In this document: piece after piece, positions 1-64,000 of the stretch
Layout: each line of letters starts with the position of its first letter
Numbering within the stretch: the stretch's first letter is position 1
Assembly (NCBI GenBank): GCA_014381745.1
Contig: JACNLA010000017.1
Span: 5,472-69,471, forward strand
From: Actinomycetota bacterium
GTDB taxonomy: Bacteria > Actinomycetota > Acidimicrobiia > Acidimicrobiales > MedAcidi-G1
Length of the DNA stretch: 64,000 bases
Reading direction: 5' to 3'
Notes under the pieces: generated by a model
What the model saw: the letters and a program-made list of their open reading frames with translations, nothing else
What the model was told of the DNA's origin: nothing
Databases searched by the model: none
Program-made: the position numbers and the translations under genes

Positions 1-645
1 TCGGGGCCAGATGTGGAGGGCCTCCCTCTCGATCTGACAGCCACCGTCGGAGCCCGCAGGCATTGTCAGCTCCTTGTAGCCGTGTTCAAGAGGCTCAAGG
101 TCGACCCGTCCACCGTTTGCTCCCACGACGGAGTCACGGACGGCCGATGCGGATCCGTCCGTACCGAACACGGTCGTAAAGGGAACGTGGCTCGTCTGGC
201 CGGATGTCGAGTTGGTGAAGTGGAGGGTTCCCCCGTCGAAGTCGACCCCGCGACAGCGCATGTCGAAGTGGATGTCAACCTGTCCGGTGGCCTCCGCCGC
301 ATCCAACAGGATGCTTGTGAGAGCGGTGCGTGACACCGAGCTGATGTACTCGTGCGGACGGCTGCCGTAGGGCTGCATCGAGGTGCCACCATCGTCGTCG
401 TGGATCAGCCTCCCCATCATCGGGATCAGGATCTCCTCGACCTGCGGCATCACCCCCACCTCCCTGAGCGCCTCGATTCCACGGGTGGCAAGAGCCAGGT
501 TGATGGACCGACCGGCCCAGATGTCGGTGGTACGCATGTCGGGACGGCTCTCGTACATGGTCACGGACACGCCCTGACGGGCGAGCAGGATTGAGAGCAT
601 CGACCCGGCCGGCCCCGCTCCCACGATCGTCACGTGGCCGGTCAC
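1..645 (-). CDS. kmo: Kynurenine 3-monooxygenase, N-terminal part (cut by window edge)
   Basis: FAD enzyme that hydroxylates L-kynurenine to 3-hydroxykynurenine with NADPH and O2. The 215 visible residues start VTGHVTIVGAGPAGSML, a Rossmann FAD-binding GxGxxG motif, followed by RSINLALATRG, which is characteristic of this enzyme rather than of other flavin monooxygenases, and end at a conserved LHIWPR. The GTG start overlaps the kynureninase stop by 4 nt (GTGA), so the two are translationally coupled. It is the last visible gene of a minus-strand run that makes 3-hydroxyanthranilate and cleaves it. The C-terminal half lies outside the window. Confidence 0.9.
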   Translation of the reverse strand, partial: MTGHVTIVGAGPAGSMLSILLARQGVSVTMYESRPDMRTTDIWAGRSINLALATRGIEALREVGVMPQVEEILIPMMGRLIHDDDGGTSMQPYGSRPHEYISSVSRTALTSILLDAAEATGQVDIHFDMRCRGVDFDGGTLHFTNSTSGQTSHVPFTTVFGTDGSASAVRDSVVGANGGRVDLEPLEHGYKELTMPAGSDGGCQIEREALHIWPR

Positions 646-1937
646 GACAGGATCCCGTCCAGAATCTGGACAAAGCGGTGGATATCGCTGAAGGAGTTGT
701 AGAGCGGCACCGCTGCGATCCGGATGACGTCGGGATGCCGCCAGTCGCATGCCACCCCAGCCGACTCCAGTGCGTCGAACACGCCCCTGCCTGCGTGCCC
801 CTCGGCCACCACCCTCAGGGAATACTGACAACCCCTCTGGGCGAACGACCGGGGGGTAATGGACTCGACCCGGCCAGCCAGCACCGCGTCCAACAGATAG
901 TCCAGGTAGGCGATCTGCCTCTCGCTCTTGTCGCGCAGCGGCCCCATTCCGCCTGCCTTTTCAAACACCTCGAGTGAGGCGCGGATTGGCGCCATTGAGA
1001 AGACGGGAGGGTTGGAGAGCTGCCACGCCTCGGCTGTCGGGATCGGATCAAACACCGTCTCCATCTGGAAGCGAGTCTCCTTGTCGGTGCCCCACCAGCC
1101 CTCGAAGCGGTTGATGTCGGTCCTGCCGAGGTGGCGTTCGTGAACGAAGCAACCGGCCGTAGCACCCGGACCGGAGTTGAGGTACTTGTAGGTGCACCAG
1201 GCAGCGAAGTCCATGTTGGCGTCGTGCAGGTTCAGGGGGATGTTGCCGACGGCGTGGGCCAGGTCGAAGCCGACCAGGGCGCCGACGCCATGGGCCGTGT
1301 CGACTATCTCGGCCATTGGGAACACCTGGCCTGTGTAGTAATGCACCCCGGGCAACAGAACCAGGGCCAACTGGTCACCGTGTTCGGCAATCTCCGCCGC
1401 GATGTCGTCAATGTGCAAGAGGTCCTCGCCGGGGCGGGGCGACACGGTCACCAGGGCCTCCTCGGCCGTCCTGCCGTGGTGGCGTACCTGGGACGCCACA
1501 GCGAAGTGGTCCGAAGGAAAGGCGTGCTCCTCGATGAGCACCTTGAAACGCTCCGTCGTCGGTCGGTAGAAGCTGGTCATGAGCAGGTGGAGGTTCACGG
1601 TCAGGCCGTTCATGACCACCACCTCGGAAGGCAGCGCCCCCACCAGGGTCGCCATCTGGTCGGTAAGGGACTCCTCGTAGGACTCCCAGGGAAACGTCGG
1701 CTCCACATCGGTGTCGACGTGGCCCTTCACGCCCAGACGACCCCACTTGTCCAGTTCGGCATCTACATAGGCCCGCACTGCCCTGGGCTGGAGCCCCAGC
1801 GAGTTGCCGACAAGGTAGATCTCCTCTTCGCCCCCCGGGGTGACGGGAAAGATGAACTCATCGCGAAGGTGCGCCAGCGGATCCTCGGCATCAAGACGTG
1901 CAGCACAAGTAGACGAGGCGTCGAACTGCTCAGACAT
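642..1937 (-). CDS. kynU: Kynureninase
   Basis: PLP-dependent hydrolase that splits kynurenine or 3-hydroxykynurenine into (3-hydroxy)anthranilate and alanine. About 431 residues, normal for the family. The PLP lysine lies in AAWCTYKYLNSGPG, a kynureninase signature, and FEGWWGTDKETRFQM is also typical. I chose the ATG that gives MSEQFDAS; the reading frame is open to a TTG at 1973, but there the Shine-Dalgarno-like GGAGG touches the start codon with no spacer. The gene sits between the 3-hydroxyanthranilate dioxygenase gene and kmo with tiny gaps or overlaps, as one transcript. Confidence 0.93.
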   Translation of the reverse strand: MSEQFDASSTCAARLDAEDPLAHLRDEFIFPVTPGGEEEIYLVGNSLGLQPRAVRAYVDAELDKWGRLGVKGHVDTDVEPTFPWESYEESLTDQMATLVGALPSEVVVMNGLTVNLHLLMTSFYRPTTERFKVLIEEHAFPSDHFAVASQVRHHGRTAEEALVTVSPRPGEDLLHIDDIAAEIAEHGDQLALVLLPGVHYYTGQVFPMAEIVDTAHGVGALVGFDLAHAVGNIPLNLHDANMDFAAWCTYKYLNSGPGATAGCFVHERHLGRTDINRFEGWWGTDKETRFQMETVFDPIPTAEAWQLSNPPVFSMAPIRASLEVFEKAGGMGPLRDKSERQIAYLDYLLDAVLAGRVESITPRSFAQRGCQYSLRVVAEGHAGRGVFDALESAGVACDWRHPDVIRIAAVPLYNSFSDIHRFVQILDGILS

Positions 1938-1979
1938 CGCCGACCCCGGCAGAGAAAAGTGAATGGAGGTCAACCTCCA

Positions 1980-3693
<1,714 letters not shown>

Positions 3694-3767
3694 CGGTGCC
3701 CGGATCCTGACACAGCGGGGGCCTATTGGGCACTACCGAAAGCGGCCCCTTATGCCAGACTGCGCCG

Positions 3768-4973
3768 ATGCAAATCGGCGGCACGCACAAGGGACCGAAC
3801 CTGGCCCCCTACTACCTCATTGTGTTCGGGATGTCTGCGGGCCTCGGCGGGGTCGTGGCCCTGCTGGCCGAGTTGAAACACGAGTTGGGCTTCTCCGATT
3901 TCGGCATCGGAATCGCAATTGCCACCGGCTTCGCCACGGCATTCGTCGCCAGCCTCATAATGGCTCCACTCGCAGACCGGGGAAAGTCGCCACAGTTGTT
4001 GAAGTTGGCGCTGACAATCGGCGCCGGTGCTCTGGTTGTGCTGGCCGTTGGCGACCAGTTGTGGCACTACGTCCTGGGCCGTGCCGCCTTCGGTTTCGCC
4101 CTCGGTGCGGGAAGCCCGGCGGCACGCCGGACCGTGATCATCGCCGACCCGAACAACCTGGGACGCAACCTCGGCCGGCTCGGTGCCTACGACGTGGCGG
4201 GGTTCGTCGCAGCGCCGCTCGCAGCCGTAGCCGTCACCGCCATCGGCGGCTTCCGTGCGTGGTTTTGGGTTTCGGCTGCCTTCCTGTTGTTGCTGCTCCC
4301 AGCGGCCTTCCGGGCCCAACCCGACACTGCCGCGCAGGACACCGAGCGACTCGGGATGAAGGGCCTGTTGCGGGTCCGGCGACTAATCGGCGCACTCTGC
4401 ATCGGCTCGGCCTACTTCGTCCTGATCGGGACGTTCGAGTCGGTGTGGGTCCTGGAACTGGACTCCAGGGGAGCCTCCCAGGCACTCATCGGGTTTGCGT
4501 TGACCATTGCCGCCGTGCCAATTCCGATCTTCTCGCCGATCGGCGGCATCCTCGCCCAGCGGTACGGGGCACGCCGGTGGTCGGTGGGAACGCTGGCCAT
4601 CATGACCGTCGTTGTAGCGTTCTACGGGATCGTCCCAGGTGCGTGGGCCCTGATAGTCCTCACCAGCGCCACCTCGGTCGTCGAGGGATTCGGCTTCCCA
4701 TCGACGCCGATGCTGGCATCCGCCGCTGTACCCGAGGAACGACAGGCTGCAGCCCAGGGCCTGATGACCGCGGTCGAGGTTGCGACGGGTGCCGTAGCAT
4801 CCCTCGCATTTGCCGCCGTCTACAGCGCCACCAGCGACACGACCGTCTGGATCGCGACGTCTTCTGTCATGGCTCTGCTTCTGGTGGTCGGAGCCGTCCT
4901 AACACGACCGGAGGACCACCAACCGGTACGGCCCGGCGTACCATTTGGCACGATCAGGAGGCTGTTCAGATGA
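3768..4973 (+). CDS. MFS transporter
   Basis: Major facilitator permease of about 401 residues with twelve predictable membrane spans and the loop 2-3 motif APLADRGKSPQ. The start MQIGGTHKGPN was taken because the six-residue-rich segment before it (from 3726) has no membrane or family similarity. The stop overlaps the start of the downstream aminotransferase gene (ATGA), which links transport with amino-group transfer; it may move an amine, amino acid or keto acid. A CAGACT box 6 nt before the ATG resembles the leaderless -10 boxes elsewhere in the window but lacks the first T. Substrate unknown. Confidence 0.8.
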   Translation: MQIGGTHKGPNLAPYYLIVFGMSAGLGGVVALLAELKHELGFSDFGIGIAIATGFATAFVASLIMAPLADRGKSPQLLKLALTIGAGALVVLAVGDQLWHYVLGRAAFGFALGAGSPAARRTVIIADPNNLGRNLGRLGAYDVAGFVAAPLAAVAVTAIGGFRAWFWVSAAFLLLLLPAAFRAQPDTAAQDTERLGMKGLLRVRRLIGALCIGSAYFVLIGTFESVWVLELDSRGASQALIGFALTIAAVPIPIFSPIGGILAQRYGARRWSVGTLAIMTVVVAFYGIVPGAWALIVLTSATSVVEGFGFPSTPMLASAAVPEERQAAAQGLMTAVEVATGAVASLAFAAVYSATSDTTVWIATSSVMALLLVVGAVLTRPEDHQPVRPGVPFGTIRRLFR

Positions 4974-6175
4974 CCAACGCACTGCTTCACCCATTCTCCC
5001 CACCAGCCAAGCCCGAGGCCGACTACCTCGAGATCGTGCGAGGTGAGGGCTCCCTCGTCTTTGACGCCGCCGGCAGGGACTACGTCGACGGAATTGCCAA
5101 CCTGTGGCTCTGCCAGGTAGGCCACGGCCGCACCGAGATAATCGACGCCGTCACCGCCCAGATGCGCCAGATTGAGGCCTACAACACGTTTGCGCCGTTC
5201 ACCAGCGGGCCGGCGGCGCGGGTTGCCGAGATGATCGTGGAACGTTCGCCGCACCCCGACGGGCGCGTCTTCCTAGGCTGCTCGGGATCCGAAGCGGTCG
5301 ATACTGCCCTCAAGTTGGCCAGGCTGGTCCAACAGCGCCGCGGCCACGAGGGCCGACAGATCATCGTGAAGCGCACCAACGGCTACCACGGCACCAACTT
5401 CGGCGGCACGTCGGCTCAGGGCATTGCCTTGAACCGCGAGGGTTGGGGTGACCTTGTTCCCCACTTCATCGAGGTTCCCCACGATGACCTCGAGGCGGCA
5501 GCAACGGTGTTCGCCGAACACGGTGATCGCATCGCCGCAGTGCTCACCGAACCGGTTCAGGGCGCAGGCGGTGTGTACCCGCCGGTCGACGGCTACCTCG
5601 AGGGTCTGCGCCGTCTCTGCGACGACAACGGAGCCCTGCTCATCTTCGACGAGGTGATCTGTGGGTTCGGACGGACCGGCCAGTGGTTCGGCGCCCAGAC
5701 CTTTGGCGTCACCCCCGACCTGATGACCTTCGCCAAAGGCGTCACATCCGGCTACCAGCCGCTCTCAGGTGTGATCGTCTCGCGTGCCGTGTGCAACGAA
5801 CTCGAGGAGCCCGGCTTCCTGCTCCGCACCGGCTACACCTACTCGGGCCATCAGGCATCCTGTGCCGCCGGCATAGCCAACATCGAGCTGATGGAGGCCG
5901 AAGGGCTGGTGGGCCGGGTCGACAACATCGGTGAGCGTCTGAGGGCCGGCCTCGCGGCCCTCGAGGGCGACGGCCTGATCAAGTCATGGCGCGGCATGGG
6001 AGCCATCTACGCGGCCGAGCTGGGCCGTGACGCCGTTCCGGCACGAGACAAGATGCTCGAGGCCGGGGTCATCCTGCGGCCAATGGGCACCTGTCTGGCC
6101 ATCTGTCCGCCTCTCGTCATCACCGACGACGAGATCGGCCGCATCATCGACGCCATGGCCGACGCCCTGCGGTAG
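4970..6175 (+). CDS. Class III PLP-dependent aminotransferase
   Basis: Fold type I omega-aminotransferase of 401 residues. It shows the class III pattern: YVDGIANLWLCQVGHG near the N-terminus, GCSGSEAVDTALKLAR (phosphate loop), LLIFDEVICGFGRTG (cofactor Asp) and the PLP lysine in MTFAKGVTSGYQPLSG. AGGAG lies 6-10 nt before the ATG, and the start overlaps the MFS stop. Together with the second aminotransferase, the Pot transporter and PuuB-like oxidases nearby it probably acts on a diamine or omega-amino acid; the exact donor cannot be read from the sequence. Confidence 0.88.
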   Translation: MTNALLHPFSPPAKPEADYLEIVRGEGSLVFDAAGRDYVDGIANLWLCQVGHGRTEIIDAVTAQMRQIEAYNTFAPFTSGPAARVAEMIVERSPHPDGRVFLGCSGSEAVDTALKLARLVQQRRGHEGRQIIVKRTNGYHGTNFGGTSAQGIALNREGWGDLVPHFIEVPHDDLEAAATVFAEHGDRIAAVLTEPVQGAGGVYPPVDGYLEGLRRLCDDNGALLIFDEVICGFGRTGQWFGAQTFGVTPDLMTFAKGVTSGYQPLSGVIVSRAVCNELEEPGFLLRTGYTYSGHQASCAAGIANIELMEAEGLVGRVDNIGERLRAGLAALEGDGLIKSWRGMGAIYAAELGRDAVPARDKMLEAGVILRPMGTCLAICPPLVITDDEIGRIIDAMADALR

Positions 6176-6192
6176 GTCGCATCTGGGGTCGG

Positions 6193-6663
6193 TCAGCCAG
6201 TACCCCACGAGAACACCAACTTCTCCATTTTCAGAATCGAAGAAACCTCGGTGGAGGTGACGCCGTCAATCGAACGGATCCGGTCGTTCACCAACTCCAA
6301 CAGAGCCTCGTTGTCAGCGCAGATCACCTCGGCAAGCACGTCGAAGCGCCCTGCCGTGATGAGCACGTACTCTGATTCCTCCAGTTCGGCAACGGCGGCG
6401 GCCACGGCACGAACATCGCCCGTTACGGCTATGCCGACCATGGCCTGGGTAGTCAACCCAAGGCTGAGCGGGTCTGTCACGGCAACGACCTGCATCACCC
6501 CGCGCTCGGTGAGACGCTTCACCCGCTGCCTCACGGCCGCCTGGGAGAGACCAACCTTCGGAGACAGTTGAGCGAACGGGATACGGCCATCAACCTGAAG
6601 TTCGCGGATGATCGCCTTGTCGACCTCATCAAGCTGGAAGACCTCGCTGCGGTCAGAGGGCAT
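6193..6663 (-). CDS. Lrp/AsnC family transcriptional regulator
   Basis: A 156-residue feast/famine regulator: N-terminal winged HTH (DEVDKAIIRELQVDGRIPFA, then LSQAAVRQRVKRL as recognition helix) and a C-terminal RAM ligand domain (residues about 75-150, GRFDVLAEVICAD and IRSIDGVTSTEV). It starts 6 nt after the end of the minus-strand aminotransferase gene, so it is probably co-transcribed with it and responds to an amino acid or amine used by the island. It converges on the plus-strand aminotransferase with only 17 nt between stops. Confidence 0.9.
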   Translation of the reverse strand: MPSDRSEVFQLDEVDKAIIRELQVDGRIPFAQLSPKVGLSQAAVRQRVKRLTERGVMQVVAVTDPLSLGLTTQAMVGIAVTGDVRAVAAAVAELEESEYVLITAGRFDVLAEVICADNEALLELVNDRIRSIDGVTSTEVSSILKMEKLVFSWGTG

Positions 6664-6669
6664 GACCGG

Positions 6670-8049
6670 TCAGGCCTCCATCTCGGCCATCGCCCCGGTC
6701 AGGGCCTGGCGAAGCTTGTCGTTGATCTCGTCGAACTGCTCCGGGCCGGCAATGAGGGGTGGGGACAACTGGATAACCGGCTCGCCACGGTCGTCGGCCC
6801 GGCAGATGAGACCAAGCTCCAACAGGCGATTCGAGAGGAAGCCCCGCAGCAGTCGTTCACGCTCCTCGTCGCTGAACGACTCTCGACCTTCACGGTTCTT
6901 GACCAACTCGATGCCGTAGAAGTAGCCGGCACCACGGATGTCTCCGACAATCGGAAGGTCCGACAGATCATCAAGAGCGGCGCGAAAGGCAACCTCGTTT
7001 CGCTGAACGTGGCCGAGGATGTCCTCGTCCTCGAAGATCTTCAGGTTTGCCAGCGCCACCGCACAACTCACGGGGTGGCCGGCGAAGGTGATTCCGTGCA
7101 GGAAGGAATCGCCCGTTCCCACGAACGGCTCTGCGACCCTGTCGCTCACCAGCATGGCTCCCAACGGCGAATAGCCCGAGGTCAACCCCTTAGCCACCGT
7201 GATCATGTCCGGCTGGTAGTCGTAGCGCTGGCATCCGAACATGTGTCCGATCCGACCGAAGGCACAGATCACCTCGTCGGACACCAGCAGCACCCCGTGC
7301 CTGTCACAGATCTCGCGGACCCTCGCCCAGTAGCCGGGAGGGGGCGTGAAGCAACCTCCGGCGTTCTGCACCGGTTCGAGGAACACGGCAGCCACCGTTT
7401 CAGGGCCCTCCCTCAGGATCGCCTCCTCGATGGCGTCTGCAGCGTGCAGCGTGCAGTGCGGATCGTTCTGGCAGGTCGGACACCTGTAGTGGTTCGTCTC
7501 AGGGACCTTCACGGCACCGGGAACGAGCGGTTCGAACACCTCCTTGATCGAATCCAGGCCAGTGATCGAAAGTGCCCCCATTGTCGTTCCGTGGTAGGCG
7601 AGGTTGCGGCTGATCACCTTGATCCGCTCCGGTTGGCCCTTCAACTTGAAGTACTGGCGGGCCAACTTCCAGGCCGATTCGACCGCCTCAGAGCCACCGG
7701 TGGTGAAGAACACCCGGTTGATGTCACCCGGGGCCAACTCGGCCAACTTTGCCGACAGCTCGATCGCCGACGGATGACCGTATGTCCAGATCGGGAAGTA
7801 CGCCAGGGTCGCAGCCTGATCACCGGCGGCACGGGCCAACTCGGGTCGACCGTGGCCAAGCTGGCTCACGAACAGCCCCGCAAGGCCGTCCAGGTAGCGG
7901 TTGCCCTCGGCATCCCACACGTAGCAGCCGTCACCACGCTCGATGACACGCGTGCCGTCGATCGTGTTCTTGAGGACGCTGAAGTGCCCCCAGAGGTGGC
8001 GCTCGGCCAACTCGGCGAGGCGTACGTGTTCGCTGTCGATTCCGGTCAC
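6670..8049 (-). CDS. Class III aminotransferase, polyamine/omega-amino acid type
   Basis: PLP enzyme of 459 residues. Motifs: YVWDAEGNRYLDGLAGLF, TTGGSEAVESAWKLARQY, VLLVSDEVICAFGRIG and the PLP lysine in MITVAKGLTSGYSPLGA. It carries an unusual Cys-rich insert HYRCPTCQNDPHCTLHAAD (about residues 184-202) that could bind a metal. GTG start, preceded by AGAGGA at a good distance. It lies downstream of potD on the same strand with a hairpin in the 114-nt gap, and upstream of the Lrp gene. The family includes putrescine/spermidine-pyruvate and taurine-pyruvate aminotransferases; the neighbours favour an amine donor. Confidence 0.88.
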   Translation of the reverse strand: MTGIDSEHVRLAELAERHLWGHFSVLKNTIDGTRVIERGDGCYVWDAEGNRYLDGLAGLFVSQLGHGRPELARAAGDQAATLAYFPIWTYGHPSAIELSAKLAELAPGDINRVFFTTGGSEAVESAWKLARQYFKLKGQPERIKVISRNLAYHGTTMGALSITGLDSIKEVFEPLVPGAVKVPETNHYRCPTCQNDPHCTLHAADAIEEAILREGPETVAAVFLEPVQNAGGCFTPPPGYWARVREICDRHGVLLVSDEVICAFGRIGHMFGCQRYDYQPDMITVAKGLTSGYSPLGAMLVSDRVAEPFVGTGDSFLHGITFAGHPVSCAVALANLKIFEDEDILGHVQRNEVAFRAALDDLSDLPIVGDIRGAGYFYGIELVKNREGRESFSDEERERLLRGFLSNRLLELGLICRADDRGEPVIQLSPPLIAGPEQFDEINDKLRQALTGAMAEMEA

Positions 8050-8112
8050 TGCCTGTCCTCTTTTCGCTGGTAATGCCCGGTCACCTGGAAGAAACCGGTT
8101 TCGTCCCCGGTC

Positions 8113-8148
8113 TCCGGACCGACCCGCCCAGGGGCCGGCCGGTCCGGA
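8113..8148 (-). terminator. Possible terminator hairpin after potD-like gene
   Basis: Perfect 9-bp inverted repeat TCCGGACCG / CGGTCCGGA with an 18-nt GC-rich loop, placed 16 nt after the stop of the potD-like gene in the direction of transcription. No U-run follows, so it may only attenuate transcription or stabilise the mRNA end before the aminotransferase gene. Confidence 0.4.
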
Positions 8149-8163
8149 AAGTGGGGAAACGTG

Positions 8164-9252
8164 TCAGGAACGCGCCCTCGACAACGCGTCCGTGTACTCA
8201 ATCTCGAAGTCGCCGGTGTCCTCAATGAACTCCAGTTTCGACATGTCCGTCGGGTAGATGATCGGGTTGTCAAGGACCTCCTGATCGATGAACGCCTCTG
8301 CCGCCGCGTTGGGGCTGGCGTACCAGTTGAAGTTGGTCAACTGAGCGCCGTTCTCAGCGTCGAGCAGGAAGTTCATGAATGCGAACGCCGTGCACGGATG
8401 CGGGGCGTCGGTCAGAACCGCCATGTTGTCCACCCAGATGGTTCCGCCCTCGTCGGGCACGAAGTAGTCATAGGTGCTGTCGCCCTCCTCGAAGTCCCAG
8501 AGGAAGTTCCCGCTGTAGCCGTGACCAACAACCGTCTCACCGAGCACGATCAACTCGCTGTACTGGTCCGAGTCAAATGCAGCCACACGATCGACGGCAT
8601 CGGCGACGACCTTCTCGGCCTCAGCCAACTCCGACTTGCTGGTCGAGTTGAGCGAGTAACCCAGGTACTTGAGAGCAGCACCCATTGTCTCGCGCGGATC
8701 GTCCAGGATCGAGATCCTTCCAGACAGGCCGTACTGGTCGGCAACTGCCTCGTCGAAAAGGAGGCCCCATGTGTGCGGTACGTCCTCACCGGTCACGCCC
8801 GTGTCGACACCGATACCCGTTGTGCCCCACTGGTATGCAGCCGTGTAGACGGCGCCGGGGTCATAGGGCGGGTTGGCGAACCGCTCTGCGACGTTGGCCT
8901 TGTTCGGCACAGCCGCTTCGGAGACAGGCTGAATCATCTTCTCTGAGATGAGGATCGAGACCATGTAGTCCGAGGGGATGATCATGTCGTAGCCGGAACC
9001 ACCCGCTTCGACCCGGCCGAACATCTCCTCGTTTGACGGGTAGAAGTCCTCGGTGACCGTCACCCCGGCCTCCTCCTGGAAGGCGGCAATCAGTTCCGGG
9101 TCCATGTACTCGGACCAGTTGTAAAAGGCCAGATCGCCATCGGTCTGACCTGCATCACAGTCCGCCTGGGCCACATCGTCGTCGTCGCCACAGGCGGCGG
9201 CCACGATGGAGAACGCCGTAATCACGGCTACCAGGCTCATCCACTTCTTCAT
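8164..9252 (-). CDS. Polyamine ABC transporter, substrate-binding lipoprotein (PotD-like)
   Basis: Extracytoplasmic binding protein of 362 residues that delivers spermidine/putrescine-like ligands to the two permeases upstream. It begins MKKWMSLVAVITAFSIVAAAC: a lipoprotein signal peptide with lipobox VAAAC (Cys21) and an acidic linker. Then FYNWSEYMDPELIAAFQEE, the hallmark opening of PotD/PotF proteins (YNWSEY), and EGDSTYDYFVPDEGGTIW. RBS GGGGAGGA precedes the ATG; the open frame before it is not used. It is the last gene of a potA-B-C-D order on the minus strand. Confidence 0.9.
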   Translation of the reverse strand: MKKWMSLVAVITAFSIVAAACGDDDDVAQADCDAGQTDGDLAFYNWSEYMDPELIAAFQEEAGVTVTEDFYPSNEEMFGRVEAGGSGYDMIIPSDYMVSILISEKMIQPVSEAAVPNKANVAERFANPPYDPGAVYTAAYQWGTTGIGVDTGVTGEDVPHTWGLLFDEAVADQYGLSGRISILDDPRETMGAALKYLGYSLNSTSKSELAEAEKVVADAVDRVAAFDSDQYSELIVLGETVVGHGYSGNFLWDFEEGDSTYDYFVPDEGGTIWVDNMAVLTDAPHPCTAFAFMNFLLDAENGAQLTNFNWYASPNAAAEAFIDQEVLDNPIIYPTDMSKLEFIEDTGDFEIEYTDALSRARS

Positions 9253-9301
9253 TGGGTTTCCTCCCCACTCATTCCGGTGGCCGGGCGGTTGCCAGGCCAC
9301 T

Positions 9302-10153
9302 TCACCTCTTTCGCGAGCTGGTGGCTCGCTCGAGGACCAGGGACGCCATGACCAGGGTCATTGACGCCGCAAGGATCACTACGGACACTGCGTTGATGAG
9401 GGGACTTACCCCCTTGCGCAGCATCCCGAACACGTAGACCGATACGGGTGTCGCCCCCACTGCGGAGACGAAGCTTGAGACGACTACGTCGTCCAGCGAG
9501 AGCGTGACGGCCAGAAGGGCACCACCCAGAACTCCAGGCATGATCTGAGGGAGCGTGACGCGCCGGAACGCCTGCCACCGGCTGGCATACAGGTCGGCGG
9601 CGGCCTCCTCCATGGCCTCGTCAAGGTTGGCAAGACGCGCCCGAACTACTACCGAGACAAAGGAGATGTTGAAGGCCACATGCGACAGCACGAGCTTCTC
9701 CAGTCCGTTCGTCAGGTCGACGCCCGGGATGACGTTGAACAACTGCGCCGTCTCGCCGAAGAACACCAGCATCATCACGGCCATGGTGACGTCTGGAATG
9801 ATGATGGGCAGGTAGAGGACGGCGTCGAAGGCCTTTTGTCCCCACCACCGGAAGCGCTCAATCGAGAGTGCGGCGAGGGTGCCCAGCACAACCGAGATCA
9901 CGGTCGAGGCGGCACAGATCTTGACCGAGACCCAGAGCGAAGACTGGATGTTGTCGTTTTGGACGAACGCCTCGTACCAGCGAAGCGAGAAGCCGCTCCA
10001 CCTACCGACCAGATGGCTCTCGTTGAACGAATAGAAGACCAAGACGATGATCGGTGCGTAGAAGAAGGCGTAGACGAGCGCCGAGTGGCCACGTAGCAGC
10101 CATCTGGTTGCCCCCATCGGTTCGGCCGTCGAGAGTGCTACACCCTTTCCCAT
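9302..10153 (-). CDS. Polyamine ABC transporter permease (PotC-like)
   Basis: Integral membrane permease, 283 residues, six predicted spans. It has the EAA-type coupling loop EAAADLYASRWQAFRRVTLP (about residues 183-202) that contacts the ATPase, and SLDDVVVSSFVSAVGATPV, which is typical of PotC/PotI. It follows the PotB-like gene by 34 nt and precedes the binding-protein gene by 49 nt, all in one operon. The substrate class is inferred from the PotD-like partner. Confidence 0.9.
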   Translation of the reverse strand: MGKGVALSTAEPMGATRWLLRGHSALVYAFFYAPIIVLVFYSFNESHLVGRWSGFSLRWYEAFVQNDNIQSSLWVSVKICAASTVISVVLGTLAALSIERFRWWGQKAFDAVLYLPIIIPDVTMAVMMLVFFGETAQLFNVIPGVDLTNGLEKLVLSHVAFNISFVSVVVRARLANLDEAMEEAAADLYASRWQAFRRVTLPQIMPGVLGGALLAVTLSLDDVVVSSFVSAVGATPVSVYVFGMLRKGVSPLINAVSVVILAASMTLVMASLVLERATSSRKR

Positions 10154-10187
10154 CAGCCCATCACCACCACGGCGAGCCGCGACCGCA

Positions 10188-11063
10188 TCACAGGCTCCTT
10201 CCGCCCTGGCGGAAGTAGACGAGGGTTCCCATCAACATGACAACCAGCACCAGCACGGACAGCGATGACCCAAGCGGCCCGTTTCTGGCATCCATGAACT
10301 GGTCGACGATGTAGCTGCCCATCAGGCCCTTCTTGTTTCCGCCGAGGATGGCCGGCGTGACATAGGCACCAAACGAGGGAACGAACACGAGAATCGAGCC
10401 TGCTATCACGCCCGGCTTCGACAGCGGCCAGACCACCCGCCTGAAAGCCGACCAACCCGATGCATAGAGGTCACGGGCACCCTCAACGAGGCTCCAGTCG
10501 ATCCGCTCGATGGCCGCATAGAGCGGCAACACCATGAACGGGAGGTATCCGTAGACGAGGCCGATTATCACGGCCTTGTTGGTGAACAGGATTCGGCCGT
10601 CGCCCAGGCCCGCCCCGGACATGATCCTGGTGAAGATGCCGTCGCTGTCCAGCAGAACACGCCAGGCATAGGTCCGAATGAGGAAGTTGGACCAGAACGG
10701 GATCATGACGCCCACGAGCAGCATGTTTCTCGTGGCCGGCCTACGGGTGGAGATGAAGTAGGCGAGGGGGTAGGCCAGCGCCAGGCTCAAGATGGTCGTG
10801 ACGGCAGCGATCCAGAGCGATCTGAACGCCACTGCCCGGACGACGGTCTCACCGAGGCGTTCATAGGCCTCGAGGTTCCAGCCTGCCAGCTCGGTGCGAC
10901 CGGTGCGGGTGCGCGTCGCAAACGAGTACATGACCACGAACCCAAGTGGAATCACGAAGAAGACGAATAGGTAGATCATTGCGGGCAACCCCATGAGGAG
11001 GCCCTGTCGCGACCGTGCGCGCTCAGCCTGGTGCTCTAGGCCCGGCTCGACCACGACGTCCAT
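10188..11063 (-). CDS. Polyamine ABC transporter permease (PotB-like)
   Basis: Permease of 291 residues with six predicted spans (first at about residues 25-45, LPAMIYLFVFFVIPLGFVV) and the coupling loop EGARDLYASGWSAFRRVVWP. The segment FWSNFLIRTYAWRVLL is a strong PotB/PotH signature. The ATG overlaps the last base of the ATPase stop codon, so translation is coupled. It pairs with the PotC-like permease to form a heterodimeric channel. Confidence 0.9.
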   Translation of the reverse strand: MDVVVEPGLEHQAERARSRQGLLMGLPAMIYLFVFFVIPLGFVVMYSFATRTRTGRTELAGWNLEAYERLGETVVRAVAFRSLWIAAVTTILSLALAYPLAYFISTRRPATRNMLLVGVMIPFWSNFLIRTYAWRVLLDSDGIFTRIMSGAGLGDGRILFTNKAVIIGLVYGYLPFMVLPLYAAIERIDWSLVEGARDLYASGWSAFRRVVWPLSKPGVIAGSILVFVPSFGAYVTPAILGGNKKGLMGSYIVDQFMDARNGPLGSSLSVLVLVVMLMGTLVYFRQGGRSL

Positions 11064-12133
11064 CAGCCGATGACCACCGACGCGTGATCCGGGTCAAATG
11101 AGACGGTGACCTCGTCCCCTTCATACTTCCGGTCGCCCGCAAGCGTGGCTGGGCAGCGGACCTCCAGGTGCATCCAGTCGACCGAGATCGTGTAGTTGAT
11201 GGCATTCCCCATGTAGACGACCGAGTCGACCACGCCGTCGAGACCGTGGGTGCCACCGGGTGCCTCGCCTCGCCCGTGAACGGTGAGGCGCTCGGGTCGG
11301 ACCGTCACGGCGACTGCTGCCCCTCCGTCGTGATCAGTGGAGAGGCGAAGCCGGTCGCCGTTGGCAAGGACCACCTCATCGGCCGATGCAACCGTGGCCT
11401 CGAGGAAGTTTGTCTGGCCTATGAAGTCGGCCACGAAGCGTGTGGTCGGGTGCTCATAGATTCTCTCAGGAGAGTCGACCTGGAGGAGCCTGCCATCGTG
11501 CATGACGCCGATGCGGTCGCTCATCGTGACCGCCTCTTCCTGGTCGTGGGTCACGTAGACGAACGTGATGCCGACCTCACGCTGCAGTTCCTTCAGCTCG
11601 TGCTGCATCTGCTGGCGCAACTTCAGGTCGAGGGCTCCGAGAGGCTCGTCAAGCAACAGCACCTCGGGCCTGTTGACCAGCGCACGCGCCAGGGCGACGC
11701 GCTGTTGTTGCCCGCCAGACAACTGGGCGGGCTTGCGATGGGCCATCTCGCCCATCTCGACGAGGTCGATCGCCCACGAAACCAGGGTCTCGCGCTCTGC
11801 CTTGTCTACCTTGCGCATTTCGAGGCCGAAGCCGACGTTGCGCGCCACGTTCATGTGGGGGAACAGGGCGTAGCTCTGGAACACGGTGTTCACGGGGCGC
11901 TTGTTGGGTGGGCGAATGCCCATCTCCTCACCGTGGATCTGGATCGAACCGGCCGTCGGAAGTTCCAGTCCGGCGATCATCCGCAGGGTCGTGGTCTTTC
12001 CGCATCCCGACGGTCCCAGCAGGGAGAAGAACTCACCGTCACGGATGTCGAGGTCCAGGTTGTCGACCGCGGTCACATCGCCGAACCGCTTCACGACACC
12101 GCTCAATCCGACGGCCACACCCTTGTCACCCAT
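11063..12133 (-). CDS. Polyamine ABC transporter ATP-binding protein (PotA-like)
   Basis: ABC ATPase of 356 residues that energises the Pot transporter at the inner face of the membrane. Walker A GPSGCGKTT (about residues 39-47), Q-loop VFQSYALFPHM, signature LSGGQQQRVALARAL, Walker B VLLLDEPLGALD and H-loop VTHDQEEA are intact; the C-terminal TOBE domain (from about residue 240) is present. First gene of the minus-strand operon and divergent from the amine oxidase gene at 12273. No clear -10 box was found for it in the 139-nt divergent region. Confidence 0.92.
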   Translation of the reverse strand: MGDKGVAVGLSGVVKRFGDVTAVDNLDLDIRDGEFFSLLGPSGCGKTTTLRMIAGLELPTAGSIQIHGEEMGIRPPNKRPVNTVFQSYALFPHMNVARNVGFGLEMRKVDKAERETLVSWAIDLVEMGEMAHRKPAQLSGGQQQRVALARALVNRPEVLLLDEPLGALDLKLRQQMQHELKELQREVGITFVYVTHDQEEAVTMSDRIGVMHDGRLLQVDSPERIYEHPTTRFVADFIGQTNFLEATVASADEVVLANGDRLRLSTDHDGGAAVAVTVRPERLTVHGRGEAPGGTHGLDGVVDSVVYMGNAINYTISVDWMHLEVRCPATLAGDRKYEGDEVTVSFDPDHASVVIG

Positions 12134-12201
12134 ATCTGGAACTGCTCTCCCCCTGGACCTCGGTCATGGCAGCGTCTCTACTACTGATTCAGCACATCAC
12201 A

Positions 12202-12210
12202 TGGTATGTT
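12202..12210 (+). promoter_or_regulatory. Extended -10 promoter element before PuuB-like gene
   Basis: TGGTATGTT matches an extended -10 (TGN-TANNNT). It points to the amine oxidase gene and would start transcription near 12217, giving a leader of about 55 nt to the ATG at 12273. No good -35 is visible, as is usual for extended -10 promoters. Confidence 0.45.
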
Positions 12211-12272
12211 CGCGACGGATCTAGTCGATGACAGACCATAGACCAACTGATTCCGTTGTCAAGAGGAACGCA

Positions 12273-13694
12273 ATGAAGGATGGGAACCTCAACCCGACCA
12301 CCCCTGCCGAAGCGGCGCTGGCCGACACCCGCGAGGCAGTGTTCTGGCTGGACCGACCCGACACCCCTGACCCGGCAGATGAGCTCCAAGGCTCCGAGAC
12401 CGCCGACCTTGTAGTCGTGGGAGCCGGCTTCACCGGCCTCTGGACCGCTCTCCTCGCCGCCGAGGCAGACCCCGGCCGCCGCATCGTCGTGCTCGAGGCC
12501 GAGACCGCCGCCTTCGGCGCCAGCGGCCGCAACGGCGGGTTCTGCGAGGCATCCCTCACCCACGGCCTCGGCAACGGGCTCGCCCACTGGCCCGACGAGC
12601 TGGACACCATCTTGAGGCTCGGCGACGAAAACCTCGACGACCTTCTGGACACCATCGACCGCCACACAATCGACTGCGATGCCGAACGGACCGGCACCAT
12701 GGACATAGCCGTCGAGCCCTGGCAGGTCGATGAACTCCGGCACTTGGCCGATGCCTCCTCCAGGCTCGGCATCGACCACGAAATGCTCGACACACAAGCG
12801 ATGCGCGCCGAGGTCGACTCACCCACCTACCTGGCAGGGCTCTGGCAACGCACCGGCGCCGCCATGGTCGACCCAGCCCGCCTCGCATGGGGCCTGCGGA
12901 GCGCCGCGAGATCACTCAGAGTCATCTTTCACGACCACTCCCCCGTACGTTCCATCAAGCGGGCGAGCACCGGTCTCGAGTTGCATACGGACAACGGAAG
13001 TATCACCGCCGACCGGGCGGTGGTTGCCACCAACGCCTACCGGAAGCCACTACCGCGAATCCGACGCCATGTCATCCCCGTCTACGACCACGTGCTTATG
13101 ACCGAACCCCTGTCGGCCGATCAGTGGGCTGCAATCCGTTGGCACAACAGGCAGGGACTTGCCGACGCCGGAAACCAGTTCCACTACTACCGGCGTACAG
13201 CCGACGGCCGAATCCTTTGGGGCGGCTACGACGTCCACTACCACTTCGGAGGACGCGTCGGTCCCGCCGTTGAGCACCACGCCCCCACTACAAACCGGTT
13301 GGCCCGGAACTTCTTTCACACGTTCCCCCAACTCGAGGGGCTCCGGTTCACCCACCGCTGGAGCGGACCGATCGCATCAACAACACGCTTCACCTGCGCC
13401 TGGGGAACGACACACGCCGGTCGGGTCGCATGGGCCGCCGGCTACACCGGCCTCGGGGTCGGCGCCAGCCGGTTCGGCGCCCAGGTCTCGCTCGACCTCG
13501 TGGACGGACTCTCCACCGAACGCACCGAACTCCAGATGGTGCAGCGTCGGCCGTTCCCCTTTCCACCAGAGCCCGCCCGATGGATCGCCGTCCAGGCGAC
13601 CCGGGCAGCAATCAAGCGGGCTGACCGTCGAGAGGGCAGGGAGGGGCCGTGGCTCCGCACCCTTGGTCGGTTCGGGATGGGCCTGAACAGTTAG
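12273..13694 (+). CDS. FAD-dependent amine oxidase, PuuB/DAO family (first copy)
   Basis: D-amino acid oxidase-fold flavoenzyme of about 473 residues, related to gamma-glutamylputrescine oxidoreductase. FAD-binding motif LVVVGAGFTGLWTALLAAEADP near residue 40, then EAETAAFGASGRNGGFCEASLTHG (the ASGRNGG motif typical of this family) and C-terminal TGLGVGASRFGAQV. I chose ATG 12273 because AGAGGA lies 5 nt before it; an in-frame ATG at 12228 is possible. Divergent from the potABCD-like operon, so probably oxidises the imported amine. A paralogue follows 11 nt downstream. Confidence 0.85.
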   Translation: MKDGNLNPTTPAEAALADTREAVFWLDRPDTPDPADELQGSETADLVVVGAGFTGLWTALLAAEADPGRRIVVLEAETAAFGASGRNGGFCEASLTHGLGNGLAHWPDELDTILRLGDENLDDLLDTIDRHTIDCDAERTGTMDIAVEPWQVDELRHLADASSRLGIDHEMLDTQAMRAEVDSPTYLAGLWQRTGAAMVDPARLAWGLRSAARSLRVIFHDHSPVRSIKRASTGLELHTDNGSITADRAVVATNAYRKPLPRIRRHVIPVYDHVLMTEPLSADQWAAIRWHNRQGLADAGNQFHYYRRTADGRILWGGYDVHYHFGGRVGPAVEHHAPTTNRLARNFFHTFPQLEGLRFTHRWSGPIASTTRFTCAWGTTHAGRVAWAAGYTGLGVGASRFGAQVSLDLVDGLSTERTELQMVQRRPFPFPPEPARWIAVQATRAAIKRADRREGREGPWLRTLGRFGMGLNS

Positions 13695-13705
13695 TTTTCA
13701 GATCC

Positions 13706-15082
13706 GTGCCCACCTCCTACCGCTCTCTCTCCTTTTGGCACGACACCCTTCCCGAACCAATCGCGCCACGACAGGCACTGCCGGGTGATCGGGACTGTGA
13801 CGTTGCCATCGTCGGCGCCGGCTACACGGGCCTGTGGACCGCCTACCACCTGGCCCGCATCGACCCGTCCCTCCGCATCCTCGTACTGGAACGAGACATT
13901 GCAGGCTTTGGCGCATCGGGACGCAACGGCGGTTGGGCTCTGGGCGAGTACGGGGTCAGCCCAATGGACATCGCCCGTGCCTCTTCGCCCGAACTTGCCG
14001 TACGGCAGATGCGTGCCCTCTACGACGCGGTCGACGACATCGGAAGGGTTGCTGCAGCCGAGGGAATCGACTGCCACTACGCCAAGGGTGGATCGATCTC
14101 GTGGGCGCGCAACAGGGCGCAGTTGGAGCGCCTTGGTGCAGGAGTCAGAGCCCGCCACGCCGTCGGCCTCACCACAGACGACATCTCGATGCTGAGCGTC
14201 GACGAGGCGCGGTCAATCGGAAACGCCACCGACATCATGGGTGCCCGCTTCATGAACCACGTGGCGGCGGTGCATCCCGCCCGCCTCGTGCGTGGCCTCG
14301 CAGACGTTGCCGAGCGCCTGGGTGTCACCATCCACGAACAGACAACGGTGAAGTCCACAGATGCCGGTGTCGTGAGGACCGACCGCGGAACCGTCACTGC
14401 AGAGATCGTGGTCCGGGCCACCGAGGGCTACACACGTGACCTCGCGGGCTACCGACGCACGATCGCACCCTTCTACTCCCTGATGGTCGCCACCGAGCCA
14501 CTCCCACCCGAAGTGCTCAAAGAGATCGGGCTGGCCGACCGACCCACCTTTGCCGATGGCCGCAACATGACCATCTACGGCCAGCGGACCGCCGACGGTC
14601 GCCTGGCCTTCGGCGGCCGCGGTGCGCCGTACCGCTTCGGCTCACGGATCGACACAACCACGGAACGCAACTCACCAATTCACGACATGATCGTGGCGTC
14701 GCTTCACGAACTCTTCCCGGTTCTGTCCGGGACAGAAATCACCCACCGCTGGGGCGGTGTGCTCGGAATACCGCGGGACTGGTTCCCGTCGGTGGGACTT
14801 GACCGACAAACCGGTCTCGCCCATGCCGGCGGCTACGCCGGCGACGGCGTGGCCGCAGCCAAGCTTGCAGGCCACACGCTGGCAGAGTTGATCACGGGCA
14901 CCGACAGCGAACGCACAGACCTCCCCTGGGTCGGGCACGTGTCACGAAGGTGGGCGCCAGAGCCGTTCCGATGGCTCGGCATCAACTCGGGACTCTGGGC
15001 GGCACGGTCGGGAGACCGGGCAGAGGCCAGAACCGGCCGACCATCACGCCGCGTCGAACTGCTCCACCGACTGCTCCGCTAG
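13706..15082 (+). CDS. FAD-dependent amine oxidase, PuuB/DAO family (second copy)
   Basis: Second flavoenzyme of the same family, about 458 residues, clearly paralogous to its upstream neighbour: VAIVGAGYTGLWTAYHLARIDP and AGFGASGRNGGWALGEYG repeat the same two motifs, and the C-terminus has GGYAGDGVAAAKLAGHTLA. The GTG at 13706 comes 11 nt after the upstream stop; a GTG at 13649 inside the previous gene with GGGAGGGG before it is an alternative start. The pair may oxidise different amines or form a heteromer; both are inferences. Confidence 0.85.
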   Translation: MPTSYRSLSFWHDTLPEPIAPRQALPGDRDCDVAIVGAGYTGLWTAYHLARIDPSLRILVLERDIAGFGASGRNGGWALGEYGVSPMDIARASSPELAVRQMRALYDAVDDIGRVAAAEGIDCHYAKGGSISWARNRAQLERLGAGVRARHAVGLTTDDISMLSVDEARSIGNATDIMGARFMNHVAAVHPARLVRGLADVAERLGVTIHEQTTVKSTDAGVVRTDRGTVTAEIVVRATEGYTRDLAGYRRTIAPFYSLMVATEPLPPEVLKEIGLADRPTFADGRNMTIYGQRTADGRLAFGGRGAPYRFGSRIDTTTERNSPIHDMIVASLHELFPVLSGTEITHRWGGVLGIPRDWFPSVGLDRQTGLAHAGGYAGDGVAAAKLAGHTLAELITGTDSERTDLPWVGHVSRRWAPEPFRWLGINSGLWAARSGDRAEARTGRPSRRVELLHRLLR

Positions 15083-15303
15083 CAATCCGGCCGTTGCCGC
15101 CGGGTCCTACCGGTGGCGTTGCAGTGCCACCCCACGGGCCCGCCAACGAGTGGAACGCTGAGACCTGGAGGCCTGATACCGGTAGCGGTCCGACTCGCCC
15201 CTGCTCTCGTCCATGCCCGGCATCGCACGGCCCCTGACCACCCACGTGCCCGGTCGTGCCCAACGACCACCAGCCACCAGCCTGTGCCGCTGGGAGATGC
15301 TGA
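15083..15303. other. Longest gene-free stretch, between convergent genes
   Basis: The 221 nt between the second amine oxidase (plus) and the coxM-like gene (minus) contain no convincing reading frame or RNA gene. A 6-bp stem GGTGGC/GCCACC at 15112-15131, about 30 nt after the oxidase stop, could be a weak terminator. Nothing else stands out. Confidence 0.5.
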
Positions 15304-16119
15304 TCATGCGCCCGCCGCCACAAGAGCCCGCTCTGTGAGAACCCGGACCAGATGCTCCCGGTAGGCCGGGTCGGCGTTGTTGTCAGAGGGAGGCTCGGTT
15401 CCTTCAGCTGCCGATGCAGCCGCATCAGAGGCACCCGCACCTCCAGCCACGGCAGCCTCGACCGCCGATGCACGCAACGGTGTGGAACCCATGTTCACGA
15501 GGCCCACACCTGCGCCCCCCTCGGCAACCGCGACGCCGACGATTGCCCAGTCCTGAGCCCGGCGGTTGAACTTCTGGTACGACCAGCCACCGGTGGAAAC
15601 CGGCACCCGAACCCCGGCGAGCACCTCGTCGGCTGCAAGGGCCGACTCAAGGAACCCGGTGAAGAAATCTGTCGCAGCAATCTCACGCGAACCGCCAGGA
15701 CCGGTGGCAACAAGGGTTCCACCGAGTGCCAGCACAGCCGCCGGCAGGTCAGAAGCCGGATCGGCGTGAGCCAGCGACCCACCAAGGGTGCCCCTGTGCC
15801 TTACGGCCGGGTCACCCACCTGGGAGGCCACATGGGCAAGCAGAGGGCAGGCTGCAGCCAGTTCCGCAGAATGCTCAAGGTCGCTGTGACTGGTCAACGC
15901 ACCTATGGACACAGTGTCACCGTCGACTGAGATGCCGCGGAGGTCATTAGCCCTACCCATGTCAACAAGAACGCTCGGCCTTGCAAGACGCAACCGCATC
16001 AGCGGAATCAGGGACTGGCCCCCTGCAAGCAGCTTGGCCTCGTCGCCGTGCTCGCCGAGCGCAGCGACCGCCGCCTCTACCGAGTCGGCTCTTACATATC
16101 CGACTGCTGCGGGGATCAT
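15304..16119 (-). CDS. Molybdenum hydroxylase FAD subunit (CoxM-like)
   Basis: Medium subunit of a xanthine-oxidase-family enzyme, 271 residues, which passes electrons from the Fe-S subunit to FAD. The two FAD-binding motifs are visible: LLAGGQSLIPLMRLRLARP (about residues 32-50) and TLGGSLAHADPASDLP (about 105-120). The start MIPAAVGYVRADS overlaps the large-subunit stop by 4 nt (ATGA). The reading frame is open further upstream, inside the large-subunit gene, and that part is not used. Last gene of the S-L-M operon. Confidence 0.9.
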   Translation of the reverse strand: MIPAAVGYVRADSVEAAVAALGEHGDEAKLLAGGQSLIPLMRLRLARPSVLVDMGRANDLRGISVDGDTVSIGALTSHSDLEHSAELAAACPLLAHVASQVGDPAVRHRGTLGGSLAHADPASDLPAAVLALGGTLVATGPGGSREIAATDFFTGFLESALAADEVLAGVRVPVSTGGWSYQKFNRRAQDWAIVGVAVAEGGAGVGLVNMGSTPLRASAVEAAVAGGAGASDAAASAAEGTEPPSDNNADPAYREHLVRVLTERALVAAGA

Positions 16120-18500
16120 GAGGCACCTCCCCCTGCGGCCTCGATGGCTCGTCGGACCGTCATCGGTGACGCCGGCATGGCCATCCCGGTCACACCCAGC
16201 GGCCTCAGCGCATCCACGACGGCGTTCATGACGGCCGGCGTCGACGCAATGGTTCCGGCCTCTCCGATCCCCTTGACGCCCATGGGGTTCGTGGGCGACG
16301 GGGTGACGGTGTGGTCCAGCTTCATGTCTATGCACTCGGCTGCCGACGGCACCAGGTAGTCGGCTAGGTTCGCTGAACGGCACTGGCCGTCCTCGTCGTA
16401 GACAGCCTCCTCCCAGAGGGCCTGAGCGACCCCCTGGACGATGCCACCGTGGACCTGGCCCTCGACGATCATCGGGTTGATCTGGTTGCCGCAGTCATCA
16501 CAGGCTGCGTAGTCGATCAGGTCAACAGCGCCGGTCACCTCGTCGATCTCCACAACGGCGATGTGGGCACCGAACGGAAAGGTGAAGTTGGGCGGATCCC
16601 AGGTGACCTGAGCCTGGAGGTTCGGCTCCACCCCGTCCGGCAGGTCGTGTGCCGTGAACGCCGCAAACGCCACGCCGGCCAGAGGTACCTCCGCATCCGG
16701 GCTGCCCTTGACGCTGAACACGCCGCCCGTCAACTCAAGATCCTCCGGATTGGCCTCGAGCATGTGCGCGGCGATGGTCGCCGCCTTCTCCACGACCTTC
16801 TCGGTGGCCATCCAGATGGCGGTACCGCCAACCGAGAGTGACCGTGAGCCGTAGGTGTCCATTCCCAGCGGCGAAATCGCCGTGTCGGAGTGGAGCACCT
16901 CGACATCGTCGGGGTCGACGCCGAGACGGTCGGCGACGATCATCGACCAGCAGGTCTCGTGGCCCTGACCGTGGGGCGTGGCTCCGGTGACCACCTGGAC
17001 CTTGCAGGTCGGAAGTATCCGGACGGTTGCCGACTCCCAGCCGCCTGCCCCGTAGTTGAGCGATGCGAGCACCCTGCTGGGTGCCAGGCCGCACATCTCC
17101 ACATACGTGGAGATACCGAGGCCCAGGTGTGTGGTGGACCCTGCTGCCCGACGCTCGGCCTGTTCTGCCATGCGGGCATCCCACCCGATTAGTTCCTTGG
17201 CCCTGTCCAGGGCCGGCTGGTAGTTGCCCGAGTCGAACACCAGACCCGCCGGCGAGTCGTAGGGGAACTTCTCGGTCGGTATGAAGTTGCGCGAGCGAAT
17301 CTCGTCGGCTCCGACCCCGACTGCAACCGCCAGGGCGTCCATTCCACGCTCGATGGCATAGGTGGCCTCTGGCCTTCCGGCACCCCGGTAGGCATCAGTG
17401 GGGGTGAGGTTGGTGAACACGCTCTTGCAGGTGAACGAGTAGAGGGGCACGTCGTAGAGCCCGTGGTAGAGGAAGGCACCCAGCAAAGGCACACCGGGTG
17501 CCACCAACTGGAGGTAGGCGCCCATGTCGGCCAGGAGGGTCGCCCGGACAGCGGTCAACTTCCCGTCGGCATCAGCAGCCAACTCGATTGTCTGACGCTG
17601 TGCCCTTCCCTGAATGGTCGAACCTGCCGCCTCGGTGCGGCTCTCGGTCCAGCGCACCGGTACTCCGTGTCGCTGCGCCAGGGCCATGCAGAGGATCTCC
17701 TCGGCGTAGACGTTCAGCTTGCAGCCGAACCCGCCACCCACAGAGGGTGCGATAACCCGCAGCTTCTGCTCGGGTACACCGAGCGTGAGCGCCGCCATGA
17801 CCTTCAGCACGTGTGGGATCTGGGTTGATGAGTAGAGCGTCATGTCGCCGTTGTGTGGTGCCGGTACCACCGCGACACCGCGAGGCTCCATCGGTGCGGG
17901 AATCAGCCGCTGATGGACGTAGGTCTCGGTGATGTGGTGTTCGGCAGCCTCGAACGCGGCATCGACTCCCTCGGGGTCGGGAATGAGCGGCCACTCGTAG
18001 GAGACGTTGGTCCCAAGATCCTCATGAATGACGACCCTGTCGGATTCCGCATCCTCGATGGACACGACGGCATCCAGCGGCTCGTAGTCGACGACGACTC
18101 CCTCGAGACCGTCGGCAGCTGCGTAACGGGAGGTTGCGACCACAACAGCGACGATGTCGCCTGCATAGTTGGCCTTTCCCTGCGCCACGGGGAAGTGGGC
18201 CGGGTTCTTCATGTCGTCGGTGACGGGCCAGGCACACGGCAACGGCGCAACCCATGTGTCGGCCAGGTCCTCGCCGGAATAGGCGGCAACCACACCGGCC
18301 ACGGCCAGCGCCTCAGAAGTGTCAACGCTGTTGATGCGTGCGTGTGCGTGGGGGCTTCGCACACATGCCACCCAGAGGGCTCCGGGCAGGTCAAGGTCGT
18401 CTATGAACTTCGCCTCGCCGGTGAGCAGGGCGGGGTCCTCCTTGCGGAGGCGTGCCTCGCCGACGATGCCGCCGGCGAACGGTGTGTCTGTGACTGTCAC
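16116..18500 (-). CDS. Molybdenum hydroxylase large subunit, form II CoxL-like
   Basis: Catalytic Mo-pterin subunit, 794 residues. The active-site loop reads AYRGAGR (residues 370-376), the form II motif, and not the AYXCSFR of true aerobic CO dehydrogenase. Other family motifs: APSVGGGFGCK (about 251-261), GATPHGQGHET, and the catalytic Glu in GVKGIGEAGT near the C-terminus. Form II enzymes are mostly of unproven substrate (aldehydes, heterocycles, other small molecules). It lies between the small and medium subunit genes; the S-L-M order also matches form II. No maturation genes (coxDEFG) are in the window. Confidence 0.92.
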   Translation of the reverse strand: MTVTDTPFAGGIVGEARLRKEDPALLTGEAKFIDDLDLPGALWVACVRSPHAHARINSVDTSEALAVAGVVAAYSGEDLADTWVAPLPCAWPVTDDMKNPAHFPVAQGKANYAGDIVAVVVATSRYAAADGLEGVVVDYEPLDAVVSIEDAESDRVVIHEDLGTNVSYEWPLIPDPEGVDAAFEAAEHHITETYVHQRLIPAPMEPRGVAVVPAPHNGDMTLYSSTQIPHVLKVMAALTLGVPEQKLRVIAPSVGGGFGCKLNVYAEEILCMALAQRHGVPVRWTESRTEAAGSTIQGRAQRQTIELAADADGKLTAVRATLLADMGAYLQLVAPGVPLLGAFLYHGLYDVPLYSFTCKSVFTNLTPTDAYRGAGRPEATYAIERGMDALAVAVGVGADEIRSRNFIPTEKFPYDSPAGLVFDSGNYQPALDRAKELIGWDARMAEQAERRAAGSTTHLGLGISTYVEMCGLAPSRVLASLNYGAGGWESATVRILPTCKVQVVTGATPHGQGHETCWSMIVADRLGVDPDDVEVLHSDTAISPLGMDTYGSRSLSVGGTAIWMATEKVVEKAATIAAHMLEANPEDLELTGGVFSVKGSPDAEVPLAGVAFAAFTAHDLPDGVEPNLQAQVTWDPPNFTFPFGAHIAVVEIDEVTGAVDLIDYAACDDCGNQINPMIVEGQVHGGIVQGVAQALWEEAVYDEDGQCRSANLADYLVPSAAECIDMKLDHTVTPSPTNPMGVKGIGEAGTIASTPAVMNAVVDALRPLGVTGMAMPASPMTVRRAIEAAGGGAS

Positions 18501-18512
18501 GATTCGTTCCCC

Positions 18513-18965
18513 CTACTCGGACGCGGCCAGGACGGCCTTGACGATGTTCTGGTAGCCGGTACAGCGACAGAGGTTGCCTTCGAGTCCCTCTCGCACGCCG
18601 TCGGCGTCCATGTCGGAGTACTCGTCGACCAGGGAGACGGCCGCCATCACCATTCCGGGTGTGCAGTACCCGCACTGCAGGGCGTGGCACTCGTGAAAGG
18701 CCTCCTGCATCGGATGCAGGCCGTCTTCGCCGGCCAGACCCTCGATGGTCGTCACATCTGCTCCGTCGGCCTGAACGGCCAGCATCGTGCACGACTTTGC
18801 CGATCGGCCATCGACCAGAACGGTGCAGGCTCCACACGAGCTCGTGTCGCAGCCGATGTTCGTGCCGGTCAGCCCCAGGTCGTCGCGCAGGAAATGCACG
18901 AGCAAGGTGCGCGGCTCTACGTCAGCGGTGCGTACCTCACCGTTGACCGTGACAGATACCTCCAT
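18513..18965 (-). CDS. Molybdenum hydroxylase [2Fe-2S] subunit (CoxS-like)
   Basis: Small subunit of 150 residues with two [2Fe-2S] clusters: a plant-ferredoxin-type site [16 protein letters not shown] plus the following AKSC, and the helical-domain site [12 protein letters not shown] with [11 protein letters not shown]. The start [11 protein letters not shown] follows a G5 stretch that can serve as ribosome binding site. First gene of the S-L-M operon; a TTGACA at 18981-18986 lies too close to the start to be its -35 unless the real start is further in. Upstream is the vapC stop, 117 nt away. Confidence 0.93.
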
Positions 18966-19082
18966 CACAAACCCCCATGGTGTCAATGGGTCGGGCCGCC
19001 CCGCCCCCAATGGTGGGGTTCCCGGCATCCGACCAGACATTGATGGTCGCGCATTTTCGGCCCGCCCGCCAGAGGAAGGCCC

Positions 19083-19472
19083 TCAGGTGGTTACCAACAC
19101 GATGTCGGCGAGGTTTCCCGGAGCCTCTGCCAGACGCCTGTCGGAGGTGACGAGAGATGCACCCAGCGCCTCGGCCAGTGCCACATAGGCGGCGTCGTAA
19201 ATGGAGAGGTTGGCGCGGATCTCCCATGCCCGGCTGGCGACAGGACCGTGGGCATGGCGATAGATGGGAAGAACCGAAAAGAGGGACCGGGCATCTTCGA
19301 CCACGTCCGACTCGAGAGTGCCCTGTCGTTCCAACCTCGCCAGCGCACTGTCCACCTCGACGTCCAACAGATGTGGGGCATGGAGGTCGTCGTCGGCAGC
19401 CAATAGCTTGAAAGCTGGATGTGCCAGGGAGGTGATGGCACCGACCACGACCGAGGCATCGACGACCAGCAC
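19083..19472 (-). CDS. PIN-domain toxin, VapC-type (module 1)
   Basis: Predicted ribonuclease toxin of 129 residues. The acidic quartet expected for PIN nucleases is complete: Asp5 (VVDASVV), Glu39 (LLDVEVDSAL), Asp93 (IYDAAYVALA) and Asp111 (VTSDRRL). The gene follows the ribbon-helix-helix antitoxin by 3 nt. The target RNA cannot be read from the sequence. Its antitoxin should bind and inhibit it and repress the pair through the palindrome upstream. Confidence 0.88.
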   Translation of the reverse strand: MLVVDASVVVGAITSLAHPAFKLLAADDDLHAPHLLDVEVDSALARLERQGTLESDVVEDARSLFSVLPIYRHAHGPVASRAWEIRANLSIYDAAYVALAEALGASLVTSDRRLAEAPGNLADIVLVTT

Positions 19473-19475
19473 GGC

Positions 19476-19712
19476 TCAGCGTCCGGCCCGGTCGTCGCCT
19501 ATCGCCTCGACGATCACCTCATCTGACAGGGGTGTAGACGGAAGGCGGTCGGCGAACAGGTCGAAGGCCTGACGAACGGTGAGACGGCCAGCCAGGTTGT
19601 CGAGTTCGGTACGGAGATACTGCGAGAGGGACAGTCCGGCGGCTTCGGCGCGCTCGGTCAGGGCACGGTGGGTCTCGTCGCCGACATCGCGAACCTGGAT
19701 GGTCTTGGCCAC
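19476..19712 (-). CDS. FitA-like ribbon-helix-helix antitoxin (module 1)
   Basis: 78 residues, opening AKTIQVRDVGDETHRALTERA, an Arc/FitA-type ribbon-helix-helix with the beta strand TIQVRDV, then a C-terminal tail rich in acidic residues that would wrap the toxin. The GTG start lies 6 nt after a TAGTTT -10 box, so the mRNA is probably leaderless. A perfect palindrome lies 19 nt upstream of the start. Together these fit autoregulation of a VapBC/FitAB pair. Confidence 0.85.
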   Translation of the reverse strand: MAKTIQVRDVGDETHRALTERAEAAGLSLSQYLRTELDNLAGRLTVRQAFDLFADRLPSTPLSDEVIVEAIGDDRAGR

Positions 19713-19718
19713 GAGGCC

Positions 19719-19766
19719 AAACTATCTTGCCGGTATGACTGCATGCAATCTGCATGCAGTCATACC
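19719..19766 (-). promoter_or_regulatory. Module 1 promoter and palindromic operator
   Basis: Perfect inverted repeat at 19732-19766: arms GGTATGACTGCATGC and GCATGCAGTCATACC (15 bp each) with spacer AATCT. Each arm contains the self-palindromic TGCATGC core. A -10 box TAGTTT (19724 to 19719 on the minus strand) lies 6 nt before the antitoxin GTG; with an 18-nt spacer the -35 region falls inside the repeat. Binding there by the antitoxin dimer would block the promoter. Confidence 0.8.
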
Positions 19767-19813
19767 TGTCCGAAACAGGGGAATACACGACAGGGTCTTC
19801 TGGTTTCATCTGT

Positions 19814-21109
19814 GTGGCAAGCGACCCCCCAACCCGATCCACCGACACCCTCCCGATCAACGCCAACAGGATCCGGGTTGGTGCCCTCCTAATGGTGCTG
19901 GCGGTCGTCGCCACCGCATGCATCTCAACCAACTCATCCGAGTCGGCTGCCGTGTCCGGCATAAGAACCCGGCAACCAGGCCCATCAGCAGTGCCGAATG
20001 AGAGAACCGAAACCAGCGACCCGACCAAGCCGTTCGAGGTTGAACAGATCGCAGCCGACCTCCCGGACTTTGGCCCGTCGGCCATCGCCAACAAGTTCGA
20101 CGACGCCTTTCCAGATCCCCTGGTCGATCCGAACAGGATCCGTTCTGGTGGACCACCGCCGGATGGGATCCCCCCTCTCGACACGCCCCGCTTCGTCACC
20201 GCCCAAAATGTCGACTTCCTGCAACTGAACGAGCCTGTCCTTGCTCTACGTGTCGGCGGCGAATCACGTGCATACCCGGTTCAGATTCTGACCTGGCACG
20301 AGATCGTGAACGACACCGTCGGAGGCATCCCCGTATCGGTCACCTACTGCCCCCTGTGCAACACGGCTGTGGCCTACGACAGACGCCTGGGTGACAGGAT
20401 CCTCTCGTTCGGGACCTCAGGGATGCTCTACAACTCCGCGCTGGTCATGTACGACCGCCAGACGGAGTCTCTCTGGAGCCACTTCACCGGCGAGGCCATA
20501 GTCGGCCTGCTGGTTGGCGAGCAGGCGACCACCTACCCTGTCTCCACGGTGGCATGGGGGGACTGGCTGGCCACGAACCCCGACGGCCTCGTTCTATCCA
20601 ATGACACGGGCTGGTCACGCGACTACGGCCGAAACCCGTACCCCGGCTACGACGACGTCGACACCATCCCCTTCCTGTTCGACGGAGACACCGACGGGCG
20701 CCTCCTGGCCAAGGAGCGTGTGATCGGAATCAGACGTGACAACGACTCGGTTGCCATCACCCTCGAGAACCTCACCGACGAGGGTGTACTCGACATCGAT
20801 CTGGCCGGGCAACGGATCAGCGTCTGGCACCGTCCGGGAACGGCATCAGCGCTCGACGACATCACCCTCGCCGACGGCCGGGACATCGGCTCGACCGGAG
20901 CCTTCCTCCCCGTGGTCAACGGTCAGGAGCTCCAGTTCACCACCGACGGCGAATGGTTCACCGACGACGGGACTGACAGCCAGTGGAATGTGCTCGGTGA
21001 AGCAGTCGCCGGGCCTCTAGCAGGTACCAGGCTGGAAGCCGTTGAGCACGTTGACACCTTCTGGTTCGCCTGGGCGGCATTTCGACCCGATACACAGATC
21101 ATCTCCTGA
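19814..21109 (+). CDS. DUF3179-domain lipoprotein
   Basis: About 431 residues. A membrane segment VGALLMVLAVVATAC ends in a lipobox Cys (about residue 36), so the protein is probably anchored outside the membrane. The body matches DUF3179: ILTWHEIVNDTVGG, TYCPLCNTAVAYDR with a CxxC, and LWSHFTGEAIVG. The biochemical role of the family is unknown; the CPLC motif suggests a metal or redox site, which is inference. The start is uncertain: GTG 19814 gives a sensible signal peptide, while ATG 19754 lies inside the module 1 palindrome. No clear ribosome binding site. Confidence 0.78.
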   Translation: MASDPPTRSTDTLPINANRIRVGALLMVLAVVATACISTNSSESAAVSGIRTRQPGPSAVPNERTETSDPTKPFEVEQIAADLPDFGPSAIANKFDDAFPDPLVDPNRIRSGGPPPDGIPPLDTPRFVTAQNVDFLQLNEPVLALRVGGESRAYPVQILTWHEIVNDTVGGIPVSVTYCPLCNTAVAYDRRLGDRILSFGTSGMLYNSALVMYDRQTESLWSHFTGEAIVGLLVGEQATTYPVSTVAWGDWLATNPDGLVLSNDTGWSRDYGRNPYPGYDDVDTIPFLFDGDTDGRLLAKERVIGIRRDNDSVAITLENLTDEGVLDIDLAGQRISVWHRPGTASALDDITLADGRDIGSTGAFLPVVNGQELQFTTDGEWFTDDGTDSQWNVLGEAVAGPLAGTRLEAVEHVDTFWFAWAAFRPDTQIIS

Positions 21110-21161
21110 GCTCGCCTCACCGGAGACCGATAGTCCAACCACGGCAACCTGGAGCCACGGC

Positions 21162-21464
21162 TCAGGACGGGTCGGACTCCTCGCCGGCAGCCAGGCGCTC
21201 GCCGAACTCCTTCAACCGACCAAGAGCCTCTTCCGATAGGCCACCACCGGACCGCTCCGTAGCAGCCCTAATGGACTCGTAGGTCTCGACCTCGAGCCCA
21301 CAGCGACGGCAGTCGGCCAGATGCCCGCTGACCTTCACGGTGGTCGACTCATCCAGGGCCAACGGACCGGCTACAGACTCATCCAGGTACTGCTGTAGAA
21401 GACGACCAACCTCAGGGCAGGACAGCTCGCCGTCCTTTCGTCGTAGGAACCGGCGAAACATCAT
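21162..21464 (-). CDS. ZAS-type anti-sigma factor
   Basis: 100 residues. The zinc-binding anti-sigma motif Hx3Cx2C is visible as HLADCRRC (His48, Cys52, Cys55), with Cys16 (LSCPEVGRLL) as the fourth likely ligand. There is no membrane span, so it is a cytoplasmic, possibly redox-sensing, regulator like RsrA. The ATG overlaps the sigma factor stop by 4 nt, which fixes their stoichiometry. It should sequester the sigma factor until zinc is lost or the cysteines are oxidised; the signal is inferred from the family. Confidence 0.86.
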   Translation of the reverse strand: MMFRRFLRRKDGELSCPEVGRLLQQYLDESVAGPLALDESTTVKVSGHLADCRRCGLEVETYESIRAATERSGGGLSEEALGRLKEFGERLAAGEESDPS

Positions 21465-22081
21465 CCCTCCCCCATCTCATCGTCAGGAACCAGTTCGTCG
21501 CGGATGCGACGGCGGGCACGGTGCAGCCGGCTCATCACGGTGCCGACCGGTACGTCCAGGACCCCGGCTGCCTCTGCGTAGGTAAGGCCGTCCACGTCGA
21601 CCATCTCCAGCACCCGACGAAAGCGGTCTGGCAGACCGTCGAGTGCAGCGACCACACGGGCGTCAAAGACCGGGTCGACCACCTCATCCTCGGCACTCAC
21701 ATGCGGCTCAGCCGTCTCCAGCACCGAGACACCCTCGTCGGGGTTGCGCTCCAGGTCGGGGAGGCGCTTGCGGACCCGGTTCAGGTTGGTGTTGCGCATG
21801 ATGGTCAACAGCCACGCCCTCGGGTAGCGCCCATCGAAGCGCTCGATAGCCTTCCATGCCCGCACCAGCGTGTCCTGGACAAGGTCCTCGGCGTCCGCAG
21901 AATGGCGGGTGAGAGAAAGGGCGACCCGGCCGAGCACGTCGATCTCGGGCAGCACATACTTCTGGAATGCCTGCTCAGCCGACAGAGACGTCGGTTCCAG
22001 GTTGCCCACACGCTCGGTAACCCCAGAATCAGCGGCACCATTCCCGTCGTCCAAGTCGGCCTCCTGGACCTCGTCAGTCAC
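21461..22081 (-). CDS. ECF sigma factor, SigH/SigR-like
   Basis: 206 residues. Region 2 spans about 40-110 (DAEDLVQDTLVRAWKAIERF, then YPRAWLLTIMRNTNLNRVRK) and region 4 about 145-200 (LPDRFRRVLEMVDVDGLTYA, then VPVGTVMSRLHRARRRI). The partner is a ZAS anti-sigma factor, as in SigR/SigH thiol-stress systems. The GTG start lies exactly 6 nt after a TAGGGT box, so the transcript is probably leaderless. The gene is divergent from a flavoprotein operon, a plausible target. Confidence 0.93.
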   Translation of the reverse strand: MTDEVQEADLDDGNGAADSGVTERVGNLEPTSLSAEQAFQKYVLPEIDVLGRVALSLTRHSADAEDLVQDTLVRAWKAIERFDGRYPRAWLLTIMRNTNLNRVRKRLPDLERNPDEGVSVLETAEPHVSAEDEVVDPVFDARVVAALDGLPDRFRRVLEMVDVDGLTYAEAAGVLDVPVGTVMSRLHRARRRIRDELVPDDEMGEG

Positions 22082-22087
22082 GGTCCA

Positions 22088-22093
22088 ACCCTA
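22088..22093 (-). promoter_or_regulatory. Leaderless -10 box of the ECF sigma gene
   Basis: TAGGGT on the minus strand, 6 nt before the GTG start. This spacing puts the transcription start at the start codon, as in actinobacterial leaderless genes. No ribosome binding site is present. Confidence 0.5.
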
Positions 22094-22134
22094 CGTCCCT
22101 GAGAGCCATCCGACCATGAACTCTGGTTTCTGGT

Positions 22135-22163
22135 TTGCCCGACTCCGACACTGCTTCTAGATT
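22135..22163 (+). promoter_or_regulatory. Promoter of the HsaA-like operon, leaderless
   Basis: TTGCCC (22135-22140), a 17-nt spacer and TAGATT (22158-22163), followed by 6 nt and the ATG at 22170. The match to TTGNCN-17-TANNNT and the missing ribosome binding site argue for a housekeeping-type promoter with transcription starting at the ATG. Confidence 0.6.
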
Positions 22164-22169
22164 CGGGCA

Positions 22170-23321
22170 ATGGCGGACCTCGTACAAGTGGCCCGTGAGT
22201 TGGGACCCTCGATCGCCGAGAGGTCCGAACGGATCGAAGCCACCCGGACCCTCCCGGATGATGTCGTTCACGACCTGTGCTCAGCTGGCCTGTTCCGCTT
22301 CTTCGTCCCAGCAGAACTCGGTGGCCCCGAGGTGGACGTCGCAACGGGCATGGCCACCATCGCCGAGGTGGCCCGACACGACGGCGGGGCCGCCTGGTGC
22401 GTGATGATCGCCGGAACCACATCCCTCCTGGCCGGCTTTCTCCCATCCGATCACGCCACGACCATCTACGGCCCGGCCGACTCCTGTACCGGCGGCTACT
22501 CGGTTCCCAGCGGAACAGCACGACCAGTCGACGGTGGACTCGTCGTCTCGGGTTCCTGGGAATGGGGTTCGGGCACCCGCCACTGCACCTGGATTGGGGG
22601 AGGTACGCGCCTGGTCGACGACGACGGCGCACCTACCCGCAGAGCCGACGGGCTGTTCGCCCCGTTCGTGTTCCTTGAGCCCGGCGACGTCGAGTTCGTG
22701 GACACCTGGCATGTCACCGGGCTCTCAGGCTCAGGTTCCACCGACTACGCGACCAGAGAAGCGTTCGTGCCAGAGGGTCGCTGGGTGCAGTTGCCCGATG
22801 CGAAACCGCGCCTCGACGGCCCCCTCTGGCGCTTCCCCTTCTACGGCATGCTCGCTACCGGAGTGGCCGCTGTGGCCATCGGTCTGCTCGACGGTGCGAT
22901 CGACAGGTTCGTCGAGATAGCCGAGGCCAAGACGCCTCAGGGCTCCGGGCGCACTCTGGCTGAACGGGCGTCGGGACAGATCTCCATCTCCACTGCAGAA
23001 GCCACCGCCCGGTCCACCAGAGCCTTCCTCCAGGACGCTCTGGGTACCGCATGGGAAACGGCGTCTGCCGGCGACCCGCTGACCATCGAACAACGTCGCG
23101 CCATCAGGCTGGCTGCAGCCGATGCGGCACAGAGGTGTGCCGATGCCCTCATCAACCTCCAGCGACAGGCGGGCGGTACCGCCGTCTATCTGCGAGAACC
23201 CCTCCAGAGGGCGGTACGGGACGGGCAGGTCGCCGCGACCCACGGCATGGTGGCCGAGAGGATCCACGAACTGACGGGGCGTATCCGACTGGGGTTGGAC
23301 ACCGACACGACGCTGTTGTGA
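22170..23321 (+). CDS. HsaA-like flavin monooxygenase (acyl-CoA dehydrogenase fold)
   Basis: 383 residues with the acyl-CoA dehydrogenase type 2 layout used by two-component flavin monooxygenases such as HsaA and DszC: RTLPDDVVHDLCSAGLFRFF at the N-terminus, DGGAAWCVMIAGTTS, GTARPVDGGLVVSGSWEWGSG and a helical C-terminal domain. It lacks the EGTSEIQ catalytic motif of true dehydrogenases. Such enzymes hydroxylate an aromatic or a sulfur atom with reduced flavin from a partner; the nitroreductase-like gene two places downstream could supply it. Substrate unknown. Confidence 0.75.
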   Translation: MADLVQVARELGPSIAERSERIEATRTLPDDVVHDLCSAGLFRFFVPAELGGPEVDVATGMATIAEVARHDGGAAWCVMIAGTTSLLAGFLPSDHATTIYGPADSCTGGYSVPSGTARPVDGGLVVSGSWEWGSGTRHCTWIGGGTRLVDDDGAPTRRADGLFAPFVFLEPGDVEFVDTWHVTGLSGSGSTDYATREAFVPEGRWVQLPDAKPRLDGPLWRFPFYGMLATGVAAVAIGLLDGAIDRFVEIAEAKTPQGSGRTLAERASGQISISTAEATARSTRAFLQDALGTAWETASAGDPLTIEQRRAIRLAAADAAQRCADALINLQRQAGGTAVYLREPLQRAVRDGQVAATHGMVAERIHELTGRIRLGLDTDTTLL

Positions 23322-23331
23322 ACTCGCAGAC

Positions 23332-24129
23332 ATGACCAGCGACGACTTCGAGTACCTGCAGTTCGAATACGACGAGGACGTCCTCATCGTCACCATCGAC
23401 AAGGTCGACGACCCCCTCAACAAGGTCGACGACCGGATGCACCACGAGTTGACGAATCTGTTCCCGCGCCTTCAGGCCGAACGCAGTGCCCGGGCTGTCC
23501 TCCTGACCGGTACCGATTCGGCCTTCTCAGCCGGCGGCGACTTCGCCTGGTTCCCCGAGTTCCAGGAACCCGGGTTCGCAGCCAACCTGCGACTTGACGG
23601 AAAGTCGCTCATCTGGGACCTCCTGGACGTCCACCTACCAATGGTCTGTGCCGTTACCGGACACGCAATGGGCCTGGGAGCCAGCATCGCCCTTCTCTGT
23701 GACGTGGTGGTCATGTCCGAAACGGCACGGCTGGGCGACCCCCACGTAAGGGTCGGAATCGTGGCAGGTGACGGTGGCACGATCGCATGGCCGCTCGCGC
23801 TCGGCCCCGTACTGGCCAAGCGGTTTCTCCTCACCGGGGACGCAGTTGGAGCACAGGAGGCCGCCCGGCTGGGCCTGATCACAGAATCGACACCCGACGC
23901 AGAGACCTGCCGGGCCGCAGGCCTTGCATGGGCAAAGCGCCTCGCCGCCGGTGCGCCACAGGCGGTGCAGTACACAAAGCAGGCCGTCAACGCCTGGATC
24001 AAGCAGACAATGGGATCCTCATTCGACCTGTCCACGGCCCTGGAGATGCTCACGTTCACCTCAGAGGACCACGCCGAAGCTCTCGCAGCTCTGGCCGAAA
24101 AACGCGAACCCCGCTTTACCGGCAGGTAG
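23332..24129 (+). CDS. Enoyl-CoA hydratase/isomerase family protein
   Basis: Crotonase-fold protein of 265 residues. The oxyanion-hole segments are LTGTDSAFSAGGDFAWF and VTGHAMGLGASIALLCDVVV, followed by ARLGDPHVRVGIVAGDGG, a pattern of a large, functionally mixed crotonase subgroup. At the classical hydratase glutamate positions it has other residues, so hydratase activity is not assured; isomerase or hydrolase action is possible. Starts 10 nt after the HsaA-like stop, 12 nt before the nitroreductase start. Confidence 0.87.
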   Translation: MTSDDFEYLQFEYDEDVLIVTIDKVDDPLNKVDDRMHHELTNLFPRLQAERSARAVLLTGTDSAFSAGGDFAWFPEFQEPGFAANLRLDGKSLIWDLLDVHLPMVCAVTGHAMGLGASIALLCDVVVMSETARLGDPHVRVGIVAGDGGTIAWPLALGPVLAKRFLLTGDAVGAQEAARLGLITESTPDAETCRAAGLAWAKRLAAGAPQAVQYTKQAVNAWIKQTMGSSFDLSTALEMLTFTSEDHAEALAALAEKREPRFTGR

Positions 24130-24141
24130 GAGGACAGCGGC

Positions 24142-24816
24142 ATGGGTAGAGAAACCGAGCCGGAACCGGGTCTCCTCGAGGGCCTGATGACCCATCGGGC
24201 GATGCGCCGGTACACCGATGATCCGGTCAGCGAAGAAGACATCTGGACCTGCCTCAAGGCAGCGGTCCAGGCGCCGAGCGGGGGCAACATCCAGCCCTAC
24301 CAGTTCCTCATCGTGCAGGACCCGGACACAAGGCTGGCTCTGGCCGAGATCTACAGACGTGGATGGGCACGGTACGGCGCTGCCATTGCTCCAACCGAAT
24401 TCCCAGACGATGCCGCCAGAAGCAGCTGGGAACGCAACAACCGGGCCACAGTCCACCTGGCACAGAACCTCGAGCACGTACCGGTGCTCGTGCTCGTTCT
24501 CATGCCCGCCATCGACATGACGGTCGAGGACGACGAGGGCCCGATGCCCGTAGGTCCCACCCACGCCTCCGTGTACCCGGCGGTCCAGAACTTCATGCTG
24601 GCAGCACGCTCACTGGGACTCGGAACGACCATGACCACGCTGCACCGAATCTACGAGGACGAGGTGCGCCAACTGTGTGACATACCCGAGCGCTACGAGG
24701 TCCTGGCCCTACTGCCCCTCGGGCATCCGACCGGCAACTGGGGCGTAGCCCCTCGTAACAGGCCAGCCGAACGCATCACGTCATGGGATCGGTTCGGGCA
24801 GAAGAAGACTCCGTGA
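24142..24816 (+). CDS. Nitroreductase family FMN oxidoreductase
   Basis: 224 residues. FMN-binding signature THRAMRRYTDDPV at the N-terminus and QAPSGGNIQPYQFLIV, then PAVQNFMLAARSLGLGTTMT and LPLGHP near the C-terminus, all typical of NAD(P)H-dependent nitroreductases. A perfect AGGAGG lies 9 nt before the ATG. Possible role: flavin reductase partner of the HsaA-like protein or reduction of a nitro or quinone group. The stop overlaps the next start (GTGA). Confidence 0.88.
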   Translation: MGRETEPEPGLLEGLMTHRAMRRYTDDPVSEEDIWTCLKAAVQAPSGGNIQPYQFLIVQDPDTRLALAEIYRRGWARYGAAIAPTEFPDDAARSSWERNNRATVHLAQNLEHVPVLVLVLMPAIDMTVEDDEGPMPVGPTHASVYPAVQNFMLAARSLGLGTTMTTLHRIYEDEVRQLCDIPERYEVLALLPLGHPTGNWGVAPRNRPAERITSWDRFGQKKTP

Positions 24817-25736
24817 CCAGCGGGCCGGTTCGGGTCGGCGTCTCGATCCCGCCGGCTGGCCTCAGATCGCGCGAGGAGGCGGACGCGTATGTGAACGCCG
24901 CCGCCGACGGCGGCCTCGACCACCTGATCACGTCGGACCATGTGACATTCCGTGGAGGCCAGGGACGGGACGGCCTGATGACCATGGCCTGGCTGGCGGG
25001 GCTGCACCCCACCATCGGTCTCTACGTCGGCGTCTACCTGCTTGCCCTCCGTCATCCCGTGGCGGTGGCCCGCCAGGTCTCGACCCTGGCTGAGGACGCT
25101 CCTGGCCGCCTCACCCTCGGAATCGGAGTAGGTGGCGAGGACCGTCACGAAATGGAGTCGGTCGGGGTGGACCCTGCCACCCGAGGACGTCGGACCGACG
25201 AGGCCCTTGACGTTCTCCTCCCACTTCTGGACGGAACTACCGTCGACCACGACGGTGAGTTCTTCCAGGTGCCGAACACCTCTGTCAGGCCGGAACCTGA
25301 CCCTCCGGTCATGATCACGGTTGGTGGCCGTTCGAGTGCTGCCATTCAGAGGGCCGGATCACGTGGCCGTGGCTGGCTGGCTTCATGGTGCTCACCTGAG
25401 CGGTTCGCTGCCGGAGTCGCCATGGCTGAAGAAGCCGCCATCTCAGCCGGCCGGACCGACGTGACATGGAGGCACGGGTATCAGGTGTGGGTGGGGTTGG
25501 GAGACACACCGGAGAAGGGGGCGGAAATCCTGGGCCCCCTTATGGAGTCCTTCTACGGTGCTCCCTTCTCGGCGTTCGAGAGGTATTCGCCGGTCGGCAC
25601 GCCATCCGAGATCGCCGGGTGGCTGGCCCCATTCGTGGACGCGGGTGCCGTCGACCTCAACCTGGCACCCGTAGCCGGTACGCCCTCGGAGGCGATAGCC
25701 GGAATTGCCGAGGTGAAGCGCCTGCTGAAGCGCTGA
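24813..25736 (+). CDS. LLM-class flavin/F420-dependent oxidoreductase
   Basis: TIM-barrel luciferase-like oxidoreductase of 307 residues. It begins VTSGPVRVGVSIPPAGL and has LDHLITSDHVTFRGG, VGVYLLALRHPVAVARQVST, RLTLGIGVGGEDRHEMES and GGRSSAAIQRAGSRGRGWLA, the order of segments in actinobacterial F420-dependent members. Whether it uses FMNH2 or F420 cannot be told from motifs. GTG start inside the preceding stop; last gene of the operon starting at 22170. Confidence 0.87.
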   Translation: MTSGPVRVGVSIPPAGLRSREEADAYVNAAADGGLDHLITSDHVTFRGGQGRDGLMTMAWLAGLHPTIGLYVGVYLLALRHPVAVARQVSTLAEDAPGRLTLGIGVGGEDRHEMESVGVDPATRGRRTDEALDVLLPLLDGTTVDHDGEFFQVPNTSVRPEPDPPVMITVGGRSSAAIQRAGSRGRGWLASWCSPERFAAGVAMAEEAAISAGRTDVTWRHGYQVWVGLGDTPEKGAEILGPLMESFYGAPFSAFERYSPVGTPSEIAGWLAPFVDAGAVDLNLAPVAGTPSEAIAGIAEVKRLLKR

Positions 25737-25751
25737 GAAACCAATGAGCTC

Positions 25752-27845
25752 TCAGGGGCGGGTCGGCCTCACGGGGGCCGGCTGGCCTGCTGCCGGCATT
25801 ACATCGTCGGGGCCCAGCATCGTGAGCTGGTCGTCGGCCTCCAGCACAAGGTCAGCATCAGGTGTCAGCGAGATCCCGAACCTGGTGACCGCTGCCAACT
25901 CCACGCCGTCGAGCCACTCGATGTCACCGAACCGCTCACCGATCAGGCCGACGTCGCCCCCCTCAGGAAGCAGCGTGTACTGGCGAAGCGTCATGCCCGG
26001 AAGGAGGGCGGACTTGACCTCGGCCTCGGTGCCGGCCGACCCGATCAGGCGGGCCCCACCGTGCAGGTAGCCGGCCAACTCCCCGGCCAGCCGCAGCGAA
26101 CGACCCGGATTCGCCGCCGTCCCGGCAAGGAAGAACAGAGCGTTCACCCTCTCCCCAGACCCACCCCACGCTGCCGGGATCCTGATGCCGTCAGCCGCCC
26201 GCACGATCACCAACTGGTCCTCGTCGATGGCATCGAACAGGGCAACCGGCGTAGCCGTCGGATGATCGTCAGAAGGCTGGATCCAGAGCGAGCCCGTCTC
26301 AAGGAACTGGTCGCTCACCAATTCGGCAGACAACCCGATGCGGTCCGAAAGCACGGTGGACACGCGCTCGGCGGCCTCGGCGATATCAGTACCCGAGGAC
26401 ACGCTAAGCACCGCAGCCCGTGCGATCAGCCCCGCGTAGTCATCGTCGCCACGCAATCCGTGGCCGGCCATCGCAGCACTCATCTCGCGGTCCAGGCCGC
26501 GGTCGACACCCTCGCCCCAGCGCTCGAAAACGTGGCGAATGGCACCGGCCCGGTTGGTTCGTGGCGTGGCATACAGGTGGTGCCATCCCCATGCAACCAC
26601 CGTGACAACACCGATGAAGACAAGTGCAAGCAGACCGAGTTGGGAGATGAGCAGGACCGAGATGGCGATTCCGACGAACTGGGTGAACGGGTAGAAGGGG
26701 GTGCGGAAGGCAGGTGCGTATGAAACGATCCGCGAGGCCCTCAGTACCAGAACGGCCAGGTTCACCATTCCAAGGGTGAGCAGCACGAACGCACTTGCCA
26801 GCTTGGCTATTGCCTCGGCGTCGAACGCCACGACCACCAGGGCGATCATCGCACCGGTGATCACGACCCCGACCGCCGGTGTTCCGTAGCGGCTCAACCC
26901 TCCAAGCCGGGCAGGCAACAGGCCGTCACGTGCCATCGCCATCGGGTACCGCGCAGCCGCCAGGATCCCAGCGTTCACCGCCGACGCAAAAGCAGCCAGA
27001 GCCGCCACGACCACCAGCCAGACTCCTACAGTCGGCAGCACGGCGACCGCAGCGGTGTGAATCGGAGCAAGATCATCGTGGAGTATCTCCGGCGGTACCA
27101 CTACGACAGCCACCAACACCCCGAGGGTGTACAGGAGCGTGGCAGCCCCCAGCGAGAGCATCATCCCCAACGGAATCCGGTGCGACGGATCCTCCACCTC
27201 TTCAGCAGCGCTGGCGACCTTGGTGAGGCCTCCGTAGGAAACGAACACCAGCCCCGTAACTGCCAGCACTCCGGACCAACCTGAGGTGAAGAACGGATCG
27301 AGACGCGAACGGTCGATTCCGTTCGCCCTCATCTCCCAGAATCCTCCCACGAGGAACCAGGCCATCACGACCAGGATGAACGCGACCATGATCAGCTGGA
27401 CCGACGCGCTGGCCTTGGAACCAACGACGTTGACGAGCGTGAACACCCCAATAAGCACAAGCGCCAGGGTCCTGCCGTCGACATCAACAATCAGCACCAG
27501 ATAGGCGCTCATGCCGACCATTGCAAAGGCGTCCTTGAGCACAAGCGAGAGCCATGTGCCGAAGCCGGCCACGGTGCCAACAGCCGGACCAAGCGCACGC
27601 TCCAGGAAGTAGTAGGCGCCCCCGGCCTTGGGCAGAGCGGTCGACAACTCGGCGACGCTGAGCATCGCAGGAATGGCAAGGATGCCCGCCAGCAGATAGG
27701 CGATGATCGCTGCCGGCCCCGCCTTGGCGGCTGCCAGGCCGGGAAGAAGAAAGAGGCCAGACGAGAGCATCGCCCCCGTGGAGAGGGCGAAGACGTGGCG
27801 CAACCCGAGCGACCTGGTCAGTTTTCCGGAAACACGTGCCGCCAT
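25752..27845 (-). CDS. APC amino acid permease fused to degenerate EIIA-like and TrkA-C domains
   Basis: About 697 residues. Residues 1-430 form a twelve-span APC permease (SGLFLLPGLAAAKAGPAAII, PKAGGAYYFLERALGP, FVSYGGLTKVASAAEEVEDP). Residues about 470-600 resemble fructose/mannitol-type PTS EIIA, but where EIIA has a phosphorylatable PH the sequence reads ATPVALFDAID, so the histidine is replaced by Val. Residues about 620-690 look like a TrkA-C (RCK-C) ligand domain. The soluble part probably senses a ligand and gates uptake rather than carrying phosphate. ATG chosen because a TAGGTT box lies 6 nt upstream. Confidence 0.82.
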   Translation of the reverse strand: MAARVSGKLTRSLGLRHVFALSTGAMLSSGLFLLPGLAAAKAGPAAIIAYLLAGILAIPAMLSVAELSTALPKAGGAYYFLERALGPAVGTVAGFGTWLSLVLKDAFAMVGMSAYLVLIVDVDGRTLALVLIGVFTLVNVVGSKASASVQLIMVAFILVVMAWFLVGGFWEMRANGIDRSRLDPFFTSGWSGVLAVTGLVFVSYGGLTKVASAAEEVEDPSHRIPLGMMLSLGAATLLYTLGVLVAVVVVPPEILHDDLAPIHTAAVAVLPTVGVWLVVVAALAAFASAVNAGILAAARYPMAMARDGLLPARLGGLSRYGTPAVGVVITGAMIALVVVAFDAEAIAKLASAFVLLTLGMVNLAVLVLRASRIVSYAPAFRTPFYPFTQFVGIAISVLLISQLGLLALVFIGVVTVVAWGWHHLYATPRTNRAGAIRHVFERWGEGVDRGLDREMSAAMAGHGLRGDDDYAGLIARAAVLSVSSGTDIAEAAERVSTVLSDRIGLSAELVSDQFLETGSLWIQPSDDHPTATPVALFDAIDEDQLVIVRAADGIRIPAAWGGSGERVNALFFLAGTAANPGRSLRLAGELAGYLHGGARLIGSAGTEAEVKSALLPGMTLRQYTLLPEGGDVGLIGERFGDIEWLDGVELAAVTRFGISLTPDADLVLEADDQLTMLGPDDVMPAAGQPAPVRPTRP

Positions 27846-27851
27846 CCGCAC

Positions 27852-27857
27852 AACCTA
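27852..27857 (-). promoter_or_regulatory. Leaderless -10 box of the APC permease gene
   Basis: TAGGTT on the minus strand, 6 nt before the ATG at 27845. No ribosome binding site and no good -35; transcription would begin at the start codon. Confidence 0.5.
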
Positions 27858-27916
27858 GGCGGTCTCAGACCCCGGTTGTAGAGATCCGGATCTACGTGAC
27901 CTCCCGAACGGTTTCG

Positions 27917-28897
27917 TCAGCTGAGGCTCCCCAGGAAATCCAGCAGCGCGGAGTTCACACCAGATGCGTCCTCCTGCTGCATCCAGTGCCCCACGCCGGG
28001 CAGGATCACCGAGGCGTGCAGGCTCGGCAGCGTCTGTGGGTACCGGCTGATGCTGCCGGCTCCCCAGATGGTCGGGCCGTCCTTCTCACCACCGATGAAG
28101 AGCGACGGTTGTGTCAGCGGCGCTCCGTGCCAGGCCCTCATGTCGACCCAGTCCAGGTCAACACACCTGTAGCGGTTGAGGCCTCCGGTGAAGCCGGAGC
28201 GGCCGAACTCTGCCGCGTAGAAGGCGAGGTCGTCGGGCGTCATCCACGCCGGCGGCTTCTCCGGATACCTGAAGGAGTCGTTCATCTGCCCGCCCGGAGC
28301 TATCAGGCCCATCGGCTTCTCATCGGATCCGAACGGTGGACAGTCACCAGATGCGGTGAAGTAGAAGCCCTCCAGCCAACGCTCGGGGTCGACGTCTATC
28401 TCAGCCTCGGCCCGACCGGGCTGCTGGAAGTACTCGATGTAGAACTCGTCGTCGCCACCCATCATCGTGAAGGCATCTGTTGGACGTAGGTCGCTCCTCG
28501 GCTCGTAGGCGACCGACAACAGAGCCACCGCCGTGAAGACGTCAGGTCTGAGGCGGGCCGCGGCAGCCGCGATAGGCGAGCCCCAGTCGTGACCAACGAT
28601 CACGGCCGTCTCCTCGCCTAGGGCCTCGACCACGCCCACACAGTCGCCGACCAGCTCCACGAGGCGGTAGGCGTCGATCTCGTCGGGCGCGTCCGACGAC
28701 CCGTACCCCCTGACGTCGAGTGCGACCGCCCGCATCCCCGCCTCGGCAACAACCGGCAGCTGGTGACGCCAGGAGTACCAGGACTCGGGAAACCCGTGAA
28801 CGAACAGAACCATCGGCCCTGATCCGACCTCGGCCACGTGGATGCGAGTTCCGAACGCATCCACGTCGTGTCGGCTGAGGCCGGTGATCTCCATCAT
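27917..28897 (-). CDS. Epoxide hydrolase-like alpha/beta hydrolase
   Basis: 326 residues. HGFPESWYSW (residues 34-43, oxyanion hole HGxP), LDVRGYGSSDAP, nucleophile Asp104 in VGHDWGSPIA and catalytic His in LPGVGHWMQQED match soluble epoxide hydrolases, which open epoxides to diols. A haloalkane dehalogenase would have the same Asp; the HGFPESWYSW and cap region favour epoxide hydrolase. The ATG overlaps the stop of the upstream PIN toxin gene (ATGA), so it is translated with a toxin-antitoxin pair, which is odd. GAGGAG lies 12 nt before the start. Confidence 0.85.
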   Translation of the reverse strand: MMEITGLSRHDVDAFGTRIHVAEVGSGPMVLFVHGFPESWYSWRHQLPVVAEAGMRAVALDVRGYGSSDAPDEIDAYRLVELVGDCVGVVEALGEETAVIVGHDWGSPIAAAAARLRPDVFTAVALLSVAYEPRSDLRPTDAFTMMGGDDEFYIEYFQQPGRAEAEIDVDPERWLEGFYFTASGDCPPFGSDEKPMGLIAPGGQMNDSFRYPEKPPAWMTPDDLAFYAAEFGRSGFTGGLNRYRCVDLDWVDMRAWHGAPLTQPSLFIGGEKDGPTIWGAGSISRYPQTLPSLHASVILPGVGHWMQQEDASGVNSALLDFLGSLS

Positions 28898-29343
28898 TTT
28901 GAAAGGTGCTCCTCGCCATTGGCCGGGTCCTCTACAACGAGACCCCGTAACACGGTCCCATGTGGGATGGCCTCGGTCAGCAGCCGGCCACATCCTGCCG
29001 TGACCGCTGCCTCGAGGGCCAGGGCGTCACGGAGTTGCAGGTCGTTGGCCTCGGCGGTGTCGGCGGCCGCTGCGATCATGTCAGGATCCACCTGAACGAC
29101 CGTCAGGTCGGCCAGGTCGGCCAGAGCGCGACCGGCGACGACCGAAGGCAGTGGACGCGCGAAGCGACCGGTGACGGTGTCGTAGAAGTCTGCCAGGACC
29201 CTTGTCGACAAGATGAGCGTCGTTCCTCCGTGGTCGCCCATCAAGGCCCGGGCAGCCGCCTGGCGTTGCGGATCGTCGTCATCAAAGAGGCGCACCACTA
29301 CCGAGGTGTCGACGAACACCCTGTTGGTTGCGGGCCCGCTCAT
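28894..29343 (-). CDS. PIN-domain toxin (module 2)
   Basis: 149 residues, PIN fold: Asp12 (VFVDTSVVVRLF), Asp52 in VLADFYDTVTG where many relatives have Glu, Asp106 in LQLRDALALEAA. The last acidic site reads LLTEAIPHG, while relatives have LLTEDLQHG or similar, so one Asp is replaced by Ala. Nuclease activity may be weakened. The start overlaps the antitoxin stop and the stop overlaps the epoxide hydrolase start, both by 4 nt. Confidence 0.82.
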   Translation of the reverse strand: MSGPATNRVFVDTSVVVRLFDDDDPQRQAAARALMGDHGGTTLILSTRVLADFYDTVTGRFARPLPSVVAGRALADLADLTVVQVDPDMIAAAADTAEANDLQLRDALALEAAVTAGCGRLLTEAIPHGTVLRGLVVEDPANGEEHLSK

Positions 29344-29546
29344 TCAAGAGGCCTTCCGCCGGATCCGGCCGCCGAGGAGATCGAGAGGGCCACCAGTCGA
29401 CGGCGAGCGGCATCGACACGGTCTGTGGCGGCGAAGCCGGTTATCAGCTCGCGGACCACCGCATTCACCGAGGTTCCCTGCTCAACTGCACGCACCCGAG
29501 CCCGGGCCAAGAGGTCGTCATCAACCGAAAGCGTAAGGTTTGCCAT
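29340..29546 (-). CDS. Ribbon-helix-helix antitoxin (module 2)
   Basis: 68 residues: ANLTLSVDDDLLARARVRA, then GTSVNAVVRELITGFA, a CopG-type ribbon-helix-helix, with a short C-terminal tail. The ATG itself touches the left arm of an 18-bp-arm palindrome, so the dimer should repress its own promoter. It overlaps the toxin gene by 4 nt. No ribosome binding site is visible. Confidence 0.83.
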   Translation of the reverse strand: MANLTLSVDDDLLARARVRAVEQGTSVNAVVRELITGFAATDRVDAARRRLVALSISSAAGSGGRPLE

Positions 29547-29588
29547 GTGTATATGTGTAACACAGATTACGTGTTACACATATACACA
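29546..29588 (-). promoter_or_regulatory. Module 2 palindromic operator
   Basis: Perfect inverted repeat with 18-bp arms: 29546-29563 (TGTGTATATGTGTAACAC) and 29571-29588 (GTGTTACACATATACACA), spacer AGATTAC. It is strikingly AT-rich for this genome and begins at the A of the antitoxin start codon. A TACACA box 7 nt before the ATG is one base from the TANNNT leaderless pattern seen elsewhere. Confidence 0.82.
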
Positions 29589-29710
29589 ATGATTCTGCAT
29601 GCCTGAGAACCCGGACAATCCAGTCCTTCCGGTTGGGGGCCGATGCCCCGCCTGACCTAGGTTCCGGCACGACTCAGCCACAGTCCCAAGCCGCACAAAG
29701 AGGAAAAACC

Positions 29711-31033
29711 ATGCCGATCGGACCCGGACTACACATCGAGAACCCAAGCGACGAGTCCATGAACCTGGCAATGTCGCAGGGGGCACGACCCCTCTACGAC
29801 GCCGTCGTGGACTTCATCGCCACCGAGGTGGAACCCGTGACCCGCGAGTACCACGACCTCGGGACGGTGCGTGAGGACCACTGGGGCTACCACCCCGGCC
29901 AGATCGACATCATCGAGACCCTCAAAGCCAAGGCTCGCGAGAAGGGCCTCTGGAACTTCTTCCTTCCCGACGCCGAAACCGGCGAAGGCCTCTCCAACCT
30001 CGACTACGCCTACATCGCCGCCGAGTTGGGCAAGAACCCGATCGCCTCCGAGAGCCTCAACTGCTCGGCACCCGACACCGGCAACATGGAGGTGCTCGAA
30101 CGCGTCGGCACCCCCGAGCAGAAGAAGCAGTGGCTGGAACCCCTCCTGAACGGCGAGATCCGCTCCGCCTACGCCATGACCGAACCCGACCTAGCCTCCT
30201 CTGACGCCAAGAACATCGCCTGCAGCGCCGTGCGCGACGGCGACGAGTGGGTCATCAACGGCACCAAGTACTACATCTCCGGTGCCGGAGACCCCCGCTG
30301 CAAGATCATGATCACGATGGTCCAGACCGACCCCGACGGACCACCCCATCGCCGCCAGTCCCAGATACTCGTACCAACCGACGCACCGGGTCTGACCATC
30401 GACCACGCCATGCACGTGTTCGGCGACGACGACGCCCCCCACGGCCACATGCACCTCACCTTCGACGACTGCCGTGTTCCCTACGACAACCTCCTGCTGG
30501 GCGAGGGTCGCGGCTTTGAGATCTCACAGCTACGCCTCGGACCCGGACGCATCCACCACTGCATGCGCTCCATCGGTGCCGCCGAGCGGGCCGTTGAGTT
30601 GATGGCCCGCCGTGGCCTCTACCGGGAGGCCTTCGGCAAACCCATCGCCCGCCTCGGCAAGAACATGGAGGTCATCTCTCGGGCACGAATCGACATCGAG
30701 TCCATGAGGCTGATGGTGCTTCGTGCCGCGAGAGCAATGGACACCATGGGAAACGCCGAGGCCCGAGTCTGGATCAGCGCCGTCAAGGCCATGGTGCCAG
30801 AAAAGGTCTGTCACATCATCGACGAGGCGATCCAGGTCCACGGCGCAACAGGCGTCTCCCAGTGGACACCTCTTGCATCGATGTACACCTCCCAGCGCAC
30901 GCTGCGACTGGCCGACGGGCCTGACGAGGTTCACCACTTCGTGGTCGCACGGTTCGAGCTGGGCCGCTACGGCGACGGCCCAGGCGAGGTCCCCATCCAC
31001 GAAACCACGGGCCCGGTCTTCACCGGTCCATGA
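29711..31033 (+). CDS. Acyl-CoA dehydrogenase, ACAD10/11-like
   Basis: 440 residues, longer than classical dehydrogenases. The features ARPLYDAVVDFIATEVEPV, KGLWNFFLPDAETGEGLSN, YAMTEPDLASSDAKNI, NGTKYYISGAGDPRCKI and C-terminal LRLADGPDEVHHFVVAR match the ACAD10/11 group, which includes bacterial enzymes acting on unusual (for example 4-hydroxy or very long) acyl-CoAs. AGAGGA lies 8 nt before the ATG; the open frame before 29711 is not coding. It precedes an alkyl sulfatase gene by 23 nt, so the two may process alkyl sulfates into fatty acids. Confidence 0.88.
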   Translation: MPIGPGLHIENPSDESMNLAMSQGARPLYDAVVDFIATEVEPVTREYHDLGTVREDHWGYHPGQIDIIETLKAKAREKGLWNFFLPDAETGEGLSNLDYAYIAAELGKNPIASESLNCSAPDTGNMEVLERVGTPEQKKQWLEPLLNGEIRSAYAMTEPDLASSDAKNIACSAVRDGDEWVINGTKYYISGAGDPRCKIMITMVQTDPDGPPHRRQSQILVPTDAPGLTIDHAMHVFGDDDAPHGHMHLTFDDCRVPYDNLLLGEGRGFEISQLRLGPGRIHHCMRSIGAAERAVELMARRGLYREAFGKPIARLGKNMEVISRARIDIESMRLMVLRAARAMDTMGNAEARVWISAVKAMVPEKVCHIIDEAIQVHGATGVSQWTPLASMYTSQRTLRLADGPDEVHHFVVARFELGRYGDGPGEVPIHETTGPVFTGP

Positions 31034-31056
31034 GCCGCCCGGGTAGCTGAACACCA

Positions 31057-32979
31057 ATGACCGACGACCCTCGCACCCCGAAGCCCGCCACAACACACAC
31101 CCGGGCCGACCTGGAGGCCTTTACGGCGTCACTTCCACCGGACGACGGCAGCGACGCCGCTGACGTGGCGCGTGGCTTCATTGCCACCAGGGCTGAGCCA
31201 GTCATCGAGAAGATCCAGCCCAACCAGTGGCTGCCAGTCTCATGGGACCTCTCCCGGTCAGATTTCGTGGAAGGCCCCGCTCCTGACACCGTCAACCCGG
31301 CGCTGTGGCGCCAGGCCGGCTTCAACGCCCAGCACGGCCTCTACGAGATCTGTGACGGCTTCTACCAGGTTCGCGGTTTTGACACCTCCTGCGTCACGTT
31401 CATCAGGGGCGACCGCGGCTGGGTGGTCATCGATCCCCTGACCACGACCGAAACGGCCCGCGCCGCATTCGAGCTGGTAACCGAGAACCTGGGTGAGCGC
31501 CCGGTCACTGCGGTCATCTACACCCACTCCCATGTGGACCACTACGGCGGTGTGCTGGGAGTTGTCGACCTTGAACGGGTCGAGTCCGGAGAGGTGCCGA
31601 TCGTCGCGCCCGAGGGCTTTCTGCGGGAGGCGGTGGCCGAGAACGTGGTCGCCGGGCCGGCAATGAGCCGCAGGACCACCTACCAATTCGGACTGCTGAT
31701 CCCGTGGAACGAACACGGGCATGTCGACCAGGGACTCGGCAAGGGCCTACCCACAGGCTCATCAGCCCTGGTGCCCCCGACAATCGAGATCACCGAAACA
31801 GGCCAGGAGCTGGTGCTGGACGGGGTCCGCATTGAGTTCCAGTTGACACCTGAGACCGAAGCACCAGCCGAGATGCACTTCTACTTCCCGGACCACCGCA
31901 TCCTCTGCATGGCCGAGAACTGCACGGCGACGATGCACAACGTGTTGACCCTGCGTGGGGCGCTGGTTCGCGACACCCTCATGTGGAGCCGCTACATCGA
32001 CGAGGCACTCGACCGATGGGGCGACAAGACCGACATCGTGTTCGCCAGCCACGGCTGGCCCCACTGGGGAACCGACGCCGTCAGGAACTACCTGACCAAC
32101 CAACGGGACCTCTACAGGTGGTTGCACGACCAGGCGATGCGTCTGGCCAACCTGGGTTTCACCCCCAACGAGATCTCTGCCCGAATCGACCTGCCCCCCG
32201 GGTTGTGGGATGACTGGCTCTGCCACGGCTACTACGGGACGGTCAGCCACAACGTTCGGGCTGTCTACCAGCGCTACCTGGGTTGGTATGACGGCCACCC
32301 GTCAAGCCTTGACCCGTATGAACCCGTCGAGGCCGCTGCCCGCTACCTGGAGTTCATGGGAGGAATGGACAACCTCCTCGAGCAGGCACGGGCCTCATAC
32401 GAGGCCGGCGACCACCGCTGGGTCGCCGAGGTTTTGAGACATGCCGTGTTCGCGGACCCCACCTGCGAGGAAGCCAGGCTTCTCCAGGCCGACGCATTCG
32501 AGCAACTGGCCTACCGGGCCGAGTCGGGACCGTGGCGCGACATCTACCTGACAGGAGCCCAGGAGCTGCGGAACGGCTCGATCGACGTACCGGCGATGCA
32601 ACGACCCAGGCCCGAGGTGGCGCGGGGCATGACCCTGCAGCAGGTGTTCGACTATCTGGCCGTCAGGGTCGACGGCCCCGCAGCGGCAGACATCGGCCAC
32701 ATGCGGATCAACTGGCAGCTGCCCGACGCTGACGAGATCGTCCGGGTCGAACTCTCCAACGGCACCCTCCACTCCTCTCCGGGCAGGTCACACCTGTTGC
32801 CAGATGCCGTAGTCACCTGCGACCGGGCAGCGCTGAACGAACTCGTGGCAACGGGGGGCCAGCTCGGCGACATTGTCGGATCGGGTGCAGCCACCATCAG
32901 CGGTGACGTAGATCGGGTGCTCGCTCTGTGGGACACGTTCACCGACTTCCCGATCTTCTTCAGGATCATCGAGCCCTAG
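31057..32979 (+). CDS. SdsA/BDS1-like alkyl sulfatase (metallo-beta-lactamase fold)
   Basis: 640 residues. N-terminal Zn-hydrolase domain with THSHVDHYGG (about residues 159-168), AENCTATMHN and FASHGWPHWG as further metal/active-site segments; a helical dimerisation domain (about 400-520); and a C-terminal SCP2-like lipid-binding domain (from about 525, ADIGHMRINWQLPDADE). This is the layout of class III alkyl sulfatases that cleave primary alkyl sulfates to alcohol and sulfate. No signal peptide is seen, so it is probably cytoplasmic. Same operon as the ACAD10/11-like gene. Confidence 0.9.
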   Translation: MTDDPRTPKPATTHTRADLEAFTASLPPDDGSDAADVARGFIATRAEPVIEKIQPNQWLPVSWDLSRSDFVEGPAPDTVNPALWRQAGFNAQHGLYEICDGFYQVRGFDTSCVTFIRGDRGWVVIDPLTTTETARAAFELVTENLGERPVTAVIYTHSHVDHYGGVLGVVDLERVESGEVPIVAPEGFLREAVAENVVAGPAMSRRTTYQFGLLIPWNEHGHVDQGLGKGLPTGSSALVPPTIEITETGQELVLDGVRIEFQLTPETEAPAEMHFYFPDHRILCMAENCTATMHNVLTLRGALVRDTLMWSRYIDEALDRWGDKTDIVFASHGWPHWGTDAVRNYLTNQRDLYRWLHDQAMRLANLGFTPNEISARIDLPPGLWDDWLCHGYYGTVSHNVRAVYQRYLGWYDGHPSSLDPYEPVEAAARYLEFMGGMDNLLEQARASYEAGDHRWVAEVLRHAVFADPTCEEARLLQADAFEQLAYRAESGPWRDIYLTGAQELRNGSIDVPAMQRPRPEVARGMTLQQVFDYLAVRVDGPAAADIGHMRINWQLPDADEIVRVELSNGTLHSSPGRSHLLPDAVVTCDRAALNELVATGGQLGDIVGSGAATISGDVDRVLALWDTFTDFPIFFRIIEP

Positions 32980-32994
32980 CTCGGCGCGGGCTGC

Positions 32995-33013
32995 GATCTG
33001 ACCCGATCAGATC
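32995..33013. terminator. Small hairpin between convergent genes
   Basis: Inverted repeat GATCTGA / TCAGATC with a 5-nt loop, 15 nt after the sulfatase stop and overlapping the PIN toxin stop of module 3. Could end transcription from both sides, but the stem is short and no T-run follows. Confidence 0.3.
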
Positions 33014-33410
33014 ACAGGTCGTCGGGTCCAACGGTTCGAACCAGACGCCCGGCACCACGACTGAGGCGACCATCGCGGGTGAACAATGGGACATCCATCG
33101 CCTTGGCGAGCCCGACGTATTCGGCGTCATAGGTGCGAGCCCAACCGAGTTGACGCGCCGCTGCCGTTGCATCGTCGTAGATTGCCCGGCTCGTCATGCG
33201 CTCAATCGGTGCCTCCAGAAGCCTTTCCAGCATGACCTCAGAAACCTCGTCAGTTATCTCGTCACGCCAGACCATGAGGTTGATAACCGAGGTTGCCTCA
33301 GACCAGAGGAGGGCCGGGGCTGTGAGGTCATGCCTGTCTACAAGTGGATCCAAGCCGACAGCTGTCGCCAACTCATAGAGGGCAGCACTGCTGTCGATCA
33401 CCAACTTCAC
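33012..33410 (-). CDS. PIN-domain toxin (module 3)
   Basis: 132 residues, PIN fold with all four acidic positions: Asp6 (LVIDSSAALYEL), Glu38 (LLWSEATSVINL), Asp95 (TYDAEYVGLAKAM) and Asp113 (LFTRDGRL). It follows the antitoxin gene with a 4-nt overlap. Predicted ribonuclease toxin of the VapC type; not closely similar in sequence to the toxins of modules 1 and 2. Confidence 0.86.
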   Translation of the reverse strand: MKLVIDSSAALYELATAVGLDPLVDRHDLTAPALLWSEATSVINLMVWRDEITDEVSEVMLERLLEAPIERMTSRAIYDDATAAARQLGWARTYDAEYVGLAKAMDVPLFTRDGRLSRGAGRLVRTVGPDDL

Positions 33411-33652
33411 CGCCCCGACCTCGCAGACCGGAGTGCAGCAACAAAGTTGGGGGCGGGGCTGCCATCCATCATCGTGTCCCCGCCGGATCTGGCAATAATC
33501 TCGGCCTCGGCCACACAGTCATCGAGATCTGCATCGTCAATTAGGTACTGGGTACCGACCCTGGAACTCGGAAGACGACCCTCGCGAATCCAGCGGCGAA
33601 CGGTCTCCGGATTACGGCCAATGCGGTGGGCTGCTTCGGGCACGGTCAGCAT
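33407..33652 (-). CDS. Excisionase/MerR-type HTH antitoxin (module 3)
   Basis: 81 residues. N-terminal helix-turn-helix LTVPEAAHRIGRNPETVRRW, then GRLPSSRVGTQYLID, the pattern of excisionase-like DNA-binding proteins, and a C-terminal segment that probably binds the toxin. This is a different antitoxin fold from modules 1 and 2. The ATG lies 7 nt after TACACT inside a palindrome, so it is probably leaderless and autoregulated. Confidence 0.84.
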   Translation of the reverse strand: MLTVPEAAHRIGRNPETVRRWIREGRLPSSRVGTQYLIDDADLDDCVAEAEIIARSGGDTMMDGSPAPNFVAALRSARSGR

Positions 33653-33654
33653 TA

Positions 33655-33672
33655 GTTGTAGTGTACTACAAC
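33655..33672 (-). promoter_or_regulatory. Module 3 palindromic operator with -10 box
   Basis: Inverted repeat GTTGTAGT / ACTACAAC (8-bp arms, spacer GT) starting 2 nt before the antitoxin ATG. The -10 box TACACT (33665 to 33660, minus strand) lies across its centre, 7 nt before the ATG. Binding there would cover both the -10 box and the transcription start. Confidence 0.72.
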
Positions 33673-33792
33673 AATTTCTGGCACATCACACCGCCTCTAG
33701 ACGGCGGTCATAGACCTTCTCGTTGCGAATCCCGAGCACCACACCACACGGCCAGGTCAATGCCATGTCGAGATGGGAATCAGCCTGGACTA

Positions 33793-34974
33793 TCAGCCGC
33801 CCCTGATCTCCCTGCGGAGCTCATCACCGTGTTCGTCGTTGGCGGGCGGTGGCCTGCGAATCCCCGGTGGGGTGGCCGACATCCGGATTGGCGATCCAAC
33901 AGACCTGAAGGCATCCGTTCCCTCGCCCGTGACCCAGACGGGATCGAGGCCCAGGTCCTCGGCAGCGGTAAACGCCTCACGAACGCTGTTGATCGGGCCG
34001 GCGGGAATCCCCGCAGCACGCAGCCTTCGTGTCCACACGGCGACGCTGGCCGGTGCAAGCACAGATTCGATCTCAGCCTCGAGGGCATCGGCATGCTGCA
34101 GACGTGCAGCATTGTCTACAAAACGCGTGTCCGCCTCCAGGTCGGGCCGCTCCAGAACCTCACACAGCCGCTGCCACAAAACGGGGCTGGCTGCGGCGAT
34201 CACCATCTGGCCGTCAGAGGCCCGGTAGGGCTGATAGGGGACGATCGACGGGTGACGGTTTCCGTGGCGTCCCGGGTCGGTGCCGGTTGTCACGTGGGCG
34301 GAACCGACATTCAACAGACCGGCCAGGGCCGCCCCCATCAGGGAAACCTCAACGTGTTGACCGAGGCCCGTCTGGCGCCTCTCCTCAACAGCCGCCAGGA
34401 TGGCGACGGCAGCGTAGAGGCCGGCCAGCTTGTCGACGACGGCGGCGCCCACCTTCATGGGCTCACCGTCGACCTCACCGGTAATGGACATGAGGCCGCT
34501 CATCGCCTGAACGAGGAAGTCGTATCCGGCGAGACCGGCACCCTTGCCGGTACTCCCGAATCCGGTGATCGAACAGGTGATGAGATCGGGCCTTCCTTCG
34601 ACAAGGGAGTCCCTGTCCAGGCCGAACCGTTCCATGGTGCCGACACGGAAATTGTCAACAACGACGTCGGCATCGAGACACAGGAGGCGAGCCATCTCGA
34701 GGTCCTCGGGGTCTCGCAGGTCCAGGGCGATGCTCCGCTTGTTGCGGTTGAGGCCCAGGTAGTAGGTGCTCGTCGGATCACCGTCCACCTCCCACCACGG
34801 CGGCCCCCACGTGCGCGTGTCATCACCGACGCCTGGCTGTTCGACCTTGACCACGTCGGCTCCCAGGTCGCCCATGACCATCGTCGCAAGGGGCCCGGCC
34901 AGGATGCGGCTGAAGTCGGCGATCCGGAGGTGCCCGAGGGCACCGCGCTCTGCACGCTCGATTCCTGTTGGCAT
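33793..34974 (-). CDS. CaiB/BaiF family CoA-transferase (family III)
   Basis: 393 residues. Moves CoA from one organic acid to another. Motifs: RIADFSRILAGPLATMVMGD, LGADVVKVEQPGVGDDTR with the catalytic Asp expected in the central segment (NVGTMERFGLD region), YYLGLNRNKRSIALDLRDPE, TGFGSTGKGAGLAGYDFLVQ and MSITGEVDGEPMKVGAAVVD. ATG 34974 was chosen because GGGGGG lies 7 nt before it; a GTG at 34989 is possible. It ends a three-gene minus-strand run with a GNAT and a C45 acyltransferase. Confidence 0.9.
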   Translation of the reverse strand: MPTGIERAERGALGHLRIADFSRILAGPLATMVMGDLGADVVKVEQPGVGDDTRTWGPPWWEVDGDPTSTYYLGLNRNKRSIALDLRDPEDLEMARLLCLDADVVVDNFRVGTMERFGLDRDSLVEGRPDLITCSITGFGSTGKGAGLAGYDFLVQAMSGLMSITGEVDGEPMKVGAAVVDKLAGLYAAVAILAAVEERRQTGLGQHVEVSLMGAALAGLLNVGSAHVTTGTDPGRHGNRHPSIVPYQPYRASDGQMVIAAASPVLWQRLCEVLERPDLEADTRFVDNAARLQHADALEAEIESVLAPASVAVWTRRLRAAGIPAGPINSVREAFTAAEDLGLDPVWVTGEGTDAFRSVGSPIRMSATPPGIRRPPPANDEHGDELRREIRGG

Positions 34975-35005
34975 CAGATGACCCCCCACACCGGTAATGG
35001 TGTGA

Positions 35006-35644
35006 TCAGGATGCCAGATCCGGGTTGTTCCAGACGATCAGCACGGCGTTGTCGCCAACGGCAGGGTCGTCCATGTAGTCAGGGATTGCCCCCCGGGTCT
35101 CGAAGCCGTTCTCGAGTTGGAAGCTGAGGGTCGGGTCGTAGAGCTCACCTGCCACGACCCGGTCCACGTACTCGTCAGCGGTCATCTCGTTGATGTGGTC
35201 GGCATACCCGGGGATTACCCCTCCGGCCACGATCCCGTTCTTTCCCAGTCGCCGCACCGTGTCCTTACGCAACTCGTACAGCTGCTGGCCAATTCCGAGC
35301 CGGCGATACCGCGGGTCCACTGCGATGGTGACCCCGTAGTACCAGTCGGCATCGTCGCTGTGGTTGCCGCACGAGTTCTCACCGCAGAGGTCGTCGAGCG
35401 AGTGGTGGGGCTCGTCGAAGTCGAAGTCGATGAGGATCCCGACCCCCATGGCAACCGGTTTGTCGCCGTCGAGCGCCACGAAACCACCTTCGGAAAACAC
35501 TTCACACAGGATCTCGATGTCCTCGGCGGTGAGAAGGTCCACGGCTCCAGCGGTGGGAAATGCTGCCCGCTCGATTGCGGCCAACTCGCTCGCCCAACGC
35601 GCCTGGATCGGCGCATAGGTGATGTCACCCATTGGGGTCCTCAT
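35006..35644 (-). CDS. GNAT family N-acetyltransferase
   Basis: 212 residues. Acetyl-CoA binding motif VDPRYRRLGIGQQLYELRKD (about residues 109-128, R/QxxGxG/A form RRLGIG) is clear; the C-terminal part YDPTLSFQLENGFETRGAIP is typical of GNATs with a wider acceptor pocket. The start overlaps the upstream stop by 4 nt. The acceptor is unknown. Its place between a C45 acyltransferase and a CoA-transferase suggests small-molecule acyl metabolism. Confidence 0.85.
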   Translation of the reverse strand: MRTPMGDITYAPIQARWASELAAIERAAFPTAGAVDLLTAEDIEILCEVFSEGGFVALDGDKPVAMGVGILIDFDFDEPHHSLDDLCGENSCGNHSDDADWYYGVTIAVDPRYRRLGIGQQLYELRKDTVRRLGKNGIVAGGVIPGYADHINEMTADEYVDRVVAGELYDPTLSFQLENGFETRGAIPDYMDDPAVGDNAVLIVWNNPDLAS

Positions 35645-36732
35645 CCGCCGAACGGAACATGGACGTACTCGTTCTGGCTGGGGAGCCCCCAGACTGCCCA
35701 GAAATCGAGGGTCCGTGGTCGCATGACGGCGCCACCACTGGACTCGATGTGAAACGGCTCACTTGATACCTGGCAGATGGCGTCCGGGTCTCGCGTGAGT
35801 GCCATCAGGTCGTCGCTGGTGATGCCGGTGCGGTCCAGCAGTTCGGTTGCCCTCTCGAGACGACGACTCGAACTTGCCATGAGTCCCTCCGGCTTGGGTC
35901 CCTCGACAGCCGATGCATCCGGGTAAGTGGTGTGGTTGGTGTGGACAAGGGCATCGCCGTTCAGTGACTCGTAGGGCCTGGCTGTCGGCATGGCCTCGAC
36001 GATGTGGCCGATGCCGCTGGAGTCCATTATCAGGAAACTGTGGCCTCCGGCCAGGTTCGCTTCGAGGAGAGCCTCCAACGCCTCGTCCGCGGTGGACCTG
36101 AGCAGCATGTCCCTGACCACCGAGGGCCACATCACGCCGTGGCACCCGTCGGCGGCCACCAGGTTGTTGATTCCCACGCACACGCCGGCCTCGTTCATTC
36201 CGATCTGGCCGAGGCAGCCCGTGGTGGTGAAGACGAGTGCCGCGGGCCCGTCGGTGGGCCTGGTCCTGAGGAGGACAACGTGCTCTGTCGCCGAGTCGTG
36301 CATGTCCCACGTCTGGGCAAGGAACCCCGCACCGTCGGCGCGACCGTCGGGCACGATCACGGCGGTGCAGTCGTCCTCGACTACCTCATCGGGATGGGCC
36401 CCACCGACGACGGACCGCACGGTGTCGACAAAATCGGTAAAGCCACCGACGACCACGGCCTCCTCGGGTGTGATGCCGGCCCCTTCAGCGAGCGCGCACA
36501 TCTCCTCGAACAGAGGCGCCGAGTGTGCCTCGTGAGCCGGGATGCATGCGCCGGCGATGTCCAGGATGTCACCACGGCCAAGCTCCCCACCGGCCCAGAA
36601 TCTGGTGCCGGCGAGCCTGACGCGGTCATCGGCGTAGGCGCGGATCTCCTCTGCGAAGGCCACCCCGTGGGCGTGACCCATCGAGGCGGGGCTGCCGGAG
36701 AGGTCCAGAATCCGCATTGCTGGTCGCTTCAT
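35641..36732 (-). CDS. C45-family autoproteolytic acyltransferase/hydrolase
   Basis: About 363 residues, in the family of isopenicillin N acyltransferase. The predicted processing and nucleophile residue is Cys122 in EDDCTAVIVPDG, followed by AQTWDMH and TTGCLGQIGMNEAGVCVGIN, which are conserved in this Ntn-hydrolase group. These enzymes cleave themselves before the Cys and then hydrolyse or exchange acyl amides. Start taken at MKRPAMRIL; a start at 36717 or a longer TTG start at 36768 is possible. First gene of the run to the CoA-transferase. Confidence 0.84.
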   Translation of the reverse strand: MKRPAMRILDLSGSPASMGHAHGVAFAEEIRAYADDRVRLAGTRFWAGGELGRGDILDIAGACIPAHEAHSAPLFEEMCALAEGAGITPEEAVVVGGFTDFVDTVRSVVGGAHPDEVVEDDCTAVIVPDGRADGAGFLAQTWDMHDSATEHVVLLRTRPTDGPAALVFTTTGCLGQIGMNEAGVCVGINNLVAADGCHGVMWPSVVRDMLLRSTADEALEALLEANLAGGHSFLIMDSSGIGHIVEAMPTARPYESLNGDALVHTNHTTYPDASAVEGPKPEGLMASSSRRLERATELLDRTGITSDDLMALTRDPDAICQVSSEPFHIESSGGAVMRPRTLDFWAVWGLPSQNEYVHVPFGG

Positions 36733-36852
36733 TGAGATGAGTCTCGCAAACCGGGCCAGCGGTTGCAAGGGATATGGTCGTTGTACGGCATCTTGGCAAC
36801 TGATTTCGTTGCACAGATACAGCTACACAACGGATTTGGTGGCAGACGTGCG

Positions 36853-39800
36853 TCAGGTGGACGCCCCCACAAGGTTGCCGAAGCGGTGAAGGGTCCGGCT
36901 CACTGCCTGCTCACGCAGGAACCACCTCAACTCAAGACGCCCGCTGGCCGTCACCGGTTCATCTATCAGGTCCACCTCGGCAGCTATCGCTGCCAGCCTG
37001 ACCTCGTCACCGATTGCGCCTTCGGCCCCGACATACCTGATCCGGCCGAACCTGTGCCCGGCAAGCAAAGTAGCAAACGCCTCGTCGTCCACCTGGTCGA
37101 CACGGCTCACCTCTGGACTGACACCACACTGCCGTGCCGCTGCAAGCACCCGGTCCACCTCGAACGAATCTGCGTCCCTGCCCACGCGCACGATCACGTC
37201 GGGGCGCGGCCGGTAACGCAGGACGTTTGCCTCGCAGAACAACCCGGTCGGATCACGCTCCACCCCGTAGTGGTTGTCCCACCACTCGGCATCGCTTTCC
37301 ATGGCAGCAGCCAGCGCCGTAGCAGACCGGGTCGGCTCGACCGCCTGCCAGGTTCCGAGCTGCAACAGGTAGTCCGGACCGCCGGCCTTGGCACCGGGCC
37401 CGACCACGGATCGCTTCCAACCTCCGAAGGGCTGGCGCTGCACGATGGCACCGGTAATTGGCCGGTTCACGTAGGCGTTGCCGACCTCCACCCGCTCAAA
37501 CCAGTGCCCAACCTCGTCGGGATCCAGCGAGTGGATGCCGCCCGTCAACCCGTAGTCGACCGCGTTCTGGATGGCTATGGCACCGTCCAGATCAGGCGCC
37601 GCCATCAGCCCGAGCACCGGGCCGAAGCACTCTGTCTGGTGGAACGACGAACCGGGCGACACACCGATCTTGATTCCCGGCGTCCAGGCTGACCCGGCAT
37701 CGTCGAGGCAGCGTGGCTCCAACAGCCACCTCTCACCCGCGTCGAGGTTGGTGAGGGCATCGAACAACTTGCCGGTGGCGGGACCGATCAGAGGTCCGAA
37801 GGTGGTTGCCGGGTCAGACGTCGGACCAACCACGAGCGATGCCGCCGCGTCCACGACCTGGCGCAGGAACCGCTCGTCACCGTAGACCTCACCAACCAGG
37901 ATGCCGAGGCTGGCTGCCGAACACTTCTGGCCCTGATGCCCGAAAGCCGACCTGACAAGATCGTTGGCTGCCAGATCCAGGTCGGCCTGCGGCGTGACGA
38001 CCAGGGCGTTCTTTCCGCTGGTCTCAGCGAAGAGGGCCATGTCCGGCTTCCATGACCTGAACATCGTGGCGGTCTCGTGGGCGCCCGTGAGGATCACCCC
38101 GTCAACTGCAGTAACAAGGTGCCGTCCAACCTCGTCGTCTGGCGTACGGACGAACCTCAACAGGTCTGCAGGAACCCCCGCTGCCCAGCAGGCCTCCGCA
38201 ATGATCTCCGCACATCGCGGGGTCTCCGGTGCCGGCTTGAAGATGACTGCGTTCCCGGCAGCGAGTGAGGCCAGAACACCGCCTGTCGGGATCGCCACGG
38301 GGAAATTCCACGGTGGGATCACGGCCATCACGCCCAGAGGCGTGAACACGGCTCCCTCCATGGCGTCCAGTTCGAGCGACCTGTCCGCGTACCAGCGTGC
38401 AAAGTCGACAGCCTCGTTGATCTCCAGGTCGGCCTCGCTCCACGTCTTGGCCGCCTCCCGGGTCATGGAGACGAACAGGTCGTCGCGGCGGGCGATCAGT
38501 TCATCGGCGACTCGGTGGAGGACCTTCCTCCGGTCGCCACACGGAAGGTCCGCCCAGACAGCCTGCGCCTCTCTCGCCTCGGCAAGGACGCGATCAACGT
38601 CGTCAGAAGAAGTCGTTACCGGAGTTCGGACGGGGATCATCGGGCGCCCTACGAGACCGTGCAGCCATGTCCGCGTCGCCACCAGTGCCGTGTCGGTATC
38701 TGGCTGGTTGACGAACCCGACGGGCTCAGATTCGACGACGCCCCCCGTACGCCTCGCAGCACTTTCAACCACCCAGCGGTCCCGGACCGACTCCCTGAAG
38801 CCGGATGCCTGCTCGTCGAACTCGGGTGTTCCGGGTCGCAGGCTGAACAGGTGCCTCAGGAAGTTATGGGGCGAGGCGTTCTCCTCCAGACGCCGAAACA
38901 GGTAGCTGATGGCTACGTCGAAGTCCTCTCGGGCGACGATCGGCGTGTAGAGCAGCATCCCACCGGTGTCGGCTCGCACCGTCCTCGCCTGTGCCGGCGC
39001 CATGCCCTGGAGCATCTCGAACTCGATCCGGTCCGAGACCCCACGGGCCTCGGCCAGCAGAAGTGCCCAGGCCACGTCGAACAGGTTGTGGCTTGCCAGG
39101 CCAACGCGGAGGGCACCGGTGTGCTCGGGCCTGAGCACCCAGTCGAGGCAGCGCTTGTAGTTGGCGTCCACCTCGGCCTTGCTCATGTAGGGGGCCTGCT
39201 CCCAGCCGTGCATGGCGGCATCGACCTGTTCCATCGCCAGGTTGGCGCCCTTCACAAGGCGCACCTTCGCCTGCCCGCCACCGGCCCCACGGCGGGCATC
39301 GGCCCATGCCGTCAACCTCTGGAGTGCCTCAAAGGCATCAGGCAGGTAGGCCTGCAGAACGATCCCCGCATCAAGGTGTCTCAGGGCCGGCTCGTCAAGC
39401 AGTTCGGTGAAGGCACGGATGGTCAACTCCAGGTCCCGGTACTCCTCCATGTCCAGGTTGACAAAGGTCGGGCCACCACCTGACGCCGGATCGGCCGCCC
39501 TCTCGTAGAGGCGACGCAGGCGGTCCTTTACCCGCTCGAGGGTGTGGTCGAAGGCCCAGAGGTTCACCTGGCTTGCGATCGAGGAGACCTTGACCGAAAC
39601 GTAGGACACCTCCGGGTCGTCGATCAGGTCCAGGGTGCGCTGAAACCGACGCCCGGCCTCGGCTTCGCCCAGCACGGCCTCGCCCAGGAGGTTCACGTTC
39701 AGGTCATAGCCGTCATCTCTCCGGGAGGCCAGGTGTCCGTGCATTGCACCCGGTTCAGAATCAACCACAAGGTGACCGACGAGCCCGCGCATTCGCCGGC

Positions 39801-40152
39801 GCGCCAGTGGCATCACCAGAGCCGGCAGGAACGGGGCCAGGCGTGCGCCAACGGCCAGCAGCAACCGGTCAATAGGGCCCAGAAAGGCGGGGAGCCGGCC
39901 ACCGCGCACCAGCCTTGAAAGCTGGCGTGCGGCGAGGCGGTTGTGGCGACTCCTTGCAACCCTGTCCACGAAACGCATCGTGAAGGCGACGCCATCCTCG
40001 TCCTCGACGAGGCCAAGCAGGCGGTCCGCCAGATGGCGCTCATCTCGGGTTTCGACGTCGGTCGCCACATCCAGCCACCGGCTGACCAGGCTGACCGCTT
40101 CCTCGGCGATCGAATCGGGAACGGGATCGGGTCGAGCCTCAACATCGATCAT
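36853..40152 (-). CDS. putA: Bifunctional proline dehydrogenase / P5C dehydrogenase
   Basis: About 1099 residues converting proline to glutamate. PRODH half (to about 470): YVSVKVSSIASQ, RLVKGANLAMEQVDAAMHGW, GLASHNLFDVAWAL and EMLQGMAPAQARTV. P5C dehydrogenase half (about 540-960): PPWNFPVAIPTGG, AETSGKNALVV with the catalytic Glu, and GQKCSAAS with the catalytic Cys. A C-terminal extension of about 140 residues resembles the vestigial domain of longer PutAs. There is no N-terminal ribbon-helix-helix, so it does not repress itself. The start MIDVEARPDP was chosen because the longer frame would overlap the divergent gene. Confidence 0.94.
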   Translation of the reverse strand: MIDVEARPDPVPDSIAEEAVSLVSRWLDVATDVETRDERHLADRLLGLVEDEDGVAFTMRFVDRVARSRHNRLAARQLSRLVRGGRLPAFLGPIDRLLLAVGARLAPFLPALVMPLARRRMRGLVGHLVVDSEPGAMHGHLASRRDDGYDLNVNLLGEAVLGEAEAGRRFQRTLDLIDDPEVSYVSVKVSSIASQVNLWAFDHTLERVKDRLRRLYERAADPASGGGPTFVNLDMEEYRDLELTIRAFTELLDEPALRHLDAGIVLQAYLPDAFEALQRLTAWADARRGAGGGQAKVRLVKGANLAMEQVDAAMHGWEQAPYMSKAEVDANYKRCLDWVLRPEHTGALRVGLASHNLFDVAWALLLAEARGVSDRIEFEMLQGMAPAQARTVRADTGGMLLYTPIVAREDFDVAISYLFRRLEENASPHNFLRHLFSLRPGTPEFDEQASGFRESVRDRWVVESAARRTGGVVESEPVGFVNQPDTDTALVATRTWLHGLVGRPMIPVRTPVTTSSDDVDRVLAEAREAQAVWADLPCGDRRKVLHRVADELIARRDDLFVSMTREAAKTWSEADLEINEAVDFARWYADRSLELDAMEGAVFTPLGVMAVIPPWNFPVAIPTGGVLASLAAGNAVIFKPAPETPRCAEIIAEACWAAGVPADLLRFVRTPDDEVGRHLVTAVDGVILTGAHETATMFRSWKPDMALFAETSGKNALVVTPQADLDLAANDLVRSAFGHQGQKCSAASLGILVGEVYGDERFLRQVVDAAASLVVGPTSDPATTFGPLIGPATGKLFDALTNLDAGERWLLEPRCLDDAGSAWTPGIKIGVSPGSSFHQTECFGPVLGLMAAPDLDGAIAIQNAVDYGLTGGIHSLDPDEVGHWFERVEVGNAYVNRPITGAIVQRQPFGGWKRSVVGPGAKAGGPDYLLQLGTWQAVEPTRSATALAAAMESDAEWWDNHYGVERDPTGLFCEANVLRYRPRPDVIVRVGRDADSFEVDRVLAAARQCGVSPEVSRVDQVDDEAFATLLAGHRFGRIRYVGAEGAIGDEVRLAAIAAEVDLIDEPVTASGRLELRWFLREQAVSRTLHRFGNLVGAST

Positions 40153-40204
40153 GGACACATGATCTAGGACCCGGGTCGGAGGGTCTTGTACGATCGGCGC
40201 CCTG

Positions 40205-40948
40205 ATGGCACCCGGATCCGACAAACCGGCAGAGGTACAGCCCCTTCCCGGCTGCCTTCCCGAGGTGCTGGACCTGTTCGACTCCCTACCGAACGTGATG
40301 TTTTGCATGAAGGGAACCGACGACCGCTACGTGGCGGTAAACCAGGCCTTCGTGCGGCGCTCTGGGCGTCAGTCGAGACGCGACGTGATCGGTGCACGTG
40401 CCGTTGACCTCTTTCCGGAGGCCCTTGCTGAGCACTACGAGCAACAAGATGCCGAGGTCTTCGCCACCGGCGAGCCGCTCCGCAACGAGCTGGAGTTGAT
40501 CCGACGACCCGACCACTCCACAGGCTGGTACCTCACGACCAAGTTGCCCGTCATCGAGAACGGTGTTGTCGTGGGCCTCGTCAGCGTGAGCCGCGACCTT
40601 GAAACACCGAGTGAAGAGGGAATCGCTATGGAGTCCCTCACCCGGGTCGTGGACCTCGTCCACGAAAGGTTGGCCGAACCCATCCGTGTGGCTGACATGG
40701 CCGGTGCGGGCGGCTGTTCAGAAGACCAGCTTGAGCGCCGCATGAAGAAGGTCTTCGGCATCACACCCAACCAGTACGTGCTGAGGGTGAGGGTCGACAC
40801 GGCGGCAGCGCGCCTCACCGACTCGAACGACCCGATCGCCGTCGTGGCAGCAGAGTGCGGCTTCTACGACCAGGCCACCCTCACCCGACAGTTCGGGCGC
40901 CTCACCGGCGAGACCCCGGCACGATTCCGTGCATCACACAACGCCTGA
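40205..40948 (+). CDS. PAS-AraC family transcriptional regulator
   Basis: 247 residues: N-terminal PAS fold (about 20-130, FDSLPNVMFCMKGTDDRYVA, then GWYLTTKLPVIENGVVVGLV) and C-terminal AraC-type double HTH (about 140-245, GGCSEDQLERRMKKVFGITP and FYDQATLTRQFGRLTGETPA). It diverges from putA with 52 nt between starts, so it is the likely regulator of proline use; the PAS ligand is unknown. A TACGAT box at 40189-40194 lies 10 nt before the ATG and would give a leader of only a few nucleotides. Confidence 0.88.
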   Translation: MAPGSDKPAEVQPLPGCLPEVLDLFDSLPNVMFCMKGTDDRYVAVNQAFVRRSGRQSRRDVIGARAVDLFPEALAEHYEQQDAEVFATGEPLRNELELIRRPDHSTGWYLTTKLPVIENGVVVGLVSVSRDLETPSEEGIAMESLTRVVDLVHERLAEPIRVADMAGAGGCSEDQLERRMKKVFGITPNQYVLRVRVDTAAARLTDSNDPIAVVAAECGFYDQATLTRQFGRLTGETPARFRASHNA

Positions 40949-40975
40949 GCGGGCGGTTGCCGGGCGAGACTGTCT

Positions 40976-41902
40976 GTGATGAACGACTTTCCCGAGAGCG
41001 ACGGACCAATCCGCCTGAGCGACGAGGTTGCCGAGGCACTTAACGCGGGCACACCGGTCGTGGCACTGGAGTCCACGATCATCTCCCACGGCCTGCCACA
41101 TCCACGCAATCTGGAGACCGCCCATGCCATCGAGGCCGCTGTCCGTGAGAACGGGGCCACCCCGGCGACGGTGGCTCTGCTAGATGGGGAGATTCGTGTC
41201 GGGCTCGAGGACTCGGACCTTTACCGCATCGCCACCTCAGACGACGTGTCAAAGGTCAGCCTTCGCGACATTGGATGGGTGCTGGCCTCTGGCGGAACGG
41301 GAGCCACGACCGTCGCCGCGACAATGTTCGCCGCCCACAGGGCAGGAATCAGGGTTTTCGCCACGGGCGGGATCGGTGGGGTGCACCGCGGAGACTCAGG
41401 TGACGTGTCAGCAGACCTGACTGCTCTGGGAACGCTCCCGGTTGCAGTGGTCTGCGCCGGAGCAAAAGCGATCCTGGACGTCCCCCGGACACTTGAACAC
41501 CTCGAGACGCTCGGTGTGCCGGTGATCGGTCAGAAAACCGATGTGTTCCCCGAGTTCTGGACACGTGGAAAGGACCTGCCGGTGACCGTCCGCTCGAGGG
41601 ACGCTGTCGAGACCGCTGCCATCCTGTCGGCCCACTGGTCTGCGGGCCTGACGACCGGTGCCGTGGTTGCCGTACCCGTTCCTCCTGAACACGAGGCCGA
41701 CAGACGGGCGGTTGAAGAGGCAATCGGGCTGGGGCTGGAGGCGGTTGATGCCCGTGGCATCACCGGAGCCGGGATCACGCCGTTCCTCCTCGCCCACATC
41801 GCCGGGTCAACGACAGGGGCGAGCATCGACACGAACGTGGCCCTGGTGCTCAACAATGCTGCTGTGGCCGCCAAGATCGCCATCGAACTGAACACGACCT
41901 GA
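40976..41902 (+). CDS. psuG: Pseudouridine-5'-phosphate glycosidase
   Basis: 308 residues. Splits (or reversibly forms) the C-C bond of pseudouridine 5'-phosphate, giving uracil and ribose 5-phosphate. Family signatures: GTPVVALESTIISHGLPHPR, RDIGWVLASGGTGATTVAAT, FATGGIGGVHRG, AGAKAILDVPRTLEHLETLG and GVPVIGQKTDVFPEFW. The usual partner, a PfkB-type pseudouridine kinase, is not adjacent; the next genes are a TRAP transporter. It starts 27 nt after the PAS-AraC gene on the same strand and may be co-transcribed. Confidence 0.94.
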   Translation: MMNDFPESDGPIRLSDEVAEALNAGTPVVALESTIISHGLPHPRNLETAHAIEAAVRENGATPATVALLDGEIRVGLEDSDLYRIATSDDVSKVSLRDIGWVLASGGTGATTVAATMFAAHRAGIRVFATGGIGGVHRGDSGDVSADLTALGTLPVAVVCAGAKAILDVPRTLEHLETLGVPVIGQKTDVFPEFWTRGKDLPVTVRSRDAVETAAILSAHWSAGLTTGAVVAVPVPPEHEADRRAVEEAIGLGLEAVDARGITGAGITPFLLAHIAGSTTGASIDTNVALVLNNAAVAAKIAIELNTT

Positions 41903-41998
41903 CACCAGCGACGCAGGTTCATTCCGACAGCAGCGCAATATGTGGCTACCCTGTGCGCCTACTCATCCGCGGAGACGAACCCGAGGGGGGGGCAACAG

Positions 41999-42847
41999 GT
42001 GCCTGAGGTGGACGAGATCGGCGAGAACCCGCCGGGTCAGACCGCGCCCTCAGACACCGATGGTCAGGCCCCCGATCTGAAGTTCCACCATCAGGTTCAT
42101 CCGTTCGGATGGGTCCTGGCGGGCTTTCTCTGCCTATCCATTGTCGGAACGCTCGTGGGAACCGAGCGCCTCATCGGGAACCTGCCATTGTGGGTCTGGC
42201 TTGTCCTCGTCGCCTTTGTCGTTATGAGTGCCAGGCCGGCCGCACTCCACAGATTCCGCCTTGGCATCGAGAAGATCACCTCAGTCACCGGCCTCATCGC
42301 ACGCTGGCTGGGATGGGTCGTGTTCATCGTGTCGCTCTTCAACGTGGTAACCCGATACACGGGCCGCTACGTGGAAAGAGACATCATCATCGGCCAGGTG
42401 ACGAGCCTGGCCTGGATGACGTTCGGATTCATGTTCCTGATCGGAATGAACTACGGAGTGCGCGAGGGGGTCAACCCCCGCATCGACTTCTGGTGGGCCG
42501 AATTCTCGCACCGGCGCAAGGCGTGGCTGGACTTCGTCATGCACACCTTCTTCTTCCTGCCGTTCATCATCGCCGGCTCCCGGATCCTGTTCGGCTACAG
42601 CCGGATCGCCCTCGGCATGAAGCGTTCAGGAGACTGGCCCGAGGGCTGGAAGGTCTGGCGCACCTGGGAGCAGTCGCCCGACGCCGACCAGTTGCCGGTA
42701 GGGCCCATCAAGTTCATGCTCCTCGTTGGACTGATTCTCTTTGGAATCCAGATCCTCGCCGAGATCATCAAGACCGGCTTCGTAATCATGGGTCGTGAGG
42801 ACCTTGCCGACATCCACGACCCCGATGCCCCGTTGAGGATCGAGTAG
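41999..42847 (+). CDS. TRAP transporter small membrane subunit (DctQ-like)
   Basis: About 282 residues with four predicted spans, large for a DctQ (usually 160-220): a hydrophilic N-terminus of about 35 residues, spans near 40-60 and 65-85, then the core from about 100 (FIVSLFNVVTRYTGRYVERD, MTFGFMFLIGMNYGVREGVN). The GTG start follows a run of eight G at 41985-41992 that acts as ribosome binding site. The stop overlaps the DctM start by one base. It has the role of linking the large permease; the substrate is set by the binding protein downstream. Confidence 0.86.
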   Translation: MPEVDEIGENPPGQTAPSDTDGQAPDLKFHHQVHPFGWVLAGFLCLSIVGTLVGTERLIGNLPLWVWLVLVAFVVMSARPAALHRFRLGIEKITSVTGLIARWLGWVVFIVSLFNVVTRYTGRYVERDIIIGQVTSLAWMTFGFMFLIGMNYGVREGVNPRIDFWWAEFSHRRKAWLDFVMHTFFFLPFIIAGSRILFGYSRIALGMKRSGDWPEGWKVWRTWEQSPDADQLPVGPIKFMLLVGLILFGIQILAEIIKTGFVIMGREDLADIHDPDAPLRIE

Positions 42848-44427
42848 TGGGCACAACGATGGTTCTCGGCATTCTGGGCATGGAGTTCACCGTATTCCTT
42901 GCCATGTCCATGTTCGCCGTCTTCATGGTGCTCATCCTCACCGGCTACAACGTGGCGTTCTCGTTCGCCTCGACGGGCCTGGCGTTCGCCTTCCTCGGTG
43001 ACATTCTCGGAGAGTTCGACCCGCTCACGATGAACGTTCTCCCGGGCCGCTGGTACGGGGCCCTCTCGGACCAGACCCTTCTGGCCGTTCCCCTGTTCGT
43101 CCTGATGGGGGCCATCCTCGAAAGGTCGGGCCTCGCAGAGCGCCTGCTCACAGCCATCGGCATGCTCATGGGGTCACTAAGGGGCGGGGTGGCAGCAGCG
43201 GTGGTTCTCGTCGGAACCCTGATGGCCGCTGCCACAGGAGTTGTGGCAGCCACCGTCATCGTCATGGGGATCCTGTCCCTGCCAGCCATGATCAAGTTGG
43301 GCTACGACCACAAGCTGGCCACCGGCGTGATCATCGCCTCCGGAACGCTGGCCCAGCTGGTGCCACCGAGCCTGGTGCTGATCCTGCTGGCCCAGCAGCT
43401 TGGCGTAGGCATCCTGGGCCTGTTCGCCGGTGCCCTCATCCCGGGCCTGCTGCTGGCCGCCATGTACGCGGCGTATGCGCTGGGAATCTCCTACCTCAAA
43501 CCGCATATGGGTCCCGCCATGCCCAAGGAGCAACGCACCCTGGACGGAAGGCTGAGCCGTAGGAGCGCCGTTATCATCGCCGCCCTGCTGGCCCTGCTGC
43601 TCGGCATGGTGTCGCTGCTTCTCAGCCCCGGTTCGGCGCTGGTCGCGCTGGTAGGCACCTTCGTCGTGATCCTGGCGATCCTGCTCACCGGCGGAATGCT
43701 CACCACCGAGATAGTGGTCTCGGTGGTGCCGATCCTGGTACTCATCATCGGTGTCCTGGTGTCCATCTTCCAGGGAGTGGCAACCCCGTCCGAGTCAGGC
43801 GCGGTGGGCGTGTTCGGTGCGCTGCTGCTCACCGTCCTGAACTGGTACTTCGACCGCCTGTTACACCGCGACGGCGCGGAACACATCACCCCCAGGTGGC
43901 GGCTGACACCCAGCGCCATCTACGCAGCCGGTACCTCAACGGCGAACATCGTGGTCCTCGTCATGACCCTGCTGTTCTCATCCACCTTCTTCAGCCTCAT
44001 GTTCTTCCAGTTGGGTGGATCGGACCAGACCTCGGACTGGCTGACAGCGGTGGGCGGAGGCAAGTTCGGTTTCGTGGCGGTGGCAATGGTCGCGGTGTTC
44101 CTGCTGGGCATCAACCTGGAGTTCATCGAGATCACGTTCATCGTGGTCCCGATCTTCGTGCCCGCCATGCAGGAGCTGGGCTTCACGGCTGTGGAGAAGA
44201 TCTGGTTCGCCGTGATGATGGCGGTGAACCTGAACATGGCCTTCATCTCCCCACCTGTGGGGTTCTCCCTCTTTTACCTGCAGAGCGTTGCGCCCCCAGA
44301 GGTGAAGACCGCCGAAATCCACAAGGGCGCGTTCCCGTTCATGGGGATCCAGATCATCTTTCTGGGCATTCTGGGAGCCTTCCCCGGCATTACCGAGTTC
44401 TCTTTCCGCTTCTTCAGCGGGGCCTGA
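42847..44427 (+). CDS. TRAP transporter large permease (DctM-like)
   Basis: 526 residues, more than twelve predicted spans, sodium-driven carrier subunit. Family segments: LLAVPLFVLMGAILERSGLA, AAATGVVAATVIVMGILSLP, GTLAQLVPPSLVLILLAQQL, QGVATPSESGAVGVFGAL and NLNMAFISPPVGFSLFYLQS, which are the conserved TRAP-M loops. Slightly longer than usual (about 430) owing to extra spans in the middle (about 230-300). GTG start overlapping the previous TAG. Confidence 0.93.
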   Translation: MGTTMVLGILGMEFTVFLAMSMFAVFMVLILTGYNVAFSFASTGLAFAFLGDILGEFDPLTMNVLPGRWYGALSDQTLLAVPLFVLMGAILERSGLAERLLTAIGMLMGSLRGGVAAAVVLVGTLMAAATGVVAATVIVMGILSLPAMIKLGYDHKLATGVIIASGTLAQLVPPSLVLILLAQQLGVGILGLFAGALIPGLLLAAMYAAYALGISYLKPHMGPAMPKEQRTLDGRLSRRSAVIIAALLALLLGMVSLLLSPGSALVALVGTFVVILAILLTGGMLTTEIVVSVVPILVLIIGVLVSIFQGVATPSESGAVGVFGALLLTVLNWYFDRLLHRDGAEHITPRWRLTPSAIYAAGTSTANIVVLVMTLLFSSTFFSLMFFQLGGSDQTSDWLTAVGGGKFGFVAVAMVAVFLLGINLEFIEITFIVVPIFVPAMQELGFTAVEKIWFAVMMAVNLNMAFISPPVGFSLFYLQSVAPPEVKTAEIHKGAFPFMGIQIIFLGILGAFPGITEFSFRFFSGA

Positions 44428-44442
44428 GACCACCGGGTCGGG

Positions 44443-44473
44443 CCACGCAGCCACGCAGCCACGCAGCCACGCA
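44443..44473 (+). repeat. Short tandem repeat CCACGCAG, four units
   Basis: Three perfect copies of the 8-mer CCACGCAG and a fourth with the last base changed, 16 nt after the dctM-like stop and about 110 nt before the dctP-like ATG. No known function; may vary in copy number by slippage. Confidence 0.8.
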
Positions 44474-44581
44474 CGGTTGCACCCAGCCACTATCCGTGAG
44501 AGCATCCCAATCGGTGAGGAGTCGTGCCATCGCCCAGCGGTGATCGGCGATATCCAACAGCATCAAACAAGAGGAGCACCA

Positions 44582-45778
44582 ATGAGTGACGTAGAGACCA
44601 CCGAATCCGATCTGGATCGGAGGAAGTTCCTGGCAAAGGCCGGCGTCGGTGTGGCCGGTTTTGCCGCTGCAGGAACGCTGCTGGCCGCATGCAGTAGCGA
44701 AGAAGAAGCCGCTCCGGCCACTACAGCCGCTCCGGCCACTACAGCTGCACCCACCACGGTGGCGCTGGCTGCCGACGGACCCGAGTTGGAGTGGGAGCTG
44801 GGGACCAGTTGGCCCACAGCGCTGATCACCCTGTTCGGCTCAGCCCAGAATTTCGCTACACAGGTTGGCAGGTTGACCGGTGGCAGGTTCAAGATCAACG
44901 CCAGGCCGGCAGGTGAGATCGTCGGCGGCCTCGAGGTCCTCCAGACGGTCCGCGACCGCGGCATGGAGATGGGACACACCGCCTCCTACTACTACGTCGG
45001 CATCTCGCCGGTGCAGCAGTTCGGCACGGCAGTGCCCTTCGGCCTTACCCAACGCCAGCACAACGCATGGCTCTATCAGGGTGGCGGCCTTCAACTTCTC
45101 CAGAAGTTCTACGCCGAAGAGCACAACATGATCTTCTTCCCATGTGGTGGCACCGGCTGCCAGATGGGTGGCTGGTTCACCAAGGAGCTCAAGACCCCAG
45201 CAGACCTGCAGGGCCTCAAGATGCGTATTCCCGGCCTGGCCGGAAAGGTGCTCGCCGCCCTCGGTGGCGAGCAGATCTCGCTGCCCGGCGGAGAGATCCT
45301 GCCGGCCATCGAGACCGGCGCCATTGACGCCGCTGAGTTCGTCGGCCCGACCGACGACCTCATCTTGGGCCTTGACCAGTTCCAGGGCGAGTTGTTCTAC
45401 TACCACCCCGGGTGGTGGGAGCCGGGCACCGCGGTTGAGATCCAGATCTCGCTGGATGCATGGAACGAACTGCCACCGCAGTACCAGGCAGCCATTGAGA
45501 ACGCAGCGGCCTGGTCGAACCTCAACACCCTCGGCATGTACGACGTCCTGAACCAGCGCGACCTCCAGAAGGTCAAGCAGTTCGCCAAGATCAGGGAATT
45601 CTCACCTGAGTTGATGGCGGCGTTCAAGGGCGAGACAGAGGTGGTCCTCAACGAGACCGCCGCTGGCGACGCCGCCTTTGCCGAGATCCTCAAGCCGTGG
45701 CGTGTGTTCCGCGATGGCGTTGCCGAGTGGCACGGCCTCGCAGAGCGCTCGTACCTGAATCAGCAGACACAGATCTAG
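44582..45778 (+). CDS. TRAP transporter substrate-binding lipoprotein (DctP-like)
   Basis: 398 residues. The N-terminus carries a twin-arginine motif, DRRKFLAKAGVGVAG (Arg13-Arg14), and a lipobox LLAAC (Cys37), so it is probably exported folded and lipid-anchored. A Thr/Ala/Pro linker (AAPATT repeats) follows. The mature part WELGTSWPTALITLFGSAQN, LQGLKMRIPGLAGKVLAAL, LPGGEILPAIETGAIDAAEF is the DctP_2/TakP-like group, many of which bind keto acids or other monocarboxylates. AAGAGGAG lies 6 nt before the ATG. The gene ends at a strong hairpin. Confidence 0.92.
   Translation: MSDVETTESDLDRRKFLAKAGVGVAGFAAAGTLLAACSSEEEAAPATTAAPATTAAPTTVALAADGPELEWELGTSWPTALITLFGSAQNFATQVGRLTGGRFKINARPAGEIVGGLEVLQTVRDRGMEMGHTASYYYVGISPVQQFGTAVPFGLTQRQHNAWLYQGGGLQLLQKFYAEEHNMIFFPCGGTGCQMGGWFTKELKTPADLQGLKMRIPGLAGKVLAALGGEQISLPGGEILPAIETGAIDAAEFVGPTDDLILGLDQFQGELFYYHPGWWEPGTAVEIQISLDAWNELPPQYQAAIENAAAWSNLNTLGMYDVLNQRDLQKVKQFAKIREFSPELMAAFKGETEVVLNETAAGDAAFAEILKPWRVFRDGVAEWHGLAERSYLNQQTQI
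44708..44743 (+). repeat. Two perfect 18-bp repeats in the DctP-like linker
   Basis: Two identical copies of GCCGCTCCGGCCACTACA, followed by a degenerate third, encode the AAPATT repeats between the lipid anchor and the binding domain. Likely made by in-frame duplication; copy number may differ between strains. Confidence 0.8.
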
Positions 45779-45793
45779 GGGGAACCAACGCAT

Positions 45794-45831
45794 AGCGACC
45801 CGGTCACCGATTCGTCGGTGACCGGGTCGCT
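45794..45831. terminator. Perfect 17-bp hairpin with UUCG loop
   Basis: Arms AGCGACCCGGTCACCGA and TCGGTGACCGGGTCGCT surround a TTCG loop, starting 15 nt after the DctP-like stop and 6 nt beyond the stop of the minus-strand gene at 45838. No T-run follows on either strand. Such long UUCG stems often end or protect transcripts, and here it can serve both convergent genes. Confidence 0.8.
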
Positions 45832-45837
45832 GCGCGT

Positions 45838-46281
45838 TCAGGGTCGTGCGATCTGTTCCATCGCCTGCTCGTGGCGACGGGGCACGCTGTAGTGCCTCTC
45901 CCCGACATCCCACTCACCTGTGATGAGGTTGCCACCTGTCCTGATGATCGAGGCATTGTCAGGGAGCCGTTCAACGATCGACGTGGCGACCTGTCGGACC
46001 CGCCCGCCCCGACAGAGCAACAGGCCCCTCGTTGTTCTGGCCAGAACCCGATAATTGGTGGTGGCCGTAGCGGCCACGATCGCAGCGGCCGCACCGATTC
46101 CCATACGGGTGCTCCAGTATTCGACACCGACGACGGTCGCCAAGAACACCACGGCAACCGACACCACCACCGTGTAGGGCATCATCAGACGGTGACGAGT
46201 CCACATGAGGGCAACCGCAACCGGTTGCTCATCGGCCTGAAGAAGGCGCCCCACCGACCGAAGCAGAAAGCTGTGCCGCAT
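45838..46281 (-). CDS. Small membrane protein, PH-like domain, function unknown
   Basis: 147 residues. Two hydrophobic segments form a hairpin (about 36-53, TVVVSVAVVFLATVVGVEYW, and 60-75, MGIGAAAAIVAATATT), followed by a soluble part, YRVLARTTRGLLLCRGGRVR and SIVERLPDNASIIRTGGNLI, that looks like a bacterial pleckstrin-homology (PH-like) fold. No catalytic motif. Its first 9 nt overlap the start of the divergent protease gene. Function unknown. Confidence 0.65.
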   Translation of the reverse strand: MRHSFLLRSVGRLLQADEQPVAVALMWTRHRLMMPYTVVVSVAVVFLATVVGVEYWSTRMGIGAAAAIVAATATTNYRVLARTTRGLLLCRGGRVRQVATSIVERLPDNASIIRTGGNLITGEWDVGERHYSVPRRHEQAMEQIARP

Positions 46282-46974
46282 GGCCGCCAGCGTACGTGGG
46301 CCATCTCGTCAGCGGGCCACGTAGCGGTGCTCACCCTTGTGATGCTGCTGGCCGCCTCATGCGCAGGCTCCCCCACACCAGAGCAGCGATCCGTCACGAT
46401 CTCGACAGCAGGCTGCGGCTACGCCACGGCGGTCAACTCCTCTGGCGTGGTGGTCGACACCGGTCTGGTGCTGACGGCGGCGCACTCGGTTCGGGGATCA
46501 TCAACTATCGCCGTGACCACCACAGACGGTGGGACCTACCCTGCAACCGTGGTCGGGCTGGACATGCGCACGGATCTGGCTCTGCTTTCCGTACCCGAAC
46601 TTTCAGAACCGGCCGTGGAGGTGGGTACTGCCACAGCGGGAGACGTCGGTGAAATCGTGGGGGCATCATCGTCCGGGACGATCCCGTATCTGGTGCGCCA
46701 GGCGGTTCAAATAACAATCGACCGGATCGGCGGCCAAGGCGGCCACGAGCGCTCCGGTCATGAACTCGAGGCGGACACTCGAACGGGTGACAGCGGCGCT
46801 GGCGCATTCGATGACGACGACCGCCTCATCGGCATCGTCTTTGCCACCTCCGATGACGATTCGAACACAACGTGGATTACGGCTGGCAGCGAGGTCTCCG
46901 AGTTCCTGGCCGCCGACAGGAGCGGCCCCTGGGTCTGTGACCCCGAGAAGTCCAGGGTTGAGCCGACAGGCTGA
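46273..46974 (+). CDS. Trypsin-like serine protease lipoprotein
   Basis: About 233 residues from GTG 46273. Signal sequence with lipobox LAASC (Cys30). Catalytic triad: His71 (VLTAAHSV), Asp101 (MRTDLALL) and Ser174 (TGDSGAGA), in the correct order and spacing for a chymotrypsin-fold protease. No PDZ domain follows, so it is smaller than HtrA. It should be anchored outside the membrane. The longer upstream frame is a shadow of the divergent gene. Confidence 0.8.
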   Translation: MPHGRQRTWAISSAGHVAVLTLVMLLAASCAGSPTPEQRSVTISTAGCGYATAVNSSGVVVDTGLVLTAAHSVRGSSTIAVTTTDGGTYPATVVGLDMRTDLALLSVPELSEPAVEVGTATAGDVGEIVGASSSGTIPYLVRQAVQITIDRIGGQGGHERSGHELEADTRTGDSGAGAFDDDDRLIGIVFATSDDDSNTTWITAGSEVSEFLAADRSGPWVCDPEKSRVEPTG

Positions 46975-47034
46975 GCCTGGGCGACGCCGCCATCAACAGC
47001 AACTAGGTTCGCCATCTACGACCGAGGAGGACAA

Positions 47035-47778
47035 ATGGACCTGGGAATTGCTGGACGTACTGCGCTGGTCACCGGAGCATCCGGTGGGTTGGGGTTGGCC
47101 ACAGCTCAGGCTCTGGCGGGCGCCGGGGTACGTGTAGCCATAGTGGCCCGCTCCGTGGAGCGGCTGGCAGCCGCGTCCGAGACCATTGAGGGCGATCCGG
47201 TCAGCATCCCGGCCGATCTCAGCAGGCCAGATGAGATCGACGAGATGATCTCAGCCGCGCAGGACGCCCTCGGAGACATCGACATCCTGGTGGCCAACGC
47301 CGGCGGACCTCCCCCTGGAAACTTCGCCTCCACGGACCTCGAGGCCTACCCAGAGGCCCTTCAGCTGAACCTTCTCTCGACCGTAGCCATGTGCAAGGCC
47401 CTGGTCCCGCCGATGCAGGAGCGCGGATGGGGACGGGTGGTTGCGATCACATCGATCTCGGTCCGTCAGCCCATAGACCAACTCATCCTCTCAAATACGG
47501 CACGGGCAGGCCTGACAGCATTCCTCAAGACGACGGCCACCGAGGTGGCCCCCGACGGGGTGACCGTCAACACCGTCCAGCCCGGCCTGCATGCCACCGA
47601 CAGGCTCACCCAGCTCTACGACGACCTCGACACCGTGGCCTCACGGCTCCCGACCGGGGTGCTCGGCGACCCCGGGGACTTCGGAAGGGTCGTGGCGTTC
47701 GTCTGTTCAGAGTCGGCACGCTCGATCACCGGTGCCTCAATACCGGTCGACGGAGGCACCGCCAAGGGCCTTCAGTAG
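47035..47778 (+). CDS. Short-chain dehydrogenase/reductase
   Basis: 247 residues, classical SDR. NAD(P)-binding TGASGGLGLATAQALAGAG (about residues 12-30), NAGGPPPG, active-site Ser-x-Tyr region ITSISVRQPIDQLILSNTAR in which the usual YxxxK is not present: the position reads LILSNTARAG, so it belongs to the divergent group lacking the canonical Tyr (similar 3-oxoacyl-ACP reductase homologues exist). AGGAGG lies 6 nt before the ATG; TAGGTT at 47004-47009 is a possible -10. Redox activity is therefore uncertain. Confidence 0.85.
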   Translation: MDLGIAGRTALVTGASGGLGLATAQALAGAGVRVAIVARSVERLAAASETIEGDPVSIPADLSRPDEIDEMISAAQDALGDIDILVANAGGPPPGNFASTDLEAYPEALQLNLLSTVAMCKALVPPMQERGWGRVVAITSISVRQPIDQLILSNTARAGLTAFLKTTATEVAPDGVTVNTVQPGLHATDRLTQLYDDLDTVASRLPTGVLGDPGDFGRVVAFVCSESARSITGASIPVDGGTAKGLQ

Positions 47779-47797
47779 GTAGTAGCAGGGAGGCGGC

Positions 47798-48448
47798 TCA
47801 GCCGAAGAGGTCCGGCTGACTTTCAAGAAACTGTGCCTTGGCGGCCGCCGAAGCTGGTGACGAGGCGATCTCGGTGGCGAGGGCGAGGGTTTCCTCGATC
47901 AGGTCGTCGGCATCGACCACCCTGCTTACCAGACCGACCCTGAGCGCCTCTTCGACCCCCAATACCCGGCCGGTCAGGCAGATCTCGCGCGCCACCGGCT
48001 CCAGTACAACCGTGCGCACCAGGTCGTGTGCGGCTGGAATCCCGGCCTTCACCTGTGGCTGTCCGAAGGTTGCCTCCGTGCCGGCTATGCGCATGTCACA
48101 CATCAGGGCCAGATCCATTCCGCCCGCGACGGCCGGCCCGTGGATCGCCGCGATAATCGGCTTGGGAAAGGTGTGGACAGCATGGTGGTACACACGCGCC
48201 TCGGCAAAGAGCTCTTCGAGCGATTCGGCGGCACGAATCTCGTCCAGGTCGAAACCGGCACAGAAGGTGGAACCGTTACCGGCCAACACGACCACCCGAC
48301 ACGAATCATCGGTAGCGAGCCGGCCGAGCGTGTCTGCCAGAAGTCCACGCAACTCGGCATTGAGCGCGTTGCGACGATCGGGCCGGTCAAGGGTGAGCAG
48401 CAGAACGCCGTCGCCCTGAGCCTCGATCCGCAGCGGTCCTTCGGTCAT
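47798..48448 (-). CDS. Enoyl-CoA hydratase/isomerase family protein
   Basis: 216 residues, short for the family (usually about 260) because the C-terminal helices are reduced. Crotonase segments: LTLDRPDRRNALNAELRGLL, LAGNGSTFCAGFDLDEIRAA and AIHGPAVAGGMDLALMCDMR. It follows the TetR gene by 16 nt on the same strand and is probably in the same transcript, hence part of the regulated acyl pathway. Confidence 0.87.
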   Translation of the reverse strand: MTEGPLRIEAQGDGVLLLTLDRPDRRNALNAELRGLLADTLGRLATDDSCRVVVLAGNGSTFCAGFDLDEIRAAESLEELFAEARVYHHAVHTFPKPIIAAIHGPAVAGGMDLALMCDMRIAGTEATFGQPQVKAGIPAAHDLVRTVVLEPVAREICLTGRVLGVEEALRVGLVSRVVDADDLIEETLALATEIASSPASAAAKAQFLESQPDLFG

Positions 48449-48464
48449 CAGGGTCCTCCAGGTT

Positions 48465-49067
48465 TCAGTGCCGTGGTATCAGGCCGAGGCCAACGATGCT
48501 GTTGAACGCCTCGAGCAGGGTCTCGAGTTCTGCCGGATCCTCGCTCACCAGGCCGGTCCGTACCAGCGCCCAGCCCGACTCCTGGAGCACGGAGGCCGCC
48601 GCGTCCACGTCGATGTCATCCCTGACAGACCCCTCGGCCTTACCGCGGGTGAGGACCCCGCGTAGCAGGGACCGGATCCGGTCACGCTGAAGGTCAGAGG
48701 CCAGCTGCGCCACCTCGCCTGCAACCAGGTCCGTATCGCCGAACAGAGATGAGCGGAGCAGTTCGTCATGGCTGTAGTGGTCGATGGTCGCCTCTACAAG
48801 TGCCCGGAGCAGATCGGGTGAGGCACCCTCTGTCGACAGCGCAGTCTCGGCAGCAGCCAGGAACCGCTCAAGTGATCGCTCCACGACCGCCAGATAGATG
48901 TCCTGTTTGGACTTGAAGTGGAGGTAGACGCTGCCCTTGGCGGTGCCGGCCTCGATGGCAACGTCCTCGACGGTCGTGCGCTTGTAACCGAACCGCCTGA
49001 ACCTGGCCTCGGCAACGTCCAGGAGCCGTTCGGCTGGATCAAGGGTGGCTGTCTCCACGGCTGTCAT
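48465..49067 (-). CDS. TetR family transcriptional repressor
   Basis: About 200 residues. N-terminal HTH: LLDVAEARFRRFGYKRTTVE, DVAIEAGTAKGSVYLHFKSK, a canonical TetR DNA-binding domain; the C-terminal two-thirds is the ligand pocket. It diverges from the acyl-CoA dehydrogenase operon at 49158, and a perfect palindrome lies between them. ATG 49067 is 7 nt after TAATGT (minus strand), so it is probably leaderless. Expected to sense an acyl-CoA or acid of the pathway, as related repressors do. Confidence 0.92.
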   Translation of the reverse strand: MTAVETATLDPAERLLDVAEARFRRFGYKRTTVEDVAIEAGTAKGSVYLHFKSKQDIYLAVVERSLERFLAAAETALSTEGASPDLLRALVEATIDHYSHDELLRSSLFGDTDLVAGEVAQLASDLQRDRIRSLLRGVLTRGKAEGSVRDDIDVDAAASVLQESGWALVRTGLVSEDPAELETLLEAFNSIVGLGLIPRH

Positions 49068-49074
49068 GGACCCG

Positions 49075-49124
49075 ACATTACACAAGTTGACACCTAATGA
49101 CCAGAATACTATTCTGGTCATTAG
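49075..49124. promoter_or_regulatory. Divergent promoter with TetR-type operator
   Basis: Perfect inverted repeat 49094-49124: arms CTAATGACCAGAAT and ATTCTGGTCATTAG (14 bp), spacer ACT. On the plus strand TTGACA (49087-49092), a 17-nt spacer and TATTCT (49110-49115) form a near-ideal promoter for the operon at 49158, with the -10 inside the palindrome. On the minus strand TAATGT (49080 to 49075) serves the tetR gene. One bound repressor dimer pair would silence both. Confidence 0.85.
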
Positions 49125-49157
49125 TCAGTTAAGCCTGTTTCCGAACCGGGAGCACCC

Positions 49158-50330
49158 GTGTCCCAGAGCACTGCCACCTACCCCCGCCAACCCTCCTCCT
49201 TCCTCTCCGAGGATCACGAGACCTTCCGCCAGACGGTCGCCTCGTTCGTTGAACGCGAGATCCGCCCCAACGTGGACGCCTGGGAACGTGACGGCCAGTG
49301 CGACAGGGAGCTCTACCGGAAAGCCGGCGCCGCCGGCCTGTTGGGACTTCGCTATGACGAGGCCTACGGAGGCGCCAACCTTGACTTCATGGCCACATGC
49401 GTGCTGGCCGAAGAGCTCGCCAAGGGCGACTCAATCGGCACCGCCGTTGCGCTCATGGCCCAGTCCGAGTTCGCCCTGGCGATCCTGGCCGACGAGGCAA
49501 CCGATGCCCAGAAGGAAGCCTTTATGGCCCCAGCCATCGCCGGAGAACTGATCGGAGCCATCGGCGTGTCAGAACCGGGCGCCGGTTCCGACGTGGCCGC
49601 CATCACAACCCGAGCGCGCCGCGACGGTGGCGACTACGTCATCTCGGGCCAGAAGACGTTCATCTCCAACGGCACGAGAGCCGACTTCATCACCCTTGCG
49701 GTCCGCACCGGCGAGGCCGGCCCCAAGGGCATATCGCTGGTCATCTTCCCCACCGACACCCCCGGCTTCGAGGTAGGTCGACGCCTCGACAAGCTGGGCG
49801 CCAGGGCATCAGACACCGGCGAGCTGTTCTTTGACGAGTGCCGCATACCGGCCACCAACCTCGTGGGCGAAGAGGGCCACGGGCTGCGCTACATCCTCTC
49901 CCACTTCGGCGGTGAGCGACTCGTGATCGCCGCCTTTGCAGTCGGGATCATGGAGCGCCTCATCGAGTTGGGCCTCGACTACGCCAACGAACGAGAGGCC
50001 TTCGGCGGCCCGATCATGGGCTTCCAGACGTGGCGCCACCGCTTCGCCGAGATGGCCACCCGGCTCGAGGCCACCAGATTGCTGGCCCACCAGGCAGCCC
50101 GCCTCCTCAGCGACAAGGACCCGGCCGGCGACATCGCCGTCTCGATGGCCAAGCTGCACGCCGCAGACGCAGTGCAGTCGGTTGCAGCCGAGATCCTGCA
50201 ACTCCACGGAGGCTTTGGCCAGATGGAGGAGTCACCAATACCCCGCTACTACCGCGACGTAGCCGGATTCTCCATTGGAGCCGGCACCTCCGAGATCATG
50301 CGCGAGCTGATAGCGCGCGCCCTCGTCTAA
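49158..50330 (+). CDS. Acyl-CoA dehydrogenase, IVD/LCAD-type active site
   Basis: 390 residues, GTG start with GGGAG 5 nt upstream. Standard motifs IGVSEPGAGSDVAAITTRAR and YRDVAGFSIGAGTSEIM. At the C-terminal site where many family members have the catalytic Glu (EGTSE) it has GAGTSE; instead a Glu sits in SHFGGERLVIAAFAVG, the position used by isovaleryl-CoA and long-chain dehydrogenases. That suggests a branched or bulky substrate. First gene of the TetR-controlled operon. Confidence 0.9.
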   Translation: MSQSTATYPRQPSSFLSEDHETFRQTVASFVEREIRPNVDAWERDGQCDRELYRKAGAAGLLGLRYDEAYGGANLDFMATCVLAEELAKGDSIGTAVALMAQSEFALAILADEATDAQKEAFMAPAIAGELIGAIGVSEPGAGSDVAAITTRARRDGGDYVISGQKTFISNGTRADFITLAVRTGEAGPKGISLVIFPTDTPGFEVGRRLDKLGARASDTGELFFDECRIPATNLVGEEGHGLRYILSHFGGERLVIAAFAVGIMERLIELGLDYANEREAFGGPIMGFQTWRHRFAEMATRLEATRLLAHQAARLLSDKDPAGDIAVSMAKLHAADAVQSVAAEILQLHGGFGQMEESPIPRYYRDVAGFSIGAGTSEIMRELIARALV

Positions 50331-50351
50331 CCCCCTGAAAGGACCTGACAG

Positions 50352-51221
50352 ATGACCGAAACCGAACAGAGCCCACGAGTTGGCGCAATAGACGCCTGGA
50401 TGACCATTCCCCCTCCTGGTTCAGCCGACCGGTGGCCCTCATCGTTTTGGCACATCTTCCGCAAGTACGGGGTTGAGGACCGCTTCCAGAGAGGCTTCAC
50501 CGTCGACGAGGTCCTGGCCGAGATGGACGACGCCGGAGTCGACATCGGCGTTGCCTCCTCGTTCAAGTTCCTCGACTCGTGGGTCGTGAGCAACGACGAG
50601 AACGCCGCCTACGTGCGCGAGGCACCCGATCGCTTCATCGGGGCATTCACCGTCGACATCAGGGACCCAATGCCCGGCATGCGCGAGTTCCGACGCTGCG
50701 TGGAGGAGCTGGACTACAAGGCCTTCCGCCTCGAGCCCTTCCAGTGTGGTGACGGTAGGACCACCGCCCCACCACCCACCGACCGCATCTACTGGCCCTT
50801 CTACGTGGCCTGCTGTGAGTACGACATCCCGCTGTGCATCCAGGTCGGACACACCGGACCACTGCTGCCCTCCGAATGCGGCAGGCCCATCTACCTCGAC
50901 GAGGTGGCCCTCACCTTCCCCGAGTTGAAGATCCTCGGCACCCACGTGGGCGACCCCTGGCAGGACGAGATGCTGATCCTGGCCTGGAAGCACCCAAACG
51001 TGTACGTCGAAGCGTCGGCACGGCCGGCCAGGCACTGGACCGAGAGCGTCAAGAAGTTCTCCGGCGGCTACGGCCAGGACAAGATGATCTGGGCCACCGA
51101 CTACCCGCTGCTGCCATTCAAGCGCACCGTCGACGACGTCTACGACTGCGGCTTCTCCCCGGAGGCGACACGCAAGATCCTGCGGGACAACGCTGCGAAG
51201 GTCTTCAAGATCGATGCCTGA
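50352..51221 (+). CDS. Amidohydrolase 2 family protein
   Basis: 289 residues, TIM-barrel hydrolase/decarboxylase family (relatives of ACMSD and ring-opening hydrolases). Segments: GAIDAWMTIPPP at the N-terminus, VGHTGPLLPSE, LGTHVGDPWQDEMLILAWKH, VYVEASARPARHW and MIWATDYPLLPF. The usual N-terminal metal-binding HxH is replaced by DAW (residues 14-16), while the later His and Asp ligands are kept. It starts 21 nt after the first dehydrogenase, with AAAGGA before it. May hydrolyse a ring or remove a carboxyl group in the pathway; not provable from sequence. Confidence 0.85.
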   Translation: MTETEQSPRVGAIDAWMTIPPPGSADRWPSSFWHIFRKYGVEDRFQRGFTVDEVLAEMDDAGVDIGVASSFKFLDSWVVSNDENAAYVREAPDRFIGAFTVDIRDPMPGMREFRRCVEELDYKAFRLEPFQCGDGRTTAPPPTDRIYWPFYVACCEYDIPLCIQVGHTGPLLPSECGRPIYLDEVALTFPELKILGTHVGDPWQDEMLILAWKHPNVYVEASARPARHWTESVKKFSGGYGQDKMIWATDYPLLPFKRTVDDVYDCGFSPEATRKILRDNAAKVFKIDA

Positions 51222-52005
51222 CCTGCTCTCCCATGAGCGAGACGACCGGGGTGTCCACACCATCAGGTTCCGCCGCCCCGAGGTTCGCAACGCGCTCAAC
51301 CCGCAGGCCTTCACCGACCTGATCGAGGCCTGTGCCGCCGTTTCGGCCGACCCCGACGCCAGGGTCATGGTTCTCACAGGTGAGGGTGTTGCCTTCTCGG
51401 CAGGTGGAGACTTCGAGGCCCTCCAGGACCTGCTGGACGGTGACCGTGCAAACGCCGTGGCAGAACTGCGCCACGCCAACGAGGGCATCAAGGCAATAGC
51501 AGGACTAGCCGTGCCCACGGTCGCCGCAGTCAACGGTGACGCCTTCGGAGGCGGTGCGGCAGTCGCCCTGTCAACCGACTTCCGGATCATGAGTGACGAA
51601 GCCCGTCTGGGGTTCGTGTTCTCTCGCCTCGGGCTATCGGGAGCCGACACCGGCGCCACCTGGTGGCTGAACCGCCTGGTCGGTCCCGTCCGGGCAATGG
51701 AGATTGTCACCCTCGGTGCCGTCTACTCGGCCGACGAGGCGCTGGAGGCAGGGCTGGTCACCGAGGTGGCACCGGCCGCAACCTTCGACAAGGCCGTGGC
51801 CGACCTCGCCGACCGACTGGCCTCCCTCGCACCGCTGGCCACGCGCGGAAACAAGGTGGCACTCAACGGGATCGAGCAACGCTCGCTGGCAGAGCACCTG
51901 GATCTGGAGGCCGAGATTCAGGCCGATGCCATCTGCTCAGAGGACTTCAGCGAGGGCCTCGAGGCCACAAGATCCAAACGAACACCGTCGTTCAGGGGGA
52001 ACTGA
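51214..52005 (+). CDS. Enoyl-CoA hydratase/isomerase family protein
   Basis: 263 residues. Crotonase segments TIRFRRPEVRNALNPQAFTD, LTGEGVAFSAGGDFEALQD and VNGDAFGGGAAVALSTDFRI, then FVFSRLGLSGADTGATWWLN, a form close to PaaG-like isomerases that carry Asp instead of the two hydratase Glu. So isomerisation is as likely as hydration. Its start overlaps the amidohydrolase stop by 8 nt and its stop overlaps the next start by one base (TGATG). Confidence 0.88.
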   Translation: MPDLLSHERDDRGVHTIRFRRPEVRNALNPQAFTDLIEACAAVSADPDARVMVLTGEGVAFSAGGDFEALQDLLDGDRANAVAELRHANEGIKAIAGLAVPTVAAVNGDAFGGGAAVALSTDFRIMSDEARLGFVFSRLGLSGADTGATWWLNRLVGPVRAMEIVTLGAVYSADEALEAGLVTEVAPAATFDKAVADLADRLASLAPLATRGNKVALNGIEQRSLAEHLDLEAEIQADAICSEDFSEGLEATRSKRTPSFRGN

Positions 52006-53177
52006 TGGACGTCTACCTGTCACCAGAACAGCTGGCCATGCGAGCCGAGGTGCGTGCCTTCCTCGATGAGGAGTACCCGCTGGAGCGAATCACCCAGATG
52101 GAACGCGACGAGGAGTACCCCGATGAGTTCTACCGGTCGTGTGCCGAGCGCGGCTGGACCGGTATTCCCGTACCCGCCGAGCACGGTGGATCAGATGGCT
52201 CGGTCGTGGACCTCTGCGTCCTGGTTGAGGAGGTCGGAAAGACCTCGATCTCGCTGGCAACCCTCTACATAACCGGGACCATCTTCGGGTCACATGCTCT
52301 GCACATCTGTGGCTCCTCAGAACAGGCCCAGAAGTACCTTCCCGCGATCGTGACCGGCGACAAGCGCTTCGCCCTGTCCATGTCTGAACCCGGAGCGGGC
52401 TCTGACTTTGCCGGGATGGAGACGACAGCTGAAAAGGTCGACGGTGGCTGGCGGCTAAACGGCGTCAAGGGACCGATCTCAGGTGCCGAGCGTGCCGAGA
52501 CCATCATCACCGCTGCCCGAACCAACACCTTTCCGGACCAGCCCCGCCAGAAGGGAATAACCCTCTTCCTTGTCGAGAACCAGGTCGACAACCCGACGCC
52601 GGGCCTCTCCTTCACCCGTCGCCAGCACCTGGCAATGAAGGCCCTGATGGTCAACGACGTCACCTACGACAACGTGTTCGTGCCTGACGACGCCGTGCTC
52701 GGCGAGGTGGACGGCGGCTGGCTGAACCTATCCAAGCTGATGGACCCTGAACGCCTCGCAAACGCGGCCCAGTCGATCGGTGTCGCCCAGGCGGCTCTCG
52801 ACGACGCCGTGGAGTACGCCAACAACCGTGAACAGTACGGGGGGCCGATCGCCCGGTTCCAGGCGGTCACCCACCCACTTGCCGAGTCGCAGGCCGAGGT
52901 GGCGGCCGCCCGCCTGCTCGTCTACGCAGCCGCCCACAAGCGTGACGTGGAGGGCCCCTGCCCGATGGAGGCCTCCATGGCCAAGATGCTCGCCAACAAC
53001 GTGTCCGGCAGGGCAACTACCGCAGCCATGCAGGTGGCCGGGGCACGCGGCTGGGAAGCCGAGTCGCACTTCCTGCGACGCAACCTCGAGGTCCGCGGCT
53101 GCGAACTGGGGGGCGGAACGAGCCAGATCCAGCGCAACATCATCGCCCACCACATGGGCCTTCGGACCCGGGGCTGA
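52005..53177 (+). CDS. Acyl-CoA dehydrogenase, IVD/LCAD-type active site
   Basis: 390 residues. ALSMSEPGAGSDFAGMETTA is the FAD loop. The C-terminal site reads GCELGGGTSQIQRNI with Gly in place of the common catalytic Glu, while LSKLMDPERLANAAQSIGVA has a Glu at the isovaleryl/long-chain position (compare LDLERL in isovaleryl-CoA dehydrogenase). NREQYGGPIARFQAVTHPLA is typical. Second dehydrogenase of the operon; 2 nt before the alcohol dehydrogenase start. Confidence 0.9.
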   Translation: MDVYLSPEQLAMRAEVRAFLDEEYPLERITQMERDEEYPDEFYRSCAERGWTGIPVPAEHGGSDGSVVDLCVLVEEVGKTSISLATLYITGTIFGSHALHICGSSEQAQKYLPAIVTGDKRFALSMSEPGAGSDFAGMETTAEKVDGGWRLNGVKGPISGAERAETIITAARTNTFPDQPRQKGITLFLVENQVDNPTPGLSFTRRQHLAMKALMVNDVTYDNVFVPDDAVLGEVDGGWLNLSKLMDPERLANAAQSIGVAQAALDDAVEYANNREQYGGPIARFQAVTHPLAESQAEVAAARLLVYAAAHKRDVEGPCPMEASMAKMLANNVSGRATTAAMQVAGARGWEAESHFLRRNLEVRGCELGGGTSQIQRNIIAHHMGLRTRG

Positions 53178-53179
53178 CC

Positions 53180-54205
53180 ATGAAGGCACTGGTTCTGGGG
53201 GAACCCGGCGAGATCTCCCTCATCGAGGTTCCAGAGCCCGTTCCCGCTGACGGTGAGGTACTGATCGCCGTGGATGCTGCCGGTGTCTGTGGCACCGACC
53301 GCCACATCGTCGCCGGCGACCTTGGCGTTCCGCCCGGAACCGTTCCCGGACACGAGATCGCGGGCACGATCCTTGAAACCACACATGGCGTCGAGGGCTG
53401 GAACCCCGGCGACCGGGTGGCCGCCTTCGGACAGGTCACCTGTGGAACCTGTGCCGCGTGCACCTCAGGCAGATCCAACCGCTGCCGCCGACCCCAGATC
53501 CTCGGCATGGCAAGACAGGGCGGTTTTGCCGAACGGATCGCCCTGCCGACCACAAGCCTCGTAGCGCTCCCCGACGAGGTGCCAGACGGGATCGGCGCCA
53601 TTGCCTCGGACGCCATAGCCACCCCGTTCCACGCGCTGACCACAGTCGGGAGGCTGCAACCGGGCGAGACCGTTGTTGTCATCGGCGCAGGTGGCCTCGG
53701 TGTGCACGCCGTTCAGCTGGCCCGCCTCTGTGGTGCCGCCAGAGTGGTTGCCGTCGACCCTTCAGAGGCCGCACGCGATGCCGCCACGGCCGCTGGTGCC
53801 GACGAGACCTTCGACCCAGGGTCGACGGACGAGCCGGCGAGGGACCTCCGCAGGCTGGCCCGTGGCGCCACGCTTGTCCTGGAGTGCGTGGGAAGCTCGG
53901 AGACGGTTGAGCTCGGCCTCGCGTCCCTTGCCCCGGGCGGCCGCCTGGTGGTCGTCGGCGTCGGGCACACACAGCCGCGGTTGCCTCCGCTCGGCATGTT
54001 CATCGGTGCCGAGCTGAGCGTCCACGGCTCGTTCGGATCCACGCCCTCTGAGATTGCGACGGTTCTGAGGCTCATTTCCAGTGGCCGCCTGGATGTGTCC
54101 AGATCTGTCAGCCGCGAGGTGGCGCTGGCCGATGCGGCCGCGATCTTCTCAGAACCATTCGGACCAGCCAGGACGGTAGTCGTCCCCGAGGAGCACACAG
54201 CATGA
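53180..54205 (+). CDS. Zinc-dependent alcohol dehydrogenase (MDR family)
   Basis: 341 residues. Catalytic zinc ligands: Cys in AAGVCGTDRHIV and the HE pair in VPGHEIAGTIL; structural zinc Cys cluster GTCAACTSGRSNRC; cofactor loop VVVIGAGGLGVHAVQLARLC. A VDPSEAARDAATAAG segment with Asp after the beta strand favours NAD over NADP. It likely oxidises a hydroxy intermediate made by one of the crotonase enzymes or by the epoxide hydrolase-like enzyme of the same operon. Confidence 0.9.
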   Translation: MKALVLGEPGEISLIEVPEPVPADGEVLIAVDAAGVCGTDRHIVAGDLGVPPGTVPGHEIAGTILETTHGVEGWNPGDRVAAFGQVTCGTCAACTSGRSNRCRRPQILGMARQGGFAERIALPTTSLVALPDEVPDGIGAIASDAIATPFHALTTVGRLQPGETVVVIGAGGLGVHAVQLARLCGAARVVAVDPSEAARDAATAAGADETFDPGSTDEPARDLRRLARGATLVLECVGSSETVELGLASLAPGGRLVVVGVGHTQPRLPPLGMFIGAELSVHGSFGSTPSEIATVLRLISSGRLDVSRSVSREVALADAAAIFSEPFGPARTVVVPEEHTA

Positions 54206-54981
54206 GCGACCAGGTACTTGTAGAAATCGCCGACAGGGTCGGCACCGTGACCCTGAACCGGCCCGAGCGCCTGAACACGCTCGACCACGACACGCTGGAC
54301 CTTCTGATCGATGCGCTGGCCCGGGTGGCCGGATCCGACGACGTGAGGGTCGTCGTGCTGGCCGGGACCGGCAGGGTCTTTTGTGCCGGCGCCGACCAGG
54401 CCGAGATGGTCGAGCGAAAGCCACAGGAGTGGGAGCCGATCGTGCGCCGTTACCTGGACCCGGTTCGCGCCATCGTCAGCATGGACAAGCCGGTGATAGC
54501 CGCCCTCCACGGAGACACCGTCGGTGGCGGCCTTGGCCTGGCGTTGGCATCCGACTTCCGGATTGCCGCCGAGGGGATCCGCCTGGGAGCACCCTTCACT
54601 CCCATCGGTCTGGCCGGCTGTGACATGTCAGCTGGCTGGTTCCTGCCTCGACTGGTTGGCCTGGGGGCGGCGACCGAAATGATGTTCACCGGCCGGCTGG
54701 TGAAGGCCGACGAGGCACTCGACATGGGGCTCGTACACCGGGTCGTGGCAGCCGATGAGTTCACCGACCACGTGGCCGAGTTTGCAGCCAGGTTGGCTGC
54801 AGGCCCGCCGATCGCCCACGCATGGACGAAACGCGCAATCCACCGCTCCCTTGGTGTCGACATGGACGCTGAGTTCGAGTTCGAGATCTTCGCCCAGGTG
54901 CAGTGCATCCAGACCGAGGACCACCACGAAGGTGTCAAGGCCTTTCAGGAGAAGCGGCGACCGGAGTTCCGCGGTGTCTGA
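54202..54981 (+). CDS. Enoyl-CoA hydratase/isomerase family protein
   Basis: 259 residues. Crotonase segments VGTVTLNRPERLNTLDHDTL, LAGTGRVFCAGADQAEMVER, ALHGDTVGGGLGLALASDFR, and FTPIGLAGCDMSAGWFLPRL. The classical hydratase Glu pair is not evident. It overlaps the alcohol dehydrogenase stop by 4 nt and the next dehydrogenase start by 8 nt, in one transcript. Confidence 0.89.
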   Translation: MSDQVLVEIADRVGTVTLNRPERLNTLDHDTLDLLIDALARVAGSDDVRVVVLAGTGRVFCAGADQAEMVERKPQEWEPIVRRYLDPVRAIVSMDKPVIAALHGDTVGGGLGLALASDFRIAAEGIRLGAPFTPIGLAGCDMSAGWFLPRLVGLGAATEMMFTGRLVKADEALDMGLVHRVVAADEFTDHVAEFAARLAAGPPIAHAWTKRAIHRSLGVDMDAEFEFEIFAQVQCIQTEDHHEGVKAFQEKRRPEFRGV

Positions 54982-56131
54982 GCTCGCAGCCGTCAGGGAG
55001 TCCTTCCGGGCCGAGGTGGCCAGGTTCACGGCTGCCGAGATCACCCCCAACGCCACCACATGGGACCAGGCCGACCCTGAGGGCTCCTACCCGATGCACC
55101 TGTTTGCGCAGTTGGGCGAGTTGGGCTGGCTGGGCGTCGGGTTCGACGAGTCGTTGGGAGGCTCCGGTGGCGGACCGGTCGACCGGTGCATCCTCTTTGA
55201 GGAACTGGCATACGGCTCGGCCGGGGCCGCTCTCGGCCTCTACGTCCACACGGCCCTGGCCGCCGGTGCTCTCGCCGAGATCGCCGACAGGGAGCTTGCT
55301 GAACGCTTCGTGCCCGGCCTGCTGGCGGGAACCACGACGGGCGCCTGGGCCTACGCCGAGCCGGACTCCGGAGCCGACGTAACCCAGGTGCGGCTCGCAG
55401 CGCGCAGAGACGGCGACAACTTTGTCCTGAACGGCTCGAAGATGTACATCACCAACGCCACCTTCGCCGATGTGATCCTCGTCGTGGCACGCACCTCGGG
55501 CGAACCGGGAAAGCTCGCCGGCCTCTCGGTCCTGGCCGTCGACGGCAACTCCGCAGGCCTCACCCGGAGCTCGATGCACAAGCTGGGCATGCGCCCGTCA
55601 GAGCTCGCGGAGCTCCACTTCGAAGACTGCGTGGTTCCCGCCGATCGCCTGGTCGGAGAGCTCGACAAGGGGTTCCGACAGTGCCTTGCGGTGCTCTCCC
55701 AGGGTCGGGTGTTTGCCGGCGCCCTGGCGCTGGGGCTGGGTCGGGCAGCACTAGATGCGGCCGTCACCCATGTGGACACCCGGGAGCAATTCGGCGGCCC
55801 GCTGGCCGCCAAGCAGGTCGTGCGTGCCACGATTGCCGACATGACAACCCGCCTGCGGACCGTGCGTCACCTCGTCTACTCGGCGGCCGAGAAGTTGGAG
55901 GCCGGAGACGACTACGACACCGATGCGTCAATCGCCAAGCTGGTCGCCTCCGAGACCGCCACCTGGGTCAGCGAGCGCTGCCTGCACCTGCACGGCGCCC
56001 AGGGGTTCATGCTGGAGAGCCCCGCCCAGCGCTTCTACCGGGACTGCAAGATCAACGAGTGGGGCGAAGGCGCCAACGAACTCCAACGGGAGATGATCTT
56101 CGAGGCTGTCTCACGGGGGTACAGGCCATGA
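54974..56131 (+). CDS. Acyl-CoA dehydrogenase, classical active site
   Basis: 385 residues from GTG 54974. WAYAEPDSGADVTQVRLA is the FAD loop; RFYRDCKINEWGEGANELQR keeps the Glu of the short/medium-chain position (GEGANE), unlike the other two dehydrogenases in the operon, and LSQGRVFAGALALG has no Glu at the alternative site. So it probably acts on a different, perhaps straight-chain, intermediate. Start overlaps the crotonase stop by 8 nt, stop overlaps the next start by 4. Confidence 0.9.
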   Translation: MSELAAVRESFRAEVARFTAAEITPNATTWDQADPEGSYPMHLFAQLGELGWLGVGFDESLGGSGGGPVDRCILFEELAYGSAGAALGLYVHTALAAGALAEIADRELAERFVPGLLAGTTTGAWAYAEPDSGADVTQVRLAARRDGDNFVLNGSKMYITNATFADVILVVARTSGEPGKLAGLSVLAVDGNSAGLTRSSMHKLGMRPSELAELHFEDCVVPADRLVGELDKGFRQCLAVLSQGRVFAGALALGLGRAALDAAVTHVDTREQFGGPLAAKQVVRATIADMTTRLRTVRHLVYSAAEKLEAGDDYDTDASIAKLVASETATWVSERCLHLHGAQGFMLESPAQRFYRDCKINEWGEGANELQREMIFEAVSRGYRP

Positions 56132-56508
56132 CCCCGACAGAGACCGTGAACGCGTTCATCGCCGCCATCGAGCGCAAGGACGTTGAGGCTGCAGTTGCCC
56201 TTGTGAGCGATGACGTGTCCTACGAGAACATGCCGATGCAGCCGATAGTCGGGCCTGCGGCCATGGCAGCGACCCTTGAGATATTCCTGGCACCGGCATC
56301 CGAGGTGGAATGGCCCGTCCTGCGCCAGTTCGAGGTGGGCAACGTGGTTGTCAACGAACGCCTGGACCGCTTCAAGATCGGCGATGGCTGGCTGGAGTTG
56401 CCGATCGCAGGCGTGTTCGAGGTGGTCGACGGCAAGATCAGCCTCTGGCGCGACTACTTCGACATGGCCACCTACTCCAGCCAGATGGCCGAACTGACGG
56501 GAGCCTGA
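56128..56508 (+). CDS. Limonene-1,2-epoxide hydrolase-like protein (SnoaL fold)
   Basis: 126 residues, the size of limonene epoxide hydrolase. Active-site residues of that enzyme have counterparts: Tyr32 and Asn34 (SYENMPM), Arg78 and Asp80 (NERLDRF), and an Asp in SLWRDYFDMA; the 46-residue spacing from Tyr to Arg is the same. So it is a plausible true epoxide hydrolase rather than only a SnoaL-fold relative. Overlaps both neighbours (4 nt and 1 nt). In the operon it would turn an epoxide into a diol. Confidence 0.82.
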   Translation: MTPTETVNAFIAAIERKDVEAAVALVSDDVSYENMPMQPIVGPAAMAATLEIFLAPASEVEWPVLRQFEVGNVVVNERLDRFKIGDGWLELPIAGVFEVVDGKISLWRDYFDMATYSSQMAELTGA

Positions 56509-56912
56509 TGGACTCTCCAGGCACCCCCGTCTCCCACGACTCCTCTCCCCTGGCCGAGTTCCTCAAGGTCGGCCAGGACGGCAACGGCACGTGCAGGATC
56601 TCGATCGACCCGGTCCACCTGAGCCCCAACGGCACCATGCACGGCGGTGCCCTGTTCACCATGTTCGACACCGCCATGGGCACCGCTGCGGCCGGCTATC
56701 TGGCAGAGGGCCAGATGTGCGTGACCATGGAGATCCAGATCCGTTACCTGAAGCCGATCTTCGAGGGCGATGTCGAGGTTCGCGGCAGCGTGCTGCACCC
56801 CGGGAAGCGGATCATCCAGACCGAGGCACGCGCCACCAACGGCGACAGGACCGTGGCCTCAGCCACCGGATCGTTCGTGGTTCTCGACAGGGAGAGGCCA
56901 ACACCAGCCTAG
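56508..56912 (+). CDS. PaaI-like hotdog-fold thioesterase
   Basis: 134 residues. Hotdog signature HLSPNGTMHGGALFTMFDTA (about residues 37-56), with the HGG and the following acidic residue in TMFDTA, plus YLKPIFEGDVEVRGSVLHPG. Hydrolyses acyl-CoA to free acid and CoA, perhaps releasing a dead-end or final product. Start overlaps the previous stop by one base. End of the tightly packed part of the operon. Confidence 0.87.
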   Translation: MDSPGTPVSHDSSPLAEFLKVGQDGNGTCRISIDPVHLSPNGTMHGGALFTMFDTAMGTAAAGYLAEGQMCVTMEIQIRYLKPIFEGDVEVRGSVLHPGKRIIQTEARATNGDRTVASATGSFVVLDRERPTPA

Positions 56913-56985
56913 GTTCCACAGCTTGACCGACCACTAACGTGGGCGGTGCCCACAAGAGACGGGTGATCGCCTAGAGGAGAGTCCC

Positions 56986-57501
56986 GTGAGCAAAGACTGT
57001 TCCGACACAAGCCAGGCAACCGGGTTCCACCATGTCGCCTACGCCTGCCGTGACATCCACGAGAACCACCGCTTCTACGAGGACCTGATCGGGCTGGAAC
57101 TTGTCAAGACCGAGGTCACCCCCTATGGCGACGGCTTCTTCCGCCACACCTTCTACGACACCGGCGATGGCTCCTGTCTTGCGTTCTTTGACCTTCACGG
57201 TGTGGGCGAGGAGGACAAGGACCGGACCGACATCTCGACCGGCCTCGGCATGCCTCTCTGGGTGAACCACATCGCCCTCAGGCGCAACGAGGACCAGACT
57301 GCGGTGATCACCGAGCGACTACAGGAGGCTGGTCACGGCACCTACACCCTTGAGCACGGCTGGTGTCGCTCGACCTACGTGACCGACCCCAACGGGATCT
57401 CCCTTGAGTTCTGCGTGGACACCCCCGGCTTTGAACCTGACCGCCAGCGGGCCCTCGAGTTGCTCGATGCCATCCCGGAGAGCACGGTCAAGGTCATCTA
57501 A
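56986..57501 (+). CDS. VOC superfamily protein (glyoxalase/dioxygenase fold)
   Basis: 171 residues. Two betaalphabetabetabeta modules: FHHVAYACRDIHENHRFYED (first metal His) and MPLWVNHIALRRNEDQTAVI (second His), then STYVTDPNGISLEFCVDTPG with the metal Glu. Metal ligands of a VOC enzyme are thus present. GTG start with GAGGAGAG at about 8 nt. Separated by 73 nt from the thioesterase gene, probably still in the same transcript. Reaction unknown: isomerase, lyase or dioxygenase. Confidence 0.84.
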   Translation: MSKDCSDTSQATGFHHVAYACRDIHENHRFYEDLIGLELVKTEVTPYGDGFFRHTFYDTGDGSCLAFFDLHGVGEEDKDRTDISTGLGMPLWVNHIALRRNEDQTAVITERLQEAGHGTYTLEHGWCRSTYVTDPNGISLEFCVDTPGFEPDRQRALELLDAIPESTVKVI

Positions 57502-57516
57502 GACAGACCTGGAAAC

Positions 57517-58635
57517 ATGCCCACCGTAGAGCGCCGCTTCGTCTCCCTGGACTCCCCAACGGGTGGCCAGAACGGTGCGGGCTTCATGCCCACCCAGGGC
57601 CTCTACCACCACGTCTCGGGAACCTCACCCAAGACTGCGTTCATCGCCTCGCACTACAACGTGGACTTCTCCGAGCACTACCTGGCAACCCGCCTGGCTG
57701 CACTCGGCTACGGCTTCCTTGGCTGGAACACGCGCTTCCGGGGTGTTGAACAGTTCTTCACCCTCGACAACGCCCTCGTCGACATCGGCGTGGGCGTCAG
57801 GTGGCTGCGCGAGGAAGCCGGAGTCGAGACCGTTGTCCTCATGGCCAACTGCGGCGGCGGTTCGCTCATGGGTGCCTACCAGGCGCAGGCTGCTGCGGGG
57901 GTACTGAAACCCCTGCTGGAACGTCCGGTTCCCGAGGCCGCCCTTGAGCTGTCACCGGCCGACCTGTATGTGTCGCTGAACGCCCACCCGGGCCGACCCG
58001 AGGTTCTCACCAACTGGTTCGACCCGTCGCTCACAGACGAGAACGACCCGAGTTCGGTTGACCCGAGCCTGGACATGTACGACCCGGCCAACGGCCCTCC
58101 CTACCCAGCGGAGTTCGTGGAGAGGTACCGCTCTGCCCAGGTCGCAAGGAACAACCGCATCACTGACTGGGCGCTTGCCGAACTGGAGCGACTGCAGGGG
58201 CTCGACATCTACGACCGGCTGTTCTCAATGTCACGCACCTGGGCGGACCTGCGCTTCCTCGACGGCAGCATCGACCCTTCAGAGCGCCTGGTCGGCACCT
58301 GCTACGCGGGTGACCCCAGGTTCGCCAACTACAGCCCCTTTGGCATCGGCTCCTCGAACACGATCCGGACATGGCTGTCAATGTGGAGCCTCGAGTACTC
58401 CCAGTGCCGCGGGGCCCCGAACCTGGCACATGTGACCGTTCCCTCGCTGGTGATCCAGAGCCTGGCTGACACGGGCGTGTTCACATCAGATGCCCAGATG
58501 ATCTTTGATGGGTTGGCCGCCGCCGACAAGCAGTTGGAGTGGGTAACAGGCGACCACTACCTCCAGGACCCCACCGATGCCAGAGACCACGTGGCAGGAC
58601 TGGTCCACAACTGGGTAACCGCCCACCTGGGCTGA
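57517..58635 (+). CDS. Alpha/beta hydrolase with Cys at the nucleophile position
   Basis: 372 residues. Strand-turn-helix VVLMANCGGGSLMGAYQAQA puts Cys112 where Ser usually sits (GxSxG); dienelactone hydrolases also use Cys. Preceded by FIASHYNVDFSEHYLATRLA and YGFLGWNTRFRG; the likely Asp is in SLADTGVFTSDAQM and the His in VTGDHYLQD. A long insert at about 140-290 may be the lid. It ends the operon 15 nt after the VOC gene. Substrate unknown, possibly a lactone or ester of the pathway. Confidence 0.8.
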   Translation: MPTVERRFVSLDSPTGGQNGAGFMPTQGLYHHVSGTSPKTAFIASHYNVDFSEHYLATRLAALGYGFLGWNTRFRGVEQFFTLDNALVDIGVGVRWLREEAGVETVVLMANCGGGSLMGAYQAQAAAGVLKPLLERPVPEAALELSPADLYVSLNAHPGRPEVLTNWFDPSLTDENDPSSVDPSLDMYDPANGPPYPAEFVERYRSAQVARNNRITDWALAELERLQGLDIYDRLFSMSRTWADLRFLDGSIDPSERLVGTCYAGDPRFANYSPFGIGSSNTIRTWLSMWSLEYSQCRGAPNLAHVTVPSLVIQSLADTGVFTSDAQMIFDGLAAADKQLEWVTGDHYLQDPTDARDHVAGLVHNWVTAHLG

Positions 58636-58648
58636 CCGGGCCTGCCGG

Positions 58649-59203
58649 TCAAGGTCTGGCGGCTACTCGGGCCTCAGAGAGCCCCTCAACCACCCCGAGT
58701 TCGACAGCCCAGTGGTCAAGATACACGTCATCAAGGCTGTCCCCGGCGGTGCCGAGCATGCCTACTACGTCCTGCATCTGGCGATCAGACGCTGTCTTCT
58801 GACGCCATTCCAACTTGGCCAGGATTGAATCCTCGACCGTCGTCACATATGTCTTGACCCCGCCGATCGTGACAGCTTGTCTCCTCTCGAACTCCGACTC
58901 GCTGAACGGCCTCTGCCTCCGGATGATCAGATCGACCTTCCACCCGGAACCGATCTCGATGATGTTGAACATGTCACGTCGCTCCAGGGCCACGAGTGCG
59001 TCACTGGCGTAGTAGCGCGGATGCTCAAACGCCGCCACGAACTGCATCAAGGAGCCTTCGTCAGGGTCGATCACCAGGTCGATGTCCTGGGTCATTCGCG
59101 GCTCACCATGGAAGGTGCTTGCGAACGACCCTGCCACCATGTGATCGATTCCCGCCGAATCGAGTGCACACACCACCGCTCCGAGCAACTCGAACTGGCT
59201 CAT
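58649..59203 (-). CDS. Nucleotidyltransferase domain protein (AbiEii/DUF6036-like)
   Basis: 184 residues. Nucleotidyltransferase core: MVAGSFASTFHGEPRMTQDI with GS at 25-26 and the acidic pair Asp40/Asp42 (TQDIDLVI), third acidic residue in WKVDLIIR. Then SILAKLEWRQKTASDRQMQD, a helix typical of these toxin-like proteins. The ATG overlaps the stop of a small upstream gene by 4 nt. Related pairs act as type II/IV toxin-antitoxin or phage-defence modules; this role is inferred. Confidence 0.78.
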   Translation of the reverse strand: MSQFELLGAVVCALDSAGIDHMVAGSFASTFHGEPRMTQDIDLVIDPDEGSLMQFVAAFEHPRYYASDALVALERRDMFNIIEIGSGWKVDLIIRRQRPFSESEFERRQAVTIGGVKTYVTTVEDSILAKLEWRQKTASDRQMQDVVGMLGTAGDSLDDVYLDHWAVELGVVEGLSEARVAARP

Positions 59204-59442
59204 CGCCCCAGGGCCACCCCCGCGGCCGTCCTGCCCAGACCCCCGTGCATGATCACCAGCAACTCAGCCTTGACCCCATCGTCGTCCAACTCCGGGTGCC
59301 GCGCGGTGATGCCTGCCAGGGTCGTGCTTCGGGCCAACTCTGCAATCTCTACAGCCGCATCAACGCGTTCTTCGGGGGAGAGGCCCCGATAGAAGGCCAC
59401 TTGACGCCTGCGTACCTCGGGGTCGGTGTCAATGGGCCTCAC
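59200..59442 (-). CDS. Small partner of the nucleotidyltransferase, function unknown
   Basis: 80 residues from GTG 59442: RPIDTDPEVRRRQVAFYRGL, then SPEERVDAAVEIAELARSTT and LAGITARHPELDDDGVKAEL, a helical protein of a type often found just upstream of nucleotidyltransferase genes. Start chosen because TAACCT lies 7 nt before the GTG and the longer frame overlaps the xsc end. No known catalytic motif; may be an antitoxin or activator. Confidence 0.7.
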   Translation of the reverse strand: MRPIDTDPEVRRRQVAFYRGLSPEERVDAAVEIAELARSTTLAGITARHPELDDDGVKAELLVIMHGGLGRTAAGVALGR

Positions 59443-59449
59443 GGAGACG

Positions 59450-59455
59450 AGGTTA
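59450..59455 (-). promoter_or_regulatory. Leaderless -10 box of the nucleotidyltransferase module
   Basis: TAACCT on the minus strand, 7 nt before the GTG at 59442 and 32 nt after the xsc stop. Matches TANNNT at the leaderless spacing; no ribosome binding site is seen. Confidence 0.45.
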
Positions 59456-59486
59456 CCCCTGCCCAGGGACACCCTCTTGTCGACCC

Positions 59487-61253
59487 TCAGACGAAGTCGG
59501 CGTACTTGTCCAGGTGGCGGACAGGCGTTGACAGGGCGTCCTTGCGGAACGGGTCGCCCAGTTCCTTGGTGCACATGATCTCGATGACCGTGGTCTTGCC
59601 GTCGTTCATCTGGGCGTCGATTGCAGCAGCCAGGGCAGGGCCGACCTCTTCAAGCTGGTCGACGCGAATGGCCTCGGCTCCCATGGCGGTTGCGATGTCG
59701 GCGTAGCTCTCGCCGCCCTCCAGCTCACCGGCGACGAACCGTTGGCCGTAGAAGTCGACCTGGTTCTTCTTCTCGGCACCCCACTGGCGGTTGTGGAACA
59801 CGACGGCGGTCACGGGAATGTCGTGGCGGACTGCGGTCATTACCTCGACCATGCTCATGGCCCAGGCTCCGTCACCTGCATAGGAGATTGCCGGCCTGTC
59901 GGGTGCTGCCGCCTTGGCTCCGATGATGGTCGGTAGGGCGTAGCCACAGTTTCCCCAGCTCATGGCTGCAAAGAAGGATCTCGGCTCCTCGAAGCGCAGG
60001 TAGCTGTTGGAGACCGAGTTGATGTTGCCAATGTCTGTGGCGACCATGACCCGCTCAGGCATTACTTTTTCCAGCTCGCGGAGAACCTGACGGGGGTGAA
60101 GCCAGTTGCCCTCCTCGTCGATTGACTCCTTGATCATGTCGATGCTGAAGTCGTCGATCTCGTGGGTCCACTCGTCGAGTTCGGCCTCCCATGTGGCCTT
60201 CTCCTCAGCCATTGCGCCGGCTCTCTCGTCGGTGGTGGCGTCACAGTTGAGTGTGCGGTCGGTCAGCCGGGCAGTGAGCGCCCTTGCTGCGGCTCCGGCA
60301 TCACCGCAGATGCCCACGGAAATCTTCTTGACCAGACCGAGCATCTTGGCGTCGGCGTCTACCTGGATGATCTTGGCGTCGGCGGGCCAGTAGTCCATGT
60401 CGTGTTGGGGCAGTGTTCCGAAGGGACCCAGCCGCGTACCGAGGGCCAGCACCACGTCGGCGCGGGCGATCAGCTTCATGGCGGCCTTGGAGCCCTGATA
60501 GCCGAGCGGACCGCACCACTGCGGGTGGCTGGCGGGGAACGAGTCGTTGTGGAGGTACGAGTTGACGACCGGGCAGCCCAACCGCTCTGCCAGCTCGGCG
60601 GCCTCAGCAACGGCGTCGCCCATGACCACGCCGCCACCTGAGATCATGACCGGGAACTCGGCGGCGGCCAGCAGGTCGGCTGCCTCGTCGAGGCTCTGCT
60701 CGCCGCCGGGGCCGCGCTCGATGCGGATCGGCTCAGCGATTTCTACGTCGATGTCACCGTAGAAGCGATCGCGGGGAATGTTCAGCTGGGTTGGGCCCAT
60801 CTCCAGGATGGCCCGGTCAAAGCATCGGGCCGTGATCTCGGCCATGCGGTTCTCGTTGTTGACGTGGCCCTGGTACTTGGTGAACTCCTCGAACATGGGG
60901 AGTTGGTTGGCCTCCTGGAAGCCGCCGAGGCCGATGCCCATGGTTCCGGTCTCGGGGGTGACGATCACGACGGGGCTGTGTGCCCAGAAGGCTGCCGCGA
61001 TGGCGGTGACGCAGTTGGAGATGCCGGGGCCGTTCTGGCCGATCACGACCCCGTGGCGGCCGCTGACCCTGGCGTAGCCGTCGGCCATGTGGGCGGCGCC
61101 CTGTTCGTGGACCACGGGTACCAGCCGGATCCCGCCTGGGGCAAAGATGTCCATGGCGTCCATGAACGCCGAGCCCATGATGCCGAAGGCGGTATCGACA
61201 CCGTTGGCGACCAGTGTCTCAACGAAGGCTTCGCTGGGGGTCATGCGGGTCAT
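59487..61253 (-). CDS. xsc: Sulfoacetaldehyde acetyltransferase
   Basis: 588 residues, ThDP-dependent. Converts sulfoacetaldehyde and phosphate to acetyl phosphate and sulfite, the key step in taurine, isethionate and other C2-sulfonate use. Very characteristic segments: FGIMGSAFMDAMDIFAPGGI, QNGPGISNCVTAIAAAFWAH, GLGGFQEANQLPMFEEFTKY and NRQWGAEKKNQVDFYGQRFV; ThDP/Mg motif YAGDGAWAMSM. AGGAG lies 7 nt before the ATG. No phosphotransacetylase or sulfite dehydrogenase gene is next to it. Confidence 0.97.
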   Translation of the reverse strand: MTRMTPSEAFVETLVANGVDTAFGIMGSAFMDAMDIFAPGGIRLVPVVHEQGAAHMADGYARVSGRHGVVIGQNGPGISNCVTAIAAAFWAHSPVVIVTPETGTMGIGLGGFQEANQLPMFEEFTKYQGHVNNENRMAEITARCFDRAILEMGPTQLNIPRDRFYGDIDVEIAEPIRIERGPGGEQSLDEAADLLAAAEFPVMISGGGVVMGDAVAEAAELAERLGCPVVNSYLHNDSFPASHPQWCGPLGYQGSKAAMKLIARADVVLALGTRLGPFGTLPQHDMDYWPADAKIIQVDADAKMLGLVKKISVGICGDAGAAARALTARLTDRTLNCDATTDERAGAMAEEKATWEAELDEWTHEIDDFSIDMIKESIDEEGNWLHPRQVLRELEKVMPERVMVATDIGNINSVSNSYLRFEEPRSFFAAMSWGNCGYALPTIIGAKAAAPDRPAISYAGDGAWAMSMVEVMTAVRHDIPVTAVVFHNRQWGAEKKNQVDFYGQRFVAGELEGGESYADIATAMGAEAIRVDQLEEVGPALAAAIDAQMNDGKTTVIEIMCTKELGDPFRKDALSTPVRHLDKYADFV

Positions 61254-61279
61254 TGGCTTCTCCTGAAGATCGTCACTGG

Positions 61280-61304
61280 TGCACGGTAAACAGGCCACCG
61301 TGCA
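61280..61304 (-). promoter_or_regulatory. Inverted repeat upstream of xsc
   Basis: TGCACGGT / ACCGTGCA (8-bp arms, 9-nt spacer) 27 nt before the xsc start. Downstream of a possible -10 TATAGT (61323 to 61318, minus strand). Could be an operator or a leader hairpin; the evidence is only the symmetry. Confidence 0.4.
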
Positions 61305-61383
61305 GGTGAAGTGAGAGACTATAACTATTTCGTGAGTACGTCTACTCCGGAGAGGTCGATTGAATCCCCACCCGAGGGACCGC

Positions 61384-62370
61384 TCAGCCGGCTGGCCGTC
61401 GCCGGGCCCAGGCGTCGATGCTCACCGCTACCAGGATCACAGCACCCTGGATCACCCGCTGCCAGATCGGATCAACCTGGTGCAGGTTGAAACCGTTGAT
61501 CATGAACGCAATGAAGAACGCTCCAAACACCGTGCGCCAGACCCCTCCCTCACCGCCGGCAATTGAGGTGCCACCAACGACCACAGCCGATATGACTCCA
61601 AACAGGAAGCTGAAGTCGTCGGACGGCATCGCGCTCAGCGACCGTGACGCAGAGACGACACCGGCAAGGCCAGCGGCCGCTCCGGTAAGAGCGAACACGG
61701 CGATAGTCACTCCGGTTACCCGGACACCAGCCAGACGTGCAGCCTCGGGATTCCCGCCAGTGGCGTAGACGTGCCGTCCGAAACGGGTCCGCGACAAAAG
61801 GAACCAGGTTGCAAGCACCACTCCCAATGCGATCCAGGTTGCAGTTGTCAGAGAAAACCACCTGGTGCGCGCAATCTTTCTGAAGGTCTCCGTCTCGGGC
61901 TGCAGGATGCGGCGGTCACTGATCAGGTATCCGGCGCCAAACACCATGAAGGAAGTTGCCAACGTCCCGATGAAGGAGTTGACCTTCAGCACAGCAACCA
62001 CGACTCCGTTCAAGCACCCGACAAACAGCCCGGCAAGAACGCCGACGACGACCGCCAACAGGACTGACTGAGTGGCGTTCTCCACCTGAAGGGCCAGCAG
62101 TGGTGCCGCAACGAACACGGCAGAGATCGAAAGGTCAAAGCCGCCGGCAATCATCGCCACCGTGGCAAGCGATGCGGCAATCAGCAAGGTCGCCTGCTGG
62201 TCCAGGATGTTTCGCAGATTCGCCTCGCTGAAGAACGGTCCGGTCGTGACCGTTAGCAGGAGAAAGAGAGCAAGGGTGATCCAGATGATCCCATAGCCCT
62301 TCAGGTGCGGCCGGAGATGTGCGATTAGGCCGCCCGACTCGACCTTTTCGTCTAGATGGACCTCAGACAC
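61384..62370 (-). CDS. Rbs-type ABC transporter permease
   Basis: About 328 residues, eight to ten predicted spans, family of RbsC/XylH. Segments: LLIAASLATVAMIAGGFDLS (the GGxDLS motif of this family), GALVGCLNG-like VGCLNGVVVAVLKVNSFIGT, GGNPEAARLAGVRV and SIAGGEGGVWRTVFGAFFIA. GTG 62370 overlaps the ATPase stop by 8 nt; the longer frame would overlap it by 86. Works with the ATPase and the binding protein at the window edge; 130 nt before xsc. Confidence 0.88.
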   Translation of the reverse strand: MSEVHLDEKVESGGLIAHLRPHLKGYGIIWITLALFLLLTVTTGPFFSEANLRNILDQQATLLIAASLATVAMIAGGFDLSISAVFVAAPLLALQVENATQSVLLAVVVGVLAGLFVGCLNGVVVAVLKVNSFIGTLATSFMVFGAGYLISDRRILQPETETFRKIARTRWFSLTTATWIALGVVLATWFLLSRTRFGRHVYATGGNPEAARLAGVRVTGVTIAVFALTGAAAGLAGVVSASRSLSAMPSDDFSFLFGVISAVVVGGTSIAGGEGGVWRTVFGAFFIAFMINGFNLHQVDPIWQRVIQGAVILVAVSIDAWARRRPAG

Positions 62371-63889
62371 CGACCGCCTCCTCAGCAGAAGTACCAAACG
62401 CAGCTTCAAGGACTTCGGCCTCACTCGCCTCGATCCCGTCGATTTCACACACGATCCGACCTCCTCGCATCACCAGAATTCTGTGGGCGAGGCCCAACAC
62501 CTCTTCGATCTCAGAGGAAACCAGAAGCACCGCCATGCCGTCCTCAGCCAGCCCAGCCAACAATTCGTAGATGGCCCGCTTGGCACCCACGTCTACGCCC
62601 CGGGTCGGTTCATCGGCGATCAGGAGCCTCGGCCGCTCGATCAGCCATCTCGCGAACATCGTTTTCTGCTGGTTCCCTCCCGACAGGCTCTCAACGGGCA
62701 TCTCAAGGGAAGCCGCCCTCAAATCCACCTCGGTCGTCGCTACTTGCACGCTCTCCTGCTCGCCTCGCCTGAGAACCATGCCCAGTCGAGAGAACAAGCC
62801 GAGCCTCGGCAGCGATGCGTTCTCACGAACCGGCCTACGAAGCATCAGACCCTGGTCGCTTCGGGACTCCGGGATCATGCCCATCCCGCTGGCGATTGCG
62901 GCACGTGGGGTACCCAATCCGACTCCCGAACCGAGCATCTCGACGCTTCCACAATCCACGGGGTCAACGCCGAACACCGATCGCACGACCTCGGTCCTAC
63001 CCGATCCAACCAGGCCGGCCAGCGCAACGATCTCACCAGCATTCACCTGCAGGTCTACGTCCTCAAAGGATCCGACCCTTCCCAAGCCCTTAACCGTCAG
63101 GACGGTCTCGGCGGTGGTGTCCGGAGGCGACTTGGGGGGAAAGTTGGCCTCCAGAGTGCGGCCGATCATCGCCTCGACTAGTGACCCGGTCGATTCGGAT
63201 CCGGCTTCGGAGGTTCGCACGATCCGCCCATCCCTCATGATCGTGATGCGATCTGCGACATCCAGAACCTGATCCAGAAAGTGTGAGACGAAGACCACCG
63301 TGGTTCCACCGACACTCAGGTCCCTGATGATCTGGAGGAGATTGGAAGCCTCGTCTGCAGTCAGACGGGCAGTTGGCTCATCCATGACGATGAGCTCAGC
63401 CTCCCGTGCAAGGGCGCGAAGGATCTCGACCTTTTGCTGGTCCGCAACAGACAGTGAGTCGACACGTCTGCTCGGATCCACACCGATCCCAGACTGCTGG
63501 ACGAGACGTTGATACCTGTCCCTGTGGTCACGGTCGTCCACAACCGGACCCCTTGAGGACTCAATCCCCAGATAGACGTTCTCAATGGCGGTCAGCGTGG
63601 GCACAAGCTGCAGTTCCTGAGCAACCATGGTGACCCGCATGTCGAGAGCCTGACGGGGTGAGCGAAATCTCACGGTCTTACCCGCAATCGTCATCGATCC
63701 CTCGTCTGGTTCATGTACGCCGGCCAGAACCTTGCCGAGGGTCGACTTCCCTGCGCCGTTCTCGCCTATCAGCGCATGGACCTCGCCACGTCTGATGGTG
63801 AGGTTGACCGAATCGATCGCCCTCGTTGACCCGAACTGCTTCGATATTCCCTTGAGCAGTACGTGGTCGTCGAGGGCGATCGTCGGCAA
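62363..63889 (-). CDS. Rbs-type ABC transporter ATP-binding protein, two domains
   Basis: 508 residues with two fused ABC domains, as in RbsA/MglA. First Walker A GENGAGKSTLGKVLAG (about 36-51), signature LSVADQQKVEILRALAREAE, Walker B LIVMDEPTARL. Second domain has the degenerate Walker A ALAGLVGSGRTEVVRSVFG and signature LSGGNQQKTMFARWL, normal for this family. Lies between the binding-protein gene (5 nt upstream) and the permease. Confidence 0.93.
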   Translation of the reverse strand: MPTIALDDHVLLKGISKQFGSTRAIDSVNLTIRRGEVHALIGENGAGKSTLGKVLAGVHEPDEGSMTIAGKTVRFRSPRQALDMRVTMVAQELQLVPTLTAIENVYLGIESSRGPVVDDRDHRDRYQRLVQQSGIGVDPSRRVDSLSVADQQKVEILRALAREAELIVMDEPTARLTADEASNLLQIIRDLSVGGTTVVFVSHFLDQVLDVADRITIMRDGRIVRTSEAGSESTGSLVEAMIGRTLEANFPPKSPPDTTAETVLTVKGLGRVGSFEDVDLQVNAGEIVALAGLVGSGRTEVVRSVFGVDPVDCGSVEMLGSGVGLGTPRAAIASGMGMIPESRSDQGLMLRRPVRENASLPRLGLFSRLGMVLRRGEQESVQVATTEVDLRAASLEMPVESLSGGNQQKTMFARWLIERPRLLIADEPTRGVDVGAKRAIYELLAGLAEDGMAVLLVSSEIEEVLGLAHRILVMRGGRIVCEIDGIEASEAEVLEAAFGTSAEEAVGV

Positions 63890-63894
63890 CTAGA

Positions 63895-64000
63895 TCAGCC
63901 TTCCCACTGAGCCTCGAACTGGCTCACATTGTCAGCGGTCACTAGGCCCTCGTCGGGCAAGCTCTGAGCCGGGTCGATGCCACCGGTCACGGTGCCGTCC
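63895..64000 (-). CDS. C-terminus of a probable Rbs-type substrate-binding protein (cut by window edge)
   Basis: The last 34 codons of a minus-strand frame ending DEGLVTADNVSQFEAQWEG. The segment TGGIDPAQSLPDEGLVTADN fits the C-terminal end of periplasmic sugar-binding proteins, where a terminal helix follows the second hinge strand, and the gene stands 5 nt before the ATPase gene, where RbsB-type genes usually lie. The rest is outside the window. Confidence 0.6.
   Translation of the reverse strand, partial: DGTVTGGIDPAQSLPDEGLVTADNVSQFEAQWEG

Follow-up and report, generated by a model that had tools for sequence, protein, structure and literature searches.

Gene layout and putative TetR operator

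The locus raises the question of which of its genes form one catabolic unit, and on what kind of substrate this unit would act. In the window, i.e., the whole analyzed stretch of 64,000 nucleotides, the first-pass annotation had described a TetR gene and eleven further genes as one operon. All of these genes were found in their reported places and with the families proposed for them. The TetR-family repressor (48465..49067, - strand; PF00440, 53.5 bits) is divergent from acyl-CoA dehydrogenase 1 (ACAD1, gene A; 49158..50330; PF00441/02770/02771), which is followed, likewise on the + strand, by the amidohydrolase-fold protein B (50352..51221), crotonase 1 (ECH1, C; 51214..52005; PF00378, 176 bits), acyl-CoA dehydrogenase 2 (ACAD2, D; 52005..53177), a zinc MDR alcohol dehydrogenase (E; 53180..54205; PF08240/PF00107), crotonase 2 (ECH2, F; 54202..54981; PF00378, 198.7 bits), acyl-CoA dehydrogenase 3 (ACAD3, G; 54974..56131), a limonene-epoxide-hydrolase-family protein (LEH, H; 56128..56508) and a 4HBT hotdog thioesterase (I; 56508..56912; TIGR00369 domain). 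The tight packing reported for 49158-56912 was borne out, with spacings from an 8 nt overlap to a 21 nt gap, and on gene spacing alone we infer that this stretch is co-transcribed. The next two gaps are 73 and 15 nt and precede a VOC protein (J; 56986..57501, +; PF00903, 41.8 bits) and an alpha/beta-hydrolase-like protein (K; 57517..58635, +); a terminator scan between I and J gave no useful site. A crotonase-fold gene located 16 nt behind tetR and co-directional with it (ECH0; 47798..48448, -; PF00378, 155.7 bits) had been overlooked. Every gene was found to be under purifying selection, with dN/dS values of 0.04-0.27 against a same-genus relative.

The proposed control by TetR was supported by a conserved putative operator. 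This 21-bp palindrome with perfect 9-bp arms (GACCAGAATACTATTCTGGTC, 49099..49119) overlaps the -10 element of a promoter-like site, TTGACA-N17-TATTCT (49087..49115, +). The site is the sole one in 11.6 kb, where 1.1 would be expected by chance, so the evidence for a promoter is its position. Of 25 loci, 24 carried the palindrome ahead of ACAD1, and no second copy with up to two mismatches occurred elsewhere in the genome. TetR identity in the recovered loci was 51-92%. The divergent TetR gene and the palindrome at the promoter, both kept between species, are consistent with a TetR-regulated operon. The TetR start is likely at 49067 rather than at 49121, as judged from the homologous region and from the operator, which lies upstream of 49067.

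Conserved core, accessory genes and transfer

The order TetR-ACAD1-amidohydrolase-(ECH1-ACAD2)-MDR-ECH2-ACAD3 recurred in 26 loci, in other Acidimicrobiia, where the first-pass annotation had suggested looking for it, and also in Myxococcota. This recurrence, together with the purifying selection on all genes, indicates that the association is not due to chance. ECH1 and ACAD2 are optional members of the unit (ACAD2 is missing from loci L028, L031, L033 and L073), and ECH0, kept beside tetR in L012-L015, L022, L023, L030 and L034, is part of it in several lineages. The dedicated repressor and the seven to nine enzyme genes that it would control are kept together.

Of the twelve genes, those from TetR to ACAD3 make up the conserved unit, and the distal ones do not belong to it. 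The LEH is a sound member of its family (PF07858, 105 bits vs. a cut-off of 24) and its catalytic Tyr/Asn, Arg/Asp and Asp set (YENMP, ERLDRF, WRDYFD) was kept in all seven rows. At the H position it is limited to Acidimicrobiia and it is missing from most orthologous operons, which argues against epoxide opening as a core step. The thioesterase occurs only in the family to which the window genome belongs and is the fastest evolving gene; both it and the LEH are lineage add-ons. Homologues of J adjoin homologues of K elsewhere without the operon, so this pair is a separate module. K had no Pfam match; its AlphaFold model had a pLDDT of 68 and the best Foldseek matches were all alpha/beta hydrolases.

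The cassette contains neither a thiolase nor a CoA ligase, and in most loci no conserved thiolase, ligase or CoA-transferase was present inside or adjoining it. In L031 a CoA ligase is placed behind the same operator palindrome, while in G387 genes for a CoA ligase and a branched-chain-type ABC permease lie upstream of the operon and a CoA-transferase/BKACE/thiolase-like island lies after it. The L031 ligase and the ligase, permease and CoA-transferase neighbors in G387 make an acid substrate more likely in these relatives. A thiolase-like/ChsH2-like island adjoins the cassette in four relatives. No BKACE/thiolase/ChsH2-like island was found beside the window operon, and such an island was rejected as part of the pathway here, the genome having only 33-40% identical homologues, located elsewhere.

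Sequence comparison indicates that the cassette was transferred between Acidimicrobiia and Myxococcota, because its identity between the phyla exceeds that of RecA: B was 82-84% identical to the Myxococcota copies, RecA 59-65%. In the tree, the Myxococcota copies clustered together among those of Acidimicrobiia. A third phylum, suggested by the 'Acidobacteria' MAG of L030, was discarded; this is probably a mislabeled Acidimicrobiia bin, since its RecA was 85-87% identical to the RecA of the window genome.

Active sites of the encoded enzymes

ACAD1 has its catalytic Glu at the position typical of isovaleryl-CoA dehydrogenase (GGERLV) and Ala at the usual Glu position. ACAD2 likewise carries a helix-G Glu at the isovaleryl-CoA dehydrogenase position (DPERLA), with Gly at the usual one, and ACAD3, aligned to 5ol2, belongs to the short-chain/butyryl-CoA type and has its catalytic Glu in the usual place. 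Judged from these residues, the dehydrogenase active sites are intact. None of the three crotonases has both the Glu144 and the Glu164 equivalent of a canonical enoyl-CoA hydratase. ECH1 and ECH2 have isomerase-type active sites with Phe at Glu144; at 164, ECH1 has Glu, as well as an extra Asp, and ECH2 has Glu or Asp. ECH0 has Gln at Glu144 and keeps Glu164. A crotonase of a sister island (L088:4449-5237) carries both residues. The MDR retained its catalytic- and structural-zinc motifs.

The amidohydrolase-fold protein B is the most conserved protein of the unit. It belongs to PF04909 (124.7 bits vs. a cut-off of 26.4) and was modeled as a TIM barrel (AlphaFold pLDDT 86). Its top match in both sequence and fold was the Amidohydro_2 subfamily protein 3irs (BB4693; Z 27.1, 23% identity), which itself has no assigned function; the closest characterized folds were non-oxidative decarboxylases and the hydratase LigJ. 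Metal-dependent members have HxH on strand 1, His on strand 5 and Asp on strand 8, and in B three of the usual ligands are gone. The HxH motif was replaced by IDAWM(T/S) in 22 of the 23 covering rows (IDAWMT in the window copy) and by IDGWMT in the remaining one, and the strand-5 His by Gln in all 24 rows. Only Asp250 of the metal site is retained, plus His198 on strand 6. With these replacements, it is doubtful that B acts as a metal amidohydrolase in the suggested hydrolysis of a ring or lactone. Distant homologues (31-36% identity) were found on plasmids amid ACAD, ECH, MDR, CoA-ligase or CoA-transferase genes. Some members of a sister subfamily are solitary, without beta-oxidation genes, which counts against the main reading given below.

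Candidate pathway and its alternatives

The literature search returned no operon with this gene set, in agreement with the earlier remark that no familiar textbook pathway matches. The closest precedent was the cou (p-hydroxycinnamate) operon of Rhodococcus jostii RHA1, which also acts on a CoA-bound acid by beta-oxidation-like steps and in which the amidohydrolase-superfamily enzyme CouO replaces thiolase on a beta-ketoacyl-CoA (PMC4737184); HpeF/CouO is described in the same way (PMC9618137). The cou operon is MarR-regulated, whereas the window operon is predicted to be TetR-controlled and has three acyl-CoA dehydrogenases, an MDR, isomerase-type crotonases and no ligase. B resembles CouO in context, i.e., in its linkage to CoA-ester beta-oxidation genes without a thiolase. 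In the thn operon (ThnN, ThnO, ThnT) of anaerobic naphthalene degraders, an amidohydrolase-superfamily protein, the candidate ring opener ThnN (PMC12016498), also lies beside acyl-CoA dehydrogenases and crotonases, and ring cleavage of a beta-dicarbonyl CoA ester has been proposed; unlike the window cassette, thn includes aryl-CoA reductases, MaoC dehydratases, thiolases and a CoA-transferase. In the piperine JBC system (PMC12753220), a metal amidohydrolase cleaves an amide, which is a different role.

Our main reading, to which we assign a probability of roughly 0.45, is that of a self-contained, horizontally transferred and TetR-repressed catabolic cassette for one CoA-bound acid, in which B replaces the thiolase. 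It retains from the first interpretation a single TetR-controlled catabolic operon for a CoA ester, and leaves out the epoxide core step, the metal-dependent hydrolysis and the VOC/hydrolase pair. The substrate is plausibly a branched or alicyclic acid. The acyl-CoA or its product would free the operator from TetR, and ACAD1 would desaturate a branched or alicyclic acyl-CoA, as suggested by its base at the isovaleryl-CoA dehydrogenase position. ECH2 and ECH1 may then shift the double bond or hydrate it, and the alcohol so formed may be oxidized by the MDR, yielding a beta-keto thioester. By analogy to CouO, B would cut the C-C bond of this beta-ketoacyl-CoA with water, opening the ring where the substrate is cyclic, and ACAD3 (and ACAD2) would feed the shortened product into ordinary beta-oxidation. 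The LEH and thioesterase may be later additions that broaden the range or release CoA. Points against this mechanism are the lack of a canonical enoyl-CoA hydratase in the cassette for the hydration step and the loss of HxH and the strand-5 His from B. MDR enzymes are, moreover, unusual for 3-hydroxyacyl-CoA. A bolder proposal is speculative: B would be a C-C hydrolase with an amidohydrolase fold that works without metal and opens an alicyclic beta-ketoacyl-CoA, and the cassette would encode a thiolase-free ring-opening pathway, so far undescribed, that spread between Acidimicrobiia and Myxococcota of marine habitats.

The bad/ali cyclohexanecarboxylate pathway likewise combines dehydrogenation, hydration, alcohol oxidation and hydrolytic ring opening on CoA esters. 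There, the ring is opened by the crotonase BadI, and BadH is an SDR, whereas here the candidate for ring opening has an amidohydrolase fold and the oxidoreductase is an MDR. Bad/Ali and Had-type pathways were dropped, as the family cut-offs were missed by wide margins: ACAD1, 2 and 3 scored 211, 160 and 173 bits against 575 for cyclohexanecarboxyl-CoA dehydrogenase (TIGR03207), and the MDR 125.6 against 338.65 bits for 6-hydroxycyclohexenecarbonyl-CoA dehydrogenase Had (TIGR03201). The ACAD1 and ACAD2 scores also speak against a stepwise ring dehydrogenation, in which an alicyclic carboxyl-CoA would be converted by the dehydrogenases, isomerase-type crotonases and MDR to an aromatic or dienoyl-CoA, with B then catalyzing a decarboxylation or hydration in place of C-C hydrolysis and the thioesterase freeing the acid. 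The three dehydrogenases, the two to three crotonases with the isomerase pattern (Glu144 lost, Glu164 kept) and the decarboxylase and LigJ folds nearest to B would fit this scheme, but the metal ligands used by those decarboxylases are missing in B, and we consider it unlikely. Similarly improbable is a modified beta-oxidation of branched-chain or isoprenoid acids, akin to that of leucine or citronellate, in which the substrate of B would be a branched intermediate (3-methyl or 3-keto) and the LEH would hydrate or open an epoxide formed as a by-product: the Glu positions of ACAD1 and ACAD2, the intact LEH residues and the permease genes beside the G387 copy favor it, but the cassette has no carboxylase, lyase or hydroxymethylglutaryl-type gene, and most orthologous operons have no LEH. 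Weakest was a scheme in which the side chain of a large CoA ester (steroid or aromatic propanoid) is shortened just as CouMNO do it on cinnamates, with the ring handled elsewhere. The CouO precedent and the islands in four relatives argue for it, but the window operon has no such island next to it, with only the 33-40% homologues elsewhere, and a steroid (KstR-type) regulon was rejected, since TetR reached only 19 bits where the KstR model requires 280.

The cassette represents a compact carbon-use unit, both conserved and transferable, in bacteria that are uncultured, mostly marine and little understood in their diet. Its unique operator could be used as a marker in genomes and as a ready-made biosensor. 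If B cuts C-C bonds without the usual metal ligands, the range of the amidohydrolase superfamily would be extended, and B would provide a model for the ring-opening step proposed for ThnN.

Gene content and boundaries of the operon

The window belongs to a 2.19-Mb genome in 44 contigs, and the first-pass annotation had placed a TetR-controlled operon of twelve genes at 49075-58635. TetR (48465-49067, minus strand) and the eleven other genes were all present: three acyl-CoA dehydrogenases (ACAD1, 49158-50330; ACAD2, 52005-53177; ACAD3, 54974-56131), an amidohydrolase-fold protein (B, 50352-51221), two crotonases (ECH1, 51214-52005; ECH2, 54202-54981), a zinc alcohol dehydrogenase (MDR, 53180-54205), a limonene-epoxide-hydrolase-family protein (LEH, 56128-56508), a thioesterase (56508-56912), a VOC protein (56986-57501) and a last protein (57517-58635). 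Gene coordinates bore out the tight packing between 49158 and 56912, with overlaps of up to 8 nt and gaps of at most 21 nt. Pfam and NCBIfam agreed with every enzyme family named, except for the last protein, which had no match in the Pfam search and is called alpha/beta-hydrolase-like on the basis of its model. Its nucleophile elbow has Cys (ANCGGGS) where the relatives' consensus has Ser (GNSGGGS).

The boundaries required adjustment at both ends. A third crotonase gene (ECH0, 47798-48448, minus strand), 16 nt behind tetR, had been overlooked; it recurs beside tetR in further lineages, among them two Myxococcota/'Deltaproteobacteria' MAGs (L023, L034). The VOC and alpha/beta-hydrolase-like genes begin after a 73-nt gap and are separable, and in L113 and L123, both from other Acidimicrobiia, the pair (56986-58635) also occurs where the operon is absent. 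Beyond it, the sulfoacetaldehyde acetyltransferase gene xsc (59487-61253, minus strand; TIGR03457, 1006 bits against a cut-off of 676) and ABC transporter genes (61384-62448 and 62363-63889) form a separate organosulfonate-use locus. On the other side, the stretch 40205-46974, with an AraC-type regulator, a TRAP transporter (DctM, 42847-44427; DctP, 44477-45778) and a trypsin-like protease, adjoins an SDR gene at 47035.

Conservation, regulation and spread of the cassette

A genome collection was scanned with the amidohydrolase as query, and a whole-genome search was performed in addition. The scan yielded 25 orthologous stretches with 79-98% identity, of which L022 and L036 are pieces of one genome; the MAGs that carry them are labelled Acidimicrobiia, Myxococcota, 'Deltaproteobacteria' and 'Acidobacteria'. 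The whole-genome search added one copy, L073 in the relative G387. The gene order recurred across these labels, with TetR divergent from ACAD1-AH-(ECH1-ACAD2)-MDR-ECH2-ACAD3 in all intact loci. The surroundings of the unit are unrelated between genomes, and it therefore behaves like a cassette. Four loci (L028, L031, L033, L073) lack both ECH1 and ACAD2, and L029 and L032 lack ECH1 alone. LEH follows ACAD3 in the nearer Acidimicrobiia only, the thioesterase occurs in the own family alone, and at this position the VOC-hydrolase pair is limited to the own genus. Against the same-genus L014, dN/dS ranged from 0.04 (amidohydrolase) to 0.27 (thioesterase). The unit is real, conserved and dedicated. 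The L032 copy showed multiple frame breaks in TetR, ACAD1, MDR and ACAD3, reflecting either assembly errors or decay.

The tetR-ACAD1 gap contains a perfect palindrome, the predicted TetR operator (GACCAGAATACTATTCTGGTC, 49099-49119), which overlaps the -10 element of a sigma-70-like site (TTGACA-N17-TATTCT). This is the sole such site in 11.6 kb; since one is expected by chance in that length, the evidence for a promoter lies in its position. A consensus built from about half of the loci recovered this palindrome in almost every remaining locus; within 260 nt of ACAD1, a site that matched at 13 or more of 17 positions was present in 24 of 25 loci. In no locus did a control block equal the score of that locus's operator site. 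The sole exception, L027, has a weak site in place and a strong one (7139-7159) about 1.7 kb from ACAD1, adjoining an unrelated gene. A scan of the own genome found no second site with up to two mismatches, and other genomes had none or one additional site. In L031 the two sites precede a CoA ligase gene and ACAD1, respectively, and a free acid is therefore the likely substrate.

Cassette proteins other than ACAD3 were 64-84% identical to those of three Myxococcota genomes, compared with 59-65% for RecA, and the Myxococcota B copies formed a single group (SH-aLRT 93) nested among Acidimicrobiia in the tree of B. Together these point to transfer between phyla, although branch support is moderate and MAG binning calls for its customary reservation. 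ACAD3, at 48-51% identity where measured, is a replaced paralogue in this comparison. L030, from a MAG titled Acidobacteria, probably represents a mislabelled Acidimicrobiia bin, judging from a RecA 85-87% identical to the own one.

Active sites and proposed route

In ACAD1 and ACAD2 a Glu lies within GGERLV and DPERLA, respectively, and the usual base position is taken by Ala or Gly, an arrangement known from isovaleryl-CoA and long-chain acyl-CoA dehydrogenases; in ACAD3 the Glu is at its usual place. MDR retains its zinc motifs, and the Tyr/Asn/Arg/Asp/Asp set of the family is intact in LEH. At the hydratase Glu144 position the crotonases have Phe (ECH1, ECH2) or Gln (ECH0), and a plain hydratase role is therefore unlikely for them. 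All three retain Glu or Asp at position 164, and ECH1 and ECH2 have an additional conserved Asp near that of PaaG-like enzymes.

B is the most conserved cassette member (124 of 289 positions invariant in a 24-row alignment). It has IDAWM(T/S) where ID-x-HxH is usual, and its strand-5 His is replaced by Gln164, which reduces the usual residue set to His198 and Asp250. Its predicted model (pLDDT 86) best matched 3irs (BB4693, function unknown), followed by non-oxidative decarboxylases and LigJ. Distant homologues (31-36% identity) lie on plasmids amid ACAD, ECH, MDR, ligase or CoA-transferase genes. Some members of a sister subfamily found in many actinobacteria (L074-L085), which starts with ID(V/A)WxQHPT and also lacks HxH, stand alone, as is often the case there.

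The cassette contains no thiolase, ligase or transporter gene. In Rhodococcus cinnamate breakdown the thiolase step is taken by CouO, like B a member of the amidohydrolase superfamily (PMC4737184, PMC9618137), and ThnN of the same superfamily is an open candidate for beta-dicarbonyl ring opening in anaerobic naphthalene breakdown (PMC12016498). Because of these precedents, the missing thiolase and the gene neighbours of the distant B homologues, we propose a C-C-cleaving route. The gene set and its order, the operator, the active-site residues and the lack of a thiolase are observed in the sequence, and the order of reactions, the reaction of B and the substrate class are inferred. The substrate would be dehydrogenated, its double bond moved or hydrated, and the product oxidized by MDR; B would then cut a C-C bond hydrolytically, and the product would pass into beta-oxidation via ACAD3. 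This candidate mechanism is likely.

In G387 (contig C1, about 1783000-1803300; L087/L088) the pathway seems to be present in a fuller form. There, branched-chain-type ABC permease genes and a CoA ligase precede the short form of the cassette, and a convergent island follows with a CoA-transferase III, TetR, BKACE, two ECH, two ChsH2-like zinc-ribbon proteins and two thiolase-like proteins. Comparable islands adjoin the cassette in L028, L031 and L033. The own genome has BKACE and thiolase-like homologues of just 33-40% identity, located elsewhere, and its lower pathway therefore differs. The cassette represents a novel form of CoA-dependent acid catabolism and corresponds to no textbook operon.
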